Source of the DNA: Solirubrobacterales bacterium | GTDB lineage: Bacteria; Actinomycetota; Thermoleophilia; Solirubrobacterales; 70-9 | Reading direction: 5' to 3' | DNA length: 64,000 nt | Assembly (NCBI GenBank): GCA_020438395.1 | Contig: JAGQUR010000018.1 | Span: 42,186-106,185, forward strand | Translations under genes and position numbers: made by a program | Shown: piece by piece, positions 1 to 64,000 of the stretch | How the letters are laid out: each line of letters starts with the position of its first letter | Position numbering within the stretch: position 1 is the stretch's first letter | Notes under the pieces: generated by a model | What the model saw: only the letters and a program-made list of their open reading frames with translations | Databases searched by the model: none | Told to the model about the DNA's origin: nothing

Positions 1-1
1 A

Positions 2-907
2 GGCGCGCTGGCGGCAGCGGTGATCGTTCCCCACGTCCGCCGCCAGCTGAAGATTCCGGCTGCGGTCACGGTCGCTTCAACGGTTTCGGCACCCTTGGCG
101 ATCGCAGTCCTGTGGCCTCGTTCCCGGCGTCGTGACCTCGGGCTTTTCGCCGCCCAGATGTGGGCGTTCGCGGTCAGTCACGAGCTTCCCTACGACAATC
201 CGAAGCGTTTGCGCGAGCGGCTTTACATCGAATATCCGATCCGGATCGACCGCTGGATCGGCCGGGGCAGGCTGCCCAATTCGCGCCTGCAGGAGTGGCT
301 GCATCAGGGCCGCTACGGCAACGACCTGACCAAATTCGCCGCCTGGACCCACTGGTTCTGGTTCATCCAGCCCTATGCGTCGATCTTCTGGATCGCGATC
401 CGCAACAAGGAGAAGTTCCCCGAGTCGGCCCGTCAGCTCGCCGCGACCTTCGACATCGGCTGCGCCATGTACTTCGCGTTGCCGACCGCGCCGCCCTGGT
501 GGGCTGCCGAGAACGGCTATATCGATCCCAAGATCGCCGACGAACACATCAATCGCGTGATGCTCGAGTACGGCGAGAAGCTCTGGGGCCCGGCCTGGAC
601 CAGGATCTTCGGGACCCTGGGCTCGAACCCCTGGGCGGCAATGCCTTCGCTCCACTTTGCCACGGCTGTGATGGCGGCGATCCTGCTTTCGGATGCGGGC
701 GGCAAGGTCGAGGGCACGCTCGGCTGGGCTTACGCGCTCTCGCTTGGATTTGCCCTCGTGTACCTGGGCGAGCATTACGTGACCGATCTGCTGGCTGGCG
801 CCGGTGTCGTGTTGCTGGCCCGCAAGGGCGAGCCGATCGCCCGGCCGATCGTGGAGATGATCAACCGCCGGCTCCAGCGACTGGAAGCGATCGCAGCCGG
901 CGGATGA
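2..907 (+). CDS. PAP2-family membrane phosphatase, 5' end outside window
   Basis: The reading frame is open to the left edge (residues GALAAAV precede the first GTG at 20), so the true start probably lies outside. The C-terminal third carries the PAP2 signature: SLHFA about 60 residues before an H-x3-D pattern (GEHYVTDLLAG), followed by a hydrophobic segment. Several membrane helices are visible. The family hydrolyses or transfers lipid-linked or inositol phosphates at the membrane; the inositolphosphotransferase-like branch is plausible but not proven. The stop overlaps the next start in an ATGA junction, so it is translationally coupled to the UPF0104 protein, suggesting a shared role in envelope lipid metabolism. 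Confidence 0.82.
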   Translation, partial: GALAAAVIVPHVRRQLKIPAAVTVASTVSAPLAIAVLWPRSRRRDLGLFAAQMWAFAVSHELPYDNPKRLRERLYIEYPIRIDRWIGRGRLPNSRLQEWLHQGRYGNDLTKFAAWTHWFWFIQPYASIFWIAIRNKEKFPESARQLAATFDIGCAMYFALPTAPPWWAAENGYIDPKIADEHINRVMLEYGEKLWGPAWTRIFGTLGSNPWAAMPSLHFATAVMAAILLSDAGGKVEGTLGWAYALSLGFALVYLGEHYVTDLLAGAGVVLLARKGEPIARPIVEMINRRLQRLEAIAAGG

Positions 908-2025
908 CCGAAGAGGGGGAAGTTCCGGGCGGGGAAGAAGAGGGCGACGGCCTTCCGTCCTTCACCACCAAGGGGGCGATCCAGACCGTCGCCCTGATCG
1001 TTCTCCTGATCCTCGCGATCTACTTCCTGCTTCCCAAACTGGCGGGGTTCGGTGACGCGATCGGGATGCTTGGCGAGGCGAAGCCGGTCTATGTCGCCAT
1101 CGCGATCGGTTTCTGCGTCCTCTCCTTCATCACTTACATAGCCCTGTTCCGGGCCGTGGTCGGTGGGGAGACCTTCCCGATCACCTGGAACGAGGCCTAC
1201 CAGATCAACATGGCCGGTTTTGCGGCCACCCTCCTGTTCTCGGCCGGCGGGGCGGGGGGTGTCGTTCTCACTTACTGGGCTCTCCGCCAGGGAGGGATGG
1301 AGCGGCGCGACGTCGGCACCAGGATGGTCGCCTTCATCGTGCTCCACTATCTCTTCTATCCCCTCGCGGTCCTGGTCTTCGGGATCCTGCTCGGGACCGG
1401 GGTGCTCAGCGGCTCCACCACCGTTTCCCTGACCTTCGTTCCCGCCGCGATCGCCGCCGTCGTGATGCTCCTGTTCGGAGCGCTGGCGCTGCTGCCGACC
1501 GACTTCGAGCGCCGGATGGACCATTTCGCCAAGCGGCATTCGGGGGTCACCTTCCTCGCCCGGCTGGCCACGCTGCCCGCGATGGTGGCCGACGGCACCA
1601 GGGCCGCACTGAGGCTGGTCGCCAATCCGTCCCGGGCAGGGCTGGCGGTAGTCGGGGCGGTCGGGTTCTGGGCGGCAAACATCGGCATCCTCTGGGCTTC
1701 CTTCAAGGCGTTCGGCATCGCGATTCCCCTTGGTGTGGTCGTGATGGGCTTCTTCATCGGCATGGTCGCCAACCTGATCCCCTTCGTTCCGGCCGGGGTC
1801 GGGGCGGTGGATGCGGGAATGATCGGCACCTTCGTTCTTTTCGGCTTTCCGGAGGAACAGGTCTTCGCGGCAGTTCTGATCTACCGGCTGGTTGCCTTCT
1901 GGCTGCCGATTCCGCCGGGTGTCGCCGCGTTCTTCCAGCTTCGCAATACGGTCAAGCGGTGGAAACGCGAGGAACTCCCGGTAGACCGTCCGCCCCGGCC
2001 GGGCCTGATCGAGGAGATTCTCTGA
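904..2025 (+). CDS. UPF0104 / lysylphosphatidylglycerol-synthase-like integral membrane protein
   Basis: 373 residues starting at the ATG in the ATGA overlap with the upstream PAP2 gene. An acidic cytoplasmic N-terminus (about 20 residues) is followed by roughly eight hydrophobic helices. The patterns FSAGGAGGVVLTYWALRQGG and NLIPFVPAGVGAVDAGM are typical of the YbhN/UPF0104 family, related to the transmembrane half of MprF flippases. The C-terminus is basic and cytoplasmic. A longer frame extends upstream to 160, but that part is antiphase to the PAP2 gene and is not coding. Likely role: lipid translocation or modification in the inner membrane (inferred from family). No catalytic aminoacyl-transferase domain is present. 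Confidence 0.8.
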   Translation: MTEEGEVPGGEEEGDGLPSFTTKGAIQTVALIVLLILAIYFLLPKLAGFGDAIGMLGEAKPVYVAIAIGFCVLSFITYIALFRAVVGGETFPITWNEAYQINMAGFAATLLFSAGGAGGVVLTYWALRQGGMERRDVGTRMVAFIVLHYLFYPLAVLVFGILLGTGVLSGSTTVSLTFVPAAIAAVVMLLFGALALLPTDFERRMDHFAKRHSGVTFLARLATLPAMVADGTRAALRLVANPSRAGLAVVGAVGFWAANIGILWASFKAFGIAIPLGVVVMGFFIGMVANLIPFVPAGVGAVDAGMIGTFVLFGFPEEQVFAAVLIYRLVAFWLPIPPGVAAFFQLRNTVKRWKREELPVDRPPRPGLIEEIL

Positions 2026-2034
2026 GTATCGCTA

Positions 2035-2056
2035 CACTTACTTCAGAAAGTAAAGT
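2035..2056. promoter_or_regulatory. Imperfect inverted repeat upstream of trxB
   Basis: ACTTACTT followed by CAG and AAAGTAAAGT forms an imperfect AT-rich dyad (one bulged base) in the 64-bp gap between the UPF0104 gene and trxB. It stands out against the GC-rich surroundings and sits about 35-55 bp before the trxB ATG, a plausible operator or promoter position. No regulator is identified. Confidence 0.3.
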
Positions 2057-2089
2057 AATGAATTCGGACCAGAAAACGGGAACCTTGAA

Positions 2090-3034
2090 ATGAGCGACAC
2101 GCAAGTCGAGAACATGATCATCATCGGCGGAGGACCGGCCGGGTACACGGCCGCGCTCTACGCCGCACGGGCCGAGCTCGACCCGCTCGTCTTCGAGGGT
2201 TTCCAGTGGGGCGGGCAGCTCCAGAACACGACCGACGTCGAGAACTACCCCGGCTTCCCCGAGGGCATCATGGGTCCCGAGATGATGACCCGGTTCCGGG
2301 ACCAGGCGGAACGGTTCGGAACCCGTTTCGTCACCGATGACGTGGACAAGGTCGAGCTGACCGACGGCGGCATCCACAAGGTCTATCTCGGCGACGAGGT
2401 CTACCACGCCAAGACCGTGATCCTCGCCATGGGCGCCGAGCCCAAGCGTCTCGGCATCCCCGGCGAGATGGAAATGTCCGGGCGAGGCGTCTCGACCTGC
2501 GGTGTCTGCGACGGCGCCTTCTTCAAGGATCGTTCGACCATGGTGATCGGCGGCGGTGACTCCGCAATGGAAGATGCCGTCTTCATCTCGAAGTTCGCTT
2601 CGAGTCTCGATCTGGTCCATCGCCGGGACGAGTTCCGCGCCTCGAAAATCATGCAGGAGCGGGCCGAGAGCCTGCCCAACATTTCGGTCAAGACTCCCTG
2701 GGCTCCGGAGGAATTCGTGGCCGGTGAGGACGGTGCGCTCGAGAAGGTACGACTCAAGCACTCGGAAAGTGGCGAGGTCGAGGAAGTCCCGGTCGACGGC
2801 GTCTTCGTGGCGATCGGTCACATCCCGCTCTCGGAGCTGGTCGTCGGCCAGGTCGAAACCGACGACGAGGGTTACGTGATCACCGAAGCCGCTTCCACCA
2901 AGACCAATCTGGCCGGGGTCTTCGCGATCGGCGACCTTGTCGACCACACCTACCGCCAGGCGATCACCGCCGCCGGCTCCGGCTGCAAGGGCGCCCTCGA
3001 CGCCGAGTGGTACCTGCGCGACGCGACCTTCTAG
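2090..3034 (+). CDS. trxB: Thioredoxin reductase
   Basis: 314 residues, normal length. Transfers electrons from NADPH via FAD and a redox-active disulfide to thioredoxin. Visible motifs: the FAD dinucleotide fold GGGPAGYTAALYAA at about 13-26, the active-site CGVC at 137-140, the NADPH fold GGGDSAMEDA near 157, the HRRDEFRA basic motif that selects NADPH, and the C-terminal FAIGDL FAD motif. All catalytic residues are present, so it should be active in the cytoplasm. No thioredoxin gene adjoins it. A good start at ATG 2090 lies behind an AT-rich leader. Confidence 0.97.
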   Translation: MSDTQVENMIIIGGGPAGYTAALYAARAELDPLVFEGFQWGGQLQNTTDVENYPGFPEGIMGPEMMTRFRDQAERFGTRFVTDDVDKVELTDGGIHKVYLGDEVYHAKTVILAMGAEPKRLGIPGEMEMSGRGVSTCGVCDGAFFKDRSTMVIGGGDSAMEDAVFISKFASSLDLVHRRDEFRASKIMQERAESLPNISVKTPWAPEEFVAGEDGALEKVRLKHSESGEVEEVPVDGVFVAIGHIPLSELVVGQVETDDEGYVITEAASTKTNLAGVFAIGDLVDHTYRQAITAAGSGCKGALDAEWYLRDATF

Positions 3035-3058
3035 CGCGGGACTTTCCAGGAGCAGGGC

Positions 3059-3796
3059 TCAGGGAGTCCGACGCCGGAGGGTGAGGGCGCCGAGGGCCAG
3101 GGACGCGATCGTGATCGCGACCACCACGGCCGCGTCGAGCGCGATCCGTCCGTCGAGCGTTCCCGGCGATACGGCGCGCTCGAGCGCGTCGTAGGCCCAG
3201 GTGAAGGGCATGACCCAGGAGATGGCGTCGAGGGCCGGCGCCATCTCGTCTCTGCTCACGAACAGGCCACAGAGCAGCAACTGGGGGAAGATGAACGCGG
3301 GCATGAACTGGACCGCCTGGAACTCGGTTCTGGCGAAGGCGCTGACCAGCAGTCCCAGGGCCATCCCCAGCAGGGCGTTGAGTACCGCCAGCGCCCCGAC
3401 CAGCAGCGCCCCGTGCGGAGCGTTCAGCCCCAGCAGGCCGAAGCCGGTCAGACAGATGACCACCGCCTGGGCCGTGGCCAGGATCCCGAAGGCGATCGCG
3501 TAGCCGAGCAGCAGGTCCAGCTTGGACATCGGCAGGGTCATCAAGCGCTCGAGAGTGCCGGTGGTCCGTTCCCGCAGCATCGTGATCGAGGTGACCAGGA
3601 ACATCACGATGAACGGAAAGAGCCCGCAGAGCGGGGCGCCGATCTGCTGAAAGACATGCGGCTGCCCCTCGAAGACGTATTTCATGAGGGTCAGCAGCAG
3701 GGCGGGAACCAGAAGCAGCAGGGCGATCGTCCTCGGGTCGTGCCTGATCTGGCGGAGGACCCGGATTCCGGTAGCCAGGGTGATCGACGGGCTCAT
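3059..3796 (-). CDS. ABC-2 type transporter permease
   Basis: 245 residues with about six hydrophobic helices and the ABC-2 signature region RERTTGTLERLMTLPMSKLD after helix 2. The start is placed at ATG 3796 (protein begins MSPSITLATG), one base after the stop of the ATPase gene; a longer frame upstream overlaps that gene and is not credible. With the adjacent ATPase it forms a two-component exporter. Substrate unknown; this subclass often handles drugs, lipids or antibiotics. It converges with trxB across 24 bp. Confidence 0.87.
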   Translation of the reverse strand: MSPSITLATGIRVLRQIRHDPRTIALLLLVPALLLTLMKYVFEGQPHVFQQIGAPLCGLFPFIVMFLVTSITMLRERTTGTLERLMTLPMSKLDLLLGYAIAFGILATAQAVVICLTGFGLLGLNAPHGALLVGALAVLNALLGMALGLLVSAFARTEFQAVQFMPAFIFPQLLLCGLFVSRDEMAPALDAISWVMPFTWAYDALERAVSPGTLDGRIALDAAVVVAITIASLALGALTLRRRTP

Positions 3797-3797
3797 C

Positions 3798-4541
3798 TCA
3801 GCTCCCGGCCCCTTGCCCGGCCTGCGAGGGCGCGTCCCGGATGATCTGAAGGAATGCGCGACCGAGGTCCTGCTCGCCGGTCTCCACCTGAAGCTCACCG
3901 GGTGTGGTCTGCCTGAGCAGGCGACCCTCCCGGATCAGCAGAAGGTCGTCACATTCGCGGGCCTCGTCCATCACGTGGCTCGAAACCAGGAGCGAGGCGC
4001 CGGCGTCGGCAAGGCTGTGGAAGGTCTGCCATAGGTCGGCGCGCAGGAGGGGGTCTAGACCGACGGTCGGTTCGTCCAGAACGAGCAGGTCGGGCTCGTT
4101 GAGAAGGGCGCTGGCCAGGGAAACCCTTGCCCGCTGCCCGCCTGACAGCGAGCCGACGATCCGGCCTTCCATCTTCTCCAGCCCAACCAGTGCCGCCGTC
4201 TCCCGCGCCCGTGCGGAGTCCACGCCGACGACCCGCGAGAAGTAGGCGAGGTTCTCTCCAACCGTGAGATCCCCGTAGACCGACGGGGCCTGGGTCACAT
4301 ATCCGACCCGGCGACGCAGCGCTGGCGAGCCGGCTGGCTCGCCCAGTACCTCAACGGTTCCGCCGGCGACGATCTGGACCCCGACGATCGAACGCATCAG
4401 GGTCGTCTTGCCGCAGCCGCTCGGGCCGAGCAGCCCGGTCACCCGGCCGGACGCAACCTCGACCGACAGGTCGGGAAGGACCAGATTCTCCCCTCGCATG
4501 ACCCGCAGGTTGCTGACCCTGATCGCCGGCGTCTCAGCCAT
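3798..4541 (-). CDS. ABC transporter ATP-binding protein
   Basis: 247 residues from ATG 4541. Shows a full nucleotide-binding domain: Walker A GPSGCGKTT, Q-loop region VGYVTQAPSVYGDLTV, ABC signature LSGGQRARVSLA, Walker B LLVLDEPTVGLDP and switch histidine in VSSHVMDEA. The 'DEARECDDLLLIREGRLL' style tail fits ATPases paired with ABC-2 permeases. It overlaps the upstream aminotransferase gene by 8 bp and is followed after one base by the permease, so the three are almost certainly one transcript. It energises export by the partner permease at the membrane. Confidence 0.93.
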   Translation of the reverse strand: MAETPAIRVSNLRVMRGENLVLPDLSVEVASGRVTGLLGPSGCGKTTLMRSIVGVQIVAGGTVEVLGEPAGSPALRRRVGYVTQAPSVYGDLTVGENLAYFSRVVGVDSARARETAALVGLEKMEGRIVGSLSGGQRARVSLASALLNEPDLLVLDEPTVGLDPLLRADLWQTFHSLADAGASLLVSSHVMDEARECDDLLLIREGRLLRQTTPGELQVETGEQDLGRAFLQIIRDAPSQAGQGAGS

Positions 4542-5343
4542 AGGGCTTGGCCAGGTCTTCGGCCAGGGCCTCGGCGAAGGCGTTCCGGGCTGCCCCGGTC
4601 CACTCGCCGTCAACCACCGGCATCTCATGGCCGTCTATTCGCGAGACCGGATGGGCTTCACGGGTGGTCGAGGCCAGGAAGGCCTCGGAGGCCTCAAGCA
4701 GGTCTTCGAGCGGAAACTCCCCCTCCTCGACCTCGAGCCGCTCGACGATCTTGCGCCGGGTGATCGAGTCGAGCACACCCGCTTCCAGGGTGGGGGTACG
4801 CAGAAGGCCGTCGGCGGTCGCCCAGAAGATCGACGAGGTCGGAGGCTCGAGAACGATGCCCTCCGGACTGACGAAGAGCGCTTCCTCGGCGCCGGCCTCT
4901 TTGGCCAGCCTGGTGGCGTGCATGTTGGCGGCGTAGGAAAGCGACTTGACCCCGTTGAGCACCACGGTCGGCGAGTAGCTGACCGAGGCCAGGGAGATCG
5001 TGGGACTGTGATCCGGCAACTCCTCCAGCGAGAGGATGCGTCGGCCCGACCTGGTCTGAACGATCCGGATCAGGCAGTCCGCATCCCCGTTGGAGGTGAT
5101 CAGCCGGTCGGCGTCCCCTTCGAGCAGATCCCGCTCGAGATCCAAGCCGATCGCGGCGGCCGAACGTTCCATCCGGTCAAAGTGGAGATCGAGGGCGAAG
5201 GGACGGCCCCCGTAGATCCTTGCCACCTCGAAAACCCCGTCGCCACGCAGCAGTCCGTCGTCCGGCAGGGGAAGAAAGGCCTCTCCCGGTTCGAGAATTT
5301 CCCCGTCGACGCTGAACCTGATTGCCGTCGCCATCTGAACCAA
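4534..5343 (-). CDS. Class IV PLP-dependent aminotransferase / aminodeoxychorismate lyase-like
   Basis: 269 residues of fold-type IV. Seen: GLLRGDGVFEVARIYGG near the N-terminus, the RIVQTRSGRR segment, the PLP lysine in NGVKSLSYAAN, and EALFVSPEGIVLEPPTSSIF, all typical of the BCAT / D-amino-acid transaminase / 4-amino-4-deoxychorismate lyase superfamily. Sequence alone does not separate these activities; the length favours ADC lyase or D-amino-acid transaminase over IlvE. A second ATG four codons in is a possible start. It lies downstream of the Nudix gene with a 28-bp gap and overlaps the ABC ATPase gene. Confidence 0.88.
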   Translation of the reverse strand: MVQMATAIRFSVDGEILEPGEAFLPLPDDGLLRGDGVFEVARIYGGRPFALDLHFDRMERSAAAIGLDLERDLLEGDADRLITSNGDADCLIRIVQTRSGRRILSLEELPDHSPTISLASVSYSPTVVLNGVKSLSYAANMHATRLAKEAGAEEALFVSPEGIVLEPPTSSIFWATADGLLRTPTLEAGVLDSITRRKIVERLEVEEGEFPLEDLLEASEAFLASTTREAHPVSRIDGHEMPVVDGEWTGAARNAFAEALAEDLAKPYG

Positions 5344-5371
5344 GCATAGAACCGCGCCCGGTCCTCCCGCC

Positions 5372-5941
5372 TCAGTTCATGGCTCCGATGCGGTGCAGGA
5401 AGTCGGTCAGGATGCGGGCCGTGGCCCCCCAGATCAGGTGACGGCCGATCTCGAAGGTGGGGGTGCGGATCGGGACTCCCCGCCGGACCAGTCGTCGCAT
5501 CGCGTAGGAGTCGAGCAGCTCGTCAAACCCGAAGGTGAGGATGGTCGCGACCTCTTCCGGATTGGCGACCATGGTCGCCTCTTCCGAGACGAGCCCGACG
5601 ATGGGCTGGATCCGGAACGAGGTGGCAAAGGTGCCGACCGGTGGCACCGCGCCGATCACGTCGACGTGGACGCGGTGCAGGGCGATCTCCTCCTCCGACT
5701 CGCGCAGGGCGGTCTCTTCCAGGTCACGGTCCTGCGGCTCGGTGGTCCCGCCCGGGAAGGAGATCTCGCCGGCATGCTTGCGCAGGTCGGCCCTGCGTTC
5801 GGTGAAGGTCAGGCGGGGAGCATGGGGCCAGTTCGAGATCGGCATCAGCACCGCGGCCTCGGTCTTGCCATGGGCTCTCATCGCCACCGCCGACTCGGTG
5901 TCGAGCAGCAGCCCGGGCAGGTCGATCGCCTTGAAGTCCAC
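5372..5941 (-). CDS. Nudix hydrolase, CoA pyrophosphatase type
   Basis: About 189 residues using GTG 5941 (protein begins VDFKAIDLPG); the frame is open further upstream but runs into the divergent apt gene. It contains LRKHAGEISFPGG followed by the Nudix box ending ALRESEEEIAL, the combination (UPF0035 plus Nudix) that marks CoA pyrophosphatases, which cleave CoA to 3',5'-ADP and phosphopantetheine. Nudix acidic residues are intact. First gene of the minus-strand cluster with the aminotransferase and ABC exporter; the 114-bp gap to apt presumably holds divergent promoters. The start codon is the uncertain part. Confidence 0.85.
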   Translation of the reverse strand: MDFKAIDLPGLLLDTESAVAMRAHGKTEAAVLMPISNWPHAPRLTFTERRADLRKHAGEISFPGGTTEPQDRDLEETALRESEEEIALHRVHVDVIGAVPPVGTFATSFRIQPIVGLVSEEATMVANPEEVATILTFGFDELLDSYAMRRLVRRGVPIRTPTFEIGRHLIWGATARILTDFLHRIGAMN

Positions 5942-6055
5942 GCCCTGATCATGCCGAACCGGTGGGTCCGGCGACGGTAGGCTGGAGCGGAGCTTCGCTC
6001 CGTCCCGGAGCGGAGCCTCCCGTGACATGGCGAAAGAGAGGAGGGTGGGCAGAAA

Positions 6056-6580
6056 GTGGATCACGCATCCCTGATCCGTTCGATCCCGGACTTCCCCGAG
6101 CCGGGGATCCTTTTCCGCGACATAACGCCGTTGCTGCTGGACGCCGGGGCCTGCCGCGCGGTCACTCGGGACCTGGCTGAATGGGCCCGCCCCCTGGAGG
6201 CCGAGTACCTGGTTGCCGCCGAATCCCGCGGTTTCATCTTCGGCGGAGCACTGGCCCAGGAGCTGGACATCGGCTTCATCCCCGCCCGCAAGCCGGGCAA
6301 GCTGCCGGCCGAAACGGTCTCGGTCGAATACGAACTCGAATACGGCCTCGACGCGCTCGAGGTTCACGCTGATGCCCTTTCGGATGGTGCCCGCGTGCTG
6401 GTCCACGATGACCTGATCGCCACCGGCGGCACCGCCCAGGCGAAGATCGAAGCGGTCGAGAAGCTGGGGGCGGAGGTGGTCGGCTGCGCCTTCCTGATCG
6501 AACTCGAAGGCCTCGGCGGCCGCGATCGCATCGCCCCCCATGAAACCCACGCGCTGCTGAAGCTCCCGGCCGGCGGCTAG
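6056..6580 (+). CDS. apt: Adenine phosphoribosyltransferase
   Basis: 174 residues, normal for Apt. Converts adenine and PRPP to AMP in purine salvage. It begins IRSIPDFPEPGILFRDITP, the classic Apt N-terminus, has AAESRGFIFGGALA in the core, and the PRPP-binding loop VLVHDDLIATGGTAQA at about 114-129. GTG start at 6056 is supported by a GGAGG 11 nt upstream. Cytoplasmic. Its final codons and stop lie in the first copy of a 34-bp direct repeat shared with the end of the convergent SDR gene. Confidence 0.95.
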   Translation: MDHASLIRSIPDFPEPGILFRDITPLLLDAGACRAVTRDLAEWARPLEAEYLVAAESRGFIFGGALAQELDIGFIPARKPGKLPAETVSVEYELEYGLDALEVHADALSDGARVLVHDDLIATGGTAQAKIEAVEKLGAEVVGCAFLIELEGLGGRDRIAPHETHALLKLPAGG

Positions 6581-6655
6581 ATGATCACGGGGACGGTGCC
6601 GCCGGAAGATCAGGGGGACGACGGCGGCTAGATGATCACGGGAACGGTGCCGCCG
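6571..6655. repeat. 34-bp direct repeat spanning two convergent gene ends
   Basis: Copies at 6571-6604 and 6622-6655 (33/34 identical; starts 51 bp apart). Copy one contains the apt stop codon; copy two encodes the last residues GGTVPVII and stop of the SDR on the other strand. Because 51 bp is 17 codons, both copies carry the same SDR ending in the same frame, as expected from a local tandem duplication. Confidence 0.85.
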
Positions 6656-7428
6656 TCTATGCCCCAGGCGGCGCCAGACACGTAGGAGGCCCGCTCGGAG
6701 CAGAGGAAGACGATCGCCGAGGCGATTTCCTCCGGGGTGGCCAGCCGGCCGATCGGCCGCTTCTCACCTGCCGCCTTCAGGGCTTCCTCGCGGCTTTCGA
6801 GTCCGGCCGCTTCCTTCGACTGATCGAGCAGGCCACCCTCGGCCATCCAGAGGTCGGAAGCCGTGGGCCCGGGGCAGATCGCGTTCACCATCACGCCTTC
6901 GGCGGCGTGGCGTTCGGCGAACTGACGGGAGAGCGAGAGCATCGCCGCCTTGCCCACCGAGTAGTCGGGCATCATCGAAGATGGTCGCTTGCCGGCGGTC
7001 GAGGAGACGTTGACCACGCGACCCCAGCCGCGGTCGGTCATCTCGGGGATCGCCGCCCGCATCAGGTTCAGGGGAGCGATCACGCTGAGCTCGAACTGGA
7101 AGCGGAAGTCCTCTTCGCTGGCATCCTCGAGCGGTTTCCACTCGGCGGCGCCCGCGTTGTTGACCAGCGCGTCGACCCGCCCGAAGGCCTGTTTCCCGGC
7201 CGCAATGATGTGTTGGCCCGCGCAGTCGGAGGTGACGTCCTTGACCACGACCTCGACTTCACCGCCTTCGGCCCGGACCACCTCGGCCATGGCTGCCAGC
7301 TGCTCCGGGTCGCGAGAGACCATGAGGACCTTCGCTCCTTCGTCGCAGAGCTGCCGGGTGACTTCGAGGCCAATGCCGCCGCTGGCCCCGGTGACCACGC
7401 AGACCCGGCCCTTCAGCCCCAGGTCCAT
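6628..7428 (-). CDS. SDR-family NAD(P)-dependent oxidoreductase
   Basis: 266 residues, classical short-chain dehydrogenase. Cofactor motif TGASGGIG at about 13-20, NNAGA in the core, the catalytic serine in VNVSSTAGK and YSVGK for the Tyr-Lys pair, then ICPGPT. The C-terminal SGAAWGIDGG is typical of FabG-like 3-oxoacyl or alcohol dehydrogenases. The substrate cannot be told. It starts 4 bp after the stop of the cobalamin adenosyltransferase gene, so the two are probably co-transcribed, although no functional link is obvious. Confidence 0.92.
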   Translation of the reverse strand: MDLGLKGRVCVVTGASGGIGLEVTRQLCDEGAKVLMVSRDPEQLAAMAEVVRAEGGEVEVVVKDVTSDCAGQHIIAAGKQAFGRVDALVNNAGAAEWKPLEDASEEDFRFQFELSVIAPLNLMRAAIPEMTDRGWGRVVNVSSTAGKRPSSMMPDYSVGKAAMLSLSRQFAERHAAEGVMVNAICPGPTASDLWMAEGGLLDQSKEAAGLESREEALKAAGEKRPIGRLATPEEIASAIVFLCSERASYVSGAAWGIDGGTVPVII

Positions 7429-7432
7429 GCCC

Positions 7433-8014
7433 TCACTCCTCCGCGTCGCCGGACTTGCGCCGGCCTTCGAAGAGGTCGGGGAAGTCGACGTCGGCGTAAC
7501 GGGCCATCGAGAAGACGAGGTCGGAGGCTCGGTTGAGGAAACGCAGGATCTCGGTCGAGGCGAGTTCGCCGGCCAGCTGGATCCGCACCGTGGCCCGCTC
7601 GGCCCGGCGCACGATCGTCCGGGCGACGTCGAGCTGGGCGGAAAGCTGGTTGCCGCCGGGGATCACGAACTTGGGCGGCAGGTTCACCCGCTCCATGTAC
7701 TTGTCGATCTCGGGGTCGAGCGCATCGACCATTTCGGCCGTGATGCGGCTGATTCCGTCCTCGAGCCGGTCGGCCGCCTCCGGTGCTGTCGCCAGTTCGG
7801 CCCCGGCCACGAATAGTTCGTTCTGCAGGGCGAGGATATCGGTGGCCAGCTCTTCCTGGCTGTCGTCGCAGAGGGCCCGGGCCAGTCCGAGGGCGGAGCA
7901 GGCCTCGTCAAGGGTGCCGTAGGCGTCGGTCCTCAGGCCGGACTTTTCGACCCGTCCTCCGTACCAGAGCCCGGTCGTCCCGTCGTCGCCCTTCTTCGTA
8001 TAGATCTTGACCAC
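7433..8014 (-). CDS. Cob(I)alamin adenosyltransferase, PduO type
   Basis: 193 residues. Begins VKIYTKKGDDGTTGLW, the ATP-binding N-terminal signature of the PduO/MMAB family, with YGTLDEACSALGLARAL and the conserved RRAERATV helix, and ends with FLNRASDLVFSMARYAD. It transfers the adenosyl group of ATP to cob(I)alamin, making coenzyme B12 for mutases or other B12 enzymes. Full length with conserved regions intact. No B12-dependent mutase is in the window. Upstream 8015-8110 is a short gap containing its presumed promoter. Confidence 0.95.
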   Translation of the reverse strand: MVKIYTKKGDDGTTGLWYGGRVEKSGLRTDAYGTLDEACSALGLARALCDDSQEELATDILALQNELFVAGAELATAPEAADRLEDGISRITAEMVDALDPEIDKYMERVNLPPKFVIPGGNQLSAQLDVARTIVRRAERATVRIQLAGELASTEILRFLNRASDLVFSMARYADVDFPDLFEGRRKSGDAEE

Positions 8015-8110
8015 GCCCTGATTCTAGGGCGCGCCCGGGCCGACCCCATCGGTCGGTGCGAATCGCCCCGGATATACGGGGGTGATCCGCACCGAGCCAG
8101 GACCTGCGGT

Positions 8111-9370
8111 TCAACTGAGCGGGTTGAAGGCGATGCCGGTGGGGATCTTCGGGAAGAAGTAGGTCGATTTCGGCGGCATCGTCTCGCCAGCGTCTGCCAC
8201 CGCCCGGACCTGCTGAATCGGTGTGGGGCGGAGGATGAAAGCGGCCTGGGCCGCGCCCGACCCGACTGCCGAAGTCGCGTCTTCGACGGTCTTGGCATAT
8301 GCGAGTCCCCGCTTGGCTTCGACATCGGCTTCGGACATCCCGAGGACCCCATCCAGGACGACCTTCTCGAGGATCGCCGCGTCGAGTTCCCGGTAAGCGG
8401 GCGAGTGATCGGGGAACAGGGCACCGAGAGAGTCAGGGTCGCGAAGCCGCAGCAGCCGCCGGGTTCCGTCGGCCAGGATCAGGCCGAGGCATCCTGCGCC
8501 TTCCAGCCCGGCAGGGTCGACGTCGCCCCTGCCCTCGTTCTCGCCAACCGTTTCGAACGCCCCTTCGATACCCCTATTCAGGCGATCGACCAGATCCGGA
8601 TCATCCAGGCCGGTCAGCAGCCGGTGGGTGGGGAATACGGTCAGCCCGGGATCATCCAGCGCGGTCAGCGCCATCAGGGTGTAGCAGTGGGCGCCTTCAC
8701 CGCCAACCTGGTCGCGGTACACGCGGGCGGTCTCGTAACGGTGGTGGCCGTCGGCGATCAGCAACTCGGCCTCGTCCAGCTCCTGGCTCACCGCCCGGTG
8801 AACCTCGGGATCGGAGATCCGCCAGATCCGGTTCAGCGTTCCCTCGCCGTCGAGGACCTCGGCCCATGGATCCTCGCCCGCGATCGCCGGCGCCACGGCC
8901 GGCCATGCGTCACGCGTGGTCAGGGAGAAGATCGGGGAGAGATTGAACCGGGTCGCGTGGGTCAGGTCGAGCCGGTCCTGTTTCGGGCCCGGCTGGGTCC
9001 TCTCATGCGGCCGGATCCGGCCCGGGCCGTAGTCCTCGACTCGCACCCGGGCGAGGACGGCGTTGCGGATCCTCATCGATCCGTCTGGGCCGATGTACTC
9101 CTGGGTCAGGGCCCACACGGACGGGTCGCGGTCCTGGTGCAGGATCCCGCTCAGAATCCACTCCTCCATGGTTCCCGCCGCGTGTTCGTAGCGGTCCCCG
9201 CCGGGTGATTCCGGCAGGTCGATCTCGACCACGTTGAAAGGGGAACGGGCGAGCAGCGACGCCCGCTCCGCCCCGTCGATCACGTCGTAGGGGGGAGCCA
9301 CCACGTCGGTCAGATTGCCGACCGCGTTGAGGTCGTAGTGGAGCGCCGGGAAGGACCGCACTTCAGCCAT
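8111..9370 (-). CDS. DUF1015 family protein
   Basis: 419 residues, full-length DUF1015. Seen: VVAPPYDVID near the N-terminus, YRIRPHERT-like RIRPHERTQPGPKQDRLDL, the hallmark LLIADGHHRYETARVYRDQ in the middle, and FFPKIPTGI at the C-terminus. The family is widespread and its biochemical role is not firmly established to my knowledge; conserved Asp/His/Arg residues suggest an enzyme. It is monocistronic and divergent from the monooxygenase gene, with 55 bp between starts. Confidence 0.9.
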   Translation of the reverse strand: MAEVRSFPALHYDLNAVGNLTDVVAPPYDVIDGAERASLLARSPFNVVEIDLPESPGGDRYEHAAGTMEEWILSGILHQDRDPSVWALTQEYIGPDGSMRIRNAVLARVRVEDYGPGRIRPHERTQPGPKQDRLDLTHATRFNLSPIFSLTTRDAWPAVAPAIAGEDPWAEVLDGEGTLNRIWRISDPEVHRAVSQELDEAELLIADGHHRYETARVYRDQVGGEGAHCYTLMALTALDDPGLTVFPTHRLLTGLDDPDLVDRLNRGIEGAFETVGENEGRGDVDPAGLEGAGCLGLILADGTRRLLRLRDPDSLGALFPDHSPAYRELDAAILEKVVLDGVLGMSEADVEAKRGLAYAKTVEDATSAVGSGAAQAAFILRPTPIQQVRAVADAGETMPPKSTYFFPKIPTGIAFNPLS

Positions 9371-9425
9371 TGACTTTCACGGTAGCGCCCCGGAGCCGCG
9401 GTGCTTTTTCTTCCTTGCCATAGGA

Positions 9426-10769
9426 TTGGCCACCGTGGCGCCTGAGGGGGACGCAAACAACGAACTGCCGTGGGCATTGATCGGAGCCGGGCCGACCGGA
9501 CTCTCCGCCGCCCGCAACCTCTCGCGCCGTGGCATCCCCTTCGTCGGATTCGAGATCCACACTGACGTCGGCGGGCTCTGGGACATCACCTCAAAGAAGT
9601 CGACGATGTACGAGTCGGCCCACCTGATCTCCTCGAAGACCACCACCGCCTACGACGAATTCCCGATGCGCGACGAGGTGGCCGACTTTCCCAGTCACTG
9701 GGAGATGAATACCTATTTCAAGGATTACGCCGACACCTTCGACCTGCGGAGGAACTACCGCTTCGGCACCGAGGTCATCGGCGCCGAACCCGAAGACCCG
9801 GACTCGGACGACTCGGTCTGGAAGGTGACGATCAGAAATGAGGACGGGGAAGAGGAGACCGGTCGCTACGCCGGGGTGATCATCGCCAACGGCATCCTTT
9901 CCGAGCCCAGCGTCCCCGAGTTCGAGGGCCAGGACGAGTTCGAGGGCGAGATCGTCCATACGGCCTCCTACAAGCGTCCCGATGTCTTCCGGGACAAGAA
10001 GGTGCTGATCATCGGCTGTGGCAACTCCGGTTGCGACATCGCGGTGGACGCGGTCCACTACGCGGAGTCGATCGAGATGAGCCTGCGCTCCGGCTACTGG
10101 TTCTTCCCCAAGTACATCTTCGGCCGGCCTTCCGACACCCTGAACGAGGGCAAGGCCCTGCCGGCTTTTCTCAAGACCCGGATCGACGGCAAGTTCATCA
10201 AGTTCCTGACCGGCGACCCGGCCCGACTCGGTTTCCCGGTGCCGGAAGGCCGGATCTACGAAACCCACCCGGTGATGAACACCCAGGTGCTCTATTACGC
10301 CGGTCACGGGGACATTCACATCCGCAAGAACATCAAGCGGTTCACGAAGACCGGGGTCGAGTTCGTCGACGGGTCGACCGGTGACTACGACATCGTGATG
10401 CTCGCCACCGGCTACAAGCTCCACTACCCGTTCATCGATCCGGAGTACCTGAACTGGAAGGGCAACAGCCCGGATCTGTACCTGAACATCTTCACTCCGA
10501 AGTTCCGCAACGTCTTCGTGCTCGGCATGGTCGAGGCGACCGGCCTCGGCTGGCAGGGCCGCTACAACCAGGCCCATCTGGTCTCCGAATTCATCGACGC
10601 GGGCGAGCGCGATCCGGCCAAGGCCGAGGAGATGTGGCGCAGGGTCCAGGGGCCCGAGCCCGACCTCTTCGCCGGCTACCACTATCGCCAGATGGACCGG
10701 CTCCCCTTCTATGTGAACAAGGACGCCTACCGGGCCCAGATCCATGAGCACCTGAGGATCTTCGAGTGA
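9426..10769 (+). CDS. Flavin-containing monooxygenase (FMO/BVMO group)
   Basis: 447 residues. FAD motif GAGPTG at about 20-25, the group signature FEGEIVHTASYK (F-x-G-x3-H-x3-Y/K) near 175, a second Rossmann motif IIGCGNSGCDIA near 195 for NADPH, and LATGYKLHYPF, an FMO hallmark. It inserts one oxygen atom into N, S or carbonyl substrates. A TTG start at 9426 or GTG at 9435 are both possible. It heads an operon: its stop overlaps the start of the BASS transporter (GTGA), which is followed by an epimerase/dehydratase. Confidence 0.92.
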   Translation: MATVAPEGDANNELPWALIGAGPTGLSAARNLSRRGIPFVGFEIHTDVGGLWDITSKKSTMYESAHLISSKTTTAYDEFPMRDEVADFPSHWEMNTYFKDYADTFDLRRNYRFGTEVIGAEPEDPDSDDSVWKVTIRNEDGEEETGRYAGVIIANGILSEPSVPEFEGQDEFEGEIVHTASYKRPDVFRDKKVLIIGCGNSGCDIAVDAVHYAESIEMSLRSGYWFFPKYIFGRPSDTLNEGKALPAFLKTRIDGKFIKFLTGDPARLGFPVPEGRIYETHPVMNTQVLYYAGHGDIHIRKNIKRFTKTGVEFVDGSTGDYDIVMLATGYKLHYPFIDPEYLNWKGNSPDLYLNIFTPKFRNVFVLGMVEATGLGWQGRYNQAHLVSEFIDAGERDPAKAEEMWRRVQGPEPDLFAGYHYRQMDRLPFYVNKDAYRAQIHEHLRIFE

Positions 10770-11734
10770 GCCTCGCCTTCCTGACCAGCCTGCCGCTCGG
10801 GGCGGAGGACATAGACAACGTCCAGCTCCACACGAGCGACGGCATGGTCATCATTTTGAGCCTGATCATCGCGGTGATCATGTTCGGCATCGCCCTGGAG
10901 ATGAAGGTCGATGACTTCAGGACGGTCAAGGATGCTCCGAAGGCGATGGCGGTCGGCATCATCGCCCAGTTCGTCCTCCTGCCGGCTATCACCTACCTGT
11001 TGACCGTGGCCCTCGGCTTCCGCCCCTCGATAGCGATGGGGATGATTTTAGTCGCCTGTTGTCCACCGGGAAACGTCTCGAACATCCTCGTCTATCGGGC
11101 GCGCGGAAACGTGGCCTTATCCCTCTCGATGACCGCCGTTTCCAATTTCCTGGCGATCTTCCTGATGCCCCTGAACATCGCTTTCTGGGGAGGCATGCAC
11201 CCGGAGGCATCCAAGGTGCTGCAGGACGTGAACGTCAGTGCGATCGAGCTGCTCTTCGACATCATCGTCCTGATCGGTATTCCGCTCACGATCGGACTCT
11301 TCGTTTCCAGCCGGCATCCGGAGATCGCCAAGAAGGTCCAGCCGCTGGTCAAGCAGGTGAGCATGATCTTTCTGATCCTGTTCATCGTCGGAGCGCTGGC
11401 CAGTAACTTCAGCGCCTTCATCAACCACATCGCCCTGATTGCGGTAGCGGTCTTTCTCCACGACAGCCTGGCCCTGTTACTTGGTTACGGGATCGCGGCT
11501 TCGTTCCGGGTCGCTGAACCGAACCGGCGGGCGATCACTTTCGAGGTCGGGGTGCGCAATGCGGCCCTTGGCCTGACCATTGCATTGGCCACCTTCAAGG
11601 GGATCGGCGGGGTCGCGATGGTGGCTGCCTGGTGGGGGGTCTGGGACCTCATTGCAGGCCTGATCCTCTCCAGTTGGTGGGCGAGACGGCCGACCGGTGA
11701 CCCGGTTGACAGCACAATCGAGGCCAGGGCCTGA
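10766..11734 (+). CDS. Bile acid:sodium symporter family (BASS) transporter
   Basis: 322 residues with about nine or ten hydrophobic helices. The segments ACCPPGNVSNILVYRARGN and FEVGVRNAALGLTIAL match the two crossover regions of BASS/ASBT-fold Na+-coupled transporters. Starts at GTG 10766 overlapping the monooxygenase stop. Substrate could be an organic acid, sterol acid or other amphipathic compound; neighbours (FMO and a steroid-dehydrogenase-like SDR) suggest uptake of a hydrophobic carboxylate, which is inference only. Confidence 0.9.
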   Translation: MSLAFLTSLPLGAEDIDNVQLHTSDGMVIILSLIIAVIMFGIALEMKVDDFRTVKDAPKAMAVGIIAQFVLLPAITYLLTVALGFRPSIAMGMILVACCPPGNVSNILVYRARGNVALSLSMTAVSNFLAIFLMPLNIAFWGGMHPEASKVLQDVNVSAIELLFDIIVLIGIPLTIGLFVSSRHPEIAKKVQPLVKQVSMIFLILFIVGALASNFSAFINHIALIAVAVFLHDSLALLLGYGIAASFRVAEPNRRAITFEVGVRNAALGLTIALATFKGIGGVAMVAAWWGVWDLIAGLILSSWWARRPTGDPVDSTIEARA

Positions 11735-11747
11735 AAGTGGGGAAATC

Positions 11748-12704
11748 ATGAAGCGCGTTCTGGTCACCGGCGGCAACGGATTTCTCGGGCACTCGGTGGT
11801 GCGCGGTCTGGCCGAGGCGACCGATCAGGTCGAGCTGGTCGTTTCCGCCGACCTGGGTCATCCCGGCGACGATCGGCGGGTGGAGGGGGTCGACTATGTG
11901 GTGGCCGACGTCACCGACGCTTCGGCGGTTTCCGGTCCGATCGGCGAACACGGGATCGACACGGTGGTTCACCTCGCCTCGATCGTCAATCCGGGCGCCA
12001 ACACCACGGTCGAGCAGGAGTTCGCGGTGGACGTGACCGGGTCGAAGAACGTCTTCGACGCCTGCCTCGCTCACGGGGTGAAGCGGGTCGTCGTTTCCTC
12101 CAGCGGTGCGGCCTACGGCTACCACGCCGACAGCCCGGCCTGGCTGACCGAGGATGATCCGGTCCGCGGCACCGACACCTTCCCCTACAGCCTTCACAAG
12201 CGGCTGGTCGAGGAGCAGCTGGCCGCGCTCCGGGAATCGAACCCGGAGCTCGAGCAGGTGGTGCTCCGGATCGGAACGATCCTTGGCGAGACCGTGGACA
12301 ACCAGATAACCGCCCTCTTCAAGGCGAAGCGGCCGTTGAAGATCCGCGGCACCGAATTGCCCTTCGTTTTCATCTGGGACCAGGACGTGGTCGGGGTGAT
12401 CCTGCAGGCGGTGCTCGGGGACAAGACGGGCATCTACAACGTGGCCGGCGACGGCGCGATGACGATCGACGAGATCTCCGCCGAACTCGGCAAGAAGCCC
12501 CTCGCCGTTCCGGTCAGCGCCCTGAAGGCGGGTATCTCGATCGGCCATTTCCTCCACCTGACCCCGCATGGGCCGGCCCAGACCGACTTCCTCGCCTATC
12601 GGCCGGTCCTGGACAACCGGAAGCTCAAGGAAGAGTTCGGCTACACCCCGAAGTTCACCACCCGAGAAGCGTTCCACGCCTGGCGCCTCTCGCAGGGTCT
12701 CTGA
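11748..12704 (+). CDS. NAD-dependent epimerase/dehydratase (extended SDR)
   Basis: 318 residues from ATG 11748 (MKRVLVTGGNGFLG). Extended SDR: TGGNGFLG cofactor motif, VVHLASIVNPG, serine cluster VVSSSGAAYG, and YSLHK as the Tyr-x3-Lys pair. The C-terminus resembles sugar-nucleotide epimerase or 3-beta-hydroxysteroid dehydrogenase-like enzymes. The frame is open upstream to 11697 but ATG 11748 gives the canonical N-terminus. It lies 13 bp after the BASS gene and is the last gene of the FMO operon and of the left backbone block before tRNA-Pro. Confidence 0.88.
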   Translation: MKRVLVTGGNGFLGHSVVRGLAEATDQVELVVSADLGHPGDDRRVEGVDYVVADVTDASAVSGPIGEHGIDTVVHLASIVNPGANTTVEQEFAVDVTGSKNVFDACLAHGVKRVVVSSSGAAYGYHADSPAWLTEDDPVRGTDTFPYSLHKRLVEEQLAALRESNPELEQVVLRIGTILGETVDNQITALFKAKRPLKIRGTELPFVFIWDQDVVGVILQAVLGDKTGIYNVAGDGAMTIDEISAELGKKPLAVPVSALKAGISIGHFLHLTPHGPAQTDFLAYRPVLDNRKLKEEFGYTPKFTTREAFHAWRLSQGL

Positions 12705-12855
12705 ACCCCGATCAAGGTCCCGCCCGCCCGGGTTCTCAACTGCTCTGAAGCGAGATTGAAATCAAGTGCAAATAGCGCTCTCCATTTCAACCTCGCTTAC
12801 ACGGAGCAACGGGGCATCTGCTCTGTGGCTGCTGGAAGTAGAATCGTCGTCGCGT

Positions 12856-12931
<76 letters not shown>

Positions 12932-12933
12932 TG

Positions 12934-12958
12934 TTCGCTCCATAGTGCGAGGAGCGAA
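12934..12958 (+). terminator. Hairpin just downstream of tRNA-Pro
   Basis: TTCGCTCC (12934-12941) pairs perfectly with GGAGCGAA (12951-12958) around a 9-nt loop and is followed by AAA, not a T run. It could terminate tRNA transcription or be part of the attachment region; it lies inside the element, so it is not the tRNA's original downstream sequence. Confidence 0.4.
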
Positions 12959-13006
12959 AAATCGCGAAGTGGACGGGAGTTTCCCCCATTCCATTGGGGT
13001 TCCCCA

Positions 13007-13090
13007 GCGAAGCCTTGCGAAGCCCCGCGAAGAAGTTTCCAAAGGGCATAGTGCGAAAGTGGTGAGAACTTTCTCACGAGTTCTCACGAC
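13007..13090. repeat. Helically phased short repeats at the left end of element A
   Basis: GCGAAG occurs at 13007, 13017 and 13027, exactly 10 bp apart, with a further copy at 12964. TTCTCACGAG and TTCTCACGAC follow in tandem at 13071-13090, and GTGAGAAC (13062-13069) with GTTCTCAC (13080-13087) forms an inverted repeat. CATAGTGCGA is also repeated at 12941 and 13047. Such phased arrays next to an att site suggest arm-type binding sites for a recombinase or its accessory factor. No gene fits in 12930-13153. Confidence 0.5.
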
Positions 13091-13153
13091 TTACAAAAGG
13101 AGCAAAAAACCGCACTGCAAAGCGGTATTCGAAGGGTTAGCTTCCACCCCGAT

Positions 13154-16015
13154 TTGGAAGTCGAGGTCACAGCCAAGAGGGTCGCTGAGATTCTCCTTAC
13201 GCCTGCCGGAAGGCCCCTTCCGGCAGGCGTACTCGAGGACCTCTCCCGTGCTGGAGATGAGCTCATGAGTTCCTTGGGTCGTCCGGGCAAGGGCGGCAGG
13301 AAGCCCAGACGTCCGGCCGGTAGTGAAACGTCGGCGATGGCCGAAGTCAGGAAGCAGCTCGGCGAGTCGGTAATCCGAAGTCACAAGGGAGCGCGTGTCG
13401 AGATTTGGGAGCTCGACGAAACTGGCACTACCGTCATCGGGGCGAGACTCTCCTCAGAAGACATCGGCAAGGGCCAGAACATCATGGGTCAGATCAAGGG
13501 CGGGTTCGATCTCTGCGGCGACCTGGGATTGAAGGTCAGGTATGTGGTGGCGGCGACAAGGATGTCGGGTGACCGCCCGCAAGCCGATCGCATGGACCTG
13601 GAGTTCATTCGAAAGTGGATTCACGCTGGCCACATCGACACCGTTGTCTACCGAGAGGTTGACCGGATGGGTCGACGGTCCGGCGTTCGAGACGAATTCT
13701 GGAGGTTCCTCGAAGAGACGGGGACGGAACTCTATTTCTCAACCAAGGGTCGCCCAACAGACTGGGACGAGGATGGTCTTACGCTTGCCGTTGAAGGGGG
13801 AATGGCCGACCATGAGCGCCGCAAGATCGTCAGGCGTACCGGTGGGGGCATCAGACAGAACCTGCTGGACGTTGGTTGGGGCTGGCCAGGATGCGTTCGT
13901 TTTGGATTCAAACGGATCGACGGCAACGCCATAGTAGTCGACCCAAAGCAATGGAAATTCGTTCAAATGGCATTCGAGAGCTACGCGAAAGTAGGCCCGA
14001 CCGGTCGTGGAAGCATAAGCCGGCTCAGGACCCACATGGTGAAGCAAGGCTGTCGGATCTCTGAAGAGGGACTTAGAAAAATGCTCAGAGATGAGATCTA
14101 TGTGACCGGCAAGTGGGGGGTCACGGTCCTGGACGAGTACTACGAAGGCAATCGAATCGAGATCCCGAACCCCATCTCAGCTGAACTCCAGGCCAGGAAC
14201 ATTGCTCTGTTGGAAAGCACAAAGGGCCGTAACAGTATTACGCCCTTCGGTACATACCTTCTGAACACGATTCCCGTCTATCACGGTAGGTGCATGCAGA
14301 TCGAAGTTGAGCGCAAGCAGCCTCGATCGGGGAAAATCAAGAGAGTGACCCCCCAACTGCGGGGGAGAGGGTACGGCGACGATAGACGTGCGGATCGTCC
14401 TCCGACCTACTCTCACTATCCGAAGACCCCCAAGTGTTGCTCAAGATATTCGGTTCCGGCGGAACTGCTTGAGAGGACCGTAGTCGACTCGTTGCTTTCC
14501 CTGGCTGAATCTCGGGAACTCCAGCTTGCCTACATCCAGAAGGCATCCGAGGACGACTCGTGGGACATTCAGATTGAAGACCCACAGGCGTTAGATCGGG
14601 AGATTCAGGCGCTGACCAGAGGCAGGCGGGAAATCGTTTCGGATTTCAACGAGGAAATCCGGGGAGGAGACACGTCTGCGAAGTTTCGCGTGGCCAAGCT
14701 CCTGGACGGTATTGACGAAGACATTGCGGCTCTGACTCGCCGGAAGGAAATCGCGCTGAGTTCAAGGCCTGGTCCCGAGGAGCGGGATTCGAAAAGTTTG
14801 CGTGCCGATCTGAGGAGATGCTTGACGGCCGGGCCAGGGGATCCCGATCACCTGCGTCAGAAAAAGGTCGCGTTGATTGAAGCCTTGGTCAGCAAAGTGG
14901 TGGTACACGATTCGGATCAGGGCGGTTACGAAGTCGAGATCTTCGGTCACCTGATTCCGCCCGGCAGCCGAATCGTCCCTGAGGAGATCTCAGGCCATTT
15001 CGAGAATGCGCTCGACGAGATTCACAAACCGGCCACTAAGTCGAAACTTAGTGGCCGGTTTGTGACTGGGTGCGGAGAGCAGACGAACCACACTCCAGCT
15101 TGGCGCTCTGAGCGGGTTTTCGTGCGCGAAGTGCCGTACGAATACACACTAGATTCCGTCAAGAAGTCGATCAGATTTGCTCATGAGAAACTCCCTCCAG
15201 GACGCATGTTCGGGCGTGGATCTTCACCGTATGAGCGGCTTCGGATCGAGCACCCGGGGCTCCTCAGGACCGCGCAGATCGCGATTGTGTGTCGGAAACG
15301 CGGCACTACAAGGGATCAGGTGATCCGGTCTGCCATCGATGTCGAGCCGGGGCTCCGCGAAGGCCGCTTTGGACCTCGATCAGTAGAAGAGGTTAGGACA
15401 ACAATCCGTTGGGCACTTGAGGACGGAATGACGTTGGATCCGGGGTGGGCAATGCGGTGGGACTCGTTCGCTCGAAAACTCCCCTACTTGGAAACCTACT
15501 CGTGGCTAGGTCAAATTCTCCGGGAGAACGGCACTTCGCTAAAGCGTGTGGCGTTTGAGATCAAAGCTAAGCGGAGGGTCGGGCAGCCTCGAATCGTCTC
15601 AGGCGTTCCTGCCGGCGACCCGCCCAAGACTGATCGGGCAATCCTCGTTCACGCGCTGTCGTCCGAGGAACTGGTGCCATTTGGGTACGACCGCGGCAAG
15701 CTGATCTTGCTGAGGCAGAAGAGGCGACTCTTTCGCCTGAAGATCGAGAAGGATCAGAACTTCTACTACCCCAAGTGGCAGTTCTCAACGGAGATGGGCC
15801 CTCGCTCGATCGTGCCTGAAATTCTCGCGATCCTCGGTGCATTGGGTCTTGACGAATGGGATCTGGAGGGCGTCATGTCCGAAAGCTCCGAGTTCGGAGG
15901 GAAAACTCGCAGCCTCAGGGAGCTAGTCGATGAGGAGGCCTCTGCCGAATGGTTGATAGCTCAAATCAAGTACAGACTTGAGGTCAGAAGGAGAAACAAG
16001 CTAGACGGCAGCTGA
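13154..16015 (+). CDS. Large serine recombinase with unusual 320-residue C-terminal extension
   Basis: Up to 953 residues (TTG 13154; ATG 13265 is an alternative). Resolvase-type catalytic domain: GARLSSED (nucleophile serine at about 100), VDRMGRRSG, then GGMADHERRKIVRRTGGG and the Recombinase domain; a degenerate zinc-ribbon region (GRCMQI...CCSRY), a coiled coil near 480-560, and the usual end VSKVVVHDSDQGGYEVEIFG at about 590-610. This would normally be the terminus. The frame continues through a perfect hairpin into an extension whose last 80 residues (YPKWQF...GALGLDEWDL...LRELVDEEASAEWLIA) resemble the toxin-binding domain of Xre/MbcA/ParS antitoxins. It directs site-specific DNA integration or excision; it sits beside the attL at tRNA-Pro. 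Confidence 0.87.
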   Translation: MEVEVTAKRVAEILLTPAGRPLPAGVLEDLSRAGDELMSSLGRPGKGGRKPRRPAGSETSAMAEVRKQLGESVIRSHKGARVEIWELDETGTTVIGARLSSEDIGKGQNIMGQIKGGFDLCGDLGLKVRYVVAATRMSGDRPQADRMDLEFIRKWIHAGHIDTVVYREVDRMGRRSGVRDEFWRFLEETGTELYFSTKGRPTDWDEDGLTLAVEGGMADHERRKIVRRTGGGIRQNLLDVGWGWPGCVRFGFKRIDGNAIVVDPKQWKFVQMAFESYAKVGPTGRGSISRLRTHMVKQGCRISEEGLRKMLRDEIYVTGKWGVTVLDEYYEGNRIEIPNPISAELQARNIALLESTKGRNSITPFGTYLLNTIPVYHGRCMQIEVERKQPRSGKIKRVTPQLRGRGYGDDRRADRPPTYSHYPKTPKCCSRYSVPAELLERTVVDSLLSLAESRELQLAYIQKASEDDSWDIQIEDPQALDREIQALTRGRREIVSDFNEEIRGGDTSAKFRVAKLLDGIDEDIAALTRRKEIALSSRPGPEERDSKSLRADLRRCLTAGPGDPDHLRQKKVALIEALVSKVVVHDSDQGGYEVEIFGHLIPPGSRIVPEEISGHFENALDEIHKPATKSKLSGRFVTGCGEQTNHTPAWRSERVFVREVPYEYTLDSVKKSIRFAHEKLPPGRMFGRGSSPYERLRIEHPGLLRTAQIAIVCRKRGTTRDQVIRSAIDVEPGLREGRFGPRSVEEVRTTIRWALEDGMTLDPGWAMRWDSFARKLPYLETYSWLGQILRENGTSLKRVAFEIKAKRRVGQPRIVSGVPAGDPPKTDRAILVHALSSEELVPFGYDRGKLILLRQKRRLFRLKIEKDQNFYYPKWQFSTEMGPRSIVPEILAILGALGLDEWDLEGVMSESSEFGGKTRSLRELVDEEASAEWLIAQIKYRLEVRRRNKLDGS
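13198..13231. repeat. Perfect 16-bp inverted repeat at the recombinase gene start
   Basis: TACGCCTGCCGGAAGG (13198-13213) and its exact reverse complement (13216-13231) are separated by two bases. It lies between the TTG start at 13154 and the ATG at 13265. If translation begins at the ATG, the palindrome is in the leader and could be an operator or a translation-blocking hairpin; if TTG is used, it is coding. Confidence 0.6.
15022..15065. repeat. 20-bp perfect hairpin inside the recombinase reading frame
   Basis: Arms 15022-15041 and 15046-15065 are exactly complementary around the 4-nt loop CGAA. This has the form of a strong intrinsic-terminator stem without a T run. It falls at codons 623-637, exactly where canonical large serine recombinases end, and the frame stays open through it. 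Confidence 0.8.
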
Positions 16016-16098
16016 GGATGCTCTTCGCCTAGTTGCGGGATGGCCTTGAAGACCCAAAGATTTCCCGGGACCTAGCCGGCGAGGCACCTGACCTCGGG

Positions 16099-18488
16099 TT
16101 AGGCTTCTCGCGCCAAGGCTTGGCAGCGATTCAGCACTTGGCGAAGTGGCTCAGTTATCCGGTTGGTTCGTCTCATCTCGGCGGCGAGTTCGCCAAGCGT
16201 CTTCTCGTCCACAGTGACTTCAAACCATTTCCTCCAGTAGTTCTTCCACTCACCTTGATGTGCTTCGCGGGCTTCGACTTTCTCGGCGAATCTCTCCCGT
16301 GCGTCGTTGTGACCCGGGAACTTGGGGAAGCGCTCCTTGATTACTTCCTCATCGATCAAGTCGAACACGTCGTATCCCGGCGAATCGACACCTACCGGCT
16401 CAATTGTTCGGGCAAGCCTGTTGGATTCGTGAACCAGTTTGGCGACCGTACCCGGCTCGCGTGCGCCTGCCTTGCGAGCCTCCTCCTCCGCAATCTTGGG
16501 ATTGGAAGTCACGGCCTCGACGTAGCTGCTGTTGATCCCGTCGAGCCAAACCGCGATCTTCGCGTTGCTGAATCGCAGTAGGGAAGTCTCAAGGACGGCT
16601 TTGGCTTTGGCGTGGCTGTATCCCTGCATTGGAATGACCAAGATTCCGGATTCGCGAAGCTCCGACGGAAAAGCGTTCTCCAACACCGCCCGATCCATTT
16701 CTCCTTCGACCCAAAGAACCACGCTAGTCAACGCCAGGAGCTCTCCACGATCAAGACCCAACTCTTCTGCCGCGACTCCCATTTCGGTCAGTTCCCCAGG
16801 GTCGATTGACCCAAAGTGCGTTGGGGAATTGCCTTCGCGCAGGAGGTACGTGTACTTGGTTTCTCCTCTTATCCCCATGAACGGCACGGAATGAGTCGCA
16901 ACCATGACCTGAATCCCGTTGGAGACGGTGCTGCCGAGCCAACTGGCCATCTCTCGCTGGAGTTTTGGATGGAGAAACCTCTCAGGTTCATCGATTAGAA
17001 GCAGGACTCCCCGAGTTAGCTCCGCGGCATCAGTCTCTGACGTTTCACCGTCACTGTCGAGAAACCAGAGTTCATTGCTCGCCCTAACCGTCAAGCCGCG
17101 ATCGGAGTTACGGACCATTGGGAGAGTGTCCTCAAGTGCTTCCCTGAGGTTGCGGACCCGCTGTGTCTCTTCAATATCGTCAAACCAGGTTCCAGACAAC
17201 CAGGATCTCAGGTGCTCATTCGTCACTGCCAGATCGGAGGCGACCAATTGAATCGCGTTGACGGCGTAAAGGATTGAAATGTTGACCCACAACCTGAACC
17301 CTTCAGCCATCCGATCTATCTGGATAGCTCCACGGTCAGAGCCAATTGTGCGGTCGGTGAAGAACTCCGGATCGACAGGCTCAACTTCGAACCTCAGTTT
17401 GCTCTCAGCCCATTTCTCGGGATGGTTGACCCGAATACGAATCCTGTAGCGGCGGGAAATGGACTCTGGGAGAACATCCGCGATCATTCTCTCCAACTTC
17501 CGGCACAAAGTCGGGACATCCTTCGAGAGGGCCCAATCATCTTGGCCGTTGCTCGTGACCCACGGGTCGGGTACCAAGTCTTCGATGGATTCCTCAAGTG
17601 GATCCTCGTTCTGAGTCATCAGGATGTCGGCCCACCGCAACTGGGCGACACAGTCGGCTACCGCAAGTTCCGTGCGCTCAAGAACCTCAGAATTCCCGCG
17701 CGGATACAGCGGCTTGGGGACCAGAGTCATGTTCGTTTGGCCTATGGGCGCCAACACGACGGGTCCCTGCAAGTGATCACGTTGGCCACTTGTGGAGAGG
17801 CTTATGAACGACTTCGCACGTAAATTGCCCCTTGCGGCCCATTCGGCACCTAGAACTCCGGAACGTTTGAGAGCTTCCGCTATCTGAGGTGGGGTTGCGA
17901 CGACCGGCGGCAGACAGAGCAGGAGATTCCAACCGCGAACCTCTACAAAGCCCGTATTGATTGCGGTTGGCTCGAACCCGACTAGGAATCTTCCAGTTTC
18001 CGCGGACTCAGTTTGAAGGAAGTCGATGACCTGTAGCCAAGATTCTTGATGGGGACCCGTGTACGCCGACCGGATTTGGTCTAGCCACTGTTCGGTCAGG
18101 TCCTCATTGGAAGAAAACTCGACGTCCTCGATGTCATGGGCTGTCAGTCCGCTTTCATTCGCCCACCATGTCTCGCGATGGCGACGAGCCTCTTTCCGGT
18201 AGGAGTACCGGCTTTGCGATGGGATTTCGTCCAGCAGATCTGAAATCCCGGTCTGAGGATCTCGTCGAACCGATCCGGTTCTACGTCGACGAAAACGATC
18301 CCATTCAGTCCATCCGAACCACTCAGCAGATCGTGAACGCAGTTGAGAAGTGTGCTCTTCCCACTATCGTTTCGGCCAAGTATTCCCGTGAAATCGTCAA
18401 CGGGAAGGTGCCCCGCTTCAATGGGCCTAGGACCGGTACCGGCGATGAGCCTGGTGCCTCCGTGGAGCGTGACGCCGACGACCTTCAT
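16099..18488 (-). pseudogene. OLD-like AAA ATPase / TOPRIM nuclease, frameshifted
   Basis: The start (ATG 18488) gives an AAA N-terminus with Walker A GRNDSGKST about 40 residues in. That frame stops at 18144. The adjacent frame is open from before 18240 to 16099: it encodes DLLDEIPSQSRYSYRKEA..., a second ATPase half with LLLIDEPERFLHP (Walker B) and VATHS, then the TOPRIM motif VVLWVEGEMD. Joining the two near 18240 needs a single -1 shift, consistent with one lost base. Restored length is about 795 residues, normal for class 1 OLD-family proteins, which act in anti-phage defence as ATP-regulated nucleases. No UvrD-like partner is adjacent, so it is not a Gabija pair. A sequencing error or programmed frameshift cannot be excluded. 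Confidence 0.8.
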
Positions 18489-18711
18489 GCACTCAAGTCT
18501 AGGAAGAAAGACCTACTACGTCTCCATTGCGAGCCGCAAAAGCCAAGCCACCTTCTCTGACACCATCGGGGAGTGCCCGGGAATTCGAGTCCCTTTTAGG
18601 AAAGCCCAGGCGTTAAGTCGCTCCGGTATCTCTTGAGCGGGAATGATCGTTCGAAGGATTGGACCGCCAGCTACGGTTCTGAGCTCGTGACGGGTTTAGG
18701 ATTTTGAGCCT

Positions 18712-19125
18712 ATGGATGATCGGGAGAAGCGCGATATGCGGAAGGGCTCGGAGTTGAGTGACAACGAGACTCTTGAGGGAGTCGCCGCTCTCCAACCTGG
18801 GATTTCAAGGTCGATTCAGCTTTCGGCCATGATCAACTGGTTGGGTTTCACCGTTAGCGACTTGGTTCAACTTGGCCGAGTTGATCAAAGTCAGATAGAA
18901 GCGTGGCTGCGGGCGTCCAGAGACACGGGACTACCGAGGCTCGTTGATGATGTTCGAGCTATTTCGATTCGGATGGTTGAAGACGGGAGCTTTGCCCCCA
19001 CGGAGATCGGGTCATGGTTTCGCGAACCTAATGCCTATCTTGCGAATCAGAGTCCCTTGCAAGTGATCGAGGACGGCAGATACGAAGACGTGCTGGTTGC
19101 ATCGCGCTTGGGACCATTCCCCTGA
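18712..19125 (+). CDS. Orphan Xre/MbcA/ParS-type antitoxin-like protein
   Basis: 137 residues. A helical middle (NWLGFTVSDLVQLGRVDQSQIEAWLRA) looks like a diverged HTH, and the C-terminus WFREPNAYLANQSPLQVIED followed by GRYEDVLVAS matches the toxin-binding domain (W/F-h-x-x-P-x3-L-x3-x-P-x2-h-h...G) of antitoxins paired with RES or Xre-linked toxins. No toxin gene follows: 19126-19345 contains only a 48-codon frame of doubtful value. A complete homologous pair exists at 48329-49203. It may be a solitary antitoxin or a transcription regulator. The start could also be an internal ATG. Confidence 0.65.
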   Translation: MDDREKRDMRKGSELSDNETLEGVAALQPGISRSIQLSAMINWLGFTVSDLVQLGRVDQSQIEAWLRASRDTGLPRLVDDVRAISIRMVEDGSFAPTEIGSWFREPNAYLANQSPLQVIEDGRYEDVLVASRLGPFP

Positions 19126-19345
19126 GAGACATGCCATCGGGCGAGGTTCAATGCGAGCTCGCTGATATTGCCTGCGGCATCGGCGTCCAGAACAGTGCCG
19201 CGAATGGTTTCGCCAAGAAGGCAGTTGCTTCAGTCAAGCTGAATAAGGCTGCGGGCAAGACCTACGGCGCAGCCTGACCTAGCGGTGACTCGGCGGGGCA
19301 GAAGACATTTTCTCTGCGCCGCAGAGTCATGCGTGAGCTGTGACG

Positions 19346-22171
19346 TCACCGATATCTCGAACTTCGAACTACGGTCCAAGTAAATCGAATCGCGGAACCA
19401 CGTCTTCCGGAACGCACCGCTCGAACCGCGAAATTGTGTCGACCGAATGAGAGTCTGCGGAGTTTGATCGGAGACTTGCATCGCGAGAAGACACGCCGGT
19501 CCAGGCGGCACTCAAAGGTGTCGCCTTTTCGGGACGAGGTGAAGCCGAAGACGGCGGTCCTGGAGGATGTGCGTAGTTTCGGCTTCTTCCCAAGCGACAC
19601 TTTCCCGGGAGCGACCTGGGTAGGTTCGAAGCGTGCTTGCACAGTGGAATCCGCGTCAAGCTCGATCGTGCATGTTGGGTCACTTCCGGAGCAGCCTCCC
19701 GTCCAGCGCTTGAATTCTGAACCTGCGTGGGCGTCCGTGTTCAGTACAACAACGGTTCCGGACTCGAAACTTGCCGAGCAGGAACCACCACACGCAATTC
19801 CGGCCGGATCGCTTGAAACCGATCCGGTCCCCGATCCCGTCTTCGACACCGTTACCGCGTATCGCTGAACTGGAACGGCGGAGAAGTTGGCGGTCACAGA
19901 CCGATCGGACTCCATTGACACTTGGCACAGTCCGCTGCCCGAACAGTTGCCGGCCCAGCCGTCAAACTGACTTCCTGGCGCAGCATCGGCGATGAGAGTG
20001 ACGGTATCCCCTGGTGCGAAATATCCGTCGCAGTCTGTACCGCAGTTGATCGAGTCCCCAACCGAGGTGACGACACCGGTACCGTTACCCGCCTTATTGA
20101 TAGCGAGGCGCGGATTGAGTTCGAACCGAGCTGTCATGGGAGCGTTCACCGACTCAATCTGAAATTCGCAGACAGGTTCGGTTGACGAGCCGCACGGTCC
20201 CGAGCTCCATTCAACAAATCGGCTGTCGGCGTTAGGGGAGGCAGTAAGGGCTACGTCAGAACCGAAATCCATCGTCGTGTCGCATTCTGTACCGCAGGAA
20301 ATGCCAGTGGGACTCGAAGTGATGGTGCCGGTCCCGGTCCCGGCGGTTGACACTGAGATTGGCCGTATCAGAACGAACCGGAATCCAACCGACTTCGCCT
20401 GATTCATGGTCAAGGTGCAACTCGTAGCTGTCCCGCTGCAGGCACCGGACCAACCGGCAAACCGGGACAAGGAGTCGCCTGAATCAGTGGGTACGACGGT
20501 AAGCGTCACGGATTCTCCGACCGCGAAATATCGAGTGCACGCGTCGCCGCAGTAACCGTCATCCGGGTTGATCTCAATTTCACCCGAACCGTTGCCACTC
20601 TTGGCAAGATCTAAAGGCCACTCAGTGGCGAGGAAATCAGCTTGAACGACCTTTGGACTGTCAACGGTTAAGAGGCAGCTGCTCTGCCCCGAACAGTCGC
20701 CTCCCCAAGAAAGGAACTCGCTATGAGCAGTGGGTTGAGCGTTCAGATTGACCTGGGTGCCGTCCGGGAAGTAGCTGAGACACATCGAGCCGCAGTCAAC
20801 CCCGGCCGGCTGAGACGAAACCGAGCCCGACCCGTCACCCTGCCGTTCAACAAGCACGCCGGGTCCACTCTCAATTAGTTCGGGAAGCCAATGATCGTCG
20901 TCAACCCTCCAGCCAGCGACGTCTGCTCCGACCGGGCCTAAAGCCATTCTCGGATCCCCGGCGAAATCTCCGGCAGCAGAGATGCGGCGGGGAACTCCGA
21001 ACTGGCCCGGGGAAACCTCATCGACCGACCAGACTTCCTGTTGGGTGCCGGAAGTAACCACCCGCTCAAAGATGATTCGGAACACGCCGTCATCGCCAAC
21101 CCCTAGGACGGGCAGCAGCCCGCTGGACGTAATTGGTGTTGGGGATTGGAAAACGCCCCCGGCCGGGCGATAGGCACCAAAGATAGATCCGTTCTGCGTC
21201 TTCCAAACCGCCTGAAAGTTTCCATCTGCGTCAGCGGAAACGATTGGTGCTTGGCCACTTGATGCTGAGAGCAAGACCGGACTTCCAAACGAACCAGTCG
21301 AGTCCCCGAAGACAGCCTTGGGAACCGACTGGCGATACACAATCACGGTCACTCCGTCAGGAGATGCCGCGATTTCAGGATCAAATGACTCAGCGGTACC
21401 ATCGGAGATCTGGACCGGAGATGAGAAGGATCCTTCGGCCGGGCGAGTAGCGGCCTCAATGGTGTAGCGGGGCGATACGAACCTGTAGTCACGTTGCCAC
21501 ACCACGGTCGCGGTGCCACTTGAGTCCACCGCGAGCTGCGGAAGGTACGCCTCCCGGTTGGCTGGAGAAAGGAACTTGGCGGCTCCGAAGCTGCCATCTG
21601 ACGGTTTGACACGAGACTGGATTCTGAGGCTATCGCCGTCAGAGCCGGTCCACACAACAATGGTCTCACCGGCGGGGCTAATCGTAACCTGGGGATCCTG
21701 GGACTCCCCGTCGATCAGGACGGTGGGAGAGCCGAAGGTCGTCGATGAATTCGGTCGGTGAAGTTCAAGGAGGTCATCAGTTCCGCCACCGTAGTTGAGA
21801 GTGTTGAACACGATCGATGCCTCCCCGTTGTCACCGATCGCGATCTTTGGTTCACCCAGCGAATGGTCAAATGCCGTTTCGGTGTAGAGGGTCTGAGGGG
21901 CACCGAACTCGCCGTCCGGAGGTCTTGTTGCCACGAACAGCTGGGAAAAAGTGACCCAGGCAGCCACAGCGCTGCCATCAGATCCGACAGCAACGGCAGG
22001 TGAGCTGGACTGAACTCCACCATGAGGTTGAGCTACTGAAGGCGGTGCCCAGGAGCGTTCCACAGAAGTAAAGTCCGCTCTACTCAAGCAAGGAAAAAGC
22101 AGCGCAAGAGCGAGCAGCGTCAGTACTGATGCTGCCGCAACCTCTCGATTCTTCGCGATCCGTGCGTTCAC
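19346..22171 (-). CDS. Secreted repeat protein with InlB-type B-repeat modules
   Basis: 941 residues from GTG 22171, preceded by GGAGG at good spacing; upstream codons to 22201 are dismissed. A signal peptide (basic start, then ASVLTLLALALLFPCLSRA) is followed by about 400 residues of propeller-like repeats of the form 'SPDGxxVVVW...F.SP..I'. Next come five cysteine-containing modules of about 75 residues (GxGSVSSxPAGxxCG..C...F..G..V.L.A.P...S.F..W.G.C.G...C), as in divergent InlB B-repeats, and a C-terminal TFECRLDRRVFSRCKSP module also found in the SGNH protein at 54574. Probably exported and cell-surface or extracellular; function unknown. An unusual cargo gene among defence genes. Confidence 0.85.
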   Translation of the reverse strand: MNARIAKNREVAAASVLTLLALALLFPCLSRADFTSVERSWAPPSVAQPHGGVQSSSPAVAVGSDGSAVAAWVTFSQLFVATRPPDGEFGAPQTLYTETAFDHSLGEPKIAIGDNGEASIVFNTLNYGGGTDDLLELHRPNSSTTFGSPTVLIDGESQDPQVTISPAGETIVVWTGSDGDSLRIQSRVKPSDGSFGAAKFLSPANREAYLPQLAVDSSGTATVVWQRDYRFVSPRYTIEAATRPAEGSFSSPVQISDGTAESFDPEIAASPDGVTVIVYRQSVPKAVFGDSTGSFGSPVLLSASSGQAPIVSADADGNFQAVWKTQNGSIFGAYRPAGGVFQSPTPITSSGLLPVLGVGDDGVFRIIFERVVTSGTQQEVWSVDEVSPGQFGVPRRISAAGDFAGDPRMALGPVGADVAGWRVDDDHWLPELIESGPGVLVERQGDGSGSVSSQPAGVDCGSMCLSYFPDGTQVNLNAQPTAHSEFLSWGGDCSGQSSCLLTVDSPKVVQADFLATEWPLDLAKSGNGSGEIEINPDDGYCGDACTRYFAVGESVTLTVVPTDSGDSLSRFAGWSGACSGTATSCTLTMNQAKSVGFRFVLIRPISVSTAGTGTGTITSSPTGISCGTECDTTMDFGSDVALTASPNADSRFVEWSSGPCGSSTEPVCEFQIESVNAPMTARFELNPRLAINKAGNGTGVVTSVGDSINCGTDCDGYFAPGDTVTLIADAAPGSQFDGWAGNCSGSGLCQVSMESDRSVTANFSAVPVQRYAVTVSKTGSGTGSVSSDPAGIACGGSCSASFESGTVVVLNTDAHAGSEFKRWTGGCSGSDPTCTIELDADSTVQARFEPTQVAPGKVSLGKKPKLRTSSRTAVFGFTSSRKGDTFECRLDRRVFSRCKSPIKLRRLSFGRHNFAVRAVRSGRRGSAIRFTWTVVRSSRYR

Positions 22172-22484
22172 CTTGTCCTCCCTTGCCCACAGACGCAACA
22201 AAGGTTACTCGACCAAACTGAACCGGAACAGGAAAGAACATCGCGTCCCCGAATTTCGCCCGGCAGCGACCCGCGGCCACGCCGCGATTAATAGGTCGGA
22301 CTCCGATTAACGCGGCGAACTGATCGACTCTCTCTCCGTAGCAAAGGGGGGCTTGCTATGGGCGCGGGTGCCTACCAGGTAACACCAACTACCCGGAAGT
22401 ATCCGGCCCCCGATATTCGGCCCATTTTGTCAGACCCCTATCAATTGGGCCGTCTTCACGAAAGCCGCTGTCGGTCTCTGGTTC
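22172..22484. other. Intergenic region, divergent promoters, one dyad
   Basis: 313 bp between two divergent genes. No gene is seen. It holds an inverted repeat with one bulge: GCCGCGATTAAT (22281-22292) against ATTAACGCGGC (22306-22316). This may be an operator for either gene. Confidence 0.35.
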
Positions 22485-25400
22485 TTGGCCGAGAGTGAAG
22501 TTGCTGTCCACCAAGACTGGTACTTGTTGCCCATGGCGACAGCACCATGGGCGGACGATACTCAAGTACCCCGATTCTGGTTACCAGTGGGGGAAAACGT
22601 TGAGATGGCGGATAACGGGTTCTTCCCAGACCCATATGGAGAATGGTCGGTCTATTACTCCGGTTCAGCCAAAGAACTCGAGCAACTAGGCAGCATCAGC
22701 TGCGCCGTCTTACTCGGTGAGCCTGGAACCGGCAAATCTACTGCACTTAGAGCCGATTACAAGCGAGTCAAGGCTACCGGTGCGAAGGCGCAATTCGTCC
22801 ATCTTGGCGAGACACAAGACGAATCATCCCTGCGCGCCCGGCTCTTCGAGTCGGACACGTTCAAGAGTTGGGGTGGAGGAGACGACCACCTCCATCTTTT
22901 TCTCGATTCACTCGACGAAGCGCGGCTACGAGTTGAAACGGTCGCCACCATGCTCATGAGTGGCCTTGAGAAGGCCGACTTTGGGCGCCTGTCGCTGAGG
23001 GTCGCATGCAGAATCTCCGAGCGCCACGTCCCACTCGAAGCATTCCTCAGGGCAGCATTCGGTGAAGAGAATTTTCGGGTGCTTTCGCTAGCCCCTCTCC
23101 GGAGGTTGGACGTGGAGTACCTGGCGGAACGCTGCGGGGTCGACCAGTCCGAGTTCGTATCTAGCTGCGTCAAGCACAGTCTCCAGCCGTTGGCAATCGT
23201 TCCGTTGACCTTGGGGATGCTGCTCAAGTCGACGAAAGCAAGCGGCGAGATTCCGCGTGACCGAACACAGGCATACGAACAGGGCCTACGCCTGCTTTGT
23301 TCTGAATCCAATCCAGATCGGGAGACGGGTACTACTGCTGGAGGCAACCTGTCGGAAGGAGAGCGGTTCAGCGTTGCGGTCCGAATCGCCGCAGCATTGA
23401 AGCTATCCGGCCGAAGCTCAATTACGACCAAGCCCGGCTTGGTCAACGCTGACTCGGTGGCGATGTCCGACCTCGCGGGAGGTTCGGAGCAAAACTATGC
23501 AGTTTCGGGGGAAGCTACCTTTCAAGTTGATGAAGCCGCAATCCGCGAAACCCTTGGATCCTCGCTATTTACGGTGGACTCAGAGGGAAGAAGCAGCGTT
23601 TCGCACGCCTACTTCGGAGACTTCCTTGCCGCAAGGTGGTTGAGTAGCTCGGGACTGGGCCTCGACCAGGTGCTCGATCTCCTGACGGTCTCGGACGCAG
23701 ACGACTCGGATCCCTCGGTCGTTCCCCAGCTTCTGGAAGTAGCTTCGTGGCTCAGTGGATTGTGGCCTCCGTTCCTTCGCTACGTCGCCGCTCACCATCC
23801 ACTTGTCGCTTTGCGGGGGAACCTGGACGGAGCTTCCGACTTGATGCGGGAACAGCTTGTATTCGCGCTAGTTCAGGCAGCTGGTGAGGACTACATCGAC
23901 CTCTACGACAGGCAGCTCCGAGCCGAGATGGAGGGACTCGAATATTCGGGTCTCGCGGCCCAACTCAGGCTAATTCTCCAAGACGAAACGCGGACGCAGA
24001 AAGCCAAGGAATGTGCCTGCGAGGTCGCGCGCGCCTGCAAGACGGAAGCTATCGAAGACGAACTCCTCAATCTGTCCCTGAATTCTGATGTGCCCGTGCC
24101 TCTGCGAGTTCAAGCAGTCCGGGCGCTTGAGGAGTTCGGCGGTGACAAGACTTTCAAGCGGCTGTTACCCATGGTCATCGAAAGTCAGCCTCTTGATACT
24201 GACGATGAGTTGAAGGGGACTGTCTTCAGAAGGGTTTGGCCCGGACTCATGTCTTGCGGTCAGGCGCTTAGGGCTCTCAATGAACCCAAGAATCGAAACC
24301 TGTTGGGGGCTTACAAGAGCTTCGTCTGGGGGGACTTCGTGAAGGGACTAGAGGATCGCGACCTTCCTGCCGCGCTGCGATGGGCAAGCGAACTTCCGTC
24401 GGCGCATGACCCCATGGACTCACTCGACGAGGTTCGAGAAGAGCTTCTGCTTAAGAGCTGGCCCATGGTGGGAAACAACGAGGCAATTACCAAAGGCTTC
24501 GCCAGGGTCGTGGTCACGCTCCTGAAAGGCCACGAGGATCTGCTCGACAACACGCGGCGCACCAAGCACCCTGAGGCGTTCACCGATGCGGACAAGAGGC
24601 GTGCGCTTATTCGCCAACTTGTGCCGGCCATCACCGAGCAGGAACTCGAGCCAGTCGTCGTGGCATTTATGTGTCATCCACCACTCGTGTGCGACGTTGA
24701 CTTCGATTGGTTGGTCGAGCGACTCAAATCAACCATCGGCAAGAAGAACGAACCTGGGTGGGCGAATCTGGTGGCTCTGGTCGGAAGAGGTACTGAGGAT
24801 CTGATGGTGCTTGAGCTCTGCGATCAATCGCCTGAACTAAAGACGATCGCTGGCGGAAGGTTTGCGGCCGTAGCAATCGACTCTGAGGAAGCGGAATCTG
24901 CCAGGAAAGTCTTGGAGATTTCAAAGGAACGCCAGCAACAAGACGAAAAGGAAAACTCTCTTCGGGACGAGATGTTGTGTGCCGCCAAGTCGGCGATTGC
25001 GGCGATGTCCAAGTCCAAACCGGAAGATTTTTGGCATGCCCTCTACCACCTTGAGCACATTCCGCCCCAGTCCCCCCGAACCTACGCAGATTCGGATCTG
25101 ACGGAATTTCCCGGTTGGTCGCTGCTGACCGCAGACGAACAGACGAAGCTAGGTGAATTTGCTCCGCGATACCTGAAACTGATCAATGTCCCGCCGAAAG
25201 AGTGGGTGCCCACCCGGCAGATCCGTTGGGATGTCTGGGCCGGTTACAGGGCGCTGCGCCTAGCCCACGACTGTGTTCCGGATCAGCTGGCGAAATTGCC
25301 GAAGAAATACTGGGTTAGGTGGCTTCCGATCGTTCTCGACTGGCCGAGAGAAGGTGAGAGTGAATCCGACTTCAACACGTGGCTGCTGGGGGAACTGGCA

Positions 25401-26750
25401 ATGAGATGCCCGGCCGAGTTGGCCGAAGGCATCGACGCGCAGATTCTCCGCGACCGCGACCAAGGCTTCGTAAACGACGCTCGACTGGAGGCTGCTTGGT
25501 GCGAAGCAGTTGAAGAAAGAGTTCTTCGTCGAGCAAAAGACCGACGAATCAGCACTGAGAAGCGACGTGCTCTCGTCGAGGTTCTTGTGCGGCGTAAATC
25601 CGAAGCTGGCCTCGGCTACGCCTATCGACTCGTCGTTCCTGATGCGGTCAGAAGTGGTGGTGCGCGTCGAAAACTCGCCACTATGACGGCAGTCGTCTTG
25701 GCCGTCAACGACAGTGCCAAGGCTTGGCCGCGGGTCCACGAGTTGATGGGTCGCTTTCCAAGACTTGCAAAGGACATCATCCGAGAATTCTCAGTTCACC
25801 GCGAATCTATCTGGATCTCGAAACTCGACGCAAGCCAAGCCGGAGAGCTATTCGAGACAGCGGAGAAACACTTCCCCATAGCCGAAGATCCTAGCCTTGA
25901 TGATCAACGAGGTAACTACCCAGTCAGGGCTCAGATTGCTGACTGGCGAAACAACATTGTTCGGATACTTCAGGCCATGGCATCAGCCGACTCGGTTCGG
26001 GTCCTCTCTGAGATCTCCGCGAGGCGACCCAGGATGCTGGGATTCAAGAAGACGCTACGGGAAGCACAGCAAGCGTTACTCGCCCAATCGTGGCTCCCAC
26101 CGTCCCCAGCGGGAATAGTTCAGATGAGCGGGGATCAAGCCCGACGGTGGGTTCGCTCGGACAGCGATCTTCGTGATGTCGTGGTGGCATCTCTCGACCG
26201 GGCTCAGGCAGCGCTCCAGGGAGTGCACCCGAGGGTTGGTTCACTCTGGAATACCGACCCTGTGACACCCAAGCCCGAAAACCACTTGTCGGATTGGCTT
26301 CGCGACTTTCTTCGCGAAGACCTCAAGGGCAAGGGGGTATTGGTCGACCGAGAGACCGAAGTCAGGTCAGGACCGAAGAACAAGATGGGCGAGGCGGTAG
26401 ATATCCAGGTGAACGCTGTTGCTGGAGACCGAGTGGAGGGAGCCCCGATCGTTTCGCTGATGATCGAGGTAAAAGGTTGTTGGCACAGGAACGTTCTCAC
26501 CGAAATCGAGACGAAGCTCGCTGACCGGTATCTCGATCCGAAACGGCGATACGGGCTCTACGTCGTGGGTTGCTTCGCTTCCGAGCAATGGGATCCGTCT
26601 GACTATAGGAAGAAGGCGTGCTCCCGGTTTGACCGCGCCGAACTGTCCAAGAAGCTAGACGTGGAGCCGGCCAGGATCAACCATGAGAAGGAAGTGCGGA
26701 TTACCCCGCTAGTACTTGATTGCTCTTTGGCGAAGCCGCCACTCGCTTAG
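22485..26750 (+). CDS. STAND-like NTPase with C-terminal PD-(D/E)xK-like domain
   Basis: Up to 1421 residues (TTG 22485; ATG 22533 possible). A P-loop at 78-86 (GEPGTGKST) and a Walker B LHLFLDSLDEAR at about 136-147 with the DxxDE arrangement place it near NACHT/STAND NTPases. A winged-helix-like part with RTQAYEQGLRLLC follows, then a very long helical region suggestive of HEAT/TPR-like sensor repeats. The last 150 residues contain GEAVDIQV (Asp about 1306) and LMIEVKG (Glu-x-Lys about 1327), a plausible restriction-endonuclease-fold active site. By analogy with Avs-type sensors it may recognise an invader component and trigger nuclease activity; in described Avs proteins the nuclease is usually N-terminal, so the order here is noteworthy. 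Single-gene unit. Confidence 0.7.
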   Translation: MAESEVAVHQDWYLLPMATAPWADDTQVPRFWLPVGENVEMADNGFFPDPYGEWSVYYSGSAKELEQLGSISCAVLLGEPGTGKSTALRADYKRVKATGAKAQFVHLGETQDESSLRARLFESDTFKSWGGGDDHLHLFLDSLDEARLRVETVATMLMSGLEKADFGRLSLRVACRISERHVPLEAFLRAAFGEENFRVLSLAPLRRLDVEYLAERCGVDQSEFVSSCVKHSLQPLAIVPLTLGMLLKSTKASGEIPRDRTQAYEQGLRLLCSESNPDRETGTTAGGNLSEGERFSVAVRIAAALKLSGRSSITTKPGLVNADSVAMSDLAGGSEQNYAVSGEATFQVDEAAIRETLGSSLFTVDSEGRSSVSHAYFGDFLAARWLSSSGLGLDQVLDLLTVSDADDSDPSVVPQLLEVASWLSGLWPPFLRYVAAHHPLVALRGNLDGASDLMREQLVFALVQAAGEDYIDLYDRQLRAEMEGLEYSGLAAQLRLILQDETRTQKAKECACEVARACKTEAIEDELLNLSLNSDVPVPLRVQAVRALEEFGGDKTFKRLLPMVIESQPLDTDDELKGTVFRRVWPGLMSCGQALRALNEPKNRNLLGAYKSFVWGDFVKGLEDRDLPAALRWASELPSAHDPMDSLDEVREELLLKSWPMVGNNEAITKGFARVVVTLLKGHEDLLDNTRRTKHPEAFTDADKRRALIRQLVPAITEQELEPVVVAFMCHPPLVCDVDFDWLVERLKSTIGKKNEPGWANLVALVGRGTEDLMVLELCDQSPELKTIAGGRFAAVAIDSEEAESARKVLEISKERQQQDEKENSLRDEMLCAAKSAIAAMSKSKPEDFWHALYHLEHIPPQSPRTYADSDLTEFPGWSLLTADEQTKLGEFAPRYLKLINVPPKEWVPTRQIRWDVWAGYRALRLAHDCVPDQLAKLPKKYWVRWLPIVLDWPREGESESDFNTWLLGELAMRCPAELAEGIDAQILRDRDQGFVNDARLEAAWCEAVEERVLRRAKDRRISTEKRRALVEVLVRRKSEAGLGYAYRLVVPDAVRSGGARRKLATMTAVVLAVNDSAKAWPRVHELMGRFPRLAKDIIREFSVHRESIWISKLDASQAGELFETAEKHFPIAEDPSLDDQRGNYPVRAQIADWRNNIVRILQAMASADSVRVLSEISARRPRMLGFKKTLREAQQALLAQSWLPPSPAGIVQMSGDQARRWVRSDSDLRDVVVASLDRAQAALQGVHPRVGSLWNTDPVTPKPENHLSDWLRDFLREDLKGKGVLVDRETEVRSGPKNKMGEAVDIQVNAVAGDRVEGAPIVSLMIEVKGCWHRNVLTEIETKLADRYLDPKRRYGLYVVGCFASEQWDPSDYRKKACSRFDRAELSKKLDVEPARINHEKEVRITPLVLDCSLAKPPLA

Positions 26751-27139
26751 CGTGGCCCAGTCCAGAATCACCGGTCTGTCGATCGTGAATCTTTATTTCG
26801 CAGTAGCTGCGGACAGTCAGAGATTGGGAGATTTCAAATTGAGAACTGATCGGCGGCGATCCGAGGACGAGTAGGACCTCCAAGGAATAGGAATCTGAGC
26901 AAATAGACCGAAAGAACGTAGGGTCGGACAGTCGATTCTTCTTGAAGCCCAAGAATCGTTCTACCCGGGCTTGTCAGATTGTCCTGGCTTCGCCGACGCT
27001 TCAACCGTCGAGTTCGTGGCTAGGTCGGACTAAATGTTGGGGAACTGGATTCGGATCTCCAAGGTAGGCTTGCCCGGTTGGGAGAAGCTCACGACGTGTA
27101 CGCCGTCCAGTCGTCGAAGCCGCCAATGAATTGCGAGCC
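26751..27139. other. Intergenic region before the methylase-ATPase operon
   Basis: 389 bp with no convincing gene. It is more AT-rich than the coding regions and contains one simple hairpin, CGATTCTT (26933-26940) with AAGAATCG (26951-26958), which may terminate the upstream gene. The promoter of the downstream five-gene run should lie in 26960-27130. Confidence 0.4.
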
Positions 27140-29827
27140 ATGGAACAGAAGTCACCAAAGCAAATAGCAGCTGAGATCTTCGACCTGAACCGCGGGCGGT
27201 TGGGTGCTGAGTTCGGACTCCTGACGGCTTTGGTTCTGGTCTACGCGTTTTCGAAGGACCGACACGTCCAAGAAGTGCTCGTTACCAATCCGGATCGGAT
27301 CCGTTTGGCGATGAAGAACACAGAGGACTACCTCCTGGCGGACAGCCTTCCCGCGATCGATGGAGAGTTGGTGGTCCTGCCAGACTCGAACCTAGCTCGG
27401 GTCGGAGAGTTGGTCATTTCTCAATCTCCGGTGAACCAGACGGAGATTTTCGAGGAGCTACTTAGGCTCCACGAGTCAAACGCCGGGCGGGCCGCTGGTG
27501 AATACCGGACCATGGGTTGGGTTGCCCAGCTTGTCTCTGAGATCGTGAGTCTGGATCCAGGGCAGACCGCAATTGACCCGGCCTGTGGATTCGGCGACAT
27601 GATGATTGAGCTCGCGAAAGTGGATGTCGAACCGTACGGAGCAGACATCTCGCCAGAAGCGCGAAACGTGTCTAGGCTACGTCTTGCGATACACGGTGTA
27701 GGCGAACACGTCGAGAACGCGGATTTCTTGAAGTCTTGGCAGCAAGTGCGTGGTGAACACCACTCGATAGTGATGTCGCCTCCTTGGGGTGTGCGGCCAA
27801 GCAAATCCGACGAGATTGAGTTACCTAGCTGGGTGACGACCAAGTCTCCGCTCGACCTCGCTTGGCTGGCGATGGGAACCGAAGCGTTACCTGCGAACGG
27901 TCAGCTCGTGGCTCACCTTCCGGCTGGAGTGGTGGAGCGTTCCCGCGACGTCGATGCCGTGCTTCAATTGGTTACCCAGGGTCGGCTGGAAGCGGTTATC
28001 AACCTTGGAAGTGGGTCATCGCCGGCCACCGCGATCAATTCGGTGATCGTCGTCGTGCGACCTGTCGGCACGAGTGACACCGTTCTCATGGTTGACGCTT
28101 CAGCCTTGGGGACTCGCGGAAAAAAGGGAAGCACGTCTCTGGATCATTCCGAGATACGGGAAATCACCAACTGCCTCCGTGACTTTCGTGAGAGTGATTC
28201 GGTCGTCAAGAGCGACTTTCACCGACCCGGATTCGCACGGGGAGTTTCGCTTCAGCAGATACTTGGTAGCACGCCGCTGTCTCTCAGCCCAAGCCGTTTT
28301 GTGGATGTCTCAGAAAAGGGCCATGAGATTCCCGAGCCTTCTCAGACTCTTCTGACGGAACTCAGATTGGAGGGCTTCAAACCGTTCCGTAAGCCTACGT
28401 CGGTTCGGCTCGCCCCGATCACCGTGCTTTTCGGCCAGAACAGCGCAGGAAAGAGCAGCTTGGTTCAAGCGCTGATGATGTTGAAGCAGAGCGTCAAAGC
28501 GAACCATTTTGTTGCTGACGGAGAAGTGGTGCAGCTTGGAAGCTTCGGAACTTTGGTCAATGGCCATGACCTGGATCGTCCAGTGCGCCTGGGGGTCTCC
28601 TTCGGGGTTCCGGTTGATTGGCACACGCCTGGGTTGGTGCTGAACCCAGGTTGGCTGAGAAGTATCGACTTCGAGTTTCGAGGGTCCGTGGGCTCTGAGG
28701 TCCGTCTTGAAAGGGTCATTGTCGATCTTGGTGAAGGGCACGTGGCGAGTTTTGATTTCGATCCGAGAGCTGACGGCTTGGCCATGACTGCAGAGGATGC
28801 GGTGAACCTCGTTCGGCACGTGGCGGAAGGAGAATCACGATGGCGGATTGCCGCTCCAACGGCAAAGCGCACGGAAACGGGACCAGCATCGTTCCGAAAG
28901 CAGCGAGTCAGTGAAGTAAAACGAGTGCTCAGCCGCATCGGCGATTATTTGCCGGTCAAAGTCGAGGGTTTGGTTCCAGCTTCAGCAGATCTCGCCATTT
29001 CGAACTACGGCAAAGGGAAAGCGGCCAACGATGGAGAACTCGCGTCGAGTTCAATCGATGGTTCGCTTGCCCTTCCAGCCAAGACGGGTGAAGAGCTGGG
29101 TCGCCTTCTTTCGGAGATGAAGTACCTTGGCCCGCTTCGTAGCGCTCCGGAACGGGTCTATCCGAGGCGTACTGGCGACGGAGGAATAGGAAATTCAGGC
29201 GAGAATCTGGCCATCTACTTATTTGAGCATCGGTCTGAACTGGACGAGATAAATAGATGGCTGGATCGGCTTGAGATGCCCTATCGACTGGACGTTGTGT
29301 CGCTCGACGCTGGGGTGAAAGGTCTTCCGGTTGGTGACCTGGTCGCGTTGATTCTCACCGACCATAGGTCTGGGGCGGTTGTAAGCCCAGCCGACGTTGG
29401 GTTTGGCATAAGTCAGGTGCTCCCGATAGTGACTCAACTTCTAGCGAACCGGCAGACCGTGATTGCTGTCGAGCAGCCCGAGATTCATCTTCATCCGGGT
29501 CTGCAGGCGCGATTCGCTGAGCTTCTGATTGACGCGACTCGACCCGAGAGCGCATCCAACCAGGTGATTGTCGAGACTCACAGCGAGCACTTGATGTTGA
29601 GGCTCCAACGGCGGGTTAGGGAGGGCGAGCTGTCCCCAGATGAAGTCTCGGTTCTCTACGTGGACTGGAACGAAGAGGAAGCTTGCGCGGAGGTGATTCA
29701 CATTCCGCTGGATGAAGACGGATCCTTTACTCGAGCGTGGCCGAACGGGTTCTTCGCCGAGAGGTTTGACGAGATTTTCTCCGGGGGCCTTGATCTGCCC
29801 GAACTTCCGGACGAGACTGCACTGTGA
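27140..29827 (+). CDS. N6-adenine DNA methylase fused to DUF3696-like AAA ATPase
   Basis: 895 residues from ATG 27140 (TTG three codons earlier is possible). Residues 1-370 look like a type I/IIG N6-methyltransferase: motif I DPACGFGDMM at about 146 and catalytic motif SPPW at about 213, within the allowed (D/N/S)PP(Y/F/W) set. Residues 400-895 are a complete SMC/OLD-like ATPase: GFKPFRKPTSVRLAPITVLF, Walker A GQNSAGKSS at about 431, VEQPEIHLHP near 777 as Walker B, and VETHSEHL near 808. Such a methylase-ATPase fusion is unusual. It overlaps the next gene by GTGA and lies on the same strand directly before hsdR-S-M, suggesting that ATPase action and DNA methylation status are coupled in defence. 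Confidence 0.8.
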   Translation: MEQKSPKQIAAEIFDLNRGRLGAEFGLLTALVLVYAFSKDRHVQEVLVTNPDRIRLAMKNTEDYLLADSLPAIDGELVVLPDSNLARVGELVISQSPVNQTEIFEELLRLHESNAGRAAGEYRTMGWVAQLVSEIVSLDPGQTAIDPACGFGDMMIELAKVDVEPYGADISPEARNVSRLRLAIHGVGEHVENADFLKSWQQVRGEHHSIVMSPPWGVRPSKSDEIELPSWVTTKSPLDLAWLAMGTEALPANGQLVAHLPAGVVERSRDVDAVLQLVTQGRLEAVINLGSGSSPATAINSVIVVVRPVGTSDTVLMVDASALGTRGKKGSTSLDHSEIREITNCLRDFRESDSVVKSDFHRPGFARGVSLQQILGSTPLSLSPSRFVDVSEKGHEIPEPSQTLLTELRLEGFKPFRKPTSVRLAPITVLFGQNSAGKSSLVQALMMLKQSVKANHFVADGEVVQLGSFGTLVNGHDLDRPVRLGVSFGVPVDWHTPGLVLNPGWLRSIDFEFRGSVGSEVRLERVIVDLGEGHVASFDFDPRADGLAMTAEDAVNLVRHVAEGESRWRIAAPTAKRTETGPASFRKQRVSEVKRVLSRIGDYLPVKVEGLVPASADLAISNYGKGKAANDGELASSSIDGSLALPAKTGEELGRLLSEMKYLGPLRSAPERVYPRRTGDGGIGNSGENLAIYLFEHRSELDEINRWLDRLEMPYRLDVVSLDAGVKGLPVGDLVALILTDHRSGAVVSPADVGFGISQVLPIVTQLLANRQTVIAVEQPEIHLHPGLQARFAELLIDATRPESASNQVIVETHSEHLMLRLQRRVREGELSPDEVSVLYVDWNEEEACAEVIHIPLDEDGSFTRAWPNGFFAERFDEIFSGGLDLPELPDETAL

Positions 29828-30873
29828 TTGCGAAAGTCTCCGTTTCTCCTTCGGTACTCGGTCCGGTTCCACCCGATGCTTCAAAGGCGGAGAAAGCGTT
29901 TCTCAAGAGAAACCTTCAAGCACTCGCAAAATCTTTGGTTCAGCACGGTTGCCTGGTCGCTGCCGACAAGGATGATGCGGTCGCGCTACTCCAGGCAGCA
30001 AAGGAACTGGAGCAAACCGCCCCCGGGCCTTCGAAAGCCTGGTTGGAGGCCTTGATCATGTTGAAGGACTGCGATCGGTGGTATGTGACTAGCCCCAACC
30101 GACCTCCGGTGTCGGGGGCAACGGAAGTGGGATCCCTGAGGGACAACTGGAAGGGTGCAGTTCGGGTCGTGGTAGTAGATCAGGACCAATCCGAAGCGAT
30201 GGGAATCTTCGATTGCGATACCAGATCCCAGCCCGAGATTTCTCCGATGATGGTGGCACGTGATTCCGCGACGTTTGATCGTCTCTCAAAGCTGGCTGAG
30301 GCGGGTGTATGGAAGGCGTCGCAATCCAGAGAGGATTTTTGGGCTCGGGTCCTTCGTCCCCTTGCACAGCGAAGCAAATGTATTGAGATCTGCGACAGAT
30401 TCATGCTTCGCGGCATGGTCGAGAGGGCGGAGGGTGCTCGTCAGTCAGAGGACGATGACGCTCTTTCCTGGCTACTGAAAAGGATTGACGAAGACGGATT
30501 CGACGGTACGACTGTGGCGGTCTATACGAGCCTCGGAGAAAATGTGAGGATCAAGGGAGAATCGATTCAGGCTCCGGGCAATCCTGAGTTGGTCAAAGAA
30601 CTCATAGATGAGTACTTCCAGGTCGGCGGCGGAAAAATCAAGATGCTTGAGGCCCACGCGGTCTTCTGGAAGAAGATGAAGTTCGCCGATCGTCCACACG
30701 ACAGACACATCTCATTCTCCTGCGGTGCGGACATTGGGCTTGAACGAGGACTGGACAGCTTCGACTCGGAGTCGGTCGAAGCCAGTTCTGGAATTGCGTG
30801 GACATATGGCCACAGCCAAGAGACCAAGAGCAAGAACGCGCAGGAACGAAGGGCAATAGAGTCGGCTTCCTGA
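29824..30873 (+). CDS. ATPase partner with MIT_C-like (PLD-fold) C-terminal domain
   Basis: 349 residues starting at GTG 29824 inside the stop of the fusion ATPase, so the two are translationally coupled. The first 170 residues contain a helical region and a beta segment (RVVVVDQDQSEAMGIFDCD) that I do not recognise. The C-terminal part has RFMLRGMVERAEG, VAVYTS, then KKMKFADRPHDRHISF and LERGLDSFD. This H-D-R-x-I...G-x-GLD pattern resembles the MITD1 C-terminal phospholipase-D-like domain found in some prokaryotic conflict proteins. It may be the effector gated by the ATPase. Family assignment is by eye; no catalytic claim is made. Confidence 0.6.
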   Translation: MIAKVSVSPSVLGPVPPDASKAEKAFLKRNLQALAKSLVQHGCLVAADKDDAVALLQAAKELEQTAPGPSKAWLEALIMLKDCDRWYVTSPNRPPVSGATEVGSLRDNWKGAVRVVVVDQDQSEAMGIFDCDTRSQPEISPMMVARDSATFDRLSKLAEAGVWKASQSREDFWARVLRPLAQRSKCIEICDRFMLRGMVERAEGARQSEDDDALSWLLKRIDEDGFDGTTVAVYTSLGENVRIKGESIQAPGNPELVKELIDEYFQVGGGKIKMLEAHAVFWKKMKFADRPHDRHISFSCGADIGLERGLDSFDSESVEASSGIAWTYGHSQETKSKNAQERRAIESAS

Positions 30874-30913
30874 TGGCTTTTCACTCATCGAGCGCGAACG
30901 ATTTGAGTTTGGC

Positions 30914-33724
30914 ATGAGCGAAACCCGTGAGCCAGACTATGACCTGAACCCTGAACAAAGGGCTCGGCGCCGGATTGATGCTCTCTTGAGTGATGCGGGC
31001 TGGGATCTTCAGGACTTCAAGAAGATGGACTTGTCCAAGCCGTACGTTGCAGTGCGCGAGTACCAACTCCCGGGCGGTCCGGTGGACTATTTGCTTTACG
31101 TGGACAGAAAGGCGATCGGCACAGTTGAGGCCAAGAAGGAGGGGGAGACTCTGCGGCCCGTCGAATGGCAAGCCAGCCGGTACGCGCAAGCTTTCAGCGA
31201 CAAGGCAGAGAAGGAGGCGATCCCGAACTTCGGCTTTCCACTGCCAGTCAGCTACATCTCTACGGGTACGGAGACGCTATTCGAGAACCGAACTGAACCG
31301 AACCACCGGCCCCGGGAAGTCTTTGCCTTCCATCGCGGCGAATTCCTGTCTGAGGTTGTTCGGATGGGATCGATCCGCTCCGGAGTGTTCGAGCTTCCGC
31401 ATCTTGCCAAACAAGACCTTCGTGATTGCCAAGTGGATGCGATCATCGGACTGGAAGACTCCCTTCGAGCGAACAGGCCTCGTGCGCTGGTTGAGATGGC
31501 CACAGGTGGAGGAAAGACGATCGCGGCAATCGCGCACGCGTACCGGCTACTTCGATGGGCTGAAGCCAAACGCATCTTGTTCCTGGTTGATAGAAGAAAT
31601 CTAGGTATTCAGGCCAAGAGAGACTTTGAGAACTGGGTGACACCGGATGATGGTCGGAAACTGAGCGAACTCTTCCCGGTTCACCTCCTGACCTCGAACA
31701 CGATCCCGGAATCGGCAAGCGTGGTCATCACGACCATTCAGCGACTCCGGTCAATGCTGAAGGGCGAGGAAGCCTTCGACGGGGAGAACGAAGACTTCTC
31801 CGGGTGGGAGCTCGCTGGCTTGGCTTCTGAACCCACACCAATTCAGTATCGGCCCGAGGTTCCGATTGAGACCTTTGACTACATCTTCATCGACGAATGC
31901 CATCGATCCATCTACGGTCCGATGGGGCAGGTGCTCGACTATTTTGATGCCTTCCAGATCGGCCTGACGGCAACGCCGTCCAGGGTCACTTACGGATACT
32001 TCTCCAAGAACGTCCTCGGCGAGGGGGAGACCGAACCGAACGTTGTCTCCCAGTATCCCTACGAAGAATCTGTGCTTGACGGAGTCAACGTGGGCTACGT
32101 CGTCTACCGGATCCGTACACGGATCACCGAAGGTGGCGGACATCTAGAAGCCGGTGAGTGGGTTGACCTCAGAGACAAGAACACTCGGGCTCGAGACCCG
32201 CACCAACTCGACGAGGATTTTGATTTCACTGAAAAGGATCTGAACGCAGCGATCGTTGTCAAAGATCAGATCCGCACGATCGTCCGTGCGTTCAAGGATG
32301 CAATGCCGATGCTCTTCCCGGGCCGAACGACAGTGCCGAAGACGGCAGTCTTCTGCAAGGACGAGAGCCACGCGGAGGATGTTCTGGAGATAGTCCGCGA
32401 GGAGTTTGGCCAAGGGTCAGAGTTCGCAAAGAAAATCACCTACAAGACCGAAGGATCCTCCGAACAGGCCATTCAGGACTTCCGCACGGACCCTAGATTC
32501 CGCATCGCTGTGACGGTGGACCAGATCTCAACTGGCACTGACATCAAGTCGATCGAATGCCTGCTGTTTCTCCGCAAGGTCAAGAGCCGTCTCCTCTTTG
32601 AACAGATGAGAGGAAGAGGAGTCCGAACCATAGATCCCAACGACCTTGCCGCGGTTACTCCAGACGCCGGCGCTAAGGACCAGTTCGTGCTCGTAGATGC
32701 TGTCGGCGTTACCGATGACGAAACCGTCTGGGCGGTTTCGCCACCTTTGGACCGTGAACCATCAGTGCCGCTGGAGAAGCTGCTTCAGTCTCTGGCTCAG
32801 GGGTCCACGGACGAAGCACTCCTGAAAAGCATCTCGGCGCGATTGCTCCGGCTGGACAAGCGAATGGAGGATCCCGACCGCGAGGCGATTACCCAGCAGC
32901 TAGACGGTCAATCACTCGTGGAACTCGCGCGAACTCTGGTCGACGCAACCAACCCGGACGAGTGGCATGAGCGAGCGGCACATGATCACGGAGGCGAACC
33001 AAGCGAAGAGCAAATCCAGCTAGCGAGACAGGACCTGGCGCTGACGGCGACATCCCCTCTCTTGTCGGCCGAGACTCGGGAAGCGATTCTCGCGATCAAC
33101 GTGAAAACCCACCAGGTGATCGACCGGCAAAGTCAGGACGAGGTTCTGTCGGCTGACCTGATCACCGAGGACATTGCAGAATCCACGATTGAAACCTGGG
33201 AAGAGTTCGTGCGCGACCACAAGGACGAATACCTGGCTTTGGCGATTCATTATTCCCAACCCCAAACAAGAAGACTCAGTCTCTCTGACGTTCGTGAACT
33301 AGCAAAAGCGATCAGCCTCCCGCCGAGAAGCCTCACCCCGGAAAGGATCTGGGGAGCGTACGAGCGACTCGACAAGAACAGAGTCAAGGGATCAGGCTTC
33401 AAGAACCTGGTTGACCTCGTCTCTCTAGTGCGGTTCACGGCAGAGCAAAACGACGACCTGACCCCACACGCCGACGCCGTCAGACTACGTTACAGCCTCT
33501 GGCTGACAGAGCAAGAAAGCGACGGACGGACGTTCACCGCTGAACAACGTCGCTGGTTGGACATGTTCTGCCATCAGATCGCGACGTCACTCGAAGTCAG
33601 GAAAGACGACTTCGACGATCCCCCGTTCGCTCAGGAAGGCGGCATCTTCCACGCTTCCGAGATATTTGGCAGCGATCTGGACGATTTGATCGAGGAACTC
33701 AACCGGGAGCTAGCGATCGTATGA
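30914..33724 (+). CDS. hsdR: Type I restriction endonuclease, R subunit
   Basis: 936 residues. The N-terminal nuclease domain shows VDYLLYVDRK followed by GTVEAKKEG (Asp and Glu-x-Lys of the PD-(D/E)xK site, residues 56-75). A superfamily 2 helicase follows: motif I MATGGGKT near 196, motif II IDECHRS (DECH box), LTATPS, and later motifs STGTDIKSIECLLFLR and EQMRGRGVR. A C-terminal HsdR/EcoEI-like helical region completes it. It uses ATP to translocate DNA and cut unmethylated DNA with HsdM and HsdS. Overlaps hsdS by ATGA. All main motifs are intact. Confidence 0.94.
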   Translation: MSETREPDYDLNPEQRARRRIDALLSDAGWDLQDFKKMDLSKPYVAVREYQLPGGPVDYLLYVDRKAIGTVEAKKEGETLRPVEWQASRYAQAFSDKAEKEAIPNFGFPLPVSYISTGTETLFENRTEPNHRPREVFAFHRGEFLSEVVRMGSIRSGVFELPHLAKQDLRDCQVDAIIGLEDSLRANRPRALVEMATGGGKTIAAIAHAYRLLRWAEAKRILFLVDRRNLGIQAKRDFENWVTPDDGRKLSELFPVHLLTSNTIPESASVVITTIQRLRSMLKGEEAFDGENEDFSGWELAGLASEPTPIQYRPEVPIETFDYIFIDECHRSIYGPMGQVLDYFDAFQIGLTATPSRVTYGYFSKNVLGEGETEPNVVSQYPYEESVLDGVNVGYVVYRIRTRITEGGGHLEAGEWVDLRDKNTRARDPHQLDEDFDFTEKDLNAAIVVKDQIRTIVRAFKDAMPMLFPGRTTVPKTAVFCKDESHAEDVLEIVREEFGQGSEFAKKITYKTEGSSEQAIQDFRTDPRFRIAVTVDQISTGTDIKSIECLLFLRKVKSRLLFEQMRGRGVRTIDPNDLAAVTPDAGAKDQFVLVDAVGVTDDETVWAVSPPLDREPSVPLEKLLQSLAQGSTDEALLKSISARLLRLDKRMEDPDREAITQQLDGQSLVELARTLVDATNPDEWHERAAHDHGGEPSEEQIQLARQDLALTATSPLLSAETREAILAINVKTHQVIDRQSQDEVLSADLITEDIAESTIETWEEFVRDHKDEYLALAIHYSQPQTRRLSLSDVRELAKAISLPPRSLTPERIWGAYERLDKNRVKGSGFKNLVDLVSLVRFTAEQNDDLTPHADAVRLRYSLWLTEQESDGRTFTAEQRRWLDMFCHQIATSLEVRKDDFDDPPFAQEGGIFHASEIFGSDLDDLIEELNRELAIV

Positions 33725-34953
33725 GCGTCACAGTTGAGGCTCCACTAGGCTGGTCGTGGCGAACGATCGGGGAACTCGGCGAATACCACAACGGCAGGGC
33801 GTTCAAGAAGGATGAGTGGGAACTAGAGGGGCGGCCGATTATCCGCATCCAGAATCTCACCGATCCAAGCAAACCGTTCAATTACTTCAGTGGTAAAGCA
33901 GATGCTCGACACGAGGTGTCGGATGGTGACCTCCTCATCTCGTGGGCAGCAACTCTGGGGGTCTTCCGCTGGAGTGGTGGAGATGCGGTCTTGAACCAGC
34001 ATATTTTCAAAGTCCAGAGTTCGCATGACAACGACTTTCTCTACTGGCTGCTGAAAGCGGCCGTAGGTGAGATGTACGGTAGAAGCCAGGGATCCGGAAT
34101 GGTGCATATCCGCCGCGGCGAGTTGAAAAGTCTTCCGGTCCTTGTGCCTGACTCAAGAGACCTTGAGCATCAAGTGGTTTCAGTGATCGAGGCCGAGTTC
34201 AGCAGGATCGACTCGATCGAGTCCGAGCTTGCCGAGGTTGACCGACTCTCAGGTCAGTTCCGCGCGGCGGTCCTACGGGACGCGTTCATTGGCCGTCTGG
34301 CAGCTGAAGCGCACGGGGCGGGCCGTGGCCCGAGTGTAGTTCCTCAGGCTTGGGAAGTTCGGCAGCTTGGCGATATCGCCGATGTGCGGTCCGGTATCAC
34401 CAAGAATTCAAAGCTCGCAACTGGGGACGAGGTCCCGTACATGTCCACGGCCAATGTGCAGGCCGGATACCTCCGGCTTGACAATGTGAAGACGATTCTC
34501 GCCAGCAAGGAGCAGCAGGAGAAGCACCGGCTGGAGGTTGGAGACGTGCTCGTGCTTGAGGGTGGAGACCCCGACAAGGTCGGTCGTGGCTGGGTCTGGA
34601 ACGGAGAGATCGAAGGCTGTCTCCACCAGAATCACGTTTTTGCGGTCAGGCCAGATTCGCGAGTTCTCCTGCCGGAGTATCTGGCCTGCTACGTGAATGC
34701 GCCGCAGGCGCGAGTCGCATTCCTGGCTCGCGCAAAGCAGACAACGGGTATCGCGTCAATCAACAAGACGCAACTCAGGGAGTTATCGATACCCCTGCCC
34801 GGAGTTGACAAGCAGTTTGCAATAGTGGAGGCGATCAAGGCCGCCAACTCGGCGATTGAGGTTGCTGCAGACGACGCTCGGGTCGCGCGGGAGGGCCTCA
34901 AGAAGGCGCGGTCGTCTGTTCTCCACCAGGCCTTTACTGGTGGGCTCGTCTGA
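33721..34953 (+). CDS. hsdS: Type I restriction-modification specificity subunit
   Basis: 410 residues with two target-recognition domains, each opening with a W-x-x-x-x-L/I-G-E/D pattern: WSWRTIGELGEYHNG at the start and WEVRQLGDIADVRSG near 217. Each is followed by a conserved helical spacer (SELAEVDRLSGQFRAAVLRDAF after the first, ARVAREGLKKARSSVLHQAF after the second). Determines the bipartite recognition sequence for methylation and cleavage. Starts inside the hsdR stop. A 91-bp gap with a strong GGGAGGA site precedes hsdM. Confidence 0.93.
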   Translation: MSVTVEAPLGWSWRTIGELGEYHNGRAFKKDEWELEGRPIIRIQNLTDPSKPFNYFSGKADARHEVSDGDLLISWAATLGVFRWSGGDAVLNQHIFKVQSSHDNDFLYWLLKAAVGEMYGRSQGSGMVHIRRGELKSLPVLVPDSRDLEHQVVSVIEAEFSRIDSIESELAEVDRLSGQFRAAVLRDAFIGRLAAEAHGAGRGPSVVPQAWEVRQLGDIADVRSGITKNSKLATGDEVPYMSTANVQAGYLRLDNVKTILASKEQQEKHRLEVGDVLVLEGGDPDKVGRGWVWNGEIEGCLHQNHVFAVRPDSRVLLPEYLACYVNAPQARVAFLARAKQTTGIASINKTQLRELSIPLPGVDKQFAIVEAIKAANSAIEVAADDARVAREGLKKARSSVLHQAFTGGLV

Positions 34954-35044
34954 CGTGTCCTCGAGGACCTAGAGCAATGCCAGACTTGCGACATCGAACC
35001 CGTCGAAGAGTGAAACGCGACGTGAGCCCCGTGCGGGAGGAACT

Positions 35045-36589
35045 ATGACTAGAACAATTTCGGCCGAATCCAAAGCCCTGACCCAAAAGCTCTGGAGTTA
35101 CTGCAATGTTCTTCGTGACGACGGTTTGAGCTATGGCGACTACCTGGAGCAACTCACGTACCTCTTGTTTCTCAAGATGGCCCATGAGCGAACCCAGCCT
35201 CCGCTAAGCGAAGAGTCAAAAATACCCGAGGGTGTTGATTGGCCATCGCTGGAGGCTTTGGCGGGTCCGGACCTCGAAGCTCACTACGTGAAGGTTTTGG
35301 CCACGTTAGGAAGTGAGCCGGGTCTTCTCGGTCTGATCTTTCGTAAGGCCCAGAACCGGATCTCAGATCCGGCCAAGCTCCGTCACCTAATTGTGGATCT
35401 CATCGGCGAGGAGACTTGGTCAGGGCTTGACGCGGACCTAAAGGGCGACTTCTACGAGGACCTTCTTGAGCGGACCGCGTCGGACACCAAAGCGGGAGCC
35501 GGTCAATATTTCACTCCGCGTTCGGTGATCAAGGCGATGGTCGATTGTGTCCAGCCCGAACCCGGGCAGACGATGAGCGATCCTGCCTGTGGGACCGGCG
35601 GATTCCTTCTGGCTTTCTATGACTACGTGATCGACAACTTTGAGTTAGACCGCGATCAGAAGCGGCAGTTGGCTGACGACGACATCCACGGCAATGAACT
35701 CGTGGACAACACCGCCCGCCTTTGCGCGATGAACTTGTTTCTTCACGGGATCGGGCACCTGTCTAGGGACGAAACACCTGCAATCACAGTCTCAGATGCA
35801 CTCGCAGTCGAACCGAACAACAAAGTGGACGTCGTTCTTGCGAATCCTCCATTCGGTAAGCATTCTTCCACGGTCATTGACTCTGAGATTCTCGTAGACG
35901 AGGAGGGGAACTCAAGAGCTCGCCAGACGAAGGGCGACCTCGCCATCTCGCGGCCCGACTTCTGGGTTTCCACTTCGAACAAGCAGCTGAATTTCGTCCA
36001 GCACATCCGTTCGATGTTGAAGATTGGCGGAACCGCAGCGGTGGTAGTGCCTGACAACGTTCTCTTCGAAGGGTCAAGCTCAAACTCCGCGGGCGGGAAA
36101 CTCCGGGAGCGTCTGCTGTATGAGTGCAACCTCCACACAATCCTTCGACTTCCAACGGGAATCTTCTACGCGCAGGGAGTCAAAGCGAACGTGATCTTTT
36201 TCGATCGCCACGCCGGTTCGGAAGAGGCCGCAACGAAGGAAACCTGGGTTTACGACTTCCGGACGAATCAGCACTTCACTCTCAAGACGAAGGCCATGCG
36301 TCGAGAACATCTCGATGGGTTCGTGGAAGCTTTCAAACCAGGGCAGCGACTCTCTGCGCGAGAGGAAGTTGCGGGGTTCAAGCGCTACAAATTTGAAGAG
36401 ATCGCCGAACGTCCCGGATACAACCTCGATCTTTGGGCCGACATAGCGGACGAATCGATCGAAGATCCGGCGCTGCTGCCAGCACCAGCCGTGATCGCCG
36501 AAGAAATCACCGAGCGGCTCGCCGCTGCGCTCGACGCATCGAAGGAGTTGGCATCGAGCCTTGCTTCGCGGGACTCATTTGGCGAGTAG
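35045..36589 (+). CDS. hsdM: Type I restriction-modification methylase subunit
   Basis: 514 residues. An HsdM N-terminal helical domain (LTQKLWSYCNVLRDDGLSYGDYLEQ) is followed by an N6-adenine methyltransferase: AGQYFTPRSVIKAMVD, motif I DPACGTGGFL at about 179 and catalytic NPPF at about 267. Methylates adenines in the HsdS target, protecting host DNA. The operon order R-S-M is less common than R-M-S or M-S-R. Start ATG 35045 has GGGAGGA seven bases upstream. Confidence 0.95.
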   Translation: MTRTISAESKALTQKLWSYCNVLRDDGLSYGDYLEQLTYLLFLKMAHERTQPPLSEESKIPEGVDWPSLEALAGPDLEAHYVKVLATLGSEPGLLGLIFRKAQNRISDPAKLRHLIVDLIGEETWSGLDADLKGDFYEDLLERTASDTKAGAGQYFTPRSVIKAMVDCVQPEPGQTMSDPACGTGGFLLAFYDYVIDNFELDRDQKRQLADDDIHGNELVDNTARLCAMNLFLHGIGHLSRDETPAITVSDALAVEPNNKVDVVLANPPFGKHSSTVIDSEILVDEEGNSRARQTKGDLAISRPDFWVSTSNKQLNFVQHIRSMLKIGGTAAVVVPDNVLFEGSSSNSAGGKLRERLLYECNLHTILRLPTGIFYAQGVKANVIFFDRHAGSEEAATKETWVYDFRTNQHFTLKTKAMRREHLDGFVEAFKPGQRLSAREEVAGFKRYKFEEIAERPGYNLDLWADIADESIEDPALLPAPAVIAEEITERLAAALDASKELASSLASRDSFGE

Positions 36590-36660
36590 GGCGCCATCTT
36601 CAGTCAACCTGGGCCGGTCGCCTTGCTGGTGATGGGCCGCGCGTCGGGTTCGGTCGGCGC

Positions 36661-38055
36661 TTAACCGGGATCTGGGAATCTCAGCAAGGGACGCAGGTCC
36701 TGGCAGGGAATCGAATCCGGATCAACGTCACGAGTGGTCAGGTTGGTTGATTCGCGAAGTAGTTGCACCCAGTTCATGCTTGGTGAGCTCACGACCCCCA
36801 CAGTCAGGAGCTGGTCCTCTTTCTTTCGGGCCTGGTGGTCGAGGTAGAATTTCGCAGCCTCAGTTATGTAGAAGGACTCCTCTGAGTCCATGTGTCCTAC
36901 GACTAGTGCATGGGCTTCGGTCATTGCGCAAAAGCTGTCGAAATCGTGGGCGGGTTGCCAGGCGAAAGTGGTAGCCACGTAGTCGTGTTTGCGCAATTCA
37001 TGGAGCAAGATCGATAGGTCGAGCAAGTTGGGCTTGGCTTCGCTGACAAAAAGGCTGGCCGCCATATCCAGATCGTCCCCTATAGCGTCCTCGAACGCTT
37101 GGACTACAAACGCTCGAATCTTCGGATCATCGGAGCGAAGGACCGCCACTTGTCCTGGGCCAGGACCCCGCAAGTCCACATCGGCAAACTCGTGGTGCGG
37201 ATAGACAAGGATCTCCAGCAGCTCGAATTGTCGGTCGAGCCGACGGCTGATTTCCCTTCTGGGGCTCTCGATCAGTACGACCGGGCCGGCGGCTTCCACC
37301 AAGTCGCCTGAGAGAATCGCGGCAAGATCCTCATCGAGCGAGTCCCTCGAATTCCCCACAATCGCGACTGACCTGCGGCCTTCCATCACTTTTCGCGCCT
37401 GGAATAGCATCCCGCGATTCTCGCCCAGGACGGGCCTTAGTCCATCGCGTACGACGTCCATCGAAAGGTCTGGGTGATCAGCCAGGAACCGAACATGGAC
37501 GCCCTTCTTCGATGTCTTGTATTCAGGGTCTTCCTTGTCGAGGTCGCGGATAAACGCCGCCTGGCGTTCGGCGTTGACGACCTGTTCTTCGGGTAAAGGC
37601 GCCGGCTCGTATTCGTTGCCGTCTTTCGCCCGGCTACGGACTTCCTCTCTGAGTTCTTCACAGAACTTGGGGAAGCTGGCGAACTCTCTCGCGATTGCCG
37701 CTGGGCTAGGCCAGCGTTCGACCGGCACTTCGGATCGTCGAGCTTCGTCAAGTGATGCCCAGCCGCGTAGACATCGGGCGTAGTTCACGGGTGAACTCTC
37801 CAAGCAAAGAGAAACGTTCCACATATATGAGGTTGGAAGCTCTCCGGTGAGCGCGTGCCAGGCCAAGCCCGCTTCGATGGACCTCTCAGGATTTGGCCTT
37901 GAAAGACCCGAAATCGCGCTCTTGCCATTGAGCTTTCGGGAGATGGTCTTTGGGTTTCGGCGAAGTCGTTGGCCCAGCTCTCGAAGGGTCCACCTTCGTC
38001 GGTTGCTCCTCGCGTACTCCTCGTCCGAAATCCGCTCACGATCAGGATCAGCCAT
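36661..38055 (-). CDS. Unrecognised HTH-containing protein
   Basis: 464 residues from ATG 38055 (MADPDRERISDEE); codons upstream to 38082 are possible but weaker. N-terminal segment WTLRELGQRLRRNPKTISRKLNG looks like a helix-turn-helix. Next come a charged helical linker and a C-terminal alpha/beta region with RRSVAIVGNSRDSL, GPVVLIESPRREISRRLDRQ and ALVVGHMDSEESFYI that I cannot assign; it could be a Rossmann-like or PLD-like effector. It converges with hsdM and is divergent from the excisionase, so it may be a regulator or a one-gene defence function. No transmembrane segment. Confidence 0.6.
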   Translation of the reverse strand: MADPDRERISDEEYARSNRRRWTLRELGQRLRRNPKTISRKLNGKSAISGLSRPNPERSIEAGLAWHALTGELPTSYMWNVSLCLESSPVNYARCLRGWASLDEARRSEVPVERWPSPAAIAREFASFPKFCEELREEVRSRAKDGNEYEPAPLPEEQVVNAERQAAFIRDLDKEDPEYKTSKKGVHVRFLADHPDLSMDVVRDGLRPVLGENRGMLFQARKVMEGRRSVAIVGNSRDSLDEDLAAILSGDLVEAAGPVVLIESPRREISRRLDRQFELLEILVYPHHEFADVDLRGPGPGQVAVLRSDDPKIRAFVVQAFEDAIGDDLDMAASLFVSEAKPNLLDLSILLHELRKHDYVATTFAWQPAHDFDSFCAMTEAHALVVGHMDSEESFYITEAAKFYLDHQARKKEDQLLTVGVVSSPSMNWVQLLRESTNLTTRDVDPDSIPCQDLRPLLRFPDPG

Positions 38056-38107
38056 GTAAAACGCGTCCCCTTGCGGTCGCAAACCGTCTAATCCAAGATG
38101 GTTCGCG

Positions 38108-38368
38108 ATGAGCGTGAACCCAGACTTTTTGGTTCATCCGAGCCAGTTGTCGCTTTGGCACGACGGACCTCCAGATGCCGGGGACCCGGAGCAGTTGTTG
38201 ACCAAACGCGAACTCGCGGACCGGATTCGAAAAAGCGTGAGATGGGTCGAAATGCAAATCCGTCAGTACGACGACTTTCCCAAGGAGAGAGTGGGTGGGA
38301 CGTGGAGGTTTGACTGGCTCGTGACCCGTGCCTGGCTCAACAAACACGGCGAGCGCGATGCGACATAG
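38108..38368 (+). CDS. Excisionase-like winged helix DNA-binding protein
   Basis: 86 residues. LLTKRELADRIRKSVRWVEM followed by RVGGTWRFDWLVTRAWLNKHG is the HTH_17/MerR-like layout of excisionases and AlpA-type regulators. It lies 325 bp before the integrase on the same strand, with a small Xre gene on the opposite strand in between, a typical integration-control module. Expected to steer the tyrosine integrase toward excision or to regulate it. Confidence 0.7.
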   Translation: MSVNPDFLVHPSQLSLWHDGPPDAGDPEQLLTKRELADRIRKSVRWVEMQIRQYDDFPKERVGGTWRFDWLVTRAWLNKHGERDAT

Positions 38369-38374
38369 CGGCGA

Positions 38375-38611
38375 TCACTTACCGGCGGATCCGGTAGCGG
38401 CCACCAACTTCTCGGGCGGCGTGTCAAGCGCTTCGGCGAGCCGGAGAATTGAGGTGAGGGAAATGTTCCGTTGGCCACGCTCAGTTTGGCCAATGTAAGA
38501 AAGGTGCATGTGAGCGCGCCGGCTTAGTTCCTCCTGGCTCCACTTCTTTGCTTCGCGGCGCCGGCGTACTTCTCGTCCGAAGGCGATATGGGCATCACTG
38601 ACAGGCTCCAT
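38375..38611 (-). CDS. Small Xre-family transcriptional regulator
   Basis: 78 residues. Complete HTH_3 domain: FGREVRRRREAKKWSQEELSRRAHMH, then LSYIGQTERGQRNISLTSILRLAEAL. It is divergent from the integrase and converges with the excisionase-like gene (6 bp apart). Direct repeats in the 82-bp divergent region are a candidate operator, so it probably controls its own expression and that of the integrase. Confidence 0.88.
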   Translation of the reverse strand: MEPVSDAHIAFGREVRRRREAKKWSQEELSRRAHMHLSYIGQTERGQRNISLTSILRLAEALDTPPEKLVAATGSAGK

Positions 38612-38636
38612 TCACCTCAAAGCATGGAGCCATGAC

Positions 38637-38661
38637 GACTATGAGTCTAGAGACTATGAGT
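38637..38661. promoter_or_regulatory. Direct-repeat operator candidate between xre and integrase
   Basis: GACTATGAGT occurs at 38637-38646 and again at 38652-38661, a 15-bp period, in the divergent gap between the Xre regulator and the tyrosine integrase. Its position over the likely integrase promoter fits a repressor binding site. Confidence 0.5.
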
Positions 38662-38693
38662 ACCATTGAGAAATTTTCTTGAGAAAGGAATTC

Positions 38694-40034
38694 ATGTCCA
38701 AGTCAGACAAGAACAGGTTTAGGCCGGTTCCCGGGCACCCTGGCATCTATCGGCGCGTTATGAAAGATGGATCCATGCGCTGGGGTGTCAAGGCATACGA
38801 CCCGACGAAAGAGAGAACACAGGCGACGGGGTTGCCTCCCAAGTTTGGGGCTACCGTTTGGATCGGGACCTTCGATTCCCGTGCCGAGGCCAAGGCCGCA
38901 AAGCGAGCTTTCGAGGAGAAAGCCAAGAGTTCGGGCTTCAGGAAAGCTGGCCGTACGACTGTTGCCCAGTACGCGTCGCGGTGGCCAGAAATCCACCCGA
39001 AGGATCGGTCCGAGTCGACGCTTCGAACCTATCGCGAGGGCGTGAAGCGTTTCGTTGAGCGATTCGGAGAAGTTCTGGTTCGCGACCTGGATCGTTCTGA
39101 GTGCGTCGCATGGGCGGAATCAGAGCCGGATTGGTCCGTGAACGCGGCGAGAATCATGCTGGCGGACATGAGAGACATGGATTACCTGATCGCTTTCAAC
39201 CCTCTCGAAAAGCTGGGACGGACAAGGTCGCGTGGCCGCAAAGGTTGGCCGGTGCTGGGTGATTCAGAAGTAGAGGGCCTCATTGACACTGCGCAGTCAA
39301 TTTTCGTTCCGGAAGTAGGGAAGCCCATAGCTGGCCTGATCGCTACAAGCGCCTACTTGGGGCTCAGAAAGTCTGAAGCCGTAGCGCTTTCATCTGAATG
39401 TGTAGACCCAGTCGGCCGTCGAGTTCTCGTCGATCTCCAGGTTGGGAAGAAGCGAGTTGCGAGGGACCCCAAAACAGGCGAGCGGGTAATCGTCCTCACT
39501 TCGCAAGCGATCGAAGCGTGGTCGCGCCTAGATGCCAAGAGCGGATCGGGGCCGATGTTTCCCATGGACGACGGGCAGTATTGGGAGACATCCAATCTGT
39601 ACGACCGATGGGTGCAAGTTGCAGCAGCGAGTGGGATCCCGGGGCTGCAATTCCATGAGCTCCGTCGCTACCACGCGACGTGGTTGGACAAACAGGGAAT
39701 AGATCTCTGGGCCATAGCGGTTCAGCTTGGTCATGGGGTTTCCGGTCACGAAACCACTCAGGGATACATCGAAAAGAGAAACAACGCTCTTGAGCACATT
39801 GATGCAGCACTGGCGGAAAAAACGAAGCCGCTCGAACTACAGGGACGCGCTGAATTCAGACCGCCACGACTGCGACAAGTCGATTCAGTGGAAATGCCCA
39901 ATCGGAACCTGACCGACAAGTCCAGCGGGCTGAGAGCCCAACGCACGAAGCTCCTGCAAGACGCGAGAAGCAAGAGCGATCGTGAGATAGTTCGTGAAAA
40001 CAAGACCGAGGAAGGCAGTGGTGATCAGGAATGA
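38694..40034 (+). CDS. Tyrosine recombinase / integrase
   Basis: 446 residues from ATG 38694 (MSKSDKNRF), preceded by GAAAGGA; TTG 38679 is an alternative. Arm-binding N-terminus, SAM-like core-binding domain (TVAQYASRWPEIHP...STLRTYREGVKRFVERFG), and a catalytic domain with all hallmarks: Arg in AYLGLRKSEAVAL (about 224), HELRR (about 321-325), His in LGHGVSG (about 347) and nucleophile Tyr in TTQGYIEK (about 357). Catalyses integration and excision by strand exchange. The stop codon overlaps the att-like sequence at 40031, the standard layout for integrases targeting tRNA genes. An extra 90-residue basic C-terminal tail is present. Confidence 0.95.
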   Translation: MSKSDKNRFRPVPGHPGIYRRVMKDGSMRWGVKAYDPTKERTQATGLPPKFGATVWIGTFDSRAEAKAAKRAFEEKAKSSGFRKAGRTTVAQYASRWPEIHPKDRSESTLRTYREGVKRFVERFGEVLVRDLDRSECVAWAESEPDWSVNAARIMLADMRDMDYLIAFNPLEKLGRTRSRGRKGWPVLGDSEVEGLIDTAQSIFVPEVGKPIAGLIATSAYLGLRKSEAVALSSECVDPVGRRVLVDLQVGKKRVARDPKTGERVIVLTSQAIEAWSRLDAKSGSGPMFPMDDGQYWETSNLYDRWVQVAAASGIPGLQFHELRRYHATWLDKQGIDLWAIAVQLGHGVSGHETTQGYIEKRNNALEHIDAALAEKTKPLELQGRAEFRPPRLRQVDSVEMPNRNLTDKSSGLRAQRTKLLQDARSKSDREIVRENKTEEGSGDQE

Positions 40035-40060
40035 GCCCGAATTTGGACCAACCGCCCGAT
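40031..40060 (+). other. Internal att-like site between the two elements
   Basis: Beginning at the integrase stop, this 30-nt segment matches 52107-52137 at 27 positions plus one single-base indel (shared blocks ATGAGC, CGAA, TTGGACCAA, CGCCC, GAT). Its right half also resembles the tRNA-Pro 3' end. It is best explained as the junction of element A with element B. Confidence 0.72.
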
Positions 40061-40093
40061 GTCGACCGATGCGAAAACCATGCTTGACCGAAC

Positions 40094-41566
40094 ATGGCGA
40101 TAACCGAAGCCTCCATAGAGGGACCGGCGTGGACCGGGATCGGCATCGAGGAGTCCGCGGGCCGCAATCCGCTCCGGGTGGAACCCGCCGTGTCAAACGT
40201 CGTGGACAAGCTCGTCCCGGGGGTCATCACGACCACCAAACACGCCCGGATGTATTCGGTCCATTCACTTGGTTGGTCCGAGGCAGAGGCGCGAGGCCTG
40301 GATTACGAAGACGCGCGGGCGTTGATCCGCCGGTGCGAAGTGATCATGGCTGCGGTCCACCATTTCCATTCCGGCCATCGAATCGAAATCAACTCTGCAC
40401 ACGGTGAGGACAGGATTCACAGGTTCATTCGGGATGACCAACTGAACGTCGCGGACGCCGCGCGTCCCGGTACCGGGATCAGTCAGTACGGCTTCGCAAA
40501 CGTCTACCAGGGTGCCTGCGTCGTCATTGGTGCGCTCTCGACCGACCGGGTCCCGAGGCCCGGGCCGCGCTTCGACGAAGACGCGGTTCGTGGGGGGCTG
40601 CATGGTTTGTTGGAGCTCGCTGACCGCGACCAGGTTTCCGTCGACGAGATCGAGTCGGCCGCTCATCTCTGCTTGTGCGAAATAGCCGAAGCATCCGATG
40701 GCGACTGGCTCCGGCGGTTGTTGACCGAAGAGCCGGAGACGCAGTCCGACAGGCACCGTCAGATCACATGCGTACTCCTGTTGGAAGCGCTCAGAGAGCA
40801 CCCCTCGCCGGACCCGACAAGAGTGTTCCGGGAGCGTCTGGCTTTCGAGACGCCCATCGGTTCGGACATCGAAGGGGAACGCGCGGAAGTTGTGGCCATG
40901 TGGCAGGGCGCGGCGCTCAGGAACTACTCGGTCAGTGCCTGGCGACAGCTCTGGCGATGGCTGGCGAGCGAACTGAACCGTGAGCCCATGACGGCCGAGG
41001 ATCTCGGAAGTAGGTTTGCAGACGATCTCGACGATGTGAGCGTCGAGTATCTGATCGAGTCTTTGCCCGATCGCCGGCATGAGAACAAACTCCTGCCGTT
41101 GGAAGCATCGCTCGCTGATGAGACCTGGTCGACCATGGGCGCGCTCAAAACGCTGACCGTGGGTGCCTTGCGGACCGGGGACCTGGAGGGAGCGGCGCTG
41201 AAGACCTTCGTGGGAACGGAGACCGACGATCTCGGGCCGAGATGGGTGCTCGATCTCCTGGATACGAACCGGAATAAGAAGATCCGGGATCTCGCGTCGG
41301 ATCTCGCGGTGCTGCTGGTCCGGCGCGCGAAGAGAGTCGCCTTCTCGAAGATGTACCTGACCCGTTCAGGCCACCCGTTCGTTCCATCGAGACTCAGGGA
41401 CCGTGACGGCCTGCTCAGCATCAATGGAGAGGAAGGAGCAGGGCCCGTCGCCCTCAGGACCGACTCCCTGGTCTCGATCCTTTCCGAGCTGGACCTGTTG
41501 AAGGTAGATACCGGAGGAGCCGTGCCATCCGATCGCGGCCGGACTTTCCTCTCCAGACATGCCTGA
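40094..41566 (+). CDS. Unrecognised protein, first gene of PLD cassette
   Basis: 490 residues, no family recognised. No signal peptide or membrane segment. It appears mostly helical; the last 80 residues (SKMYLTRSGHPFVPSRLRDRDGLL...SLVSILSELDLLKVD) could be a winged-helix domain. Starts at ATG 40094, only 33 bp after the att-like site, so its promoter must lie in or across the junction, or it is read from the integrase transcript. Overlaps the PLD gene by 8 bp, implying translational coupling and joint function. Codon use is as GC-rich as the backbone. Confidence 0.7.
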   Translation: MAITEASIEGPAWTGIGIEESAGRNPLRVEPAVSNVVDKLVPGVITTTKHARMYSVHSLGWSEAEARGLDYEDARALIRRCEVIMAAVHHFHSGHRIEINSAHGEDRIHRFIRDDQLNVADAARPGTGISQYGFANVYQGACVVIGALSTDRVPRPGPRFDEDAVRGGLHGLLELADRDQVSVDEIESAAHLCLCEIAEASDGDWLRRLLTEEPETQSDRHRQITCVLLLEALREHPSPDPTRVFRERLAFETPIGSDIEGERAEVVAMWQGAALRNYSVSAWRQLWRWLASELNREPMTAEDLGSRFADDLDDVSVEYLIESLPDRRHENKLLPLEASLADETWSTMGALKTLTVGALRTGDLEGAALKTFVGTETDDLGPRWVLDLLDTNRNKKIRDLASDLAVLLVRRAKRVAFSKMYLTRSGHPFVPSRLRDRDGLLSINGEEGAGPVALRTDSLVSILSELDLLKVDTGGAVPSDRGRTFLSRHA

Positions 41567-44090
41567 AGCGCGATCTCCACGATTCCTTCTGGACGAGATC
41601 GAGGAGGCCCGCGAAGTCTTCGTCCTCACCTACACATCTAGTCTCGAGTACTTCGAGAGGTTCGTTCTTTCGAGCGCGAGGGGGCTTGGGGCCGTGGTCA
41701 CCGTGATCTCGGACATCACTGCTGTGAATGCCGATCCCGTCCTTGTAAGGGGAGCCGGCACGCAGTATCTGGACTCTCGAGCCGTCTGTTCCCGTGGAGC
41801 CTTTCACCCGAAACTGGTTGTCGTGGTGGGGGAGTCCGACGCCCGGGTCGCGATCGGCTCTGGGAACCTGACCATGTCCGGCTGGGGCTCCAACGCGGAG
41901 TTGTGGTCGACCTTCAGGGCCGACTCCGAGGGTGGACCCACCGCGATCCGAGAAGTGGCAGCCTTCTTGCGAAGGCTTCGGGGTTCAAATGTCTCGATTA
42001 GCCCCGGAGGCGGCGACGCGTGCGAGAGAGTTGCCCTGCTGCTAGATCGGTTCCCGGATCTGGGAAACGGGCCGACGATTCTTCATTCGCTGGACGTGCC
42101 GATAGCTGACCAGATCCCGGCCGGACCAGTCGATGAGCTGGTCCTATATTCACCGTATTTCGATGCGAGACTCGACGGTCTGGAGGCGATCCTCGATCGG
42201 CTTCAACCAGATGTCTGGACCATTTTCGTCCGTCCGGGCACCGAGGTAGACGGGGATCGGCTCGAGAGGGTCGCGGTCGATCGGGGCGGTCGTATCGCCT
42301 GGGGAAGCGACGTGATCACGATCGACGGGAAGGACCATACGGACGAGCGGTTCTGGCATGGCAAATTTGTCCAGTGGACCAAAGACGGGAAGCTCTGGTC
42401 GCTCACCGGCAGCCCGAATGTCTCGGCACCCGCGCTTTGCCGCACGGTTCTCGACGGGAACTGCGAGCTGGCGGTGCTGACCGCCGGGAGCTCGGACTTG
42501 ACGCCTCCCGAGGGTGAGGCGCCGTCCGGTGGTGTCTCGACGCTGGAGCGGCCCCCCAGCGACCGTGACGAACGCCCGCCGGCGGTGCTGCTTTCGGCGA
42601 CCGTCACCGGCGGCGAAGTTTCGATCCTGTTCGGCTCCGAACCATCCACGGACGTGGACCTCGAGCGGTACGACTCGACGACCGACCAATGGCGCAGGAC
42701 GGCCACCCTGCGAGCGGGAGGTCTCGAACAGAAAGTCGGTGTCGCCGCGGCACCGCTCGGAGGCGCGATCCGTGTCCATTCGGCCGATCTTGGATTCTCG
42801 AACAGCGTCTTCGTGACCGACTTAAAGCGAACTCAGACCCCCAAGTTCAAAGCGATCGGTTTGGCCCGGGCGAGTCCCGCCGACATTCTGCGGCTCGGCC
42901 TCGAAAGTCAATTGCTGGCCGATCTAGACGAGCTTCGCCCATATCTGCTGAAGGCCGGAGCCACTGTGCAGAAAAGCGACGAACAGGAAGTTTCGACACC
43001 TGCGACGGAAGGTTCGAAGTCGCGTGCGCGAAGCGGCTTGACACGGGAGGAGTATCTGGCGGCCTGCGATCCGGTTCTCGGCGAACAAGCGACGGCTTTC
43101 GCGCTCGTCCTCCCGGCGCTGCCGGGGTCGGGAGATCCTTTCGATGCCCCGGGAACGCTCGAGGAAGATTCCGACGAGGAGACGAACGAGCCGGCCCGCA
43201 CCACCTCCGAACTCGGCTTGAGGGAAGTGCTCCAGGAGTCCACCGAGAAAGAGAGAAATCGATACAGACGGTTCCTGGAGCGTCTCATCGACCGCTCGTC
43301 GGACTACCCGCTAATCGTTCGGACACTCGCGTTTCGCTCGTTACTACACGCCGCCTCGGAGAAGCTTTGGTCGTCGGAGCAGTGGCCGGACCTGGTCTGC
43401 AAGTGCCTCTTGGCTCTTGGCGAACGTGAAGAAGAGTCGAACGAATTCGAGAGGGAAGCCGCCGGCTCATGCGCGTCGGTCGGCTTGGGCCTCCTTCACA
43501 CAAGAGTTCCATCGGCCTCCATGGTCGATGAGAACGCGTTGAGGTTCAGACAGGCGGGGGAGAGCGTCGCGCATCTTCTACCTGACGCTGACCAAGTACA
43601 GATTGCAACGCTACTCGCGGAGTCGGCTGACATCACTCCCCGAGTCGACCTTCAGGAGGTGGTTTCGTTGGTGGTCTCGGAAGTGCTCGCTCCGCTCACA
43701 GGTGCGGAGAGGGCGGTGCGTGAACTGTGGGACGAGGATGGAATCCTCGCCGAGGTGTCAGGGGGCGTCGTGGTAGAAATTCTACAGCCACTCAGCCGGG
43801 TTCCCGAACCTCTCCTGATGCGTGCCCTCCTCTACACACGTGATGACGGGCCGGTCTTCGTTCGCGGCACCATCGAATCGGGGCCAGCGGTCACGACGGC
43901 GTGGTGCAAGCCATGGCTGATCATCGAGCGGCAAGCCGCGAGCGGCAAACCGTTCGGGAGGGCGTGGAAGCTCTCTTCCGGGGTGGCGCCCGGGATGCTC
44001 GACCTCGAGGACCTGCGACGAGCCGACCTCGACTGGTTTGGCGGAGAACCGAGGCCGGAGGAAGTCAGAGACATCCTCCAGCTGATCTAG
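41559..44090 (+). CDS. Phospholipase D-like protein with two HKD motifs
   Basis: 843 residues. Two H-x-K...G-S-x-N motifs: FHPKLVVVV with AIGSGNLTMSG at about 83-108, and FWHGKFVQW with LTGSPNVS at about 265-290, giving the paired active sites of a PLD-superfamily nuclease or phosphodiesterase. Residues 300-843 are unrecognised, helical and acidic, and may bind partners. Layout resembles PLD effectors found with helicases in defence loci, but no helicase is adjacent. Coupled to the upstream 490-residue protein by an 8-bp overlap and convergent, across 15 bp, with the 735-residue gene. Confidence 0.82.
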   Translation: MPEARSPRFLLDEIEEAREVFVLTYTSSLEYFERFVLSSARGLGAVVTVISDITAVNADPVLVRGAGTQYLDSRAVCSRGAFHPKLVVVVGESDARVAIGSGNLTMSGWGSNAELWSTFRADSEGGPTAIREVAAFLRRLRGSNVSISPGGGDACERVALLLDRFPDLGNGPTILHSLDVPIADQIPAGPVDELVLYSPYFDARLDGLEAILDRLQPDVWTIFVRPGTEVDGDRLERVAVDRGGRIAWGSDVITIDGKDHTDERFWHGKFVQWTKDGKLWSLTGSPNVSAPALCRTVLDGNCELAVLTAGSSDLTPPEGEAPSGGVSTLERPPSDRDERPPAVLLSATVTGGEVSILFGSEPSTDVDLERYDSTTDQWRRTATLRAGGLEQKVGVAAAPLGGAIRVHSADLGFSNSVFVTDLKRTQTPKFKAIGLARASPADILRLGLESQLLADLDELRPYLLKAGATVQKSDEQEVSTPATEGSKSRARSGLTREEYLAACDPVLGEQATAFALVLPALPGSGDPFDAPGTLEEDSDEETNEPARTTSELGLREVLQESTEKERNRYRRFLERLIDRSSDYPLIVRTLAFRSLLHAASEKLWSSEQWPDLVCKCLLALGEREEESNEFEREAAGSCASVGLGLLHTRVPSASMVDENALRFRQAGESVAHLLPDADQVQIATLLAESADITPRVDLQEVVSLVVSEVLAPLTGAERAVRELWDEDGILAEVSGGVVVEILQPLSRVPEPLLMRALLYTRDDGPVFVRGTIESGPAVTTAWCKPWLIIERQAASGKPFGRAWKLSSGVAPGMLDLEDLRRADLDWFGGEPRPEEVRDILQLI

Positions 44091-44105
44091 CCGGGACTCA
44101 CCGGA

Positions 44106-46313
44106 CTATTTTGCGAGCGGGGCTTCGCCGGCGGGGTGACCGGTCTCGTCGAGGGCCAGCCTGATCGCCTCGATGTACTCAAGGTAACCCTGCTCGAAGT
44201 CGTCCGGAAACGCTTCTTTCAGCAGCCAGTTCTTCCCGAAGGCCGGCCGCGACGGCAGCTCTCCGCTCGCCTGCCAAAAGGTCAGCACCGTGTCCACGTG
44301 GCGGGAAAGATCGAAGCGGCGTCGCATCTGCCAGCGCTGGTTTCCTTCGCCATCGAGGGTACCGCCGAGCAGCTCGTTGACCCGGGTCCGAACCGTTCGC
44401 ATGTCTCCCGGCAGGCCCCTGTCGCTGAGGCTCACCGGCATCTCCGCAACCGGTCCCGCGAGCTCGAGAACGCCCGCTAGTCTCGAAAGGTCGCCACCGA
44501 ACCAGGTCTTGGCGGCCCCGGCTAGTTTCGGGTACGACTGCTTAGCGGTCGGAGGCTTGCCCCGCCCGGCCTCGAGCTCCCGGTACGCGAGCGATGCCTG
44601 CTCGAGATCGCGTTTCCAGCTCTCCTCGAGGTACTTGTCCAGGCTCGCCTCAAGCCACGCCTTCCGGTGTCGGGAGACGATGTCTCTCAACCGGACGAAC
44701 ACCTCATCGGCGTCCGGCTTGTCGTCATTCGCAGTGACATTCGAACCGATGGTGATGCTGACCACGAGTCCCTCTGCAAACAGCCAGTCCTTGCCCTCGC
44801 CCGCCGCGATCAGGTCGCGAAAGACCTGTCGGTCCACCGGGCATCCGAGGTCGGAAAGGTCTTCGAGGGACTTGTCGAGCCGGGCCTCGAGGCCGTCGAG
44901 GGTGGTTCGCGAGTAGGGGCCGAAACACAGAAACCAGCATGTGAGGGCGATGTCTTCCCAGACCATGGCCGCCGGCTGCAAAATGCCCGCGAAGGTGACC
45001 TCCGGATAAGAGCAGTCGACGAGGACATCCGGATGGCGAGCGATAACCGTGGTGCCCCAGAGTTCCCAGATCGAGTCGGCCATGCCCGGCGAGAGCTGGG
45101 TGAGCCAGAGGTTCGAGTCGAATCCCCTGGCCGCCGTTGATGCGTCTTCCGTGTCCGGGATGGCGATTTCCTCCGACGAACCAGACCGGACGACATCCGT
45201 CGAAAGCGGCAAGGGCTCGATCGGTTCCGATGATTCGACTTCGATCTGGGCGAGGCCGCCCGACTCTCCGGCTTCGCCACGAAGATCGCCGATGTCTTCG
45301 TCCCAGTTGCTCGCGTGCGATGGGGGGACGAGTCCCCACAGTTCGGGGTTCCCGGGTTCCTGCGATGTATGGGCCGAGTCGAACACCTCGACGAACCATC
45401 TGCGAGCCAGCTGGATGCGTTCCCCGACCTCGGGAGGAGGGCCGGCAGGGATCCTCGTCGAGATCGGAGCTGCGGTGGCCGAGTCGACGTCCGAGATGTG
45501 CTCGCCCAGGTAATCGAGCAACGAATCCCAGGTCTGTAGGGTCCCGAGCAACACCGGTTCGGTCTTCGAGTTGATGACCTGGGATCGGATCGCCGTCCCC
45601 TCTTTTCGCGCCTTGCCGTAGTAGCTGTGGGCGAGGCGGGAGCAGAGAAAAGCCATGGCGCCCTCCCCGGGATCCGTGGCCGGCTCAGCCCAGCCCTCGA
45701 TCAGCCGGCGCCTCGCGGCGATGACTGCCTCGGCGTCGAGGGTCGGATCGAGCAGGTCCTTGATCGGCCGCCAGTCGAGTCCGAGCATCCTGTGCGCCGC
45801 GATGGATCTCTCCACGGCCTTCTTCGCGCCCTTCAGGGTCTTGGGGCCCGCGCCCTCGCGGATGCGAAACACCGTCGCCAGCTCATTCATGATCGGTGAG
45901 ATGACCGTGACCACGAGCATCGTCGGACCGTCCGCCAGCTCGAGCCATGAAGGAAATCTGGCGGCGGTGCCCATCGCGAACCGGGGATCCGATCGCACCG
46001 AGCGCGGCAGTTCCATCGCCCAGCGATGAGTTCCCTTGCTCGCCGGCTTGTTGCGACTGCCCTCTGGCGGCGGAAGCCTCGCGTCCAGTAGCTTCGCCTC
46101 GTCGCCGGTCAATCCCCGGACGGAGATTTTGGTGGGACCCTCCTGCGAACCCGGCAGATCGTCAATCACCTGGATTCCCGCGAGGACTGGGGAGAGGACG
46201 GAGCTGACAATACGTTGGTACTCGATCGCCGACGCGGGCCAGGCAGCCCGGTGTATCACGATTTTCTCCTCGGCGGGCGACTCGAACAGTTGTCTTCCTA
46301 GGGACACTGTCAT
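44106..46313 (-). CDS. Unrecognised large protein, cassette gene 3
   Basis: 735 residues from ATG 46313, which overlaps the stop of the upstream 230-residue gene by ATGA; codons further upstream are dismissed. No motif recognised: there is no P-loop, HKD or membrane segment. The middle (residues about 340-400) is an acidic, low-complexity linker separating two folded halves. Ends LALDETGHPAGEAPLAK. The tight coupling to gene 4 and convergence with the PLD gene suggest one four-gene functional cassette. Confidence 0.7.
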   Translation of the reverse strand: MTVSLGRQLFESPAEEKIVIHRAAWPASAIEYQRIVSSVLSPVLAGIQVIDDLPGSQEGPTKISVRGLTGDEAKLLDARLPPPEGSRNKPASKGTHRWAMELPRSVRSDPRFAMGTAARFPSWLELADGPTMLVVTVISPIMNELATVFRIREGAGPKTLKGAKKAVERSIAAHRMLGLDWRPIKDLLDPTLDAEAVIAARRRLIEGWAEPATDPGEGAMAFLCSRLAHSYYGKARKEGTAIRSQVINSKTEPVLLGTLQTWDSLLDYLGEHISDVDSATAAPISTRIPAGPPPEVGERIQLARRWFVEVFDSAHTSQEPGNPELWGLVPPSHASNWDEDIGDLRGEAGESGGLAQIEVESSEPIEPLPLSTDVVRSGSSEEIAIPDTEDASTAARGFDSNLWLTQLSPGMADSIWELWGTTVIARHPDVLVDCSYPEVTFAGILQPAAMVWEDIALTCWFLCFGPYSRTTLDGLEARLDKSLEDLSDLGCPVDRQVFRDLIAAGEGKDWLFAEGLVVSITIGSNVTANDDKPDADEVFVRLRDIVSRHRKAWLEASLDKYLEESWKRDLEQASLAYRELEAGRGKPPTAKQSYPKLAGAAKTWFGGDLSRLAGVLELAGPVAEMPVSLSDRGLPGDMRTVRTRVNELLGGTLDGEGNQRWQMRRRFDLSRHVDTVLTFWQASGELPSRPAFGKNWLLKEAFPDDFEQGYLEYIEAIRLALDETGHPAGEAPLAK

Positions 46314-47002
46314 TCGAGCCAGTCCACCGCGTCGCAAAGATCGTTCAGGGCCTCGACGAGTTCCCGCGGGTCCCCGTACAGCCGATCTTCTCTACGCGCC
46401 GTTTCGGGTAATCCGCGGATGGCATCGAACGTACGAGTCGCCTCGCTAAGGAATCCTTCGGACTGGTACATCTCGAGAAGGGTGTGGTACGGCATGCTGA
46501 CCGACCGAATGTCCGGTTCGCTATCGAGGATGAGCGAGAGGAAGGGGGGATTCGCGGCCTCTTCCATTCCCGATTCGACTAGGTCGATCGCAAGGAGCGC
46601 GAGGTGAAACCGGGTGCCGGAGGAAAGCGGGTCGGGCTTCAGGTTCCAGAACCTGTCCAGAGCCCGGGTCACCGTCTCGAAGTAGTCGTGTTTGGTCCCC
46701 GGCAGGGCCAGGGAGAGCGAAACCGTTCGGGCGACGTCCTCGACCGTTTCGGCGTCGAACATCTCTTCTGCCGCCTGCTCCGCCGGACTGGAGTGGCCTC
46801 CGCCCGGAAGTCGGGATCCATCCGCGGCTACCCACGTGACGTCGGTTAGCCTGGCGTCTCCGTAGACCTCGAGAACCGGCCTGGCGCCGGCCTGCGTCGG
46901 GGGTATCTCCATTCCGTCGGGGAACGCCCACTCGATCCCGGCGACTTCCGCCAGACTCGAGTACCAGACGAGCTCCCGGTCGTTATTTCTCTCAATTGGC
47001 AT
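46310..47002 (-). CDS. Unrecognised small acidic protein, cassette gene 4
   Basis: 230 residues, acidic, no recognised domain, no membrane segment. First gene of the minus-strand half of the cassette; its promoter must lie in 47003-47300. Overlaps the following gene by four bases (ATGA). The C-terminal half (LALLAIDLVESGMEEA..., LEMYQSEGFLSEATRTFDAI) looks helical and could be a small protein-interaction domain. Confidence 0.65.
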   Translation of the reverse strand: MPIERNNDRELVWYSSLAEVAGIEWAFPDGMEIPPTQAGARPVLEVYGDARLTDVTWVAADGSRLPGGGHSSPAEQAAEEMFDAETVEDVARTVSLSLALPGTKHDYFETVTRALDRFWNLKPDPLSSGTRFHLALLAIDLVESGMEEAANPPFLSLILDSEPDIRSVSMPYHTLLEMYQSEGFLSEATRTFDAIRGLPETARREDRLYGDPRELVEALNDLCDAVDWLE

Positions 47003-47497
47003 GGTCGGTCTTTCCGAGCTAAGTAAGGATGGCTTTTTCGAAGCACGCTTTGATTACGACTCTCGGGTAGCCGCCCTTAGGAATCGCGTTTGGCGAGCAA
47101 ACCCGAAGCACGGATGGGTCCTGAACGCCTATGTATCGTTCGACGCTATTGTCGCGAATAGCTGTCGTATTGCGTAGTGTCCTGCAGATTCAAAACGGTG
47201 CTGCGAGTAATAGCTGGGTGGGGTGCACGTTCATTTAGACTCAGCTACAGCCTCTCGGGCTGGTCATCCGTAGTCCCTCTCCCATAAACGCGGATGTGAC
47301 TAGGCCGGCCGCAACCATCTCCAGGACTGCGGCCGGCCAAGCGACGGATTGCGCACAGACTTGGGTGACGAGGCCGCCATCCTTGAACCCCTATTCCCAA
47401 GGGCGCATGAAGGGGTCAAGCGAATCTCCACGACATCAAGCAATTCGGTCACTGATGGTCGCGGAGAAGCAACTTGACTGGCGACTCAAGCGGATTC
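47003..47497. other. Intergenic region between cassette and membrane protein
   Basis: 495 bp. A plus-strand frame beginning at 47296 extends out of this region but is antisense to the membrane protein gene and has no protein-like features. The left part should contain the promoter of the minus-strand cassette genes. Apart from the hairpin at 47303-47338, nothing else is seen. Confidence 0.4.
47303..47338. terminator. Strong GC-rich hairpin
   Basis: GGCCGGCCGCA (47303-47313) is the exact complement of TGCGGCCGGCC (47328-47338), with a 14-nt loop. No T run follows on either strand. It lies 159 bp beyond the stop of the minus-strand membrane protein gene and could end its transcript. Confidence 0.45.
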
Positions 47498-48148
47498 TTA
47501 GCTCCCGAGATAGAAAGTTATTCCGAAGGCGCCGACGAGGGCGGCCAGGGCGAAAATGTAGAAACGGTGGCCGGAATTTGGGAATCCGGCGAGTTGCCCA
47601 GGAGAACGCCTTGGCGCGAAGAGCCAAGTGCAGCAATAGCGCACACCGCTCCATACCACGACATTTAGTAGCAGTCGACATCCGACGAAGGCCGCCATAT
47701 TGCTCTCGCTCAGGTCGCGCCACGCTTCACTTGTTTGGGGCAAAGCGAGACCAACCAACGCGAGTGAGGAGGCGATCGCAAATCCGACAATTCCTAGGCG
47801 AAGTTTCAGCGATCCGACCGGCAAGAGATTGACGGCCTTACAGCCCGTAATTGGTCCGAACTTGGTCGAAAGGCGTTCGCCGGCGACGAGCGTCACGGCG
47901 CCGCCAAGTCCCCAGAGGATGGTTAGGGGCAATACATCAATGAAAGTCGGATCGGGAGAGGAGTAGGCGTGCTGGGCCGCGAATATCGACGAGATATTCA
48001 GGGGGAGTAGCCAGTATCCGCGCCACTCGACCCAAGTTACGAGGACCGTGCGAATCAGGTCAGAAACCGAGACGGACCAACTTCGGACCGTCAGATGAAA
48101 CCTCAACAATCGAAGACGGATGGCAGAGCGGAGCTTGGCTAGTTTCAT
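47498..48148 (-). CDS. Integral membrane protein of unknown function
   Basis: 216 residues from ATG 48148 (MKLAKLRSAI), with CGGAA a few bases upstream. About four or five hydrophobic segments, including GIVGFAIASSLALVGLAL and IFALAALVGAFGITFYLG at the end; the N-terminus is basic. No family recognised. Small membrane proteins in defence islands can be pore-forming effectors, but nothing here shows it. It is divergent from the toxin-antitoxin pair, with 180 bp between starts. Confidence 0.65.
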   Translation of the reverse strand: MKLAKLRSAIRLRLLRFHLTVRSWSVSVSDLIRTVLVTWVEWRGYWLLPLNISSIFAAQHAYSSPDPTFIDVLPLTILWGLGGAVTLVAGERLSTKFGPITGCKAVNLLPVGSLKLRLGIVGFAIASSLALVGLALPQTSEAWRDLSESNMAAFVGCRLLLNVVVWSGVRYCCTWLFAPRRSPGQLAGFPNSGHRFYIFALAALVGAFGITFYLGS

Positions 48149-48328
48149 TGGTTCCGAATTGAGCTTGGATTGCAGGGTAAGCAAGCGGTGAGATCCCGAG
48201 CGAGTCCCTTCGCGTGACGCGGGGGAGGAAAGTTGTTTTGCAAAGTGTGTCGGGAGGTTCCGCCAATGGTTGTGTCATAGTTCGGGCATGGTAGCCGACA
48301 GATATGACGACAAAGCGGGGGCATTCCA

Positions 48329-48664
48329 ATGACAGAGTTGGCAGAGCGACTCAAGTTCTCGAGCGAACAAGCGGCTTTGGATCAGTCTGATTTGGCTCGG
48401 TTGCTAGACACAGATCCTCGGACCATCGGTCGATGGTTGCAGCAGGAGTCGTCTCCGAGACCGGACGCAAGAGAGCGTTTGCTCGAACTGATCGCAGTTC
48501 TTGATCGACTCTCTGGCGTCCTGAAGCCTCAGGCCGCCCACGATTGGCTTCTCTCCCCGAATCCGGCTCTAGATCACTTCAAGCCGGTGGAGTTGCTTCG
48601 TGAAGGCGATTATCGGACAGTCTTGGGTGCGATCGACGCCATGGGCGAAGGCGTCTTTCTGTAG
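48329..48664 (+). CDS. Xre/MbcA/ParS-type antitoxin of RES toxin pair
   Basis: 111 residues. An N-terminal HTH (LDQSDLARLLDTDPRTIGRWLQQ) is followed by the C-terminal toxin-binding domain: LKPQAAHDWLLSPNPALDHF, then KPVELLREGDYRTVLGAID. It neutralises the RES toxin encoded 5 bp downstream and probably represses the operon. Organisation, order and sizes are typical of Xre-RES modules. Confidence 0.88.
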   Translation: MTELAERLKFSSEQAALDQSDLARLLDTDPRTIGRWLQQESSPRPDARERLLELIAVLDRLSGVLKPQAAHDWLLSPNPALDHFKPVELLREGDYRTVLGAIDAMGEGVFL

Positions 48665-48669
48665 CCAGC

Positions 48670-49203
48670 TTGGACTCGAACCGAATATTCGAGGCTCTCG
48701 ACGCACTCGGCCAGGAGTCTTTCTCCGGGAGCGCGTTCCGCCATGTTGCCCAGAATCGCCATCCGCTCTCTGGTGCTGGCGCAAGAACTATGGGCGGCCG
48801 CTGGAACCCGCGCAATAGCTTTTCGACGCTCTACCTGGGGCTTTCGAGAGAGGTGGTGGAACTTGAGTTCGCGCGCATGGCAACGAAACAAGGTCGCGAT
48901 CCCCAAGACTTCCTGCCAAGGAGTTTCGTCGAATACGAAGTCAAGCTCGGGAAGATCGTCGACCTTCGGCTGCAGGAGACCCGAGAAAGTATCGGTCTGC
49001 CACCAGCGCAAGTTTCAGAATTGCCAATATCGGATTGCCAGGCCGTCGGGGAAGCAAGCCAGCACCTTGGGTTCGAGGGAATCCTCGCCCCGTCAGCGGC
49101 CGGGGAGGGCCTGGTGCTCGCAGTCTTCATGGACCGACTGGCGGGCGATTCAAGGATCGACATCGTTCGGACCGAAGTCATCTCTGATTTGGGGCGAGGT
49201 TAG
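48670..49203 (+). CDS. RES-domain toxin
   Basis: 177 residues with a TTG start 5 bp after the antitoxin stop. The RES signature is clear: FRHVAQNRHPLSGAGARTMG, GRWNPRNSFSTLYLGLSREV and ELEFAR supply the conserved Arg, Tyr and Glu of the NAD+-binding site. RES toxins degrade or phosphorolyse NAD+ or ADP-ribosylate targets, arresting growth. Full length, no disruption. It stabilises element B by addiction and may act in abortive defence. Confidence 0.9.
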   Translation: MDSNRIFEALDALGQESFSGSAFRHVAQNRHPLSGAGARTMGGRWNPRNSFSTLYLGLSREVVELEFARMATKQGRDPQDFLPRSFVEYEVKLGKIVDLRLQETRESIGLPPAQVSELPISDCQAVGEASQHLGFEGILAPSAAGEGLVLAVFMDRLAGDSRIDIVRTEVISDLGRG

Positions 49204-49299
49204 GAGTAGTAATCGGCGCTCGAAAGCTCAACACCTCCAAAGAAGCGGGGAGTTACACCGCTCTGGAGCCCAAGTGACAACCAAGAACGGAGCTGGCCC

Positions 49300-51888
49300 A
49301 TGAGTTCACGAATGCGGTCATTCGTGGCTCGCAAGAGAGCTCAGGCTCTGACGTCCTCCTTCCTGAAAGCACTCCAAGAACGGCGCTGGGAGGAGGCTTC
49401 GGTAGCGGGTGAAGAGCTGATAGCCCGTATGGAGAGTTTGGGAGAGACGCAGTTGAATGTCAAAGTGAAGATCGAGACGGCGCGATCCTTCTTAAATTGG
49501 AACGCTGGCTCCGTCGGGGATCGAGTATCCAGGTCCAAAGCTCTCTTGGATGAGGTATTGGATGCTGATCCTCAACCAATTCGAGCTGCCGAGGCCCACT
49601 GTCTGATGGCCGCCGCTCACGGACTCACCCCAGGCGACCGATCGGCCAACACCGAAAAGGCGCTTGCATCATTGGAAGAAGCGGAGAAGAAACTCACTGG
49701 CCTAGATGGAGAGGAAGCCGATCATCTTAGATCGCAGATCCGAACGAATCGATCTCACGCGACGCTCACGACCGACGGCGGCGATGCCGATGACAAACGC
49801 GATCTCGCGCTGGAGGAGGCCAAAGCGGGATTAGAAGGACAAGATCCGAGGAGAGATTCAGACGGCTGGGCCATCGCTCAGATCAATCTTGGTTCTGCAC
49901 AAGAGAACCTCATGATTAGAGGCGATTTTCAGCCACAGGAAGTCGCGGAAACATACGAACTGGTTCGAACCAATGCGCGGAAATTGGATTCGCCTTGGTA
50001 CGGGGCTTTCGCGGCCCTTGGAACCACCCGAGTAATACACCGAGCGATCGCGATGGGTGATCCAACAGAGGCGCGAGCACTGACGCTCATGTGGATGGAG
50101 GAAGTATGCCTGGATGCTCTGGACATAGCCACTGAAGAACATCCTGAAGTCCGGGGTCGTTTGCTTCGAAGGCTCGGAGAGATCCTGTGGGACATGGGAG
50201 ATCTCAATAGAGCAAAATTGCGTCTAGCCGAGGCGCTAGAACTCCTCACTCTGGATTGGCCGGACCGAAGGCTTCACGCGGCCAAGTGTCTGGCGGCCGT
50301 ATCCGAGAAAGATGGTGATCTCGAAGGTGCGGTGGAGGCCTATCGCATTGCGATCGAAGCTTCCGAGCTTTCACACGACTCAAGAATTCAGAGTCTGGGG
50401 CGTCAAGCGGAGGCGAACGCGGACGGAAAATTGTACCGATGGGCTTCGGGGGCAATGTTGCGATTCGGTCTTCTAGAAGAAGCCGCGATCACTCTCGAGA
50501 AAGGTCTCGCGAGAGAGTTTGGGACTAGAGCACGGTTCTCGGAGGCCGCAAGTATTGAGATGCCAGGCGTTCCGGCAGAGCTTGTGAGCCAGATGAGAAT
50601 TCACGCGCGGCAATTGAGCGCGGAAGGGCTTTCAGAGGGTGCTTCAGGTGCCGCTGTCGGGTTCTATGAGTGTCGTGAGGCGATCCGGGCCTACCCAGGC
50701 TATGAACGGTTTGGCCTTCCGGTGACCAGCGAGGACCTAGCAGCCAGCGTCCAGCCAGGTTGGCCTGTTGTGTATGTGAACCCTGTGCCAAGTGGTCTTT
50801 CCATCATCTTGATCGATGAGGCGGGCATACGCGGGTCATTCTCAGAAAAAGTTGATTCCGAAGAGATAGAGCGATTCCTCCTCGAAGGTGATGTAGCGCA
50901 CGGGACGGTTTCTTACGTCGGCAACGTCTTGGGAGTTCCGGGTCCAGGAAGCGTGCGTTCCGCCCTTGAACTCGTTCTCCCTTGGATCGGGGAGAGAGTA
51001 ATAAGGCCGTTGGTCGCGTTTCTAGGGGAACGAGAACAGGTCGGGTTATCCCTCATTCCCTGTGGCTGGTTGCCCCTTGTTCCGTTGCAGGCCGCCCATT
51101 TTGAGCATGATGGTCAGGAGCTCAGCCTCCTAGATCTCTATCCCACGCGATTTTCTCCCTCCGGGAAAATGCTGGCGAGCAGCCTAGAACGCTCAGAAAG
51201 CAATTCCGTCATGACCAACGTTGTGGCTCTGGGAAATCCCGATGGAACCCTGCCAGTAACCGAGGCCGAATGTGAAACAGCGTCAGAGACCCTGGGTGCG
51301 GGAGAAACCGCTTTGGGCGACGAAGCTTCGATGGGTTTCTTTCGAACGCAAGCTCCCAGCGCTGACTTACTCCACATTGGATGCCATGCGGAAGCGAGTC
51401 TTCTCAGATTCAGCGAGACCGGTATCCGCCTTCACGATGGGGTCATATTTGCCAATGAGGTGGTGGCCATGCCCCTCAAAGCTAGGCTGGCGGTCGCGTC
51501 CGCATGCCAAACTGCTGTCCCAGAAAAAATTAGAGCGTCGGATGAGTCGTTCTCATTCGCCAGTTGTTTGATGGCCGCGGGGGCAAGATGCGTAGTCGCG
51601 AGTCACTGGCGAGTCAACGACATCGCAGCGGGAATCCTGATGGTTCGTTTTTATAACGACCCGGATGTCCTCAATGAGCCGGCGGTCGCTCTCCAACGCG
51701 CACATCTCTGGATGCGAGACTTGTCCGATAGTCAATTAGAACACTTCCTGGACGCGCATCCGACTCTCCATTCCAAGATCAAGGAAGCTCTAGATCGTGC
51801 TGCCGTGAAGGGCCACCCTTTCTCGGTCAACGCCGAATGGCTATCTCACCCGCACAAGTGGGCAGGATTCGCAACATTCGGTTCCTAG
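49300..51888 (+). CDS. TPR-CHAT caspase-like protein
   Basis: 862 residues. Residues 1-480 are helical, TPR-like repeats (LEEAEKKLTGLDGEEA..., AKLRLAEALELLTLDW, EGAVEAYRIAIEAS). The C-terminal 300 residues form a CHAT domain: DLLHIGCHAEA provides the catalytic His (about 695) and AVASACQTAV the catalytic Cys (about 735), with SFASCLMAAGARCVVASHWRVND following. CHAT proteins are caspase-fold proteases or scaffolds. TPR-CHAT is the architecture of the craspase protease partner, but no gRAMP effector or CRISPR array is present. It lies 96 bp after the RES toxin, same strand, and may be read with it. Confidence 0.88.
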   Translation: MSSRMRSFVARKRAQALTSSFLKALQERRWEEASVAGEELIARMESLGETQLNVKVKIETARSFLNWNAGSVGDRVSRSKALLDEVLDADPQPIRAAEAHCLMAAAHGLTPGDRSANTEKALASLEEAEKKLTGLDGEEADHLRSQIRTNRSHATLTTDGGDADDKRDLALEEAKAGLEGQDPRRDSDGWAIAQINLGSAQENLMIRGDFQPQEVAETYELVRTNARKLDSPWYGAFAALGTTRVIHRAIAMGDPTEARALTLMWMEEVCLDALDIATEEHPEVRGRLLRRLGEILWDMGDLNRAKLRLAEALELLTLDWPDRRLHAAKCLAAVSEKDGDLEGAVEAYRIAIEASELSHDSRIQSLGRQAEANADGKLYRWASGAMLRFGLLEEAAITLEKGLAREFGTRARFSEAASIEMPGVPAELVSQMRIHARQLSAEGLSEGASGAAVGFYECREAIRAYPGYERFGLPVTSEDLAASVQPGWPVVYVNPVPSGLSIILIDEAGIRGSFSEKVDSEEIERFLLEGDVAHGTVSYVGNVLGVPGPGSVRSALELVLPWIGERVIRPLVAFLGEREQVGLSLIPCGWLPLVPLQAAHFEHDGQELSLLDLYPTRFSPSGKMLASSLERSESNSVMTNVVALGNPDGTLPVTEAECETASETLGAGETALGDEASMGFFRTQAPSADLLHIGCHAEASLLRFSETGIRLHDGVIFANEVVAMPLKARLAVASACQTAVPEKIRASDESFSFASCLMAAGARCVVASHWRVNDIAAGILMVRFYNDPDVLNEPAVALQRAHLWMRDLSDSQLEHFLDAHPTLHSKIKEALDRAAVKGHPFSVNAEWLSHPHKWAGFATFGS

Positions 51889-52106
51889 CGAAATGTCGAA
51901 TACGTCCTGAACAGCACCCGCAGTTTGGTCCCCTCGGCCGGCGCGTTACGGGTTGGATGAACTATCTGGGAGTTTCTTGTTCGGTGTTCCGGCGCGGTAA
52001 AATTGCTGGAAACACGCCTGCCAACGAACCTCGGATCCGCGTGGACCATGCGGGTAGTGAGAAAGGTAGTGCGAACGGAATTGTTCAAAGTCAGGAGCTG
52101 AGCCAG

Positions 52107-52138
52107 ATGAGCACGAAATTGGACCAATCGCCCCGATT
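52107..52138 (+). other. Right attachment site attR
   Basis: CCA-A-TCGCCCCGATT at 52124-52138 repeats the tRNA-Pro 3' end (14 of 15 bases) and 52107-52137 repeats the site after the integrase (27 matches plus one indel). The core sits in a small palindrome, CCAATCG-CCC-CGATTGG. Everything to the right is backbone, so this is the distal junction of the island. Confidence 0.78.
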
Positions 52139-52157
52139 GGCTCATCTGCTGTTTGCC

Positions 52158-52174
52158 GCCCTCATTTTGAGGGC
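52158..52174. terminator. Short hairpin, possible original tRNA-Pro terminator
   Basis: GCCCTCA-TTT-TGAGGGC is a perfect 7-bp stem lying 20 bp right of the attR core. In the uninterrupted chromosome it would have followed tRNA-Pro directly and may be its terminator, or serve the convergent SUI1-family gene. No long T run. Confidence 0.4.
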
Positions 52175-52218
52175 CAGTTTGGTTGAGGGGAAGGAAGCGA
52201 TCGTCTTCCGGTATTCCC

Positions 52219-52590
52219 TCAGCCCCCGGCCTTCACGGCCCGGTGCCCTTCCTTTTCGAGGAAGGTGATCACTTTGTCGCGATGGTCTCCCTGAAGCTCG
52301 ATGCTCGACCCACGTGCAGTTCCGCCGACCCCGCAATGCTGCTTCAGCTTTTTCGCCAGGGCCTTCGTTTCAGCTTCGCCGAGCGGGATCTCGGATATCG
52401 TGGTGGCGGTCTTGCCCTTGCGACCCGAGGTCTCCCGCTTCACCTTGATCGTCGAACCGGCCGGAGCCGGGCCGGGGGCCGGTGCGGCGGCAGACTTTCC
52501 ACTGCGACCCCGCTTCTTCTTGCCCTGCTTCTGTTCGGGGCGAAAATCCCCGCCGTCGCTTGACCAGACGAGTTCCGAGTCGGAAGGCAT
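52219..52590 (-). CDS. SUI1/YciH family translation initiation factor homologue
   Basis: 123 residues. A basic, Pro/Ala-rich N-terminal tail precedes a complete SUI1 domain: ISEIPLGEAETKALAKKLKQ, HCGVGGTARGSSIELQGDHR and DKVITFLEKEGH. Bacterial YciH homologues are eIF1-like proteins thought to influence start-site fidelity or stress translation on the 30S subunit. First backbone gene right of the island, divergent from the HAD gene with 23 bp between starts. Confidence 0.93.
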   Translation of the reverse strand: MPSDSELVWSSDGGDFRPEQKQGKKKRGRSGKSAAAPAPGPAPAGSTIKVKRETSGRKGKTATTISEIPLGEAETKALAKKLKQHCGVGGTARGSSIELQGDHRDKVITFLEKEGHRAVKAGG

Positions 52591-52613
52591 GCGGTAACCC
52601 TATTCTGGGTCCC

Positions 52614-53333
52614 TTGAGAGCAGTCACCTACGACTTCTGGAACACCCTGATGTGGGCGGAGCCCGGGATGATGGGGGAGCTTCGACGCGGCCAGATTGAA
52701 CTGGCGGCGGAAGGCATCGGGCTGGAACTGCCTCCGGATGCGATCGAACAGGGACTGCTTGCGATCGGTGAGTTGCACAGCGAAGCCTGGATGCGAGGTG
52801 AGCTTTTCAACCCCCGTGACGGAGCCGACCATTTCATCGCGTCGCTTGGAGAGGGGACCGCGGAGAAACATGCGGACGCACTGACCGCAGCCTTGCTGCT
52901 GGACTCGGTACAGCCTGACCTGAACATCGCTCCCGAAGTTGAGGACACTCTTGAGGTCCTGAAGGAGAACGGAATCCGGACCGCGATCGTATGTGACGTC
53001 GGGCTTGCCCCTTCAACGGTCCTTCGCCGAAGCCTCGAAAGCGCGGGCCTGATCGGACTATTCGATGCCTGGGCCTTCTCGGACGAGGTCGGTCACTACA
53101 AGCCGTCACCGGAAATCTTCAGGCACGCCCTGGAATCGATCGAAGTCGCCCCCGAGCACGCCGTTCATGTCGGTGATCTCCGGCGAACCGATGTCGCTGG
53201 TTCCCGAAGCTTCGGAATGACCGCGGTTCGCTATACCGGGCTGCTCGAGGACGATGACCACGAGTCAGCCGAAGCCGACCATGTGATCACCAGCCACAGC
53301 GAAATCCTGAAAATTCTGGGCCTTTCCGCCTGA
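52614..53333 (+). CDS. HAD-superfamily hydrolase
   Basis: 239 residues from TTG 52614 (LRAVTYDFWNTL); the open frame upstream is antisense to the SUI1-family gene. HAD motifs: I YDFWNTL (nucleophile Asp, with an Asn before Thr), II in IVCDVGLAP, III Lys in GHYKPSPEIF, IV HVGDLRRTDVAGSRSFGM. It has a helical cap, so subfamily IA phosphatase/haloacid-dehalogenase-like; substrate unknown. The short divergent gap leaves little room for separate promoters. Confidence 0.87.
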   Translation: MRAVTYDFWNTLMWAEPGMMGELRRGQIELAAEGIGLELPPDAIEQGLLAIGELHSEAWMRGELFNPRDGADHFIASLGEGTAEKHADALTAALLLDSVQPDLNIAPEVEDTLEVLKENGIRTAIVCDVGLAPSTVLRRSLESAGLIGLFDAWAFSDEVGHYKPSPEIFRHALESIEVAPEHAVHVGDLRRTDVAGSRSFGMTAVRYTGLLEDDDHESAEADHVITSHSEILKILGLSA

Positions 53334-53493
53334 AATTGGGGTCGGGGTGTCTGCGGGACGGTGACCTTGAGAATGGGGTCGCCGGCCTGCAGACCGGGAG
53401 CTCACTGCGCAACCCGGCCAGGGTTTCGAATCGTGAAGAAACATGGCCGCCGGACCAGACTGCCCTGCCCCGATTCAATAGATTCTGATCCCG

Positions 53494-53889
53494 ATGGATT
53501 CCGCTTCCGGACCCCGCGCTTCCGTTCGACGACGGATCGAGTTTTCTGATGTCGACTCTTCCGGCCGGTACCACTACGGGACCGTGATCAGGTTGATCGA
53601 GGCGGCCGAGGTGGAACTGCTTGCGGAACTCGGGTTGCTGGATTCGATCTACACCTCGATGCCGCGGGCGCGGCTCGAGGTCGACTACGTCTCGACCCTG
53701 CGTTTCCTTGATGAGGTCGAAATCACCGTGGAGGTGGTCGACCTCGGCAGGACCTCGGTCACCTTCGGTTTTGTGATCGAACGGGACGGCGACGTCTGCG
53801 CGCGGGCGAAGCTGATCACCGTCCACGTCGACGGTGACGGGAACCCCGCTCCATGGCCCGAGCAGGCCAGGGCCTGCCTTGCCGGCTGA
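53494..53889 (+). CDS. Hotdog-fold acyl-CoA thioesterase
   Basis: 131 residues. RIEFSDVDSSGRYHYGTVIRLIEAAEVELL matches the 4-hydroxybenzoyl-CoA thioesterase/YbgC type, with Asp and His/Tyr near the N-terminal hot-dog helix. The rest (RLEVDYVSTLRFLDEVEITVEV, SVTFGFVI) completes the sheet. It hydrolyses acyl-CoA thioesters; substrate unknown. The 160-bp gap upstream holds no gene. Confidence 0.85.
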   Translation: MDSASGPRASVRRRIEFSDVDSSGRYHYGTVIRLIEAAEVELLAELGLLDSIYTSMPRARLEVDYVSTLRFLDEVEITVEVVDLGRTSVTFGFVIERDGDVCARAKLITVHVDGDGNPAPWPEQARACLAG

Positions 53890-53973
53890 GCTTTCGGGCC
53901 GGTGAATCCGCCTCTGTAGATTCGGTCCGGTCCCGGATCAGTCAATTCCAACCAGTCCGAAGAGGAGATTCAA

Positions 53974-54381
53974 ATGGCAGAACTTGAAGGTCGCTCGCTC
54001 GAAATCGTCAGGGACGGCCAGAACTACGCGATCGTCGCCGTTCCGACCGATGACGGCTCGGTTCAGTCCGTGATCGTCTGGGCGCATGCCGATGAGGCTG
54101 GCAACGTGACCCTGAACAGCGCCGAGGGCCGTGCATGGCCGAAGAACCTCAGGAAGGCTGGCAGGGCGACCGTGACCATGATGGCCGACGGCAATCCCTA
54201 CGAGTATGTGTCGATCCGCGGCAAGCTGGTCGGAGACACGCACGAGGGCGCGGACGAAGACATCAACATGCTGGCCAAGAAGTACATCGACGCGGACGAA
54301 TATCCCTTCCGCCAGCCAGGTGAGGTCAGAGTCAAGTTCACCCTCGAGCCCGAGAAGGTCAACTACCTGAAGCAGGGTTAG
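53974..54381 (+). CDS. Pyridoxamine 5'-phosphate oxidase-fold (PPOX) family protein
   Basis: 135 residues of split beta-barrel type: NYAIVAVPTDDGSVQSVIVW, NVTLNSAEGRAWPKNLRKAG and RATVTMMADGNPYEYVSIRG. This is the actinobacterial small PPOX class that usually binds FMN or F420 and acts as a reductase or has unknown function. Cofactor cannot be decided by eye. ATG 53974 has GAGGAG seven bases upstream. Confidence 0.86.
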   Translation: MAELEGRSLEIVRDGQNYAIVAVPTDDGSVQSVIVWAHADEAGNVTLNSAEGRAWPKNLRKAGRATVTMMADGNPYEYVSIRGKLVGDTHEGADEDINMLAKKYIDADEYPFRQPGEVRVKFTLEPEKVNYLKQG

Positions 54382-54470
54382 TCGCGAGGTCCAGTCGGTC
54401 TGCCGCGGGGCCGGGAGCAGTGCAGGGGCGGCCGCGATCTGCAGGGTCGGGGCGGTCGCCATCCCCGTCC

Positions 54471-54513
54471 GACCCGGTTTGGGGTTCGGACTGACCCGGT
54501 TTGGGGTTCGGAC
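54471..54513. repeat. Tandem 21-bp repeat upstream of SGNH hydrolase gene
   Basis: GACCCGGTTTGGGGTTCGGAC occurs at 54471-54491 and, after one base, identically at 54493-54513, a 22-bp period of about two helical turns, ending 60 bp before the ATG. It could be a regulator binding site or a replication-slippage repeat. Confidence 0.7.
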
Positions 54514-54573
54514 CCCGGGGTAGTCACGGAGCACTCAGGAACGCTGGTGTTCCCAACTACCCCGGGAGATTTG

Positions 54574-55740
54574 ATGAAGCTTCGCAGTCGCTTTGTGTCC
54601 GCCCTCGCCTTGTTGGCCGGTCTGGTCGTGGCCGGTCTGGCTCTGACCGCTCCCGCCAACGCCGCGGACCAGTCGCTCAACTACGTCGCGATGGGCGATT
54701 CCTACAGCGCCGCGTCCGGCGTGCTCCCTCCCGACCCTTCCGCACCGCCGGAATGCCTCCGCTCCTCCCTGAACTACCCGCATGTCCTGGCGAAGAAGCT
54801 GGGGGCCGACCTGACCGACGTGACCTGCGGCGCTGCTGAAACCTCGGATTTCACCGAATCGCAATATCAGGGAGTGGCTCCGCAGCTGGACGCATTGGCC
54901 GATGACACCGACCTGGTCACCATGACCATCGGCGGCAACGACAGCAGTGTCTTCATCGGCGCCATCCTCAGCTGCGGGTCACTCGGCGCGGCATCTCTCG
55001 GCCAGGGGAGCCCCTGCCGGGACACTTTCGGAGACCAGTACGAGAACACGATCCGCGGGACCACCTACCCATCCCTGGTCGAGGCACTGAACGCTGTTCA
55101 CGCGAAGGCGCCAAAGGCCCGGGTCGCCATCCTCGGTTACCCCTGGATCATGCCCGAGGCCGACGGCTGCTTTCCGCAGATGCCGGTGGCCAGCGGGGAC
55201 GTCCCGTACCTGCGGTCCCTGCAGCGGACCCTCAACGACGCGGTCCGTCGTGCCGCCCGGGACACGGACTCGATCTACGTGAACATGAACTCTGTCTCGA
55301 ACGGCCACGACGCCTGCCAGCCGATCGGCACCCGCTGGATCGAACCGGTCCTGCTTGGCACCAATCCCGTGATCGTTCACCCCAACGCGCTCGGCGAGTC
55401 GAAGATGGCCGAGGAGGCGTTCAAGTCGCTCTCACAGGAGACCGGCAACGGTGCATCCCGGGCTCGACCACAGACCACGATCCGCAAGGTCCTGGTCAAG
55501 GGCAGAAAACACCAGGCCACGTTCAGGTTCAAGTCGAGCAAAGCCGGCTCGACCTTCCGCTGCCGGCTGGACAGGAGGAAGTTCAGGAACTGCCGCTCGC
55601 CGAAGAGCTACAGGAATCTGAAGCGGGGAAGGCATGTCTTCAGGGTCGCGGCGGTCGACGACCATGGCCGCATCGATCGCAGTCCGGCGGTGCTCCGTTT
55701 CCGGATCAGAGGGGACCGGACGGGTCACAACGCTCGCTGA
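54574..55740 (+). CDS. Secreted SGNH/GDSL hydrolase with C-terminal wall/adhesion-type module
   Basis: 388 residues from ATG 54574. Signal peptide with basic start (MKLRSRF), hydrophobic core and ANAAD cleavage region. Catalytic blocks: AMGDSYSAASG (Ser) and TIGGNDSS (Asn); the block V His is in VIVHPNALGES, but the usual Asp three residues before it is not present, as in Ser-His dyad actinobacterial esterases. The last 90 residues are the FRCRLDRRKFRNCRSP module shared with the 19346-22171 protein. Acts on an extracellular ester, possibly lipid or polysaccharide acetyl groups. Confidence 0.88.
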   Translation: MKLRSRFVSALALLAGLVVAGLALTAPANAADQSLNYVAMGDSYSAASGVLPPDPSAPPECLRSSLNYPHVLAKKLGADLTDVTCGAAETSDFTESQYQGVAPQLDALADDTDLVTMTIGGNDSSVFIGAILSCGSLGAASLGQGSPCRDTFGDQYENTIRGTTYPSLVEALNAVHAKAPKARVAILGYPWIMPEADGCFPQMPVASGDVPYLRSLQRTLNDAVRRAARDTDSIYVNMNSVSNGHDACQPIGTRWIEPVLLGTNPVIVHPNALGESKMAEEAFKSLSQETGNGASRARPQTTIRKVLVKGRKHQATFRFKSSKAGSTFRCRLDRRKFRNCRSPKSYRNLKRGRHVFRVAAVDDHGRIDRSPAVLRFRIRGDRTGHNAR

Positions 55741-55747
55741 GGTTTCG

Positions 55748-55842
55748 CCGCATCGGTGAAGACCCACCGCATCGCTGAAGACCCACCGCATCGCTGAAGA
55801 CCCGCCGGGTCGATAAAGACCGATCGCATCGCCAAAGACCCG
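55748..55842. repeat. Five tandem 19-bp units between two genes
   Basis: Units beginning at 55748, 55767, 55786, 55805 and 55824; the first three are nearly identical (core CCGCATCGCTGAAGACCC), the last two diverged. It fills the 124-bp gap between the SGNH gene and the convergent antiporter gene. Possibly a slippage minisatellite or a transcription-end structure. Confidence 0.8.
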
Positions 55843-55864
55843 CCGATGCCGGCCAATTCCGGTC

Positions 55865-57700
55865 TCAGGTCAGGGCGCTGCCCATCCGCGTGGGCTCCTG
55901 CCAGGCCTCGTCCGGATCGACGGACGCCGGCCCCGGGTGGAGCAGCACCATCCCGGTTCCCTCGGGCGGGGCCTGCCCGGGGAGGTCCGACCAGCCGTCA
56001 AGAACCCTGATCCTGACCGTCGCGTGGTCGCTCGAGCGATGGTTGCTTTCGACCGCATCACCGAAATCGGTGACCAGTCCACTCGCGTCGGGACCTTCTC
56101 CCTTCACGACCTCACCGAGCGGCGCGTCCACATCCCCAAGCACCACGGCGATCGGGCAGCTGACCTTCAGGCCGACCGACCTGACCCATTCTTCCTGTCC
56201 GGGGTCGGTCACGGCGAGGACCAGCGACGCGTTGAAATCGTGAGCGGCAAAAAGGGTAGTCCGGGCGGTGTTGTCGGTGATCCTGATCAGCGGATCCGCG
56301 TCGATCCCGAGCCGGCGACAGGTTCCGCTCAACCGGTCGAGTTCGGCCCGACGCTGCCGGGGCGGTGAGTCTTCTCCGGCCAGCAGCAGGACCTCAACCT
56401 TTCCCGCCTCCCGGCGGGCGACGCTCCGGGCGAGCCGGAGTCCGAGCTGGGCGCCCTCAAGGTTTGCGATCGCCACCAGAACCCTTTCGCCCAGTTCCGG
56501 GGTCAACTCTTCCGGCAGCTCGATCCTGGACTTCGCACGCTCGGCGACGATTGTCGCGACCAGCACACTGACCAGAATCAGGACCAGCACCGCGTTCACA
56601 ACGGACTCTCCGAAGAGCCCGATGTTGAAGCCCACAGTGGTCGCGGCGAGTGTGGCGGCTGCCTGCGGGGCCGAGAGCGCGAACGCCAGGTTCGCCTGGG
56701 GGCCGGTCGCCTTGAGTATGAGCCGGGTCAGCTGTCCCGCTATGTACTTGCCGCCGAGGCAGGCGACGATCAAGAGCGCCGCCAGGCCGATCGTCTCGCC
56801 TTCGAACATCACGGCCGGCTTGAGCAGCAGCCCGACCGACACCAGGAAGACCGGGATGAAGACCGCGCCCCCGAAGAAGTCGATCCGGTTCATCAGGGGT
56901 CCCTCGGTTGGCACGAGCCGGTTCATGGCCAGCCCGGCGAAGAAGGCCCCGACGATGCCCTCGATCCCGAAAGTCTCGGCCACGACCGCGGCGATCAGGA
57001 AGGAAGCGATCGCGATCGCGTACCTGACCGTCCGTTCCTGGCCGAGGAACCGGAAGGCACGACGTGCGAGAAACGGCAGGGCGACGAAACAGACCAGACC
57101 CAGGCTGAGGAAGCCGAGACCGAGCTCCAGGATCACGTCGCTGGTGCTGCCCGTTCCCGATTGCGTTCCCGCAACGACCGCGAGGATCACCAGCGCGATC
57201 GTGTCGGTCAGGACGGTGGCTCCCACGACACTTGCCACGACCGGGTCGTTGTTCAGGCCGGCGTCCTTCGCCAGCGGATACAGCAGGAGGGTGTGCGAGG
57301 CGAGCAGCGAGCCGAGCAGCAGGCTGGCCGGGAGCTCCCAGCCGAGGCCGGCACCGACCATCACGCCGAACGCCATTGGGAACGCGAAGGTGAGCAATCC
57401 GAAGGTGGTGGCCGACTTCCGGTGTCGCCTGAGCAGCGAGAGGTCTAGCTCCACTCCGGCGATGAACATCAGGTAGAGCAGGCCGAGCTGGCCGAGATCC
57501 GGGATGGTGGTGCTGCCCGGATCGAGCAGGCCGAACCCGTTGGGACCGATCAGAAATCCGCCGACGAGCAGTCCGATGATGCCCGGTATCCGGGCCATCC
57601 TGACCAGGGGAGGCCCGAGGATCACGACCACGAAGAGGGCCAGAAACTCCCATGCCCCTCCCGATGGCGATTCAAGGGTGATGGAGGCCAGATTCAGCAT
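55865..57700 (-). CDS. CPA2-family cation:proton antiporter with cytoplasmic USP-like domain
   Basis: 611 residues. Residues 1-390 contain about twelve hydrophobic helices with IPGIIGLLVGGFLIGPNGFG, SHTLLLYPLAKDAGLNNDPVVAS and ATVLTDTIALVI (the TDT of the ion-binding helix region), typical of KefB/NhaS-like exchangers. The C-terminal 200 residues (RVLVAIANLEGAQLGLRLARSVA..., ASLVLAVTD) resemble a universal-stress/nucleotide-sensing domain instead of TrkA-N. Exchanges Na+ or K+ for H+ at the membrane. Confidence 0.9.
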   Translation of the reverse strand: MLNLASITLESPSGGAWEFLALFVVVILGPPLVRMARIPGIIGLLVGGFLIGPNGFGLLDPGSTTIPDLGQLGLLYLMFIAGVELDLSLLRRHRKSATTFGLLTFAFPMAFGVMVGAGLGWELPASLLLGSLLASHTLLLYPLAKDAGLNNDPVVASVVGATVLTDTIALVILAVVAGTQSGTGSTSDVILELGLGFLSLGLVCFVALPFLARRAFRFLGQERTVRYAIAIASFLIAAVVAETFGIEGIVGAFFAGLAMNRLVPTEGPLMNRIDFFGGAVFIPVFLVSVGLLLKPAVMFEGETIGLAALLIVACLGGKYIAGQLTRLILKATGPQANLAFALSAPQAAATLAATTVGFNIGLFGESVVNAVLVLILVSVLVATIVAERAKSRIELPEELTPELGERVLVAIANLEGAQLGLRLARSVARREAGKVEVLLLAGEDSPPRQRRAELDRLSGTCRRLGIDADPLIRITDNTARTTLFAAHDFNASLVLAVTDPGQEEWVRSVGLKVSCPIAVVLGDVDAPLGEVVKGEGPDASGLVTDFGDAVESNHRSSDHATVRIRVLDGWSDLPGQAPPEGTGMVLLHPGPASVDPDEAWQEPTRMGSALT

Positions 57701-57707
57701 TTCCGAC

Positions 57708-58547
57708 TCATTGGTTGGTCCTCAACAGCGGGATGTTGGCCGAAAGGTCGGATACGGAAATGCCAAGCCAATCGGCCGAGAGCTGGTCGATCGTTCCGTC
57801 GGCTTCCATCGAACGAAGCGCGGAGCCGACCGCATCGGTATTGGACGAGCCCTTCGGAAGTGCCGCGGCTATCGGCTCCGGATCGTTGAGTTGAGCGGCG
57901 ATCGTGAGGTTGGGGCTCTCCTTGATGATCGCCTGGGCGGCAGCCAGGTCGAACAGCGCCGCGTCGGCGGTGCCCTTCCTGACCGCCTCGATTTCCCGGT
58001 CGCGGTTCTCGAAGCGAAGCGGCTCCTGATCGGGCCGGATCGTGTCGTCGACGATCCCTTCCAGGGTCGTGTTCCTGCCGACCGCGATCTTCATGCCCTG
58101 GGCCGTTTCCAGATCCGGTATTTCGGTTCCGTCCCTGGTCAGGAAGGCCGGGGTTGTCTGCAGGTAAGGCGTGGTGAAGTCGAGATTCTCTTCGCGCTCC
58201 GAAGTTGGCGTCAGCAGGGACATGGCGATGTCGGCGTCGCCGAGATTCCCGGCAACGATCTCCGAGAACTCCCTGGTCTCCACCTTCACTCCGTCGAGCC
58301 CCAGCCGGCTGGCGAGCTCTTCGGCCATTTCGTACTCGAACCCGCCGGTGGGGTGGGCGGCTGTGCCCTCCCAGAAGCCGACCGTGGGGAAGGGCTGGGT
58401 CACTACCGTCAGGACGTTGTCATGGGCGGGAGTGAACGTCCCGGAAGCGCTGTCGGAAATCTCACAGCCGGTCAGTGCGAACGTGAGAACGACGGCCGCC
58501 AGGGCCCCGATCACGATCCCGGTGACCCTTCGCAGTGACGACCGCAT
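57708..58547 (-). CDS. ABC transporter substrate-binding lipoprotein, amino-acid type
   Basis: 279 residues. Lipoprotein signal peptide ending in lipobox LTGC at about residue 28, then a type-II periplasmic-binding fold (SBP_bac_3): FWEGTAAHPTGGFEYEMAEELASRLG, DIAMSLLTPTSEREENLDFT, KIAVGRNTTLEGIV, and IDQLSADWLG at the end. Captures an amino acid or similar solute; no permease or ATPase is adjacent. Overlaps the upstream MBL-like gene stop by one base and precedes the antiporter by 7 bp, so all three are likely co-transcribed. Confidence 0.9.
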   Translation of the reverse strand: MRSSLRRVTGIVIGALAAVVLTFALTGCEISDSASGTFTPAHDNVLTVVTQPFPTVGFWEGTAAHPTGGFEYEMAEELASRLGLDGVKVETREFSEIVAGNLGDADIAMSLLTPTSEREENLDFTTPYLQTTPAFLTRDGTEIPDLETAQGMKIAVGRNTTLEGIVDDTIRPDQEPLRFENRDREIEAVRKGTADAALFDLAAAQAIIKESPNLTIAAQLNDPEPIAAALPKGSSNTDAVGSALRSMEADGTIDQLSADWLGISVSDLSANIPLLRTNQ

Positions 58548-59143
58548 CAGCGAAACGCGAACGGAATCTTCAGCATCGTGCCCGGAAGGTCCCGCCGGGA
58601 TCGTTCCAGCGCTTCCTGCAGGGCAATCGTGGCTTGTTTTCCGTTGATCGGATCACCGTGGCCCATCAGCAGGTGTTTCGGGTTGTAGGTGCCGAGTTGC
58701 CGGCGCGGCGGCGTGGCCCGCAGGCCGATGTGAACGCCGGCACCCGCCTCCGAGGGATTGAACATCTTGCTGGCGCCGATCGCCTCGGCCACGACCAGGG
58801 TCTTGGTCTTCTTCCACCAGAGTGCCCGCTCTTTCCAGATCCGGTTCTCGACAACCTCGATCGCCTCGAAAGGGGTGCCCCTCAACTCGAGCGGAAGGGC
58901 GACCAGATCAACGCCGAGCCGGTCGGCAACCTCCTGACAATCCCGGTTATGGCGATCGAGCAACTGGAAGACAACCGCAGGCTTGCCGAGGGAAAGTGCG
59001 CGGTCCATCGCGGCTTCGTCATCGACCGGATCGATCAGCCAGACCTTCTCGCCATCGGTGAGGGCATGCGAGGCACGGGCCATCGGCTCGTCCATGACCC
59101 AGCTGATTCCGATCTCGCCGTTCTCGATGATCCTCGCGCCCAC
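58547..59143 (-). CDS. MBL-fold-like / DUF4336-like small protein
   Basis: 198 residues using GTG 59143 (VGARIIENGEIGISW); the longer frame to 59560 is antisense to the SGNH gene and rejected. Weak metallo-beta-lactamase-like features: KVWLIDPVDDEAAM, AVVFQLLDRHNRDCQEVA, and KHLLMGHGDPI near the end, where Asp/His/Gly positions fit a degenerate MBL fold. Only part of the HxHxDH motif is recognisable (RHNRD), so catalysis is uncertain. Confidence 0.65.
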   Translation of the reverse strand: MGARIIENGEIGISWVMDEPMARASHALTDGEKVWLIDPVDDEAAMDRALSLGKPAVVFQLLDRHNRDCQEVADRLGVDLVALPLELRGTPFEAIEVVENRIWKERALWWKKTKTLVVAEAIGASKMFNPSEAGAGVHIGLRATPPRRQLGTYNPKHLLMGHGDPINGKQATIALQEALERSRRDLPGTMLKIPFAFR

Positions 59144-59204
59144 GATGGGAAGTTTATTCCTGCATGCGAACCGAATGACTACCGCGAGGGTTAAGGTTTG
59201 CGAA

Positions 59205-60911
59205 ATGCGGGGATCGGACTTCAGACACAGGGGACTCGTGTGGGTGGTCTCGTTTGCTCTTGCGCTGCTGGCAGGGTCGACTCTCCTCACAGCCGGCTCG
59301 AACGCAGCCGGCAAGGGTTCGGGTCCGGTTCGCCTTGCCGGTTCCGGTTCCAGCTGGAAGGTTCTCTTCCCGGTGCGACTGCCGCTGAACGTGTCCGGGC
59401 AGAAGGTCAACGGACGGATCACGATCAATCTCCCTCGGGGCAGCTGGACTTCCCGATGGGGGTTCACGGCCCACGCGGGAAGGCTCAGGCTTGGAGACCA
59501 GCGCCGGAAGTTCACCTTCATCAAGGGGGTGCGGGTCCCGAAGGCGGTCGCGGGGGTCATCGCGAGAAGGCATCAGGCGATCAGAACGACGCTGAAGGTC
59601 GGGTACCGCATCCCGTCCGCCGAACTTTCCGAGGTCTCGACCGGCGGCTTCGCCTCGACCCAGACCGGAATGCCCAGGGCGGGGGCCGGTTTCTGCGAGA
59701 CCCTGCCGAGGCTTCTGGTCCGCCCCTCGTCGAACGGGGCCCAACGGATCGCCCTGCCGGCCTGTGGGCGCAAGCTGAACTGGAGGATCGGCGAATCCCC
59801 GCGCAAGGGAAAGGTGATTCGCAAGGGCCGCGCGATGCTTTACCGGCCCTCGGGCGGAGCCGGGGTCGACGAATTCGTGATCGAGGGATTCCGGAGGGGG
59901 CGCCTGACCGCGAAGCAGAGGGTTCAGGTGCGCCTGCTGGACGGCGATGCCTCGAACATTTCCGTGGTCGCCTTCGGTGATTCGGTCACCGCGGGCTTCG
60001 GCTATTTCGGTGCCACCGGCAAGCAGATGGGGGTGACCCAGCTCGACGACTGCCGGCCCGGCGCGACCACCTTCAATGACGCCTGTTCGTCGAATTCCAC
60101 GAACCGCGACAGTTCGATCGGGACCAAACCGAATTACCTGCCGGACTTCGGTCTCTCAAGGAATATTTCCTGGGCCGCGCAGTGGACCAATCAGTACGGG
60201 ATTACCAGTTACCGGAACTACGCGGTGACCGGTTCGGCCCCGAGCGACTGGCTGCCGGGCGGCCAGTTCGAGTCGACCCTCCAGTCGATCGAGCAGCAGG
60301 ACCCCACCTACATCCTGATGACGATGGGCGCCAATCCCCTGCTCTCGGATGTTCTGTTCGGCGTGGACAACATGGGCTGTGCCCTCGAATCGGACCTTTT
60401 CGGCGATTTCCGCCAATGCGTGCTGGATGCCTTCTCGGCGGTGGACCTGAACCAGAAACTGAATGACCTTTACACCAGTCTGGTCAGTAACTCCACCTCG
60501 CATATCGTCGTCATGCAGTACCACCTGGCGGTACCTTCGACCGCGATCGCCTACAGCGCGACCCAGCTGGAAATGATGACCGAACTCCTGAATGGCGTGA
60601 TCAGCGACGAGGCGGCACAGGTCTCGCCCAGCCGGATCACGGTGGTCGCCCCGCCGCGCTTTGACGTGGGCATCGACATGGAACCGCTCTACCAGTCGAA
60701 CTACAGCTGTTCTTTCCTCGGCTACAAGGTCGATGGGCCGAGCGTCCAGGCGACGATCAGCCAGGACGAACTGGAGGTCGACCACCCCCTTTCCTTCTGC
60801 TCCGGGCCAGCGATCGGGTCGCCCTGGATCATCAGCGGGGATACCGGGATCCATCCCAGCGCGGCCGGCTATCTGCACATGGCCAGCCAGGTGCCCGCTC
60901 CCGGCTCCTGA
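59205..60911 (+). CDS. Secreted SGNH hydrolase-like protein
   Basis: 568 residues from ATG 59205. Signal peptide (MRGSDFRHRG then FALALLAGSTLLTAGSNAAG). Residues 30-230 are a beta-rich region without recognised domain. The SGNH domain follows: VVAFGDSVTAGFGYFG (Ser), TMGANPLLSD (GxN with the following Asp replaced by Pro) and DTGIHPSAAGY (Asp-x2-x-His block). Probably an extracellular esterase or lipase. Divergent from the MBL-like gene (61 bp between starts) and followed by msrA after 77 bp. Confidence 0.85.
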   Translation: MRGSDFRHRGLVWVVSFALALLAGSTLLTAGSNAAGKGSGPVRLAGSGSSWKVLFPVRLPLNVSGQKVNGRITINLPRGSWTSRWGFTAHAGRLRLGDQRRKFTFIKGVRVPKAVAGVIARRHQAIRTTLKVGYRIPSAELSEVSTGGFASTQTGMPRAGAGFCETLPRLLVRPSSNGAQRIALPACGRKLNWRIGESPRKGKVIRKGRAMLYRPSGGAGVDEFVIEGFRRGRLTAKQRVQVRLLDGDASNISVVAFGDSVTAGFGYFGATGKQMGVTQLDDCRPGATTFNDACSSNSTNRDSSIGTKPNYLPDFGLSRNISWAAQWTNQYGITSYRNYAVTGSAPSDWLPGGQFESTLQSIEQQDPTYILMTMGANPLLSDVLFGVDNMGCALESDLFGDFRQCVLDAFSAVDLNQKLNDLYTSLVSNSTSHIVVMQYHLAVPSTAIAYSATQLEMMTELLNGVISDEAAQVSPSRITVVAPPRFDVGIDMEPLYQSNYSCSFLGYKVDGPSVQATISQDELEVDHPLSFCSGPAIGSPWIISGDTGIHPSAAGYLHMASQVPAPGS

Positions 60912-60988
60912 ACTCCGGAAGGCCCGCTGCCGGGATTCACCGGCCGTTCATTCACCGACTGTTAATACCTCCGGAGTAGCATCGGTTC

Positions 60989-61648
60989 ATGTTCTTCGGC
61001 CGCGACAAGACCACCATGCCCGCCCCGGAGGATGCGCTCCCGGGCCGATCCGACTACGACTTTCCGATCCCGGACAAACACACGGTCCTGGGCACCCCGA
61101 TAAAGGGGCCTTTCCCGGAAGGGATCGAGACCGCCTACTTTGCCCTCGGCTGCTTCTGGGGAGCGGAGCGACTCTTCTGGAACCTCGATGGCGTCTACAC
61201 GACCGCTGTCGGCTACCAGAACGGTTTCACGCCGTACCCGACCTACGAGGAAGTCTGCACCGGCAAGACGGGTCACGCCGAAGCGGTGCTGGTCGCTTTT
61301 GACCCCGGGAAAATCAGCTACGAGAAGCTGCTCGAAGTCTTCTTCTCCGAGCATGACCCGACCCAGGGAATGCGCCAGGGCAATGACGTCGGCACCCAGT
61401 ACCGGTCGGCCATCTTCACGGTCGGTGACCGGCAGCGCGAGGTCGCGGAAATGGCCCGCGACACTTACCAGGAGGCGCTGAAGGAGCGGGGACTGGGGGA
61501 GATAACGACCGGCATAGAAGAGGCCGGCCCCTTCTACTACGCGGAGGGCCCGCATCAGCAGTATCTGGACAAGGTTCCGAACGGTTACTGCGGTCTGGCC
61601 GGTACCGGGGTGGCCTGCCGGGTTCCCGTTCCCGGTGGTTCCGGCTGA
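60989..61648 (+). CDS. msrA: Peptide methionine-S-sulfoxide reductase
   Basis: 219 residues. [13 protein letters not shown] at about 51-63 holds the catalytic Cys; [53 protein letters not shown] and the C-terminal [14 protein letters not shown] are all hallmarks. Reduces the S-diastereomer of methionine sulfoxide using thioredoxin, linking it to trxB earlier in the window. Full length with a 45-residue N-terminal extension common in actinobacteria. Confidence 0.96.
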
Positions 61649-61727
61649 CCGGTCTCGCGGGGGCCGGTCCTCTCGCCCGGCCATAAATTAGGATTCCCGC
61701 GGTGCCAAACCTGTTCACAGGACGGTC

Positions 61728-64000
61728 GTGAACCCGTCCCTAGCTTCATACGTAGCTGGAGTACTCCAGATCGCCGCCATCGTGGGCGCCGTCTGGTACG
61801 GCTCCTGGTGGCTGCGGCGATGGATCGTGCCCGAATTCTCGGGTGCCCTCGCGAGGCTGGCAGAGCTCACCATCGGCTTCGCGCTGATCACCATTTCACT
61901 TGAGCTGGTCGGCTCGGTCGGCCTTCTGAAGGAGGCCTGGATCACGGTCGCGTGCATCGTGATCCCGTTGATCGGGGCCGGCCTGGCCCGCAGGTTCGCG
62001 CCCCAGGGCGTGAAGCCGATTGCCGCGCCGGCCATCCCGAACTGGGCCTTCCTGGTCGCCATCGCGGTGGCCTCGTGGTGCGTGGCCGAATGGACCTTCC
62101 CGACTCAGCTGAGCCTGGACCAGGGAATGTTCGGCGGTGACACCACCTGGTACCACATGCCCGCGGCGGCCCGATTCATTCAGGACGCATCGACCATCCC
62201 GCTCCACTTCACGGACGCGCTCCGCCTCGCGGTCTGGTTTTACCCGCAGAACTCGGAGCTGATGCATGGCGCCCTGATGGGTCTGATGGGCAGCGACTGG
62301 CTTTCGCCGGTCTTCAACCTGCTGCCGCTCGGTATTGCCCTGCTCGCCTGCTGGTGCGTCGGTCGCCCCTACGCCGTCGGGCCGGGAACGCTGGTCGCGG
62401 GAGCGATCCTGCTCTCGTCCGGCGTGATGATCGAGACCCAGCCGGGTGAGGCGCGAAACGACATCGTCTGCTTCGCCTTCCTGATCGCCTTCGTCGCCTT
62501 CCTGATCAACGGCCACCAGCGTCGTGCCCCGAAATCGGGCGCGGTCGACGAGAAGCCGGATCCGGATGCTCCCCTGCTGGACAAGGGACCGCTGATCATG
62601 GCCGGTATCGCCGCCGGGCTGGCGATCTCGATGAAGGTATCGATGCTGGCACCGGTCGGTGTGATCTTCGTCGGAATGATCCTGATCAGCGGCCGCGCCC
62701 GGGCTCTGACCACGGCACTCTGGCTGGGAATTCCGATGTTCCTGGTCGGCGGTTACTGGTATGTGCGGGCGATGCTCTACACCGGAGGAAACCCGGTGCC
62801 CGCGGTCGGATGGGGCCCGCTTCACCTCCCGCAGCCGGATCAGATGCCACTCGATCCACGGCCACGGTTCTCGGTCGCCCATTACCTGACCGATCCCGGC
62901 ATATACCGATGGTGGTTCTTCCCCCGCCTGGACGACGCGTTCGGGGTGCTTTTCCCGCTGATTCTGATCATGCTCGCTGCGGCGGCGCTCTGGCTGGTCA
63001 TCAGGTCCCGCAACAAGATCGTCCGGGTGATCTCGGCGGCGGCGCTCATAACCGCCGTGGTCTATGTCTTCACCCCGCTGACCGCGGCCGGGCAGGAATT
63101 CCAGCCGCGCGGCTTCTTCACCAACACGAGGTATCTGTTGCCGGGGCTGCTTCTGGCGGCGGTGATGCTGCCGCTGATCAGGCAGTTGAGGGTGCCGGAG
63201 GACCGGGCGAGGAAGGTCCTGATCTTCCTGACCGGCGTTTACGCGATCACCGTCCTGACCTCGCCCAAGTGGTACCCGAGCTTCCTCGCCGGCACGATCT
63301 TCCTCACCCTGGCGATCGTCTGGGCCCCGGTCGGCCTCAGCTGGCTGAAGGCGAACACAAAGGTTCCGCTGTCGGTGATCGTCGGTTGTGTGGCGGCGAT
63401 CGCGGTGATCGCGGCGGTCTGGGGTCGTGGAGAGGAAGTTGGTTACGCGGAGAAGCACTACACCCGGAGCACACTCTTCCTCCAGGAGGGCGGTCCGCAG
63501 GAAGCTTTCGACTTCACCCGCGACCTGAAGAACAAGCGAATCGCGCTGGCCGGGTCCGGCGAGATCTTCTTCGGCCAGTACGGCTTCTACGGGGTGGACC
63601 GTTCGAACCACGTTCAGTACATCGGTGAGGAAGGGCCGAACGGCACCTACCGCCTGATCGACAACTGCCGCGAGTTCATCAACAAGATCAACGAGGGCGA
63701 CTACGACTACATCGTCACCAGCGAGTACACACAGGACTCGCCGGATGCGGACTACTGGTACCCGGTCCGGGCCTGGATCGACGATGACCCGGCGGTCGAG
63801 CTGGTGGTCTCGGAAGACAACATTACGCCCCAGCCGGATTACGTCTACAAGGTCAACGGAAAGCTAGACCCCGATCGCTGCGCCGAACTCGATCCCAAGG
63901 TCATCTACAGCGACCGGATCGAAGCGATCCAGGCTGAAAAGGAACGGGAACGCGAAGCCGCGATCAAGGAAGCCGAAGACGCGGCAGCGGAAGCCGCCGC
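61728..64000 (+). CDS. Large polytopic membrane protein, glycosyltransferase-C-like, 3' partial
   Basis: Open from GTG 61728 to the right edge (757 codons). About 12-13 hydrophobic helices occupy residues 1-560. After two helices a loop contains GGDTTWYHMPAAARFI, where the Asp after a first-loop Gly pair resembles the catalytic acidic motif of GT-C glycosyltransferases, followed by FYPQNSELMHG. A soluble alpha/beta region (RIALAGSGEIFFGQYGFYGV, YDYIVTSEYTQ) follows and the visible end is an Ala/Glu-rich helix (EAIQAEKEREREAAIKEAE). Likely transfers a sugar or lipid-linked group at the outer face of the membrane. The large antisense frame here is not coding. Confidence 0.75.
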   Translation, partial: MNPSLASYVAGVLQIAAIVGAVWYGSWWLRRWIVPEFSGALARLAELTIGFALITISLELVGSVGLLKEAWITVACIVIPLIGAGLARRFAPQGVKPIAAPAIPNWAFLVAIAVASWCVAEWTFPTQLSLDQGMFGGDTTWYHMPAAARFIQDASTIPLHFTDALRLAVWFYPQNSELMHGALMGLMGSDWLSPVFNLLPLGIALLACWCVGRPYAVGPGTLVAGAILLSSGVMIETQPGEARNDIVCFAFLIAFVAFLINGHQRRAPKSGAVDEKPDPDAPLLDKGPLIMAGIAAGLAISMKVSMLAPVGVIFVGMILISGRARALTTALWLGIPMFLVGGYWYVRAMLYTGGNPVPAVGWGPLHLPQPDQMPLDPRPRFSVAHYLTDPGIYRWWFFPRLDDAFGVLFPLILIMLAAAALWLVIRSRNKIVRVISAAALITAVVYVFTPLTAAGQEFQPRGFFTNTRYLLPGLLLAAVMLPLIRQLRVPEDRARKVLIFLTGVYAITVLTSPKWYPSFLAGTIFLTLAIVWAPVGLSWLKANTKVPLSVIVGCVAAIAVIAAVWGRGEEVGYAEKHYTRSTLFLQEGGPQEAFDFTRDLKNKRIALAGSGEIFFGQYGFYGVDRSNHVQYIGEEGPNGTYRLIDNCREFINKINEGDYDYIVTSEYTQDSPDADYWYPVRAWIDDDPAVELVVSEDNITPQPDYVYKVNGKLDPDRCAELDPKVIYSDRIEAIQAEKEREREAAIKEAEDAAAEAA

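What the first reader, a model, noticed from the sequence alone, without database searches (positions are those of the whole stretch)
15022..15065. Recombinase reading frame runs through a terminator-like hairpin into an extra domain
A perfect 20-bp stem with a 4-nt loop sits exactly where the canonical large serine recombinase domain ends, and the frame continues for another 315 residues. This looks like a fossil gene boundary: a stop was lost and the former terminator is now coding, fusing the recombinase to a downstream protein.
Basis: partly seen in the sequence, partly recalled or inferred. Interest (0 to 1): 0.6.

Follow-up and report, generated by a model that had tools for sequence, protein, structure and literature searches.

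The report
Terminator hairpin trapped inside fused recombinase
In a draft actinobacterial genome, the gene for a DNA-integrating enzyme reads straight through a perfect hairpin of the kind that elsewhere in that genome marks the ends of genes, and continues into a second protein whose last third resembles a toxin's antidote, so two former neighbour genes have probably been welded into one.

Summary
The hairpin is real: window 15022-15065, a 20/20 perfect stem with loop CGAA (-35.5 kcal/mol). It is unique in the genome and in 232 genomes of the order, so it is not a dispersed palindrome. The frame is open from ATG 13265 (TTG 13154) to 16015.

A control made here bears on the reading. In 854 kb of the same genome, 17 of 18 perfect hairpins with stems of 12 bp or more lie within 65 nt of the 3' end of a predicted gene (zone = 6.7% of bases). 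The window hairpin sits about 950 nt before its stop but only about 24 nt after homology to the nearest near-full-length relative ends (residue 615). None of 13 recombinase relatives carries the 316-residue C-part. Its last third is related to antitoxin-like proteins; three of the five relatives are genes directly upstream of RES-domain toxin genes.

So the hairpin most likely is a former transcription terminator left inside a recombinase-antitoxin-like gene fusion. Not shown: the lost stop, termination activity, or an unfused sister locus. The middle of the protein (about 195 aa) matches nothing. A draft-assembly indel error remains possible. First-stage reading: plausible and partly supported, not proven.

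The parts
12855..12930 (+). tRNA-Pro (TGG); G+C falls from about 0.63 to 0.57 just downstream, the left border of the island
   Evidence: ARAGORN; composition. A recombinase relative in another Solirubrobacterales genome also follows a tRNA-Pro (L023)
13062..13087 (+). short perfect hairpin (9-bp stem, 8-nt loop) in the leader between tRNA and recombinase
13198..13231 (+). second perfect hairpin, 16-bp stem with 2-nt loop, 33 nt upstream of ATG 13265
13265..16015 (+). fused open reading frame; ATG 13265 with GGAG 8 nt upstream is the likely start (the frame is open from TTG 13154)
   Evidence: a relative has an aligned GTG with GGGAGGAG upstream at the same place
13280..14998 (+). large serine recombinase part: resolvase domain 13442-13858 (PF00239); homology to the Conexibacter relative covers residues 43-615
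15022..15065 (+). perfect 20-bp hairpin inside the frame, read as a former terminator
15065..15649 (+). C-part, first about 195 codons: coding by length and codon-position bias, no relatives found
15662..15928 (+). C-part, last third: Xre/MbcA/ParS-like antitoxin region (winged HTH plus C-terminal segment), related to genes directly upstream of RES toxins

Best explanation
The locus is a gene fusion. A large serine recombinase gene, sitting just inside a genomic island next to tRNA-Pro, originally ended about where homology to its relatives ends, with a long GC-cored hairpin terminator just behind it, as is the rule in this genome. Downstream lay a second gene whose product ended in an Xre/MbcA/ParS-like (RES-antitoxin type) region. 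A stop-removing change (point mutation, small indel or short deletion) joined the frames, so the hairpin now encodes the linker IHKPATKSKLSGRFV. Expected behaviour (inferred): translating ribosomes follow the polymerase and keep the hairpin from forming, so full-length fusion protein is made; if the hairpin does stop transcription, the message lacks an in-frame stop and the product would be tagged and degraded. Shown: hairpin, open frame, end of recombinase homology, relatedness of the last third, 3'-end habit of such hairpins. Inferred: that this hairpin terminated transcription, that a stop was lost, that the fusion is recent (20/20 pairs still intact), and any function of the C-part.
For: Hairpin 20/20 bp. 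Within 854 kb of the same genome, 17 of 18 perfect stems >=12 bp and 12 of 12 >=13 bp lie within 65 nt of the 3' end of a predicted gene, a zone making up 6.7% of bases; the two 18-bp examples lie 5-24 nt from stop codons. Relative L010 (Conexibacter sp. S30A1) aligns over residues 43-615 and then diverges; none of 13 recombinase relatives carries the C-part. The C-part's last third matches separate proteins at E 5e-4 to 4e-7; three of these (L004, L027, L028) are immediately followed by PF08808 RES toxins and two score PF23125 at 1.6e-4 and 2.6e-4. In L027 and L028 a tyrosine integrase gene lies directly upstream of that antitoxin gene, so the order integrase - antitoxin exists. Both halves have the same codon-position bias. 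The hairpin is unique, not a repeat.
Against: No locus with the two parts as separate adjacent genes, and none with the same fusion, was found. The first 195 residues of the C-part have no relatives, so most of the supposed second gene is unidentified. No U-run follows the full stem. No strong independent start for the C-part lies just after the hairpin (GTG 15122 has only a weak GAGCGGG before it). The island is AT-richer than the host, so the host's terminator habit may not apply to it; the 16-bp hairpin at 13198 is a second one in the island that is not behind a known gene end. No RES toxin follows 16015.
Confidence: 0.6

Rival explanations
1. Native multidomain recombinase: the C-part belongs to this recombinase subfamily, and the palindrome arose later inside a linker, for example by a fold-back template switch that copied one arm from the other.
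For: Both parts are in one frame with the same codon-position bias. The nearest near-full-length relative also has a C-terminal tail of about 96 residues past the common end, though unrelated in sequence. The hairpin has no dispersed copies, as expected of a local event.
Against: No relative has the C-part. The hairpin sits where recombinase homology ends and has the shape (A-rich foot, GC core, T-rich foot) of several of the genome's 3'-end hairpins.
Confidence: 0.18
2. Assembly or sequencing error: a one-base indel or a misjoin in this 86%-complete draft bin hides the recombinase stop, and there are really two genes.
For: Read from 14961 (frame +1) the sequence ends in TGA at 15063-15065, exactly at the end of the hairpin; frame +2 has TGA at 14980 and TAA inside the stem (sequence). 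Draft of 194 contigs.
Against: The C-part stays open for 316 codons in the very frame of the recombinase; short-read contigs rarely carry single-base indels (general knowledge; the read type is not known here). No reads were available.
Confidence: 0.12
3. The hairpin is a working internal element of an intact fused gene: an attenuator deciding between short and long products, or a palindromic operator for the fused winged-helix region.
For: Stem energy -35.5 kcal/mol with all pairs intact. All three perfect hairpins (stem >=9 bp) of the 64-kb window cluster at this gene. Xre-RES complexes bind a palindromic repeat in their promoter (PMC12204516).
Against: A transcript ending at 15065 would have no in-frame stop, so a short product would not be made cleanly. 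The three hairpins share no evident sequence. Operators normally lie in promoters, not about 1.8 kb into the gene.
Confidence: 0.07
4. The palindrome is an attachment or crossover site of the recombinase, and integration there joined the recombinase frame to a foreign gene end.
For: Serine integrase sites are short, partly palindromic and often lie next to the integrase gene (general knowledge).
Against: A perfect 20-bp palindrome with a 4-nt centre is unlike an attL or attR hybrid. The C-part has the island's G+C (0.57), not the host's 0.62-0.68. The G+C border lies at tRNA-Pro, 2 kb upstream.
Confidence: 0.03

Closest known systems
Large serine recombinases / serine integrases (phage integrase family PHROG 95; PF00239 N-terminal domain)
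   Same: Resolvase domain, conserved catalytic Ser and Arg residues, long region after it matching integrases; lies at the edge of an island
   Different: Strongly diverged; carries 316 further residues absent from all relatives found; intact relatives here have frames of 444-717 codons, one 860
Antitoxins of Xre-RES systems (Xre/MbcA/ParS-like, PF23125 / PF09722)
   Same: Last third of the C-part aligns with genes directly upstream of RES toxins, with the shared Y-P-x-W-Q motif
   Different: Here it is the tail of a recombinase, and no RES toxin gene follows
Engineered serine integrase - directionality factor fusions (PMC5737554)
   Same: A serine integrase continuous with a second DNA-binding or interacting protein
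   Different: Those are laboratory fusions with an RDF; nothing here shows that the C-part steers recombination
Intrinsic terminators with long stems and weak U-tracts
   Same: Stem length, GC core, short loop, position right behind a gene's end of homology
   Different: Lies inside an open frame about 950 nt before the stop codon

Membership tests
Large serine recombinase | N-terminal resolvase-type catalytic domain with nucleophilic serine and conserved arginines | tested here: met
   PF00239 E = 1.7e-10, above its cutoff; S100, R98, R141, R171, R174, E221, R222 invariant with two relatives
Large serine recombinase | long C-terminal DNA-binding region beyond the catalytic domain | tested here: met
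   PHROG 95 integrase match to residue 592; homology to L010 to residue 615; DNA binding itself not tested
Large serine recombinase | recombination between att sites | not testable with these tools
   no experiment; no long direct repeat of the tRNA end was found in the window
Intrinsic terminator | stable GC-rich stem-loop | tested here: met
Intrinsic terminator | U-tract directly after the stem | tested here: not met
   but long hairpins at gene ends in this genome also often lack a run of T
Intrinsic terminator | location just 3' of a gene | tested here: inconclusive
   about 24 nt past the end of recombinase homology, yet inside the open frame
Intrinsic terminator | stops transcription | not testable with these tools
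   no RNA data
Xre/MbcA/ParS-like antitoxin | sequence match to the family's middle and C-terminal domains | tested here: inconclusive
   no direct Pfam hit; linked through L027 and L028, which score PF23125 at 1.6e-4 and 2.6e-4, below the curated cutoff
Xre/MbcA/ParS-like antitoxin | adjacent RES toxin gene | tested here: not met
   none after 16015; next gene is an OLD-like ATPase on the other strand. Hence described as antitoxin-like, not filed as an antitoxin

The most novel reading that the evidence does not exclude
A natural serine recombinase carrying an RES-antitoxin-like, DNA- and protein-binding module in the same polypeptide, so that recombination is controlled by, or coupled to, a toxin-antitoxin-type partner, with a former terminator captured as the linker.
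Probability: 0.12. Interest if true: 0.65.

Novelty: new variant of a known kind. Interest (0 to 1): 0.4.

Why it matters
It would be a rare snapshot of gene fusion in bacteria in which the boundary mark, a terminator hairpin, is still intact inside the new coding sequence; the perfect stem would imply a recent event. It also points to a recombinase with an antitoxin-like tail, an arrangement for which the limited paper searches made here found no report, and gives a concrete test of whether translating ribosomes neutralise an in-frame terminator.

Tried and rejected
Dispersed palindromic element: rejected, single copy in the genome and none in 232 order genomes at up to 3 mismatches, none in viral contigs. 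Insertion of a mobile palindrome: 44 nt is not a multiple of 3 and no flanking target duplication is visible. Chance: rejected. Tandem repeat inside the first C-part stretch: not significant, 101 of 1000 shuffles reach it. Structure of the C-part: models too poor to use (pLDDT 34.6 and 58.9), so no fold search was made. PDB profile search of the last third: nothing meaningful. Phage and plasmid collections: no C-part, one weak recombinase match. Weak C-part matches L029-L033 (E 0.001-0.008; three have a stop inside) were treated as chance and, apart from a look at L030, not followed. A frame slip in my first translations was corrected. Gene prediction was a simple codon-usage script; it did not call the island's recombinase, so the window hairpin was placed by hand.

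Full report
Observation. The hairpin at 15022-15065 is exact: 20 of 20 pairs, loop CGAA, -35.5 kcal/mol, z = -11.9. The frame that carries a resolvase-type catalytic domain (PF00239) runs through it to a stop at 16013-16015. The likely start is ATG 13265, preceded by GGAG; a relative has an aligned GTG with a strong ribosome-binding sequence at the same spot. From ATG the protein has 916 residues, from TTG 13154 it has 953.

Where the recombinase ends. The integrase profile PHROG 95 matches to residue 592. The best near-full-length relative, in Conexibacter sp. S30A1 (L010/L025), aligns over residues 43-615 and then diverges. The hairpin starts at residue 623, about 24 nt further on. A second relative (L009/L023, a Solirubrobacteraceae bin) is broken by a transposase gene after about residue 320 and says nothing about the C-part. 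Eleven weaker relatives have frames of 444-717 codons. None of the 13 contains the C-part.

A control for "terminator-like". I took 854 kb of the same genome in 80 stretches, predicted genes by codon usage and listed all perfect hairpins with stems of at least 10 bp and loops of 2-8. Of 18 with stems of at least 12 bp, 17 lie at or within 65 nt of the 3' end of a predicted gene, a zone of about 6.7% of the bases. All 12 with stems of at least 13 bp do. The two longest (18 bp) lie between genes, 5-24 nt from stop codons. Many lack a run of T after the stem, so the missing U-tract at 15065 is not unusual here. The hairpin at 15022 is therefore of a kind that in this genome marks gene ends, yet it lies some 950 nt before the stop of its own frame. 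Limits: gene prediction was crude, a few hairpins counted as "near an end" lie inside another predicted gene, and the island has a different base composition from the host.

The C-part. Its 316 codons carry the same codon-position bias as the recombinase (G+C 0.60/0.46/0.66 against 0.60/0.45/0.67). The first ~195 residues match nothing. The last third (about residues 200-288 of P0001) matches separate genes in other actinobacterial genomes: L004, L005, L006, L027, L028. Three of these are immediately upstream of RES-domain toxin genes (PF08808, E 2e-8 to 2e-12), and two score the Xre-MbcA-ParS middle domain at 1.6e-4 and 2.6e-4, below its curated cutoff. In L027 and L028 a tyrosine integrase gene lies directly upstream of the antitoxin gene, so an integrase - antitoxin order exists elsewhere. 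No RES toxin follows the fused gene in the window.

Mechanism. The most economical account is loss of a boundary between two adjacent genes, with the terminator of the first now coding. In the other two frames the hairpin region holds stops (TAA at 15037-15039, TGA at 15063-15065), so either a lost in-frame stop or a small indel could have joined the frames. I cannot say which. Because all 20 pairs are intact although both arms are coding, the fusion is probably recent or the stem is still selected. Translation should mask the hairpin in the message; a transcript that did stop there would have no in-frame stop.

What is not settled. No sister locus in either state was found in the genome, phage, plasmid and viral collections searched. 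An indel error in this draft cannot be excluded without reads. Function of the C-part is unknown; coupling of recombination to an antitoxin-like module is a possibility only.

Noticed in passing
window 13062-13087 and 13198-13231: The only other perfect hairpins with stems of 9 bp or more in the 64-kb window both lie in the leader of the same recombinase gene; the 16-bp one is 33 nt upstream of its ATG.
   Followed up: partly
L023 7009-7137: A relative of the recombinase in another genome also sits downstream of a tRNA-Pro, with a perfect 15-bp hairpin 20 nt after the tRNA; that recombinase is interrupted by a transposase gene.
   Followed up: partly
window 48329-49203: A complete-looking Xre-type antitoxin (PF09722) and RES toxin (PF08808) pair, followed by a large gene with CHAT-like C-terminal part (49300-51888; the CHAT reading is by eye).
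   Followed up: partly
window 13000-40034: Low-G+C island with an OLD-like ATPase (16099-17772), type I restriction genes (30914-36589, by eye) and a tyrosine recombinase at its right part (38679-40034): a second integrase besides the serine recombinase.
   Followed up: partly
L027 1420-3265 and L028 1-2334: In two other actinobacterial genomes an antitoxin-like gene and a RES toxin gene lie directly behind a tyrosine integrase gene.
   Followed up: partly
G000 contigs, one search list: Several gene-end hairpins in this genome share an AAAGGGCCCCGG-type arm and flanks like TCCTTAA, possibly a common terminator type of the lineage.
   Followed up: no

Follow-up and report, generated by a model that had tools for sequence, protein, structure and literature searches.

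The window (the whole 64,000-nucleotide stretch of DNA analysed here) carries on its forward strand an open reading frame of 1421 codons, uninterrupted by any internal stop, which encodes a protein with a predicted NTPase core, a long helical solenoid and a predicted C-terminal nuclease. The preliminary description had presented the product as a giant STAND-like protein with a nuclease-like domain at its C-terminus, and the reading frame and motifs confirm what was observed, while the fold models support the interpretation. The start codon is unsure, since conservation is first seen at R30-W32 and an ATG at M17 (22533) offers a possible alternative to the TTG. Relatives of the protein were found, many of them aligning end to end, and the features below draw on comparison with these members.

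22485..26750, + strand: gene for the NACHT, HEAT-like solenoid and PD-(D/E)xK protein (intact open reading frame, 1421 aa, TTG start)
22668..23654, + strand: predicted NACHT NTPase with helical and winged-helix domains, residues ~62-390 (AF2 model, mean pLDDT 81.9)
22716..22739, + strand: Walker A GEPGTGKS, residues 78-85 (G78, E79, P80, G81, G83 and K84 invariant in 34 members)
22896..22919, + strand: Walker B LFLDSLDE, residues 138-145 (D141, D144 and E145 invariant in 34 members)
23595..23642, + strand: SVSHAYFGDFLAARWL, residues 371-386, with invariant H374 (81 of 81 rows)
23661..26219, + strand: HEAT-like alpha-solenoid, residues ~393-1245, presumed sensor (AF2 model, HEAT_2 and alphaRep matches)
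26223..26747, + strand: predicted PD-(D/E)xK nuclease domain, residues ~1247-1421 (AF2 fold model, conserved triad)
26400..26402, + strand: D1306, predicted metal ligand (identical in 60 of 60)
26466..26474, + strand: E1328-V-K1330, predicted catalytic ExK (identical in 60 of 60)
26514..26516, + strand: K1344 (AAG), the sole non-Gln at a position where 59 of 60 members carry Gln (member comparison)

The gene sits at tRNA-Pro within a variable region, largely of low GC, that has no counterpart at the same place in one genome of the same genus; the window was searched for a duplicate of the tRNA-Pro 3' end and showed none. Its immediate upstream neighbour lies on the opposite strand, and downstream come a gene fusing methyltransferase and ATPase and, starting 4.2 kb away, genes of type I restriction. 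The PADLOC tally of flanking genes covers 122 of 145 selected genes (620 ORFs in all) and the best 25 of 207 models, without a control set.

NACHT core, solenoid and predicted nuclease

Both motifs noted earlier near the N-terminus, a P-loop and DxxDE, are present, in the contexts LLGEPGTGKST (Walker A, G78-S85) and LHLFLDSLDE (Walker B), and they occur together with a predicted NACHT fold, as in members of the NACHT/STAND superfamily. The best PDB match of the NACHT model by VIA-align was NLRC4 (Z 18.1, model residues 12-545), followed by NLRP7 (Z 17.7) and NOD2 (Z 16.1), with the first non-NLR rows below these at Z of about 11-12. The fold (Z 16-18) narrows the label 'STAND-like' to NACHT, and makes the window protein a large bacterial protein predicted to be related to the NOD-like immune receptors of animals. 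The segment SVSHAYFGDFLAARWL resembles FxHxSFQEFLAA, a motif of NACHT proteins. The Pfam NACHT model matches just 6 of the 34 aligned members, the window protein not among them. No N-terminal effector was seen: Pfam finds no domain there, residues 1-21 have a pLDDT below 50, and with the NACHT core already under way from about residue 62 there is no room for one.

Beyond residue 393 the long model, which ends at residue 1190 and rests on alignment A8 (L072 and L086 left out by choice), shows no strand of three or more residues. HEAT_2 is found in 7 of the 34 members, and the profile matches designed alphaRep chains. The long helical part described earlier measures about 850 residues (393-1245) and not the 1,000 or so first given.

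The AF2 model of residues 1150-1421 (pLDDT 88.3) contains the alpha-beta-beta-beta-alpha-beta core of PD-(D/E)xK enzymes with D...ExK on central strands, the core that the preliminary description had asked of a fold prediction, and its best VIA-align rows are of restriction type (BamHI, BstYI, Can2 and McrBC; Z 7.7-8.7, where a single Z of 7-9 is middling by the tool's own note), McrBC scoring 7.7 and the LlaBIII nuclease domain 6.9. Foldseek returned no nuclease match to this model at E < 1e-3; its top row was an acetyl-CoA carboxylase domain (E 1.7e-3) and its second a BbvCI subunit (4.7e-3). The nuclease profile gave nothing above noise against PDB sequences, as did the window protein alone against Pfam, PADLOC and PDB sequences. 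The motif by itself proves nothing, because D-x(10-30)-[DE]-x-K occurs nine times in the protein and 13.9 times on average in 200 shuffles. What argues that the D...ExK site, suggested earlier at about residues 1306-1329, is real is conservation: each of 60 members, the window protein among them, has the same residue at D1306, E1328 and K1330 and also at E1265, E1290 and Y1349, these members having been chosen by a nuclease profile (C-terminal match over at least 120 positions; three near-duplicate loci and partial domains left out). We regard the C-terminal domain as a predicted PD-(D/E)xK nuclease with a conserved active site.

Comparison with EruA, Avs and other NTPases

Among the closest known systems are two NCBIfam entries, to which the window protein is homologous along the NACHT core and solenoid in the case of antiphage_EruA (NF058535; 195.4 bits, E 1.8e-57, below the 1000-bit equivalog cut-off) and best over residues 194-606 in the case of HyoA (NF058534; 117.9 bits, E 3e-34, below the 1200-bit cut-off). 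All 34 aligned members match EruA and 33 of 34 match HyoA at E 0.01. Two loci, L090 (1178 bits) and L096 (1000.2 bits), exceed the EruA cut-off, which no genome passes among 396 from the phylum of the window, and both carry the NACHT core, solenoid and C-terminal nuclease profiles in the window protein's order. By sequence comparison, the window protein is distantly homologous to the family that bears the name 'NACHT domain-containing antiphage protein EruA', and the antiphage role is taken from this NCBIfam name. At nine EruA-type loci an AAA_14-DUF4143-type gene (Pfam on the L018 copy only) overlaps the gene or lies a few bases upstream; it is present neither at the window, so that a partner could be missing, nor at L090. 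A partial literature search found no paper on antiphage EruA or HyoA or on the C-terminal exchange described below, and a search of L090 against E. coli DNA found nothing. The name EruA has reportedly also been given to an E. coli SlyA-type regulator.

The architecture had earlier been set apart from Avs proteins by its domain order. The order does differ, the effector being C-terminal with none at the N-terminus, but it is not unique, as proteins named antiphage EruA in NCBIfam share it. Avs4 / AVAST shares the STAND core and long helical sensor, and another Foldseek search put Avs4 (8dgf) in its top row (E 2.8e-8, TM 0.16-0.19). PADLOC contains Avs models; run without a positive control, none of these touches the window protein or the 34 members, whereas five other models touch some of the members, and the window protein alone gives one row, PDC-M12B at E 0.055, and none at 0.01. 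Assignment to a named Avs class was set aside on domain order, the absent PADLOC match lending it weak support. The clade 6 bacterial NACHT proteins bNACHT25 and bNACHT32 likewise combine NACHT with a PD-(D/E)XK effector, which in them is N-terminal (PMC12169576). With its NACHT core starting at about residue 62 and no N-terminal effector, the window protein has the reverse order to both Avs and bNACHT25. An effector-type domain after the STAND module is on record in STAND NTPases with C-terminal GT4 domains, and L010 and L014 carry a GT4-conflict domain; the available part of that account describes no exchange with nuclease, CHAT or hydrophobic tails on the window protein's scaffold (PMC8195603).

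C-terminal ends among the relatives

The 80 genome loci compared were taken as the highest-scoring tblastn matches of the window protein, from at least 109 confirmed, so that the proportions of the C-terminal types among them should not be read as prevalences. The nuclease is missing in 16 relatives. In its place stand a GT4-conflict domain (L010, L014), CHAT (L040, L080, L076), hydrophobic tails (L035, L045, L055), coil-like or EAD-like tails and, in one, nothing recognised; L062 has no nuclease and bears TIR at its N-terminus. Since other killing modules occupy it in some relatives, the C-terminal end looks like an exchangeable weapon slot. When L024 (nuclease) and L044 (coil-like tail) are compared in 12 blocks of a hundred residues, identity is 48-74% in 11 of them and 31% in the remaining one, and past L024 residue 1240 it is 5-20%; in the clearest pairs the collapse falls at about residues 1200-1245. 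Of seven pairs compared, three drop sharply at the C-terminus, and in the other four the drop is less telling because the solenoids have already diverged.

On the tree the nuclease label has to change nine times, and starred branches force at least six of these changes. It is of the 'quick' type with long branches, and omits near-duplicates (L033, L065, L084), cut, short or broken loci (L013, L030, L041, L042, L043, L050, L063, L066, L069, L070, L075, L080, L081, L088, L089, L091) and two with a split core match (L026, L029). The window protein has an end branch of 1.45 (median 0.63) and belongs to no starred set. A split-off nuclease was sought behind 14 relatives (a set without L014, L040, L076 and L080), and only L052 has a nuclease remnant, behind a stop; L052 was for that reason rejected as an exchange and taken as a decayed copy.

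The relatives span at least 17 named phyla (91 loci analysed). We consider it an evenly balanced proposition that they form a widespread class of bacterial, perhaps archaeal, NOD-like receptors, in which NACHT and a long HEAT-like sensor would be joined to a freely exchanged C-terminal plug-in effector (PD-(D/E)xK DNase, GT4, CHAT protease, membrane segment, adaptor-like tails, or TIR moved N-terminal), with the window protein a deep EruA-like branch acting without a partner gene.

Proposed function and rival readings

We favour, with some confidence, the reading of the window protein as a standalone NACHT antiphage switch of an EruA-like superfamily whose C-terminal effector is swappable and in this case a predicted DNase; its defence role and trigger are the inferred parts. 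This is based on the EruA/HyoA homology, the NACHT fold, the nuclease fold and triad, the C-terminal exchange and the variable region beside restriction genes. The resting core would be autoinhibited, as suggested by the likeness of its fold to NLRC4 in the autoinhibited state and to NOD2 with ADP bound. The solenoid may bind an invader-derived or host cue, upon which nucleotide exchange would lead to oligomerisation, following NLR and Avs precedent; the oligomer would gather the PD-(D/E)xK domains to cut DNA, and the infected cell would cease to support the phage, probably by abortive infection. Points that weigh against the switch are scores far below the EruA and HyoA cut-offs, the long end branch outside any starred set, K1344, the middling Z, the Foldseek result for the nuclease model, the four pairs with a less telling drop and the upstream gene of nine EruA-type loci that the window lacks.

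The rival that survives best, itself improbable, is an NTP-driven restriction enzyme whose C-terminal nuclease meets foreign DNA, with the NACHT core serving it as a motor or a gate in the manner of McrBC or type ISP enzymes, and no protein-sensing solenoid. The McrBC and LlaBIII matches and the downstream restriction and fusion genes speak for it, but the NTPase is NACHT-like with NLR-type surrounding domains and not a translocase, Pfam finds no DNA-recognition or methylase domain in the chain, and CHAT or GT4 at the same position is hard to see as a DNA sensor. Slightly less probable still is that the C-terminal domain is merely accessory or target-binding, with the toxic step coming from the oligomer that NACHT and solenoid would form, or from a partner gene, as the upstream gene of the nine EruA-type loci and the ends of L068 and L038, without a recognised C-terminal domain, might suggest; against this, all 60 members keep the active site unchanged, the window gene's upstream neighbour is on the other strand and L090 falls outside the partner cluster. 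It is very improbable, given 1421 open codons, retained catalytic residues and a variable region with restriction genes, that the gene is a decaying copy or encodes a regulatory STAND protein that plays no part in defence, as K1344 and the longish branch could suggest, and a STAND transcription regulator was rejected because Pfam found no DNA-binding regulatory domain.

Relatives were sought in a phage collection and in IMG/VR, and none were found. PADLOC-DB 2.0.0 (2023) gave no convincing match to any of the 34 members scanned, so surveys using that database probably miss the family. NLR and Avs proteins are usually laid out as effector, switch and sensor, with N-terminal effectors gathered at the oligomer hub. 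With the effector past the presumed sensor, that hub-gathering model is not simply transferable: the solenoid might fold back to the hub, or effectors might pair at the rim. L024/L044 and L040/L035 differ mainly past about residue 1200, making possible a direct chimera test in which the same sensor is given another killing module.

Predicted fold of the C-terminal domain

The gene that the preliminary description had read as a STAND-like sensor with a C-terminal nuclease-like domain is open over its full length, and Walker A (residues 78-85), Walker B (residues 138-145) and D1306/E1328/K1330 are all in place in the protein:

22485-26750, + strand: NACHT gene, 1421 codons open

The D...ExK pattern occurs 9 times in the protein against a mean of 13.9 in shuffled sequences, which is chance level, and the motif therefore required independent support. 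A model of residues 1150-1421 built from 33 sequences (pLDDT 88.3) contains, in model numbering, a helix (116-130), three strands (136-145, 154-163 and 173-182), a second helix (191-200) and a further strand (207-214), the three strands bearing E1290, D1306 and E1328/K1330 (model 141, 157 and 179/181). When we compared this model with known structures by VIA-align, the top rows were BamHI, OkrAI, BstYI (Z 8.7) and Can2 (8.4), followed by BglII and EcoT38I (8.2), McrBC (7.7) and, lower, FokI and EcoRV, all of which we take to share the PD-(D/E)xK fold. Z-scores of 7-9 are middling for this model when taken singly, and plain Foldseek returned no row for it under an E of 1e-3. With most VIA-align rows belonging to one fold and the active-site residues lying where that fold needs them, the C-terminal domain is predicted to be PD-(D/E)xK. 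E1265, E1290, D1306, E1328, K1330 and Y1349 are identical in all 60 members with a near-full domain, the window protein included; the predicted fold and these invariant residues bear out the nuclease-like reading. Site 1344 is Gln in 59 of the 60, the sole exception being the Lys of the window protein, whose codon is one base from CAG (Gln):

26514-26516, + strand: K1344 codon AAG

The NLR-like core and its relation to EruA

Residues 1-1190 were modeled from 31 sequences (mean pLDDT 81.9). NLRC4 (Z 18.1, rmsd 5.8, 408 aligned), NLRP7 (17.7) and NOD2 (16.1) rank high by VIA-align; below them come numerous other NLRs, a TPR-sensor STAND protein (6mfv, 11.8) and AVAST5 (10.8). The first Foldseek row was Avs4 (E 2.8e-8, TM 0.16-0.19). 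In the model, strands of at least 3 residues are absent after residue 393, and HEAT_2 was detected in 7 of 34 members.

On its own, the window protein gave nothing above noise in Pfam, PADLOC or PDB sequences. In NCBIfam, all 34 diverse members matched NF058535 (NACHT domain-containing antiphage protein EruA) and 33 matched HyoA. With 195.4 bits against the EruA cut-off of 1000, the window protein is an EruA homolog, not EruA by that rule. Among six proteins scored singly, those of loci L090 (Pseudomonas sediminis, 1178 bits) and L096 (1000.2) passed. Both bear the C-terminal nuclease, so the unusual domain order, which the preliminary description had set apart and which stands, already occurs within a named antiphage family; among the papers searched, none was found that describes it. 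We regard the window protein as a diverged relative of antiphage EruA that apparently stands alone.

Relatives share about 23-36% identity with the window protein, many of them end to end. They occur in 5 of 395 other genomes of the same phylum (one marginal), and the EruA profile finds the family in 7 of 396, the window's own genome counted. Fifteen plasmid records hold a relative (query coverage at least 80% in 5), and the genome loci are the best 80 of at least 109 confirmed. The 91 loci analyzed span at least 17 named phyla, 13 being without an assigned phylum and 3 being near-duplicates; the single archaeal locus (L041) has a frame that ends early. Phage and viral collections searched with the window protein gave no match.

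Genomic neighborhoods

The NACHT gene lies in a variable region and is flanked on one side by an opposite-strand InlB-repeat gene; 380 bases downstream of it begins a methyltransferase-ATPase fusion, after which come a small gene and the genes of a type I restriction cassette.

Features of the variable region
12855-12930: tRNA-Pro(tgg)
12855-58980: variable, mostly low-GC region beside tRNA-Pro; far edge unsure, 52-59 kb
13154-16015, + strand: 953-aa protein, serine resolvase domain at residues 97-235, starting 224 bases after tRNA-Pro
27131-29827, + strand: 898-aa fusion of an N6-adenine methyltransferase (residues 105-395) and an AAA_21-type ATPase (PADLOC NsnB, 9e-56)
29824-30873: small gene overlapping the fusion by 4 bases; weak PLD-like MIT_C match below cut-off
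30914-36589, + strand: type I restriction cassette, gene order HsdR (EcoEI type), HsdS, HsdM
38679-40034: tyrosine integrase gene
49300-51888, + strand: CHAT protein (E 4.6e-36), weak TPR match

Of the window ORFs from tRNA-Pro to 58983, none is matched in full within 38 kb of the same-genus genome G347, and two give partial matches; for the NACHT gene, the whole of that genome holds no match. Counterparts of the window genes at 58983 and 61728 stand 2.5 kb past tRNA-Pro in G347. GC is 0.56-0.59 at 14-40 kb and 48-52 kb and 0.60-0.65 at 40-48 kb. Because it is near 0.65 from 54 kb, and because another G347 contig carries a 65% identical match to the gene at 54547, the foreign segment may stop near 52 kb. 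A copy of the tRNA-Pro end was sought within the window and not found. Directly upstream of the CHAT gene is a 186-aa ORF without a Pfam family.

Comparison of 122 genes flanking the relatives with PADLOC gave matches to 207 models at 1e-10, a raw tally for the relatives' flanks only. The 25 models listed include PARIS AriA (4 genes), argonaute and SIR2-type models, MADS, Mokosh, type IV restriction and DRT2; PDC-S01 is the call for 8 of the 122 genes. Nine EruA-type loci (L018, L082, L088, L089, L092, L093, L094, L096 and L097) share an upstream gene, placed from a 61-base overlap to an 8-base gap with the NACHT gene, as a possible second component; L090 is absent from this cluster.

L018:6199-7449: shared upstream gene, AAA_14-DUF4143

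In L024, L035, L045, L055 and L069, cyanobacterial members with differing C-terminal ends, the family gene is followed after 267-294 bases by a conserved gene of 134-138 aa; judged by eye, this downstream gene looks like a PIN-domain toxin.

C-terminal exchange and a proposed mechanism

Twenty-nine of the 94 family ORFs in the 91 loci lack a nuclease match, 12 being partial or broken and 17 reaching the solenoid end. One of the latter (L052) has a decayed nuclease; 16 remain. Conflict effectors, known or predicted, include CHAT, TIR and GT4.

Ends of the remaining ORFs, by locus
GT4-conflict tail: L010, L014 (E 1.1e-113, 3.6e-110)
CHAT tail: L040; L080 (frame broken further upstream); L076 (with a second NACHT besides CHAT)
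Strongly hydrophobic segment: L035, L045, L055 (mean hydropathy 1.9-2.5, a hydropathy calculation and not a transmembrane predictor's call)
Coil-like (by eye) or short tails: L037, L044, L046, L038
EAD2-like tail: L073 (E 0.011, below the Pfam cut-off); sister L078 grouped with it, the Pfam scan being of L073 only
Nothing recognized at the C-terminus: L068
N-terminal TIR, no C-terminal domain: L062 (TIR_2, E 2.4e-17)

PMC8195603 describes GT4 fused C-terminally to STAND modules. In a tree of the NACHT part, the nuclease label changes 9 times, at least 6 of them forced by starred branches. For seven pairs we computed identity per block, with positions following the first member of each pair. 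Up to residue 1200, L024 (nuclease) shares 48-74% identity with L044 (coil-like) in 11 of 12 blocks, and beyond 1240 it shares 5-20%; L024 and L037 behave in the same way (45-68% in 11 of 12 blocks). Between L040 (CHAT) and L035 (hydrophobic), identity is 53-68% in 11 of 12 blocks and falls to 10-25% beyond 1200. The drop is less sharp, with solenoids already less alike, for L024 against L046, L035 and L040 and for L036 against L062. At the level of sequence, this pattern looks like exchange of the terminal effector on a fixed switch-sensor, and such C-terminal exchange on an NLR-like scaffold is the wider point worth pursuing.

The domain order, folds, conserved active sites, modular C-terminus and variable-region context are supported by sequence or prediction. 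In the mechanism that we propose, the resting protein would be autoinhibited; binding of a cue by the solenoid would be followed by oligomerization, clustering of the nucleases and DNA cleavage by them, with an abortive outcome. The trigger is the weakest link, followed by the question of which part contacts the invader, the solenoid or the nuclease itself.

Of the 71 tree rows, 4 carry an N-terminal extension longer than 60 residues. In L056 (Verrucomicrobiota; L056:5936-6998), a 354-residue extension with no Pfam match precedes the NACHT core, and the C-terminal nuclease is retained beside it.
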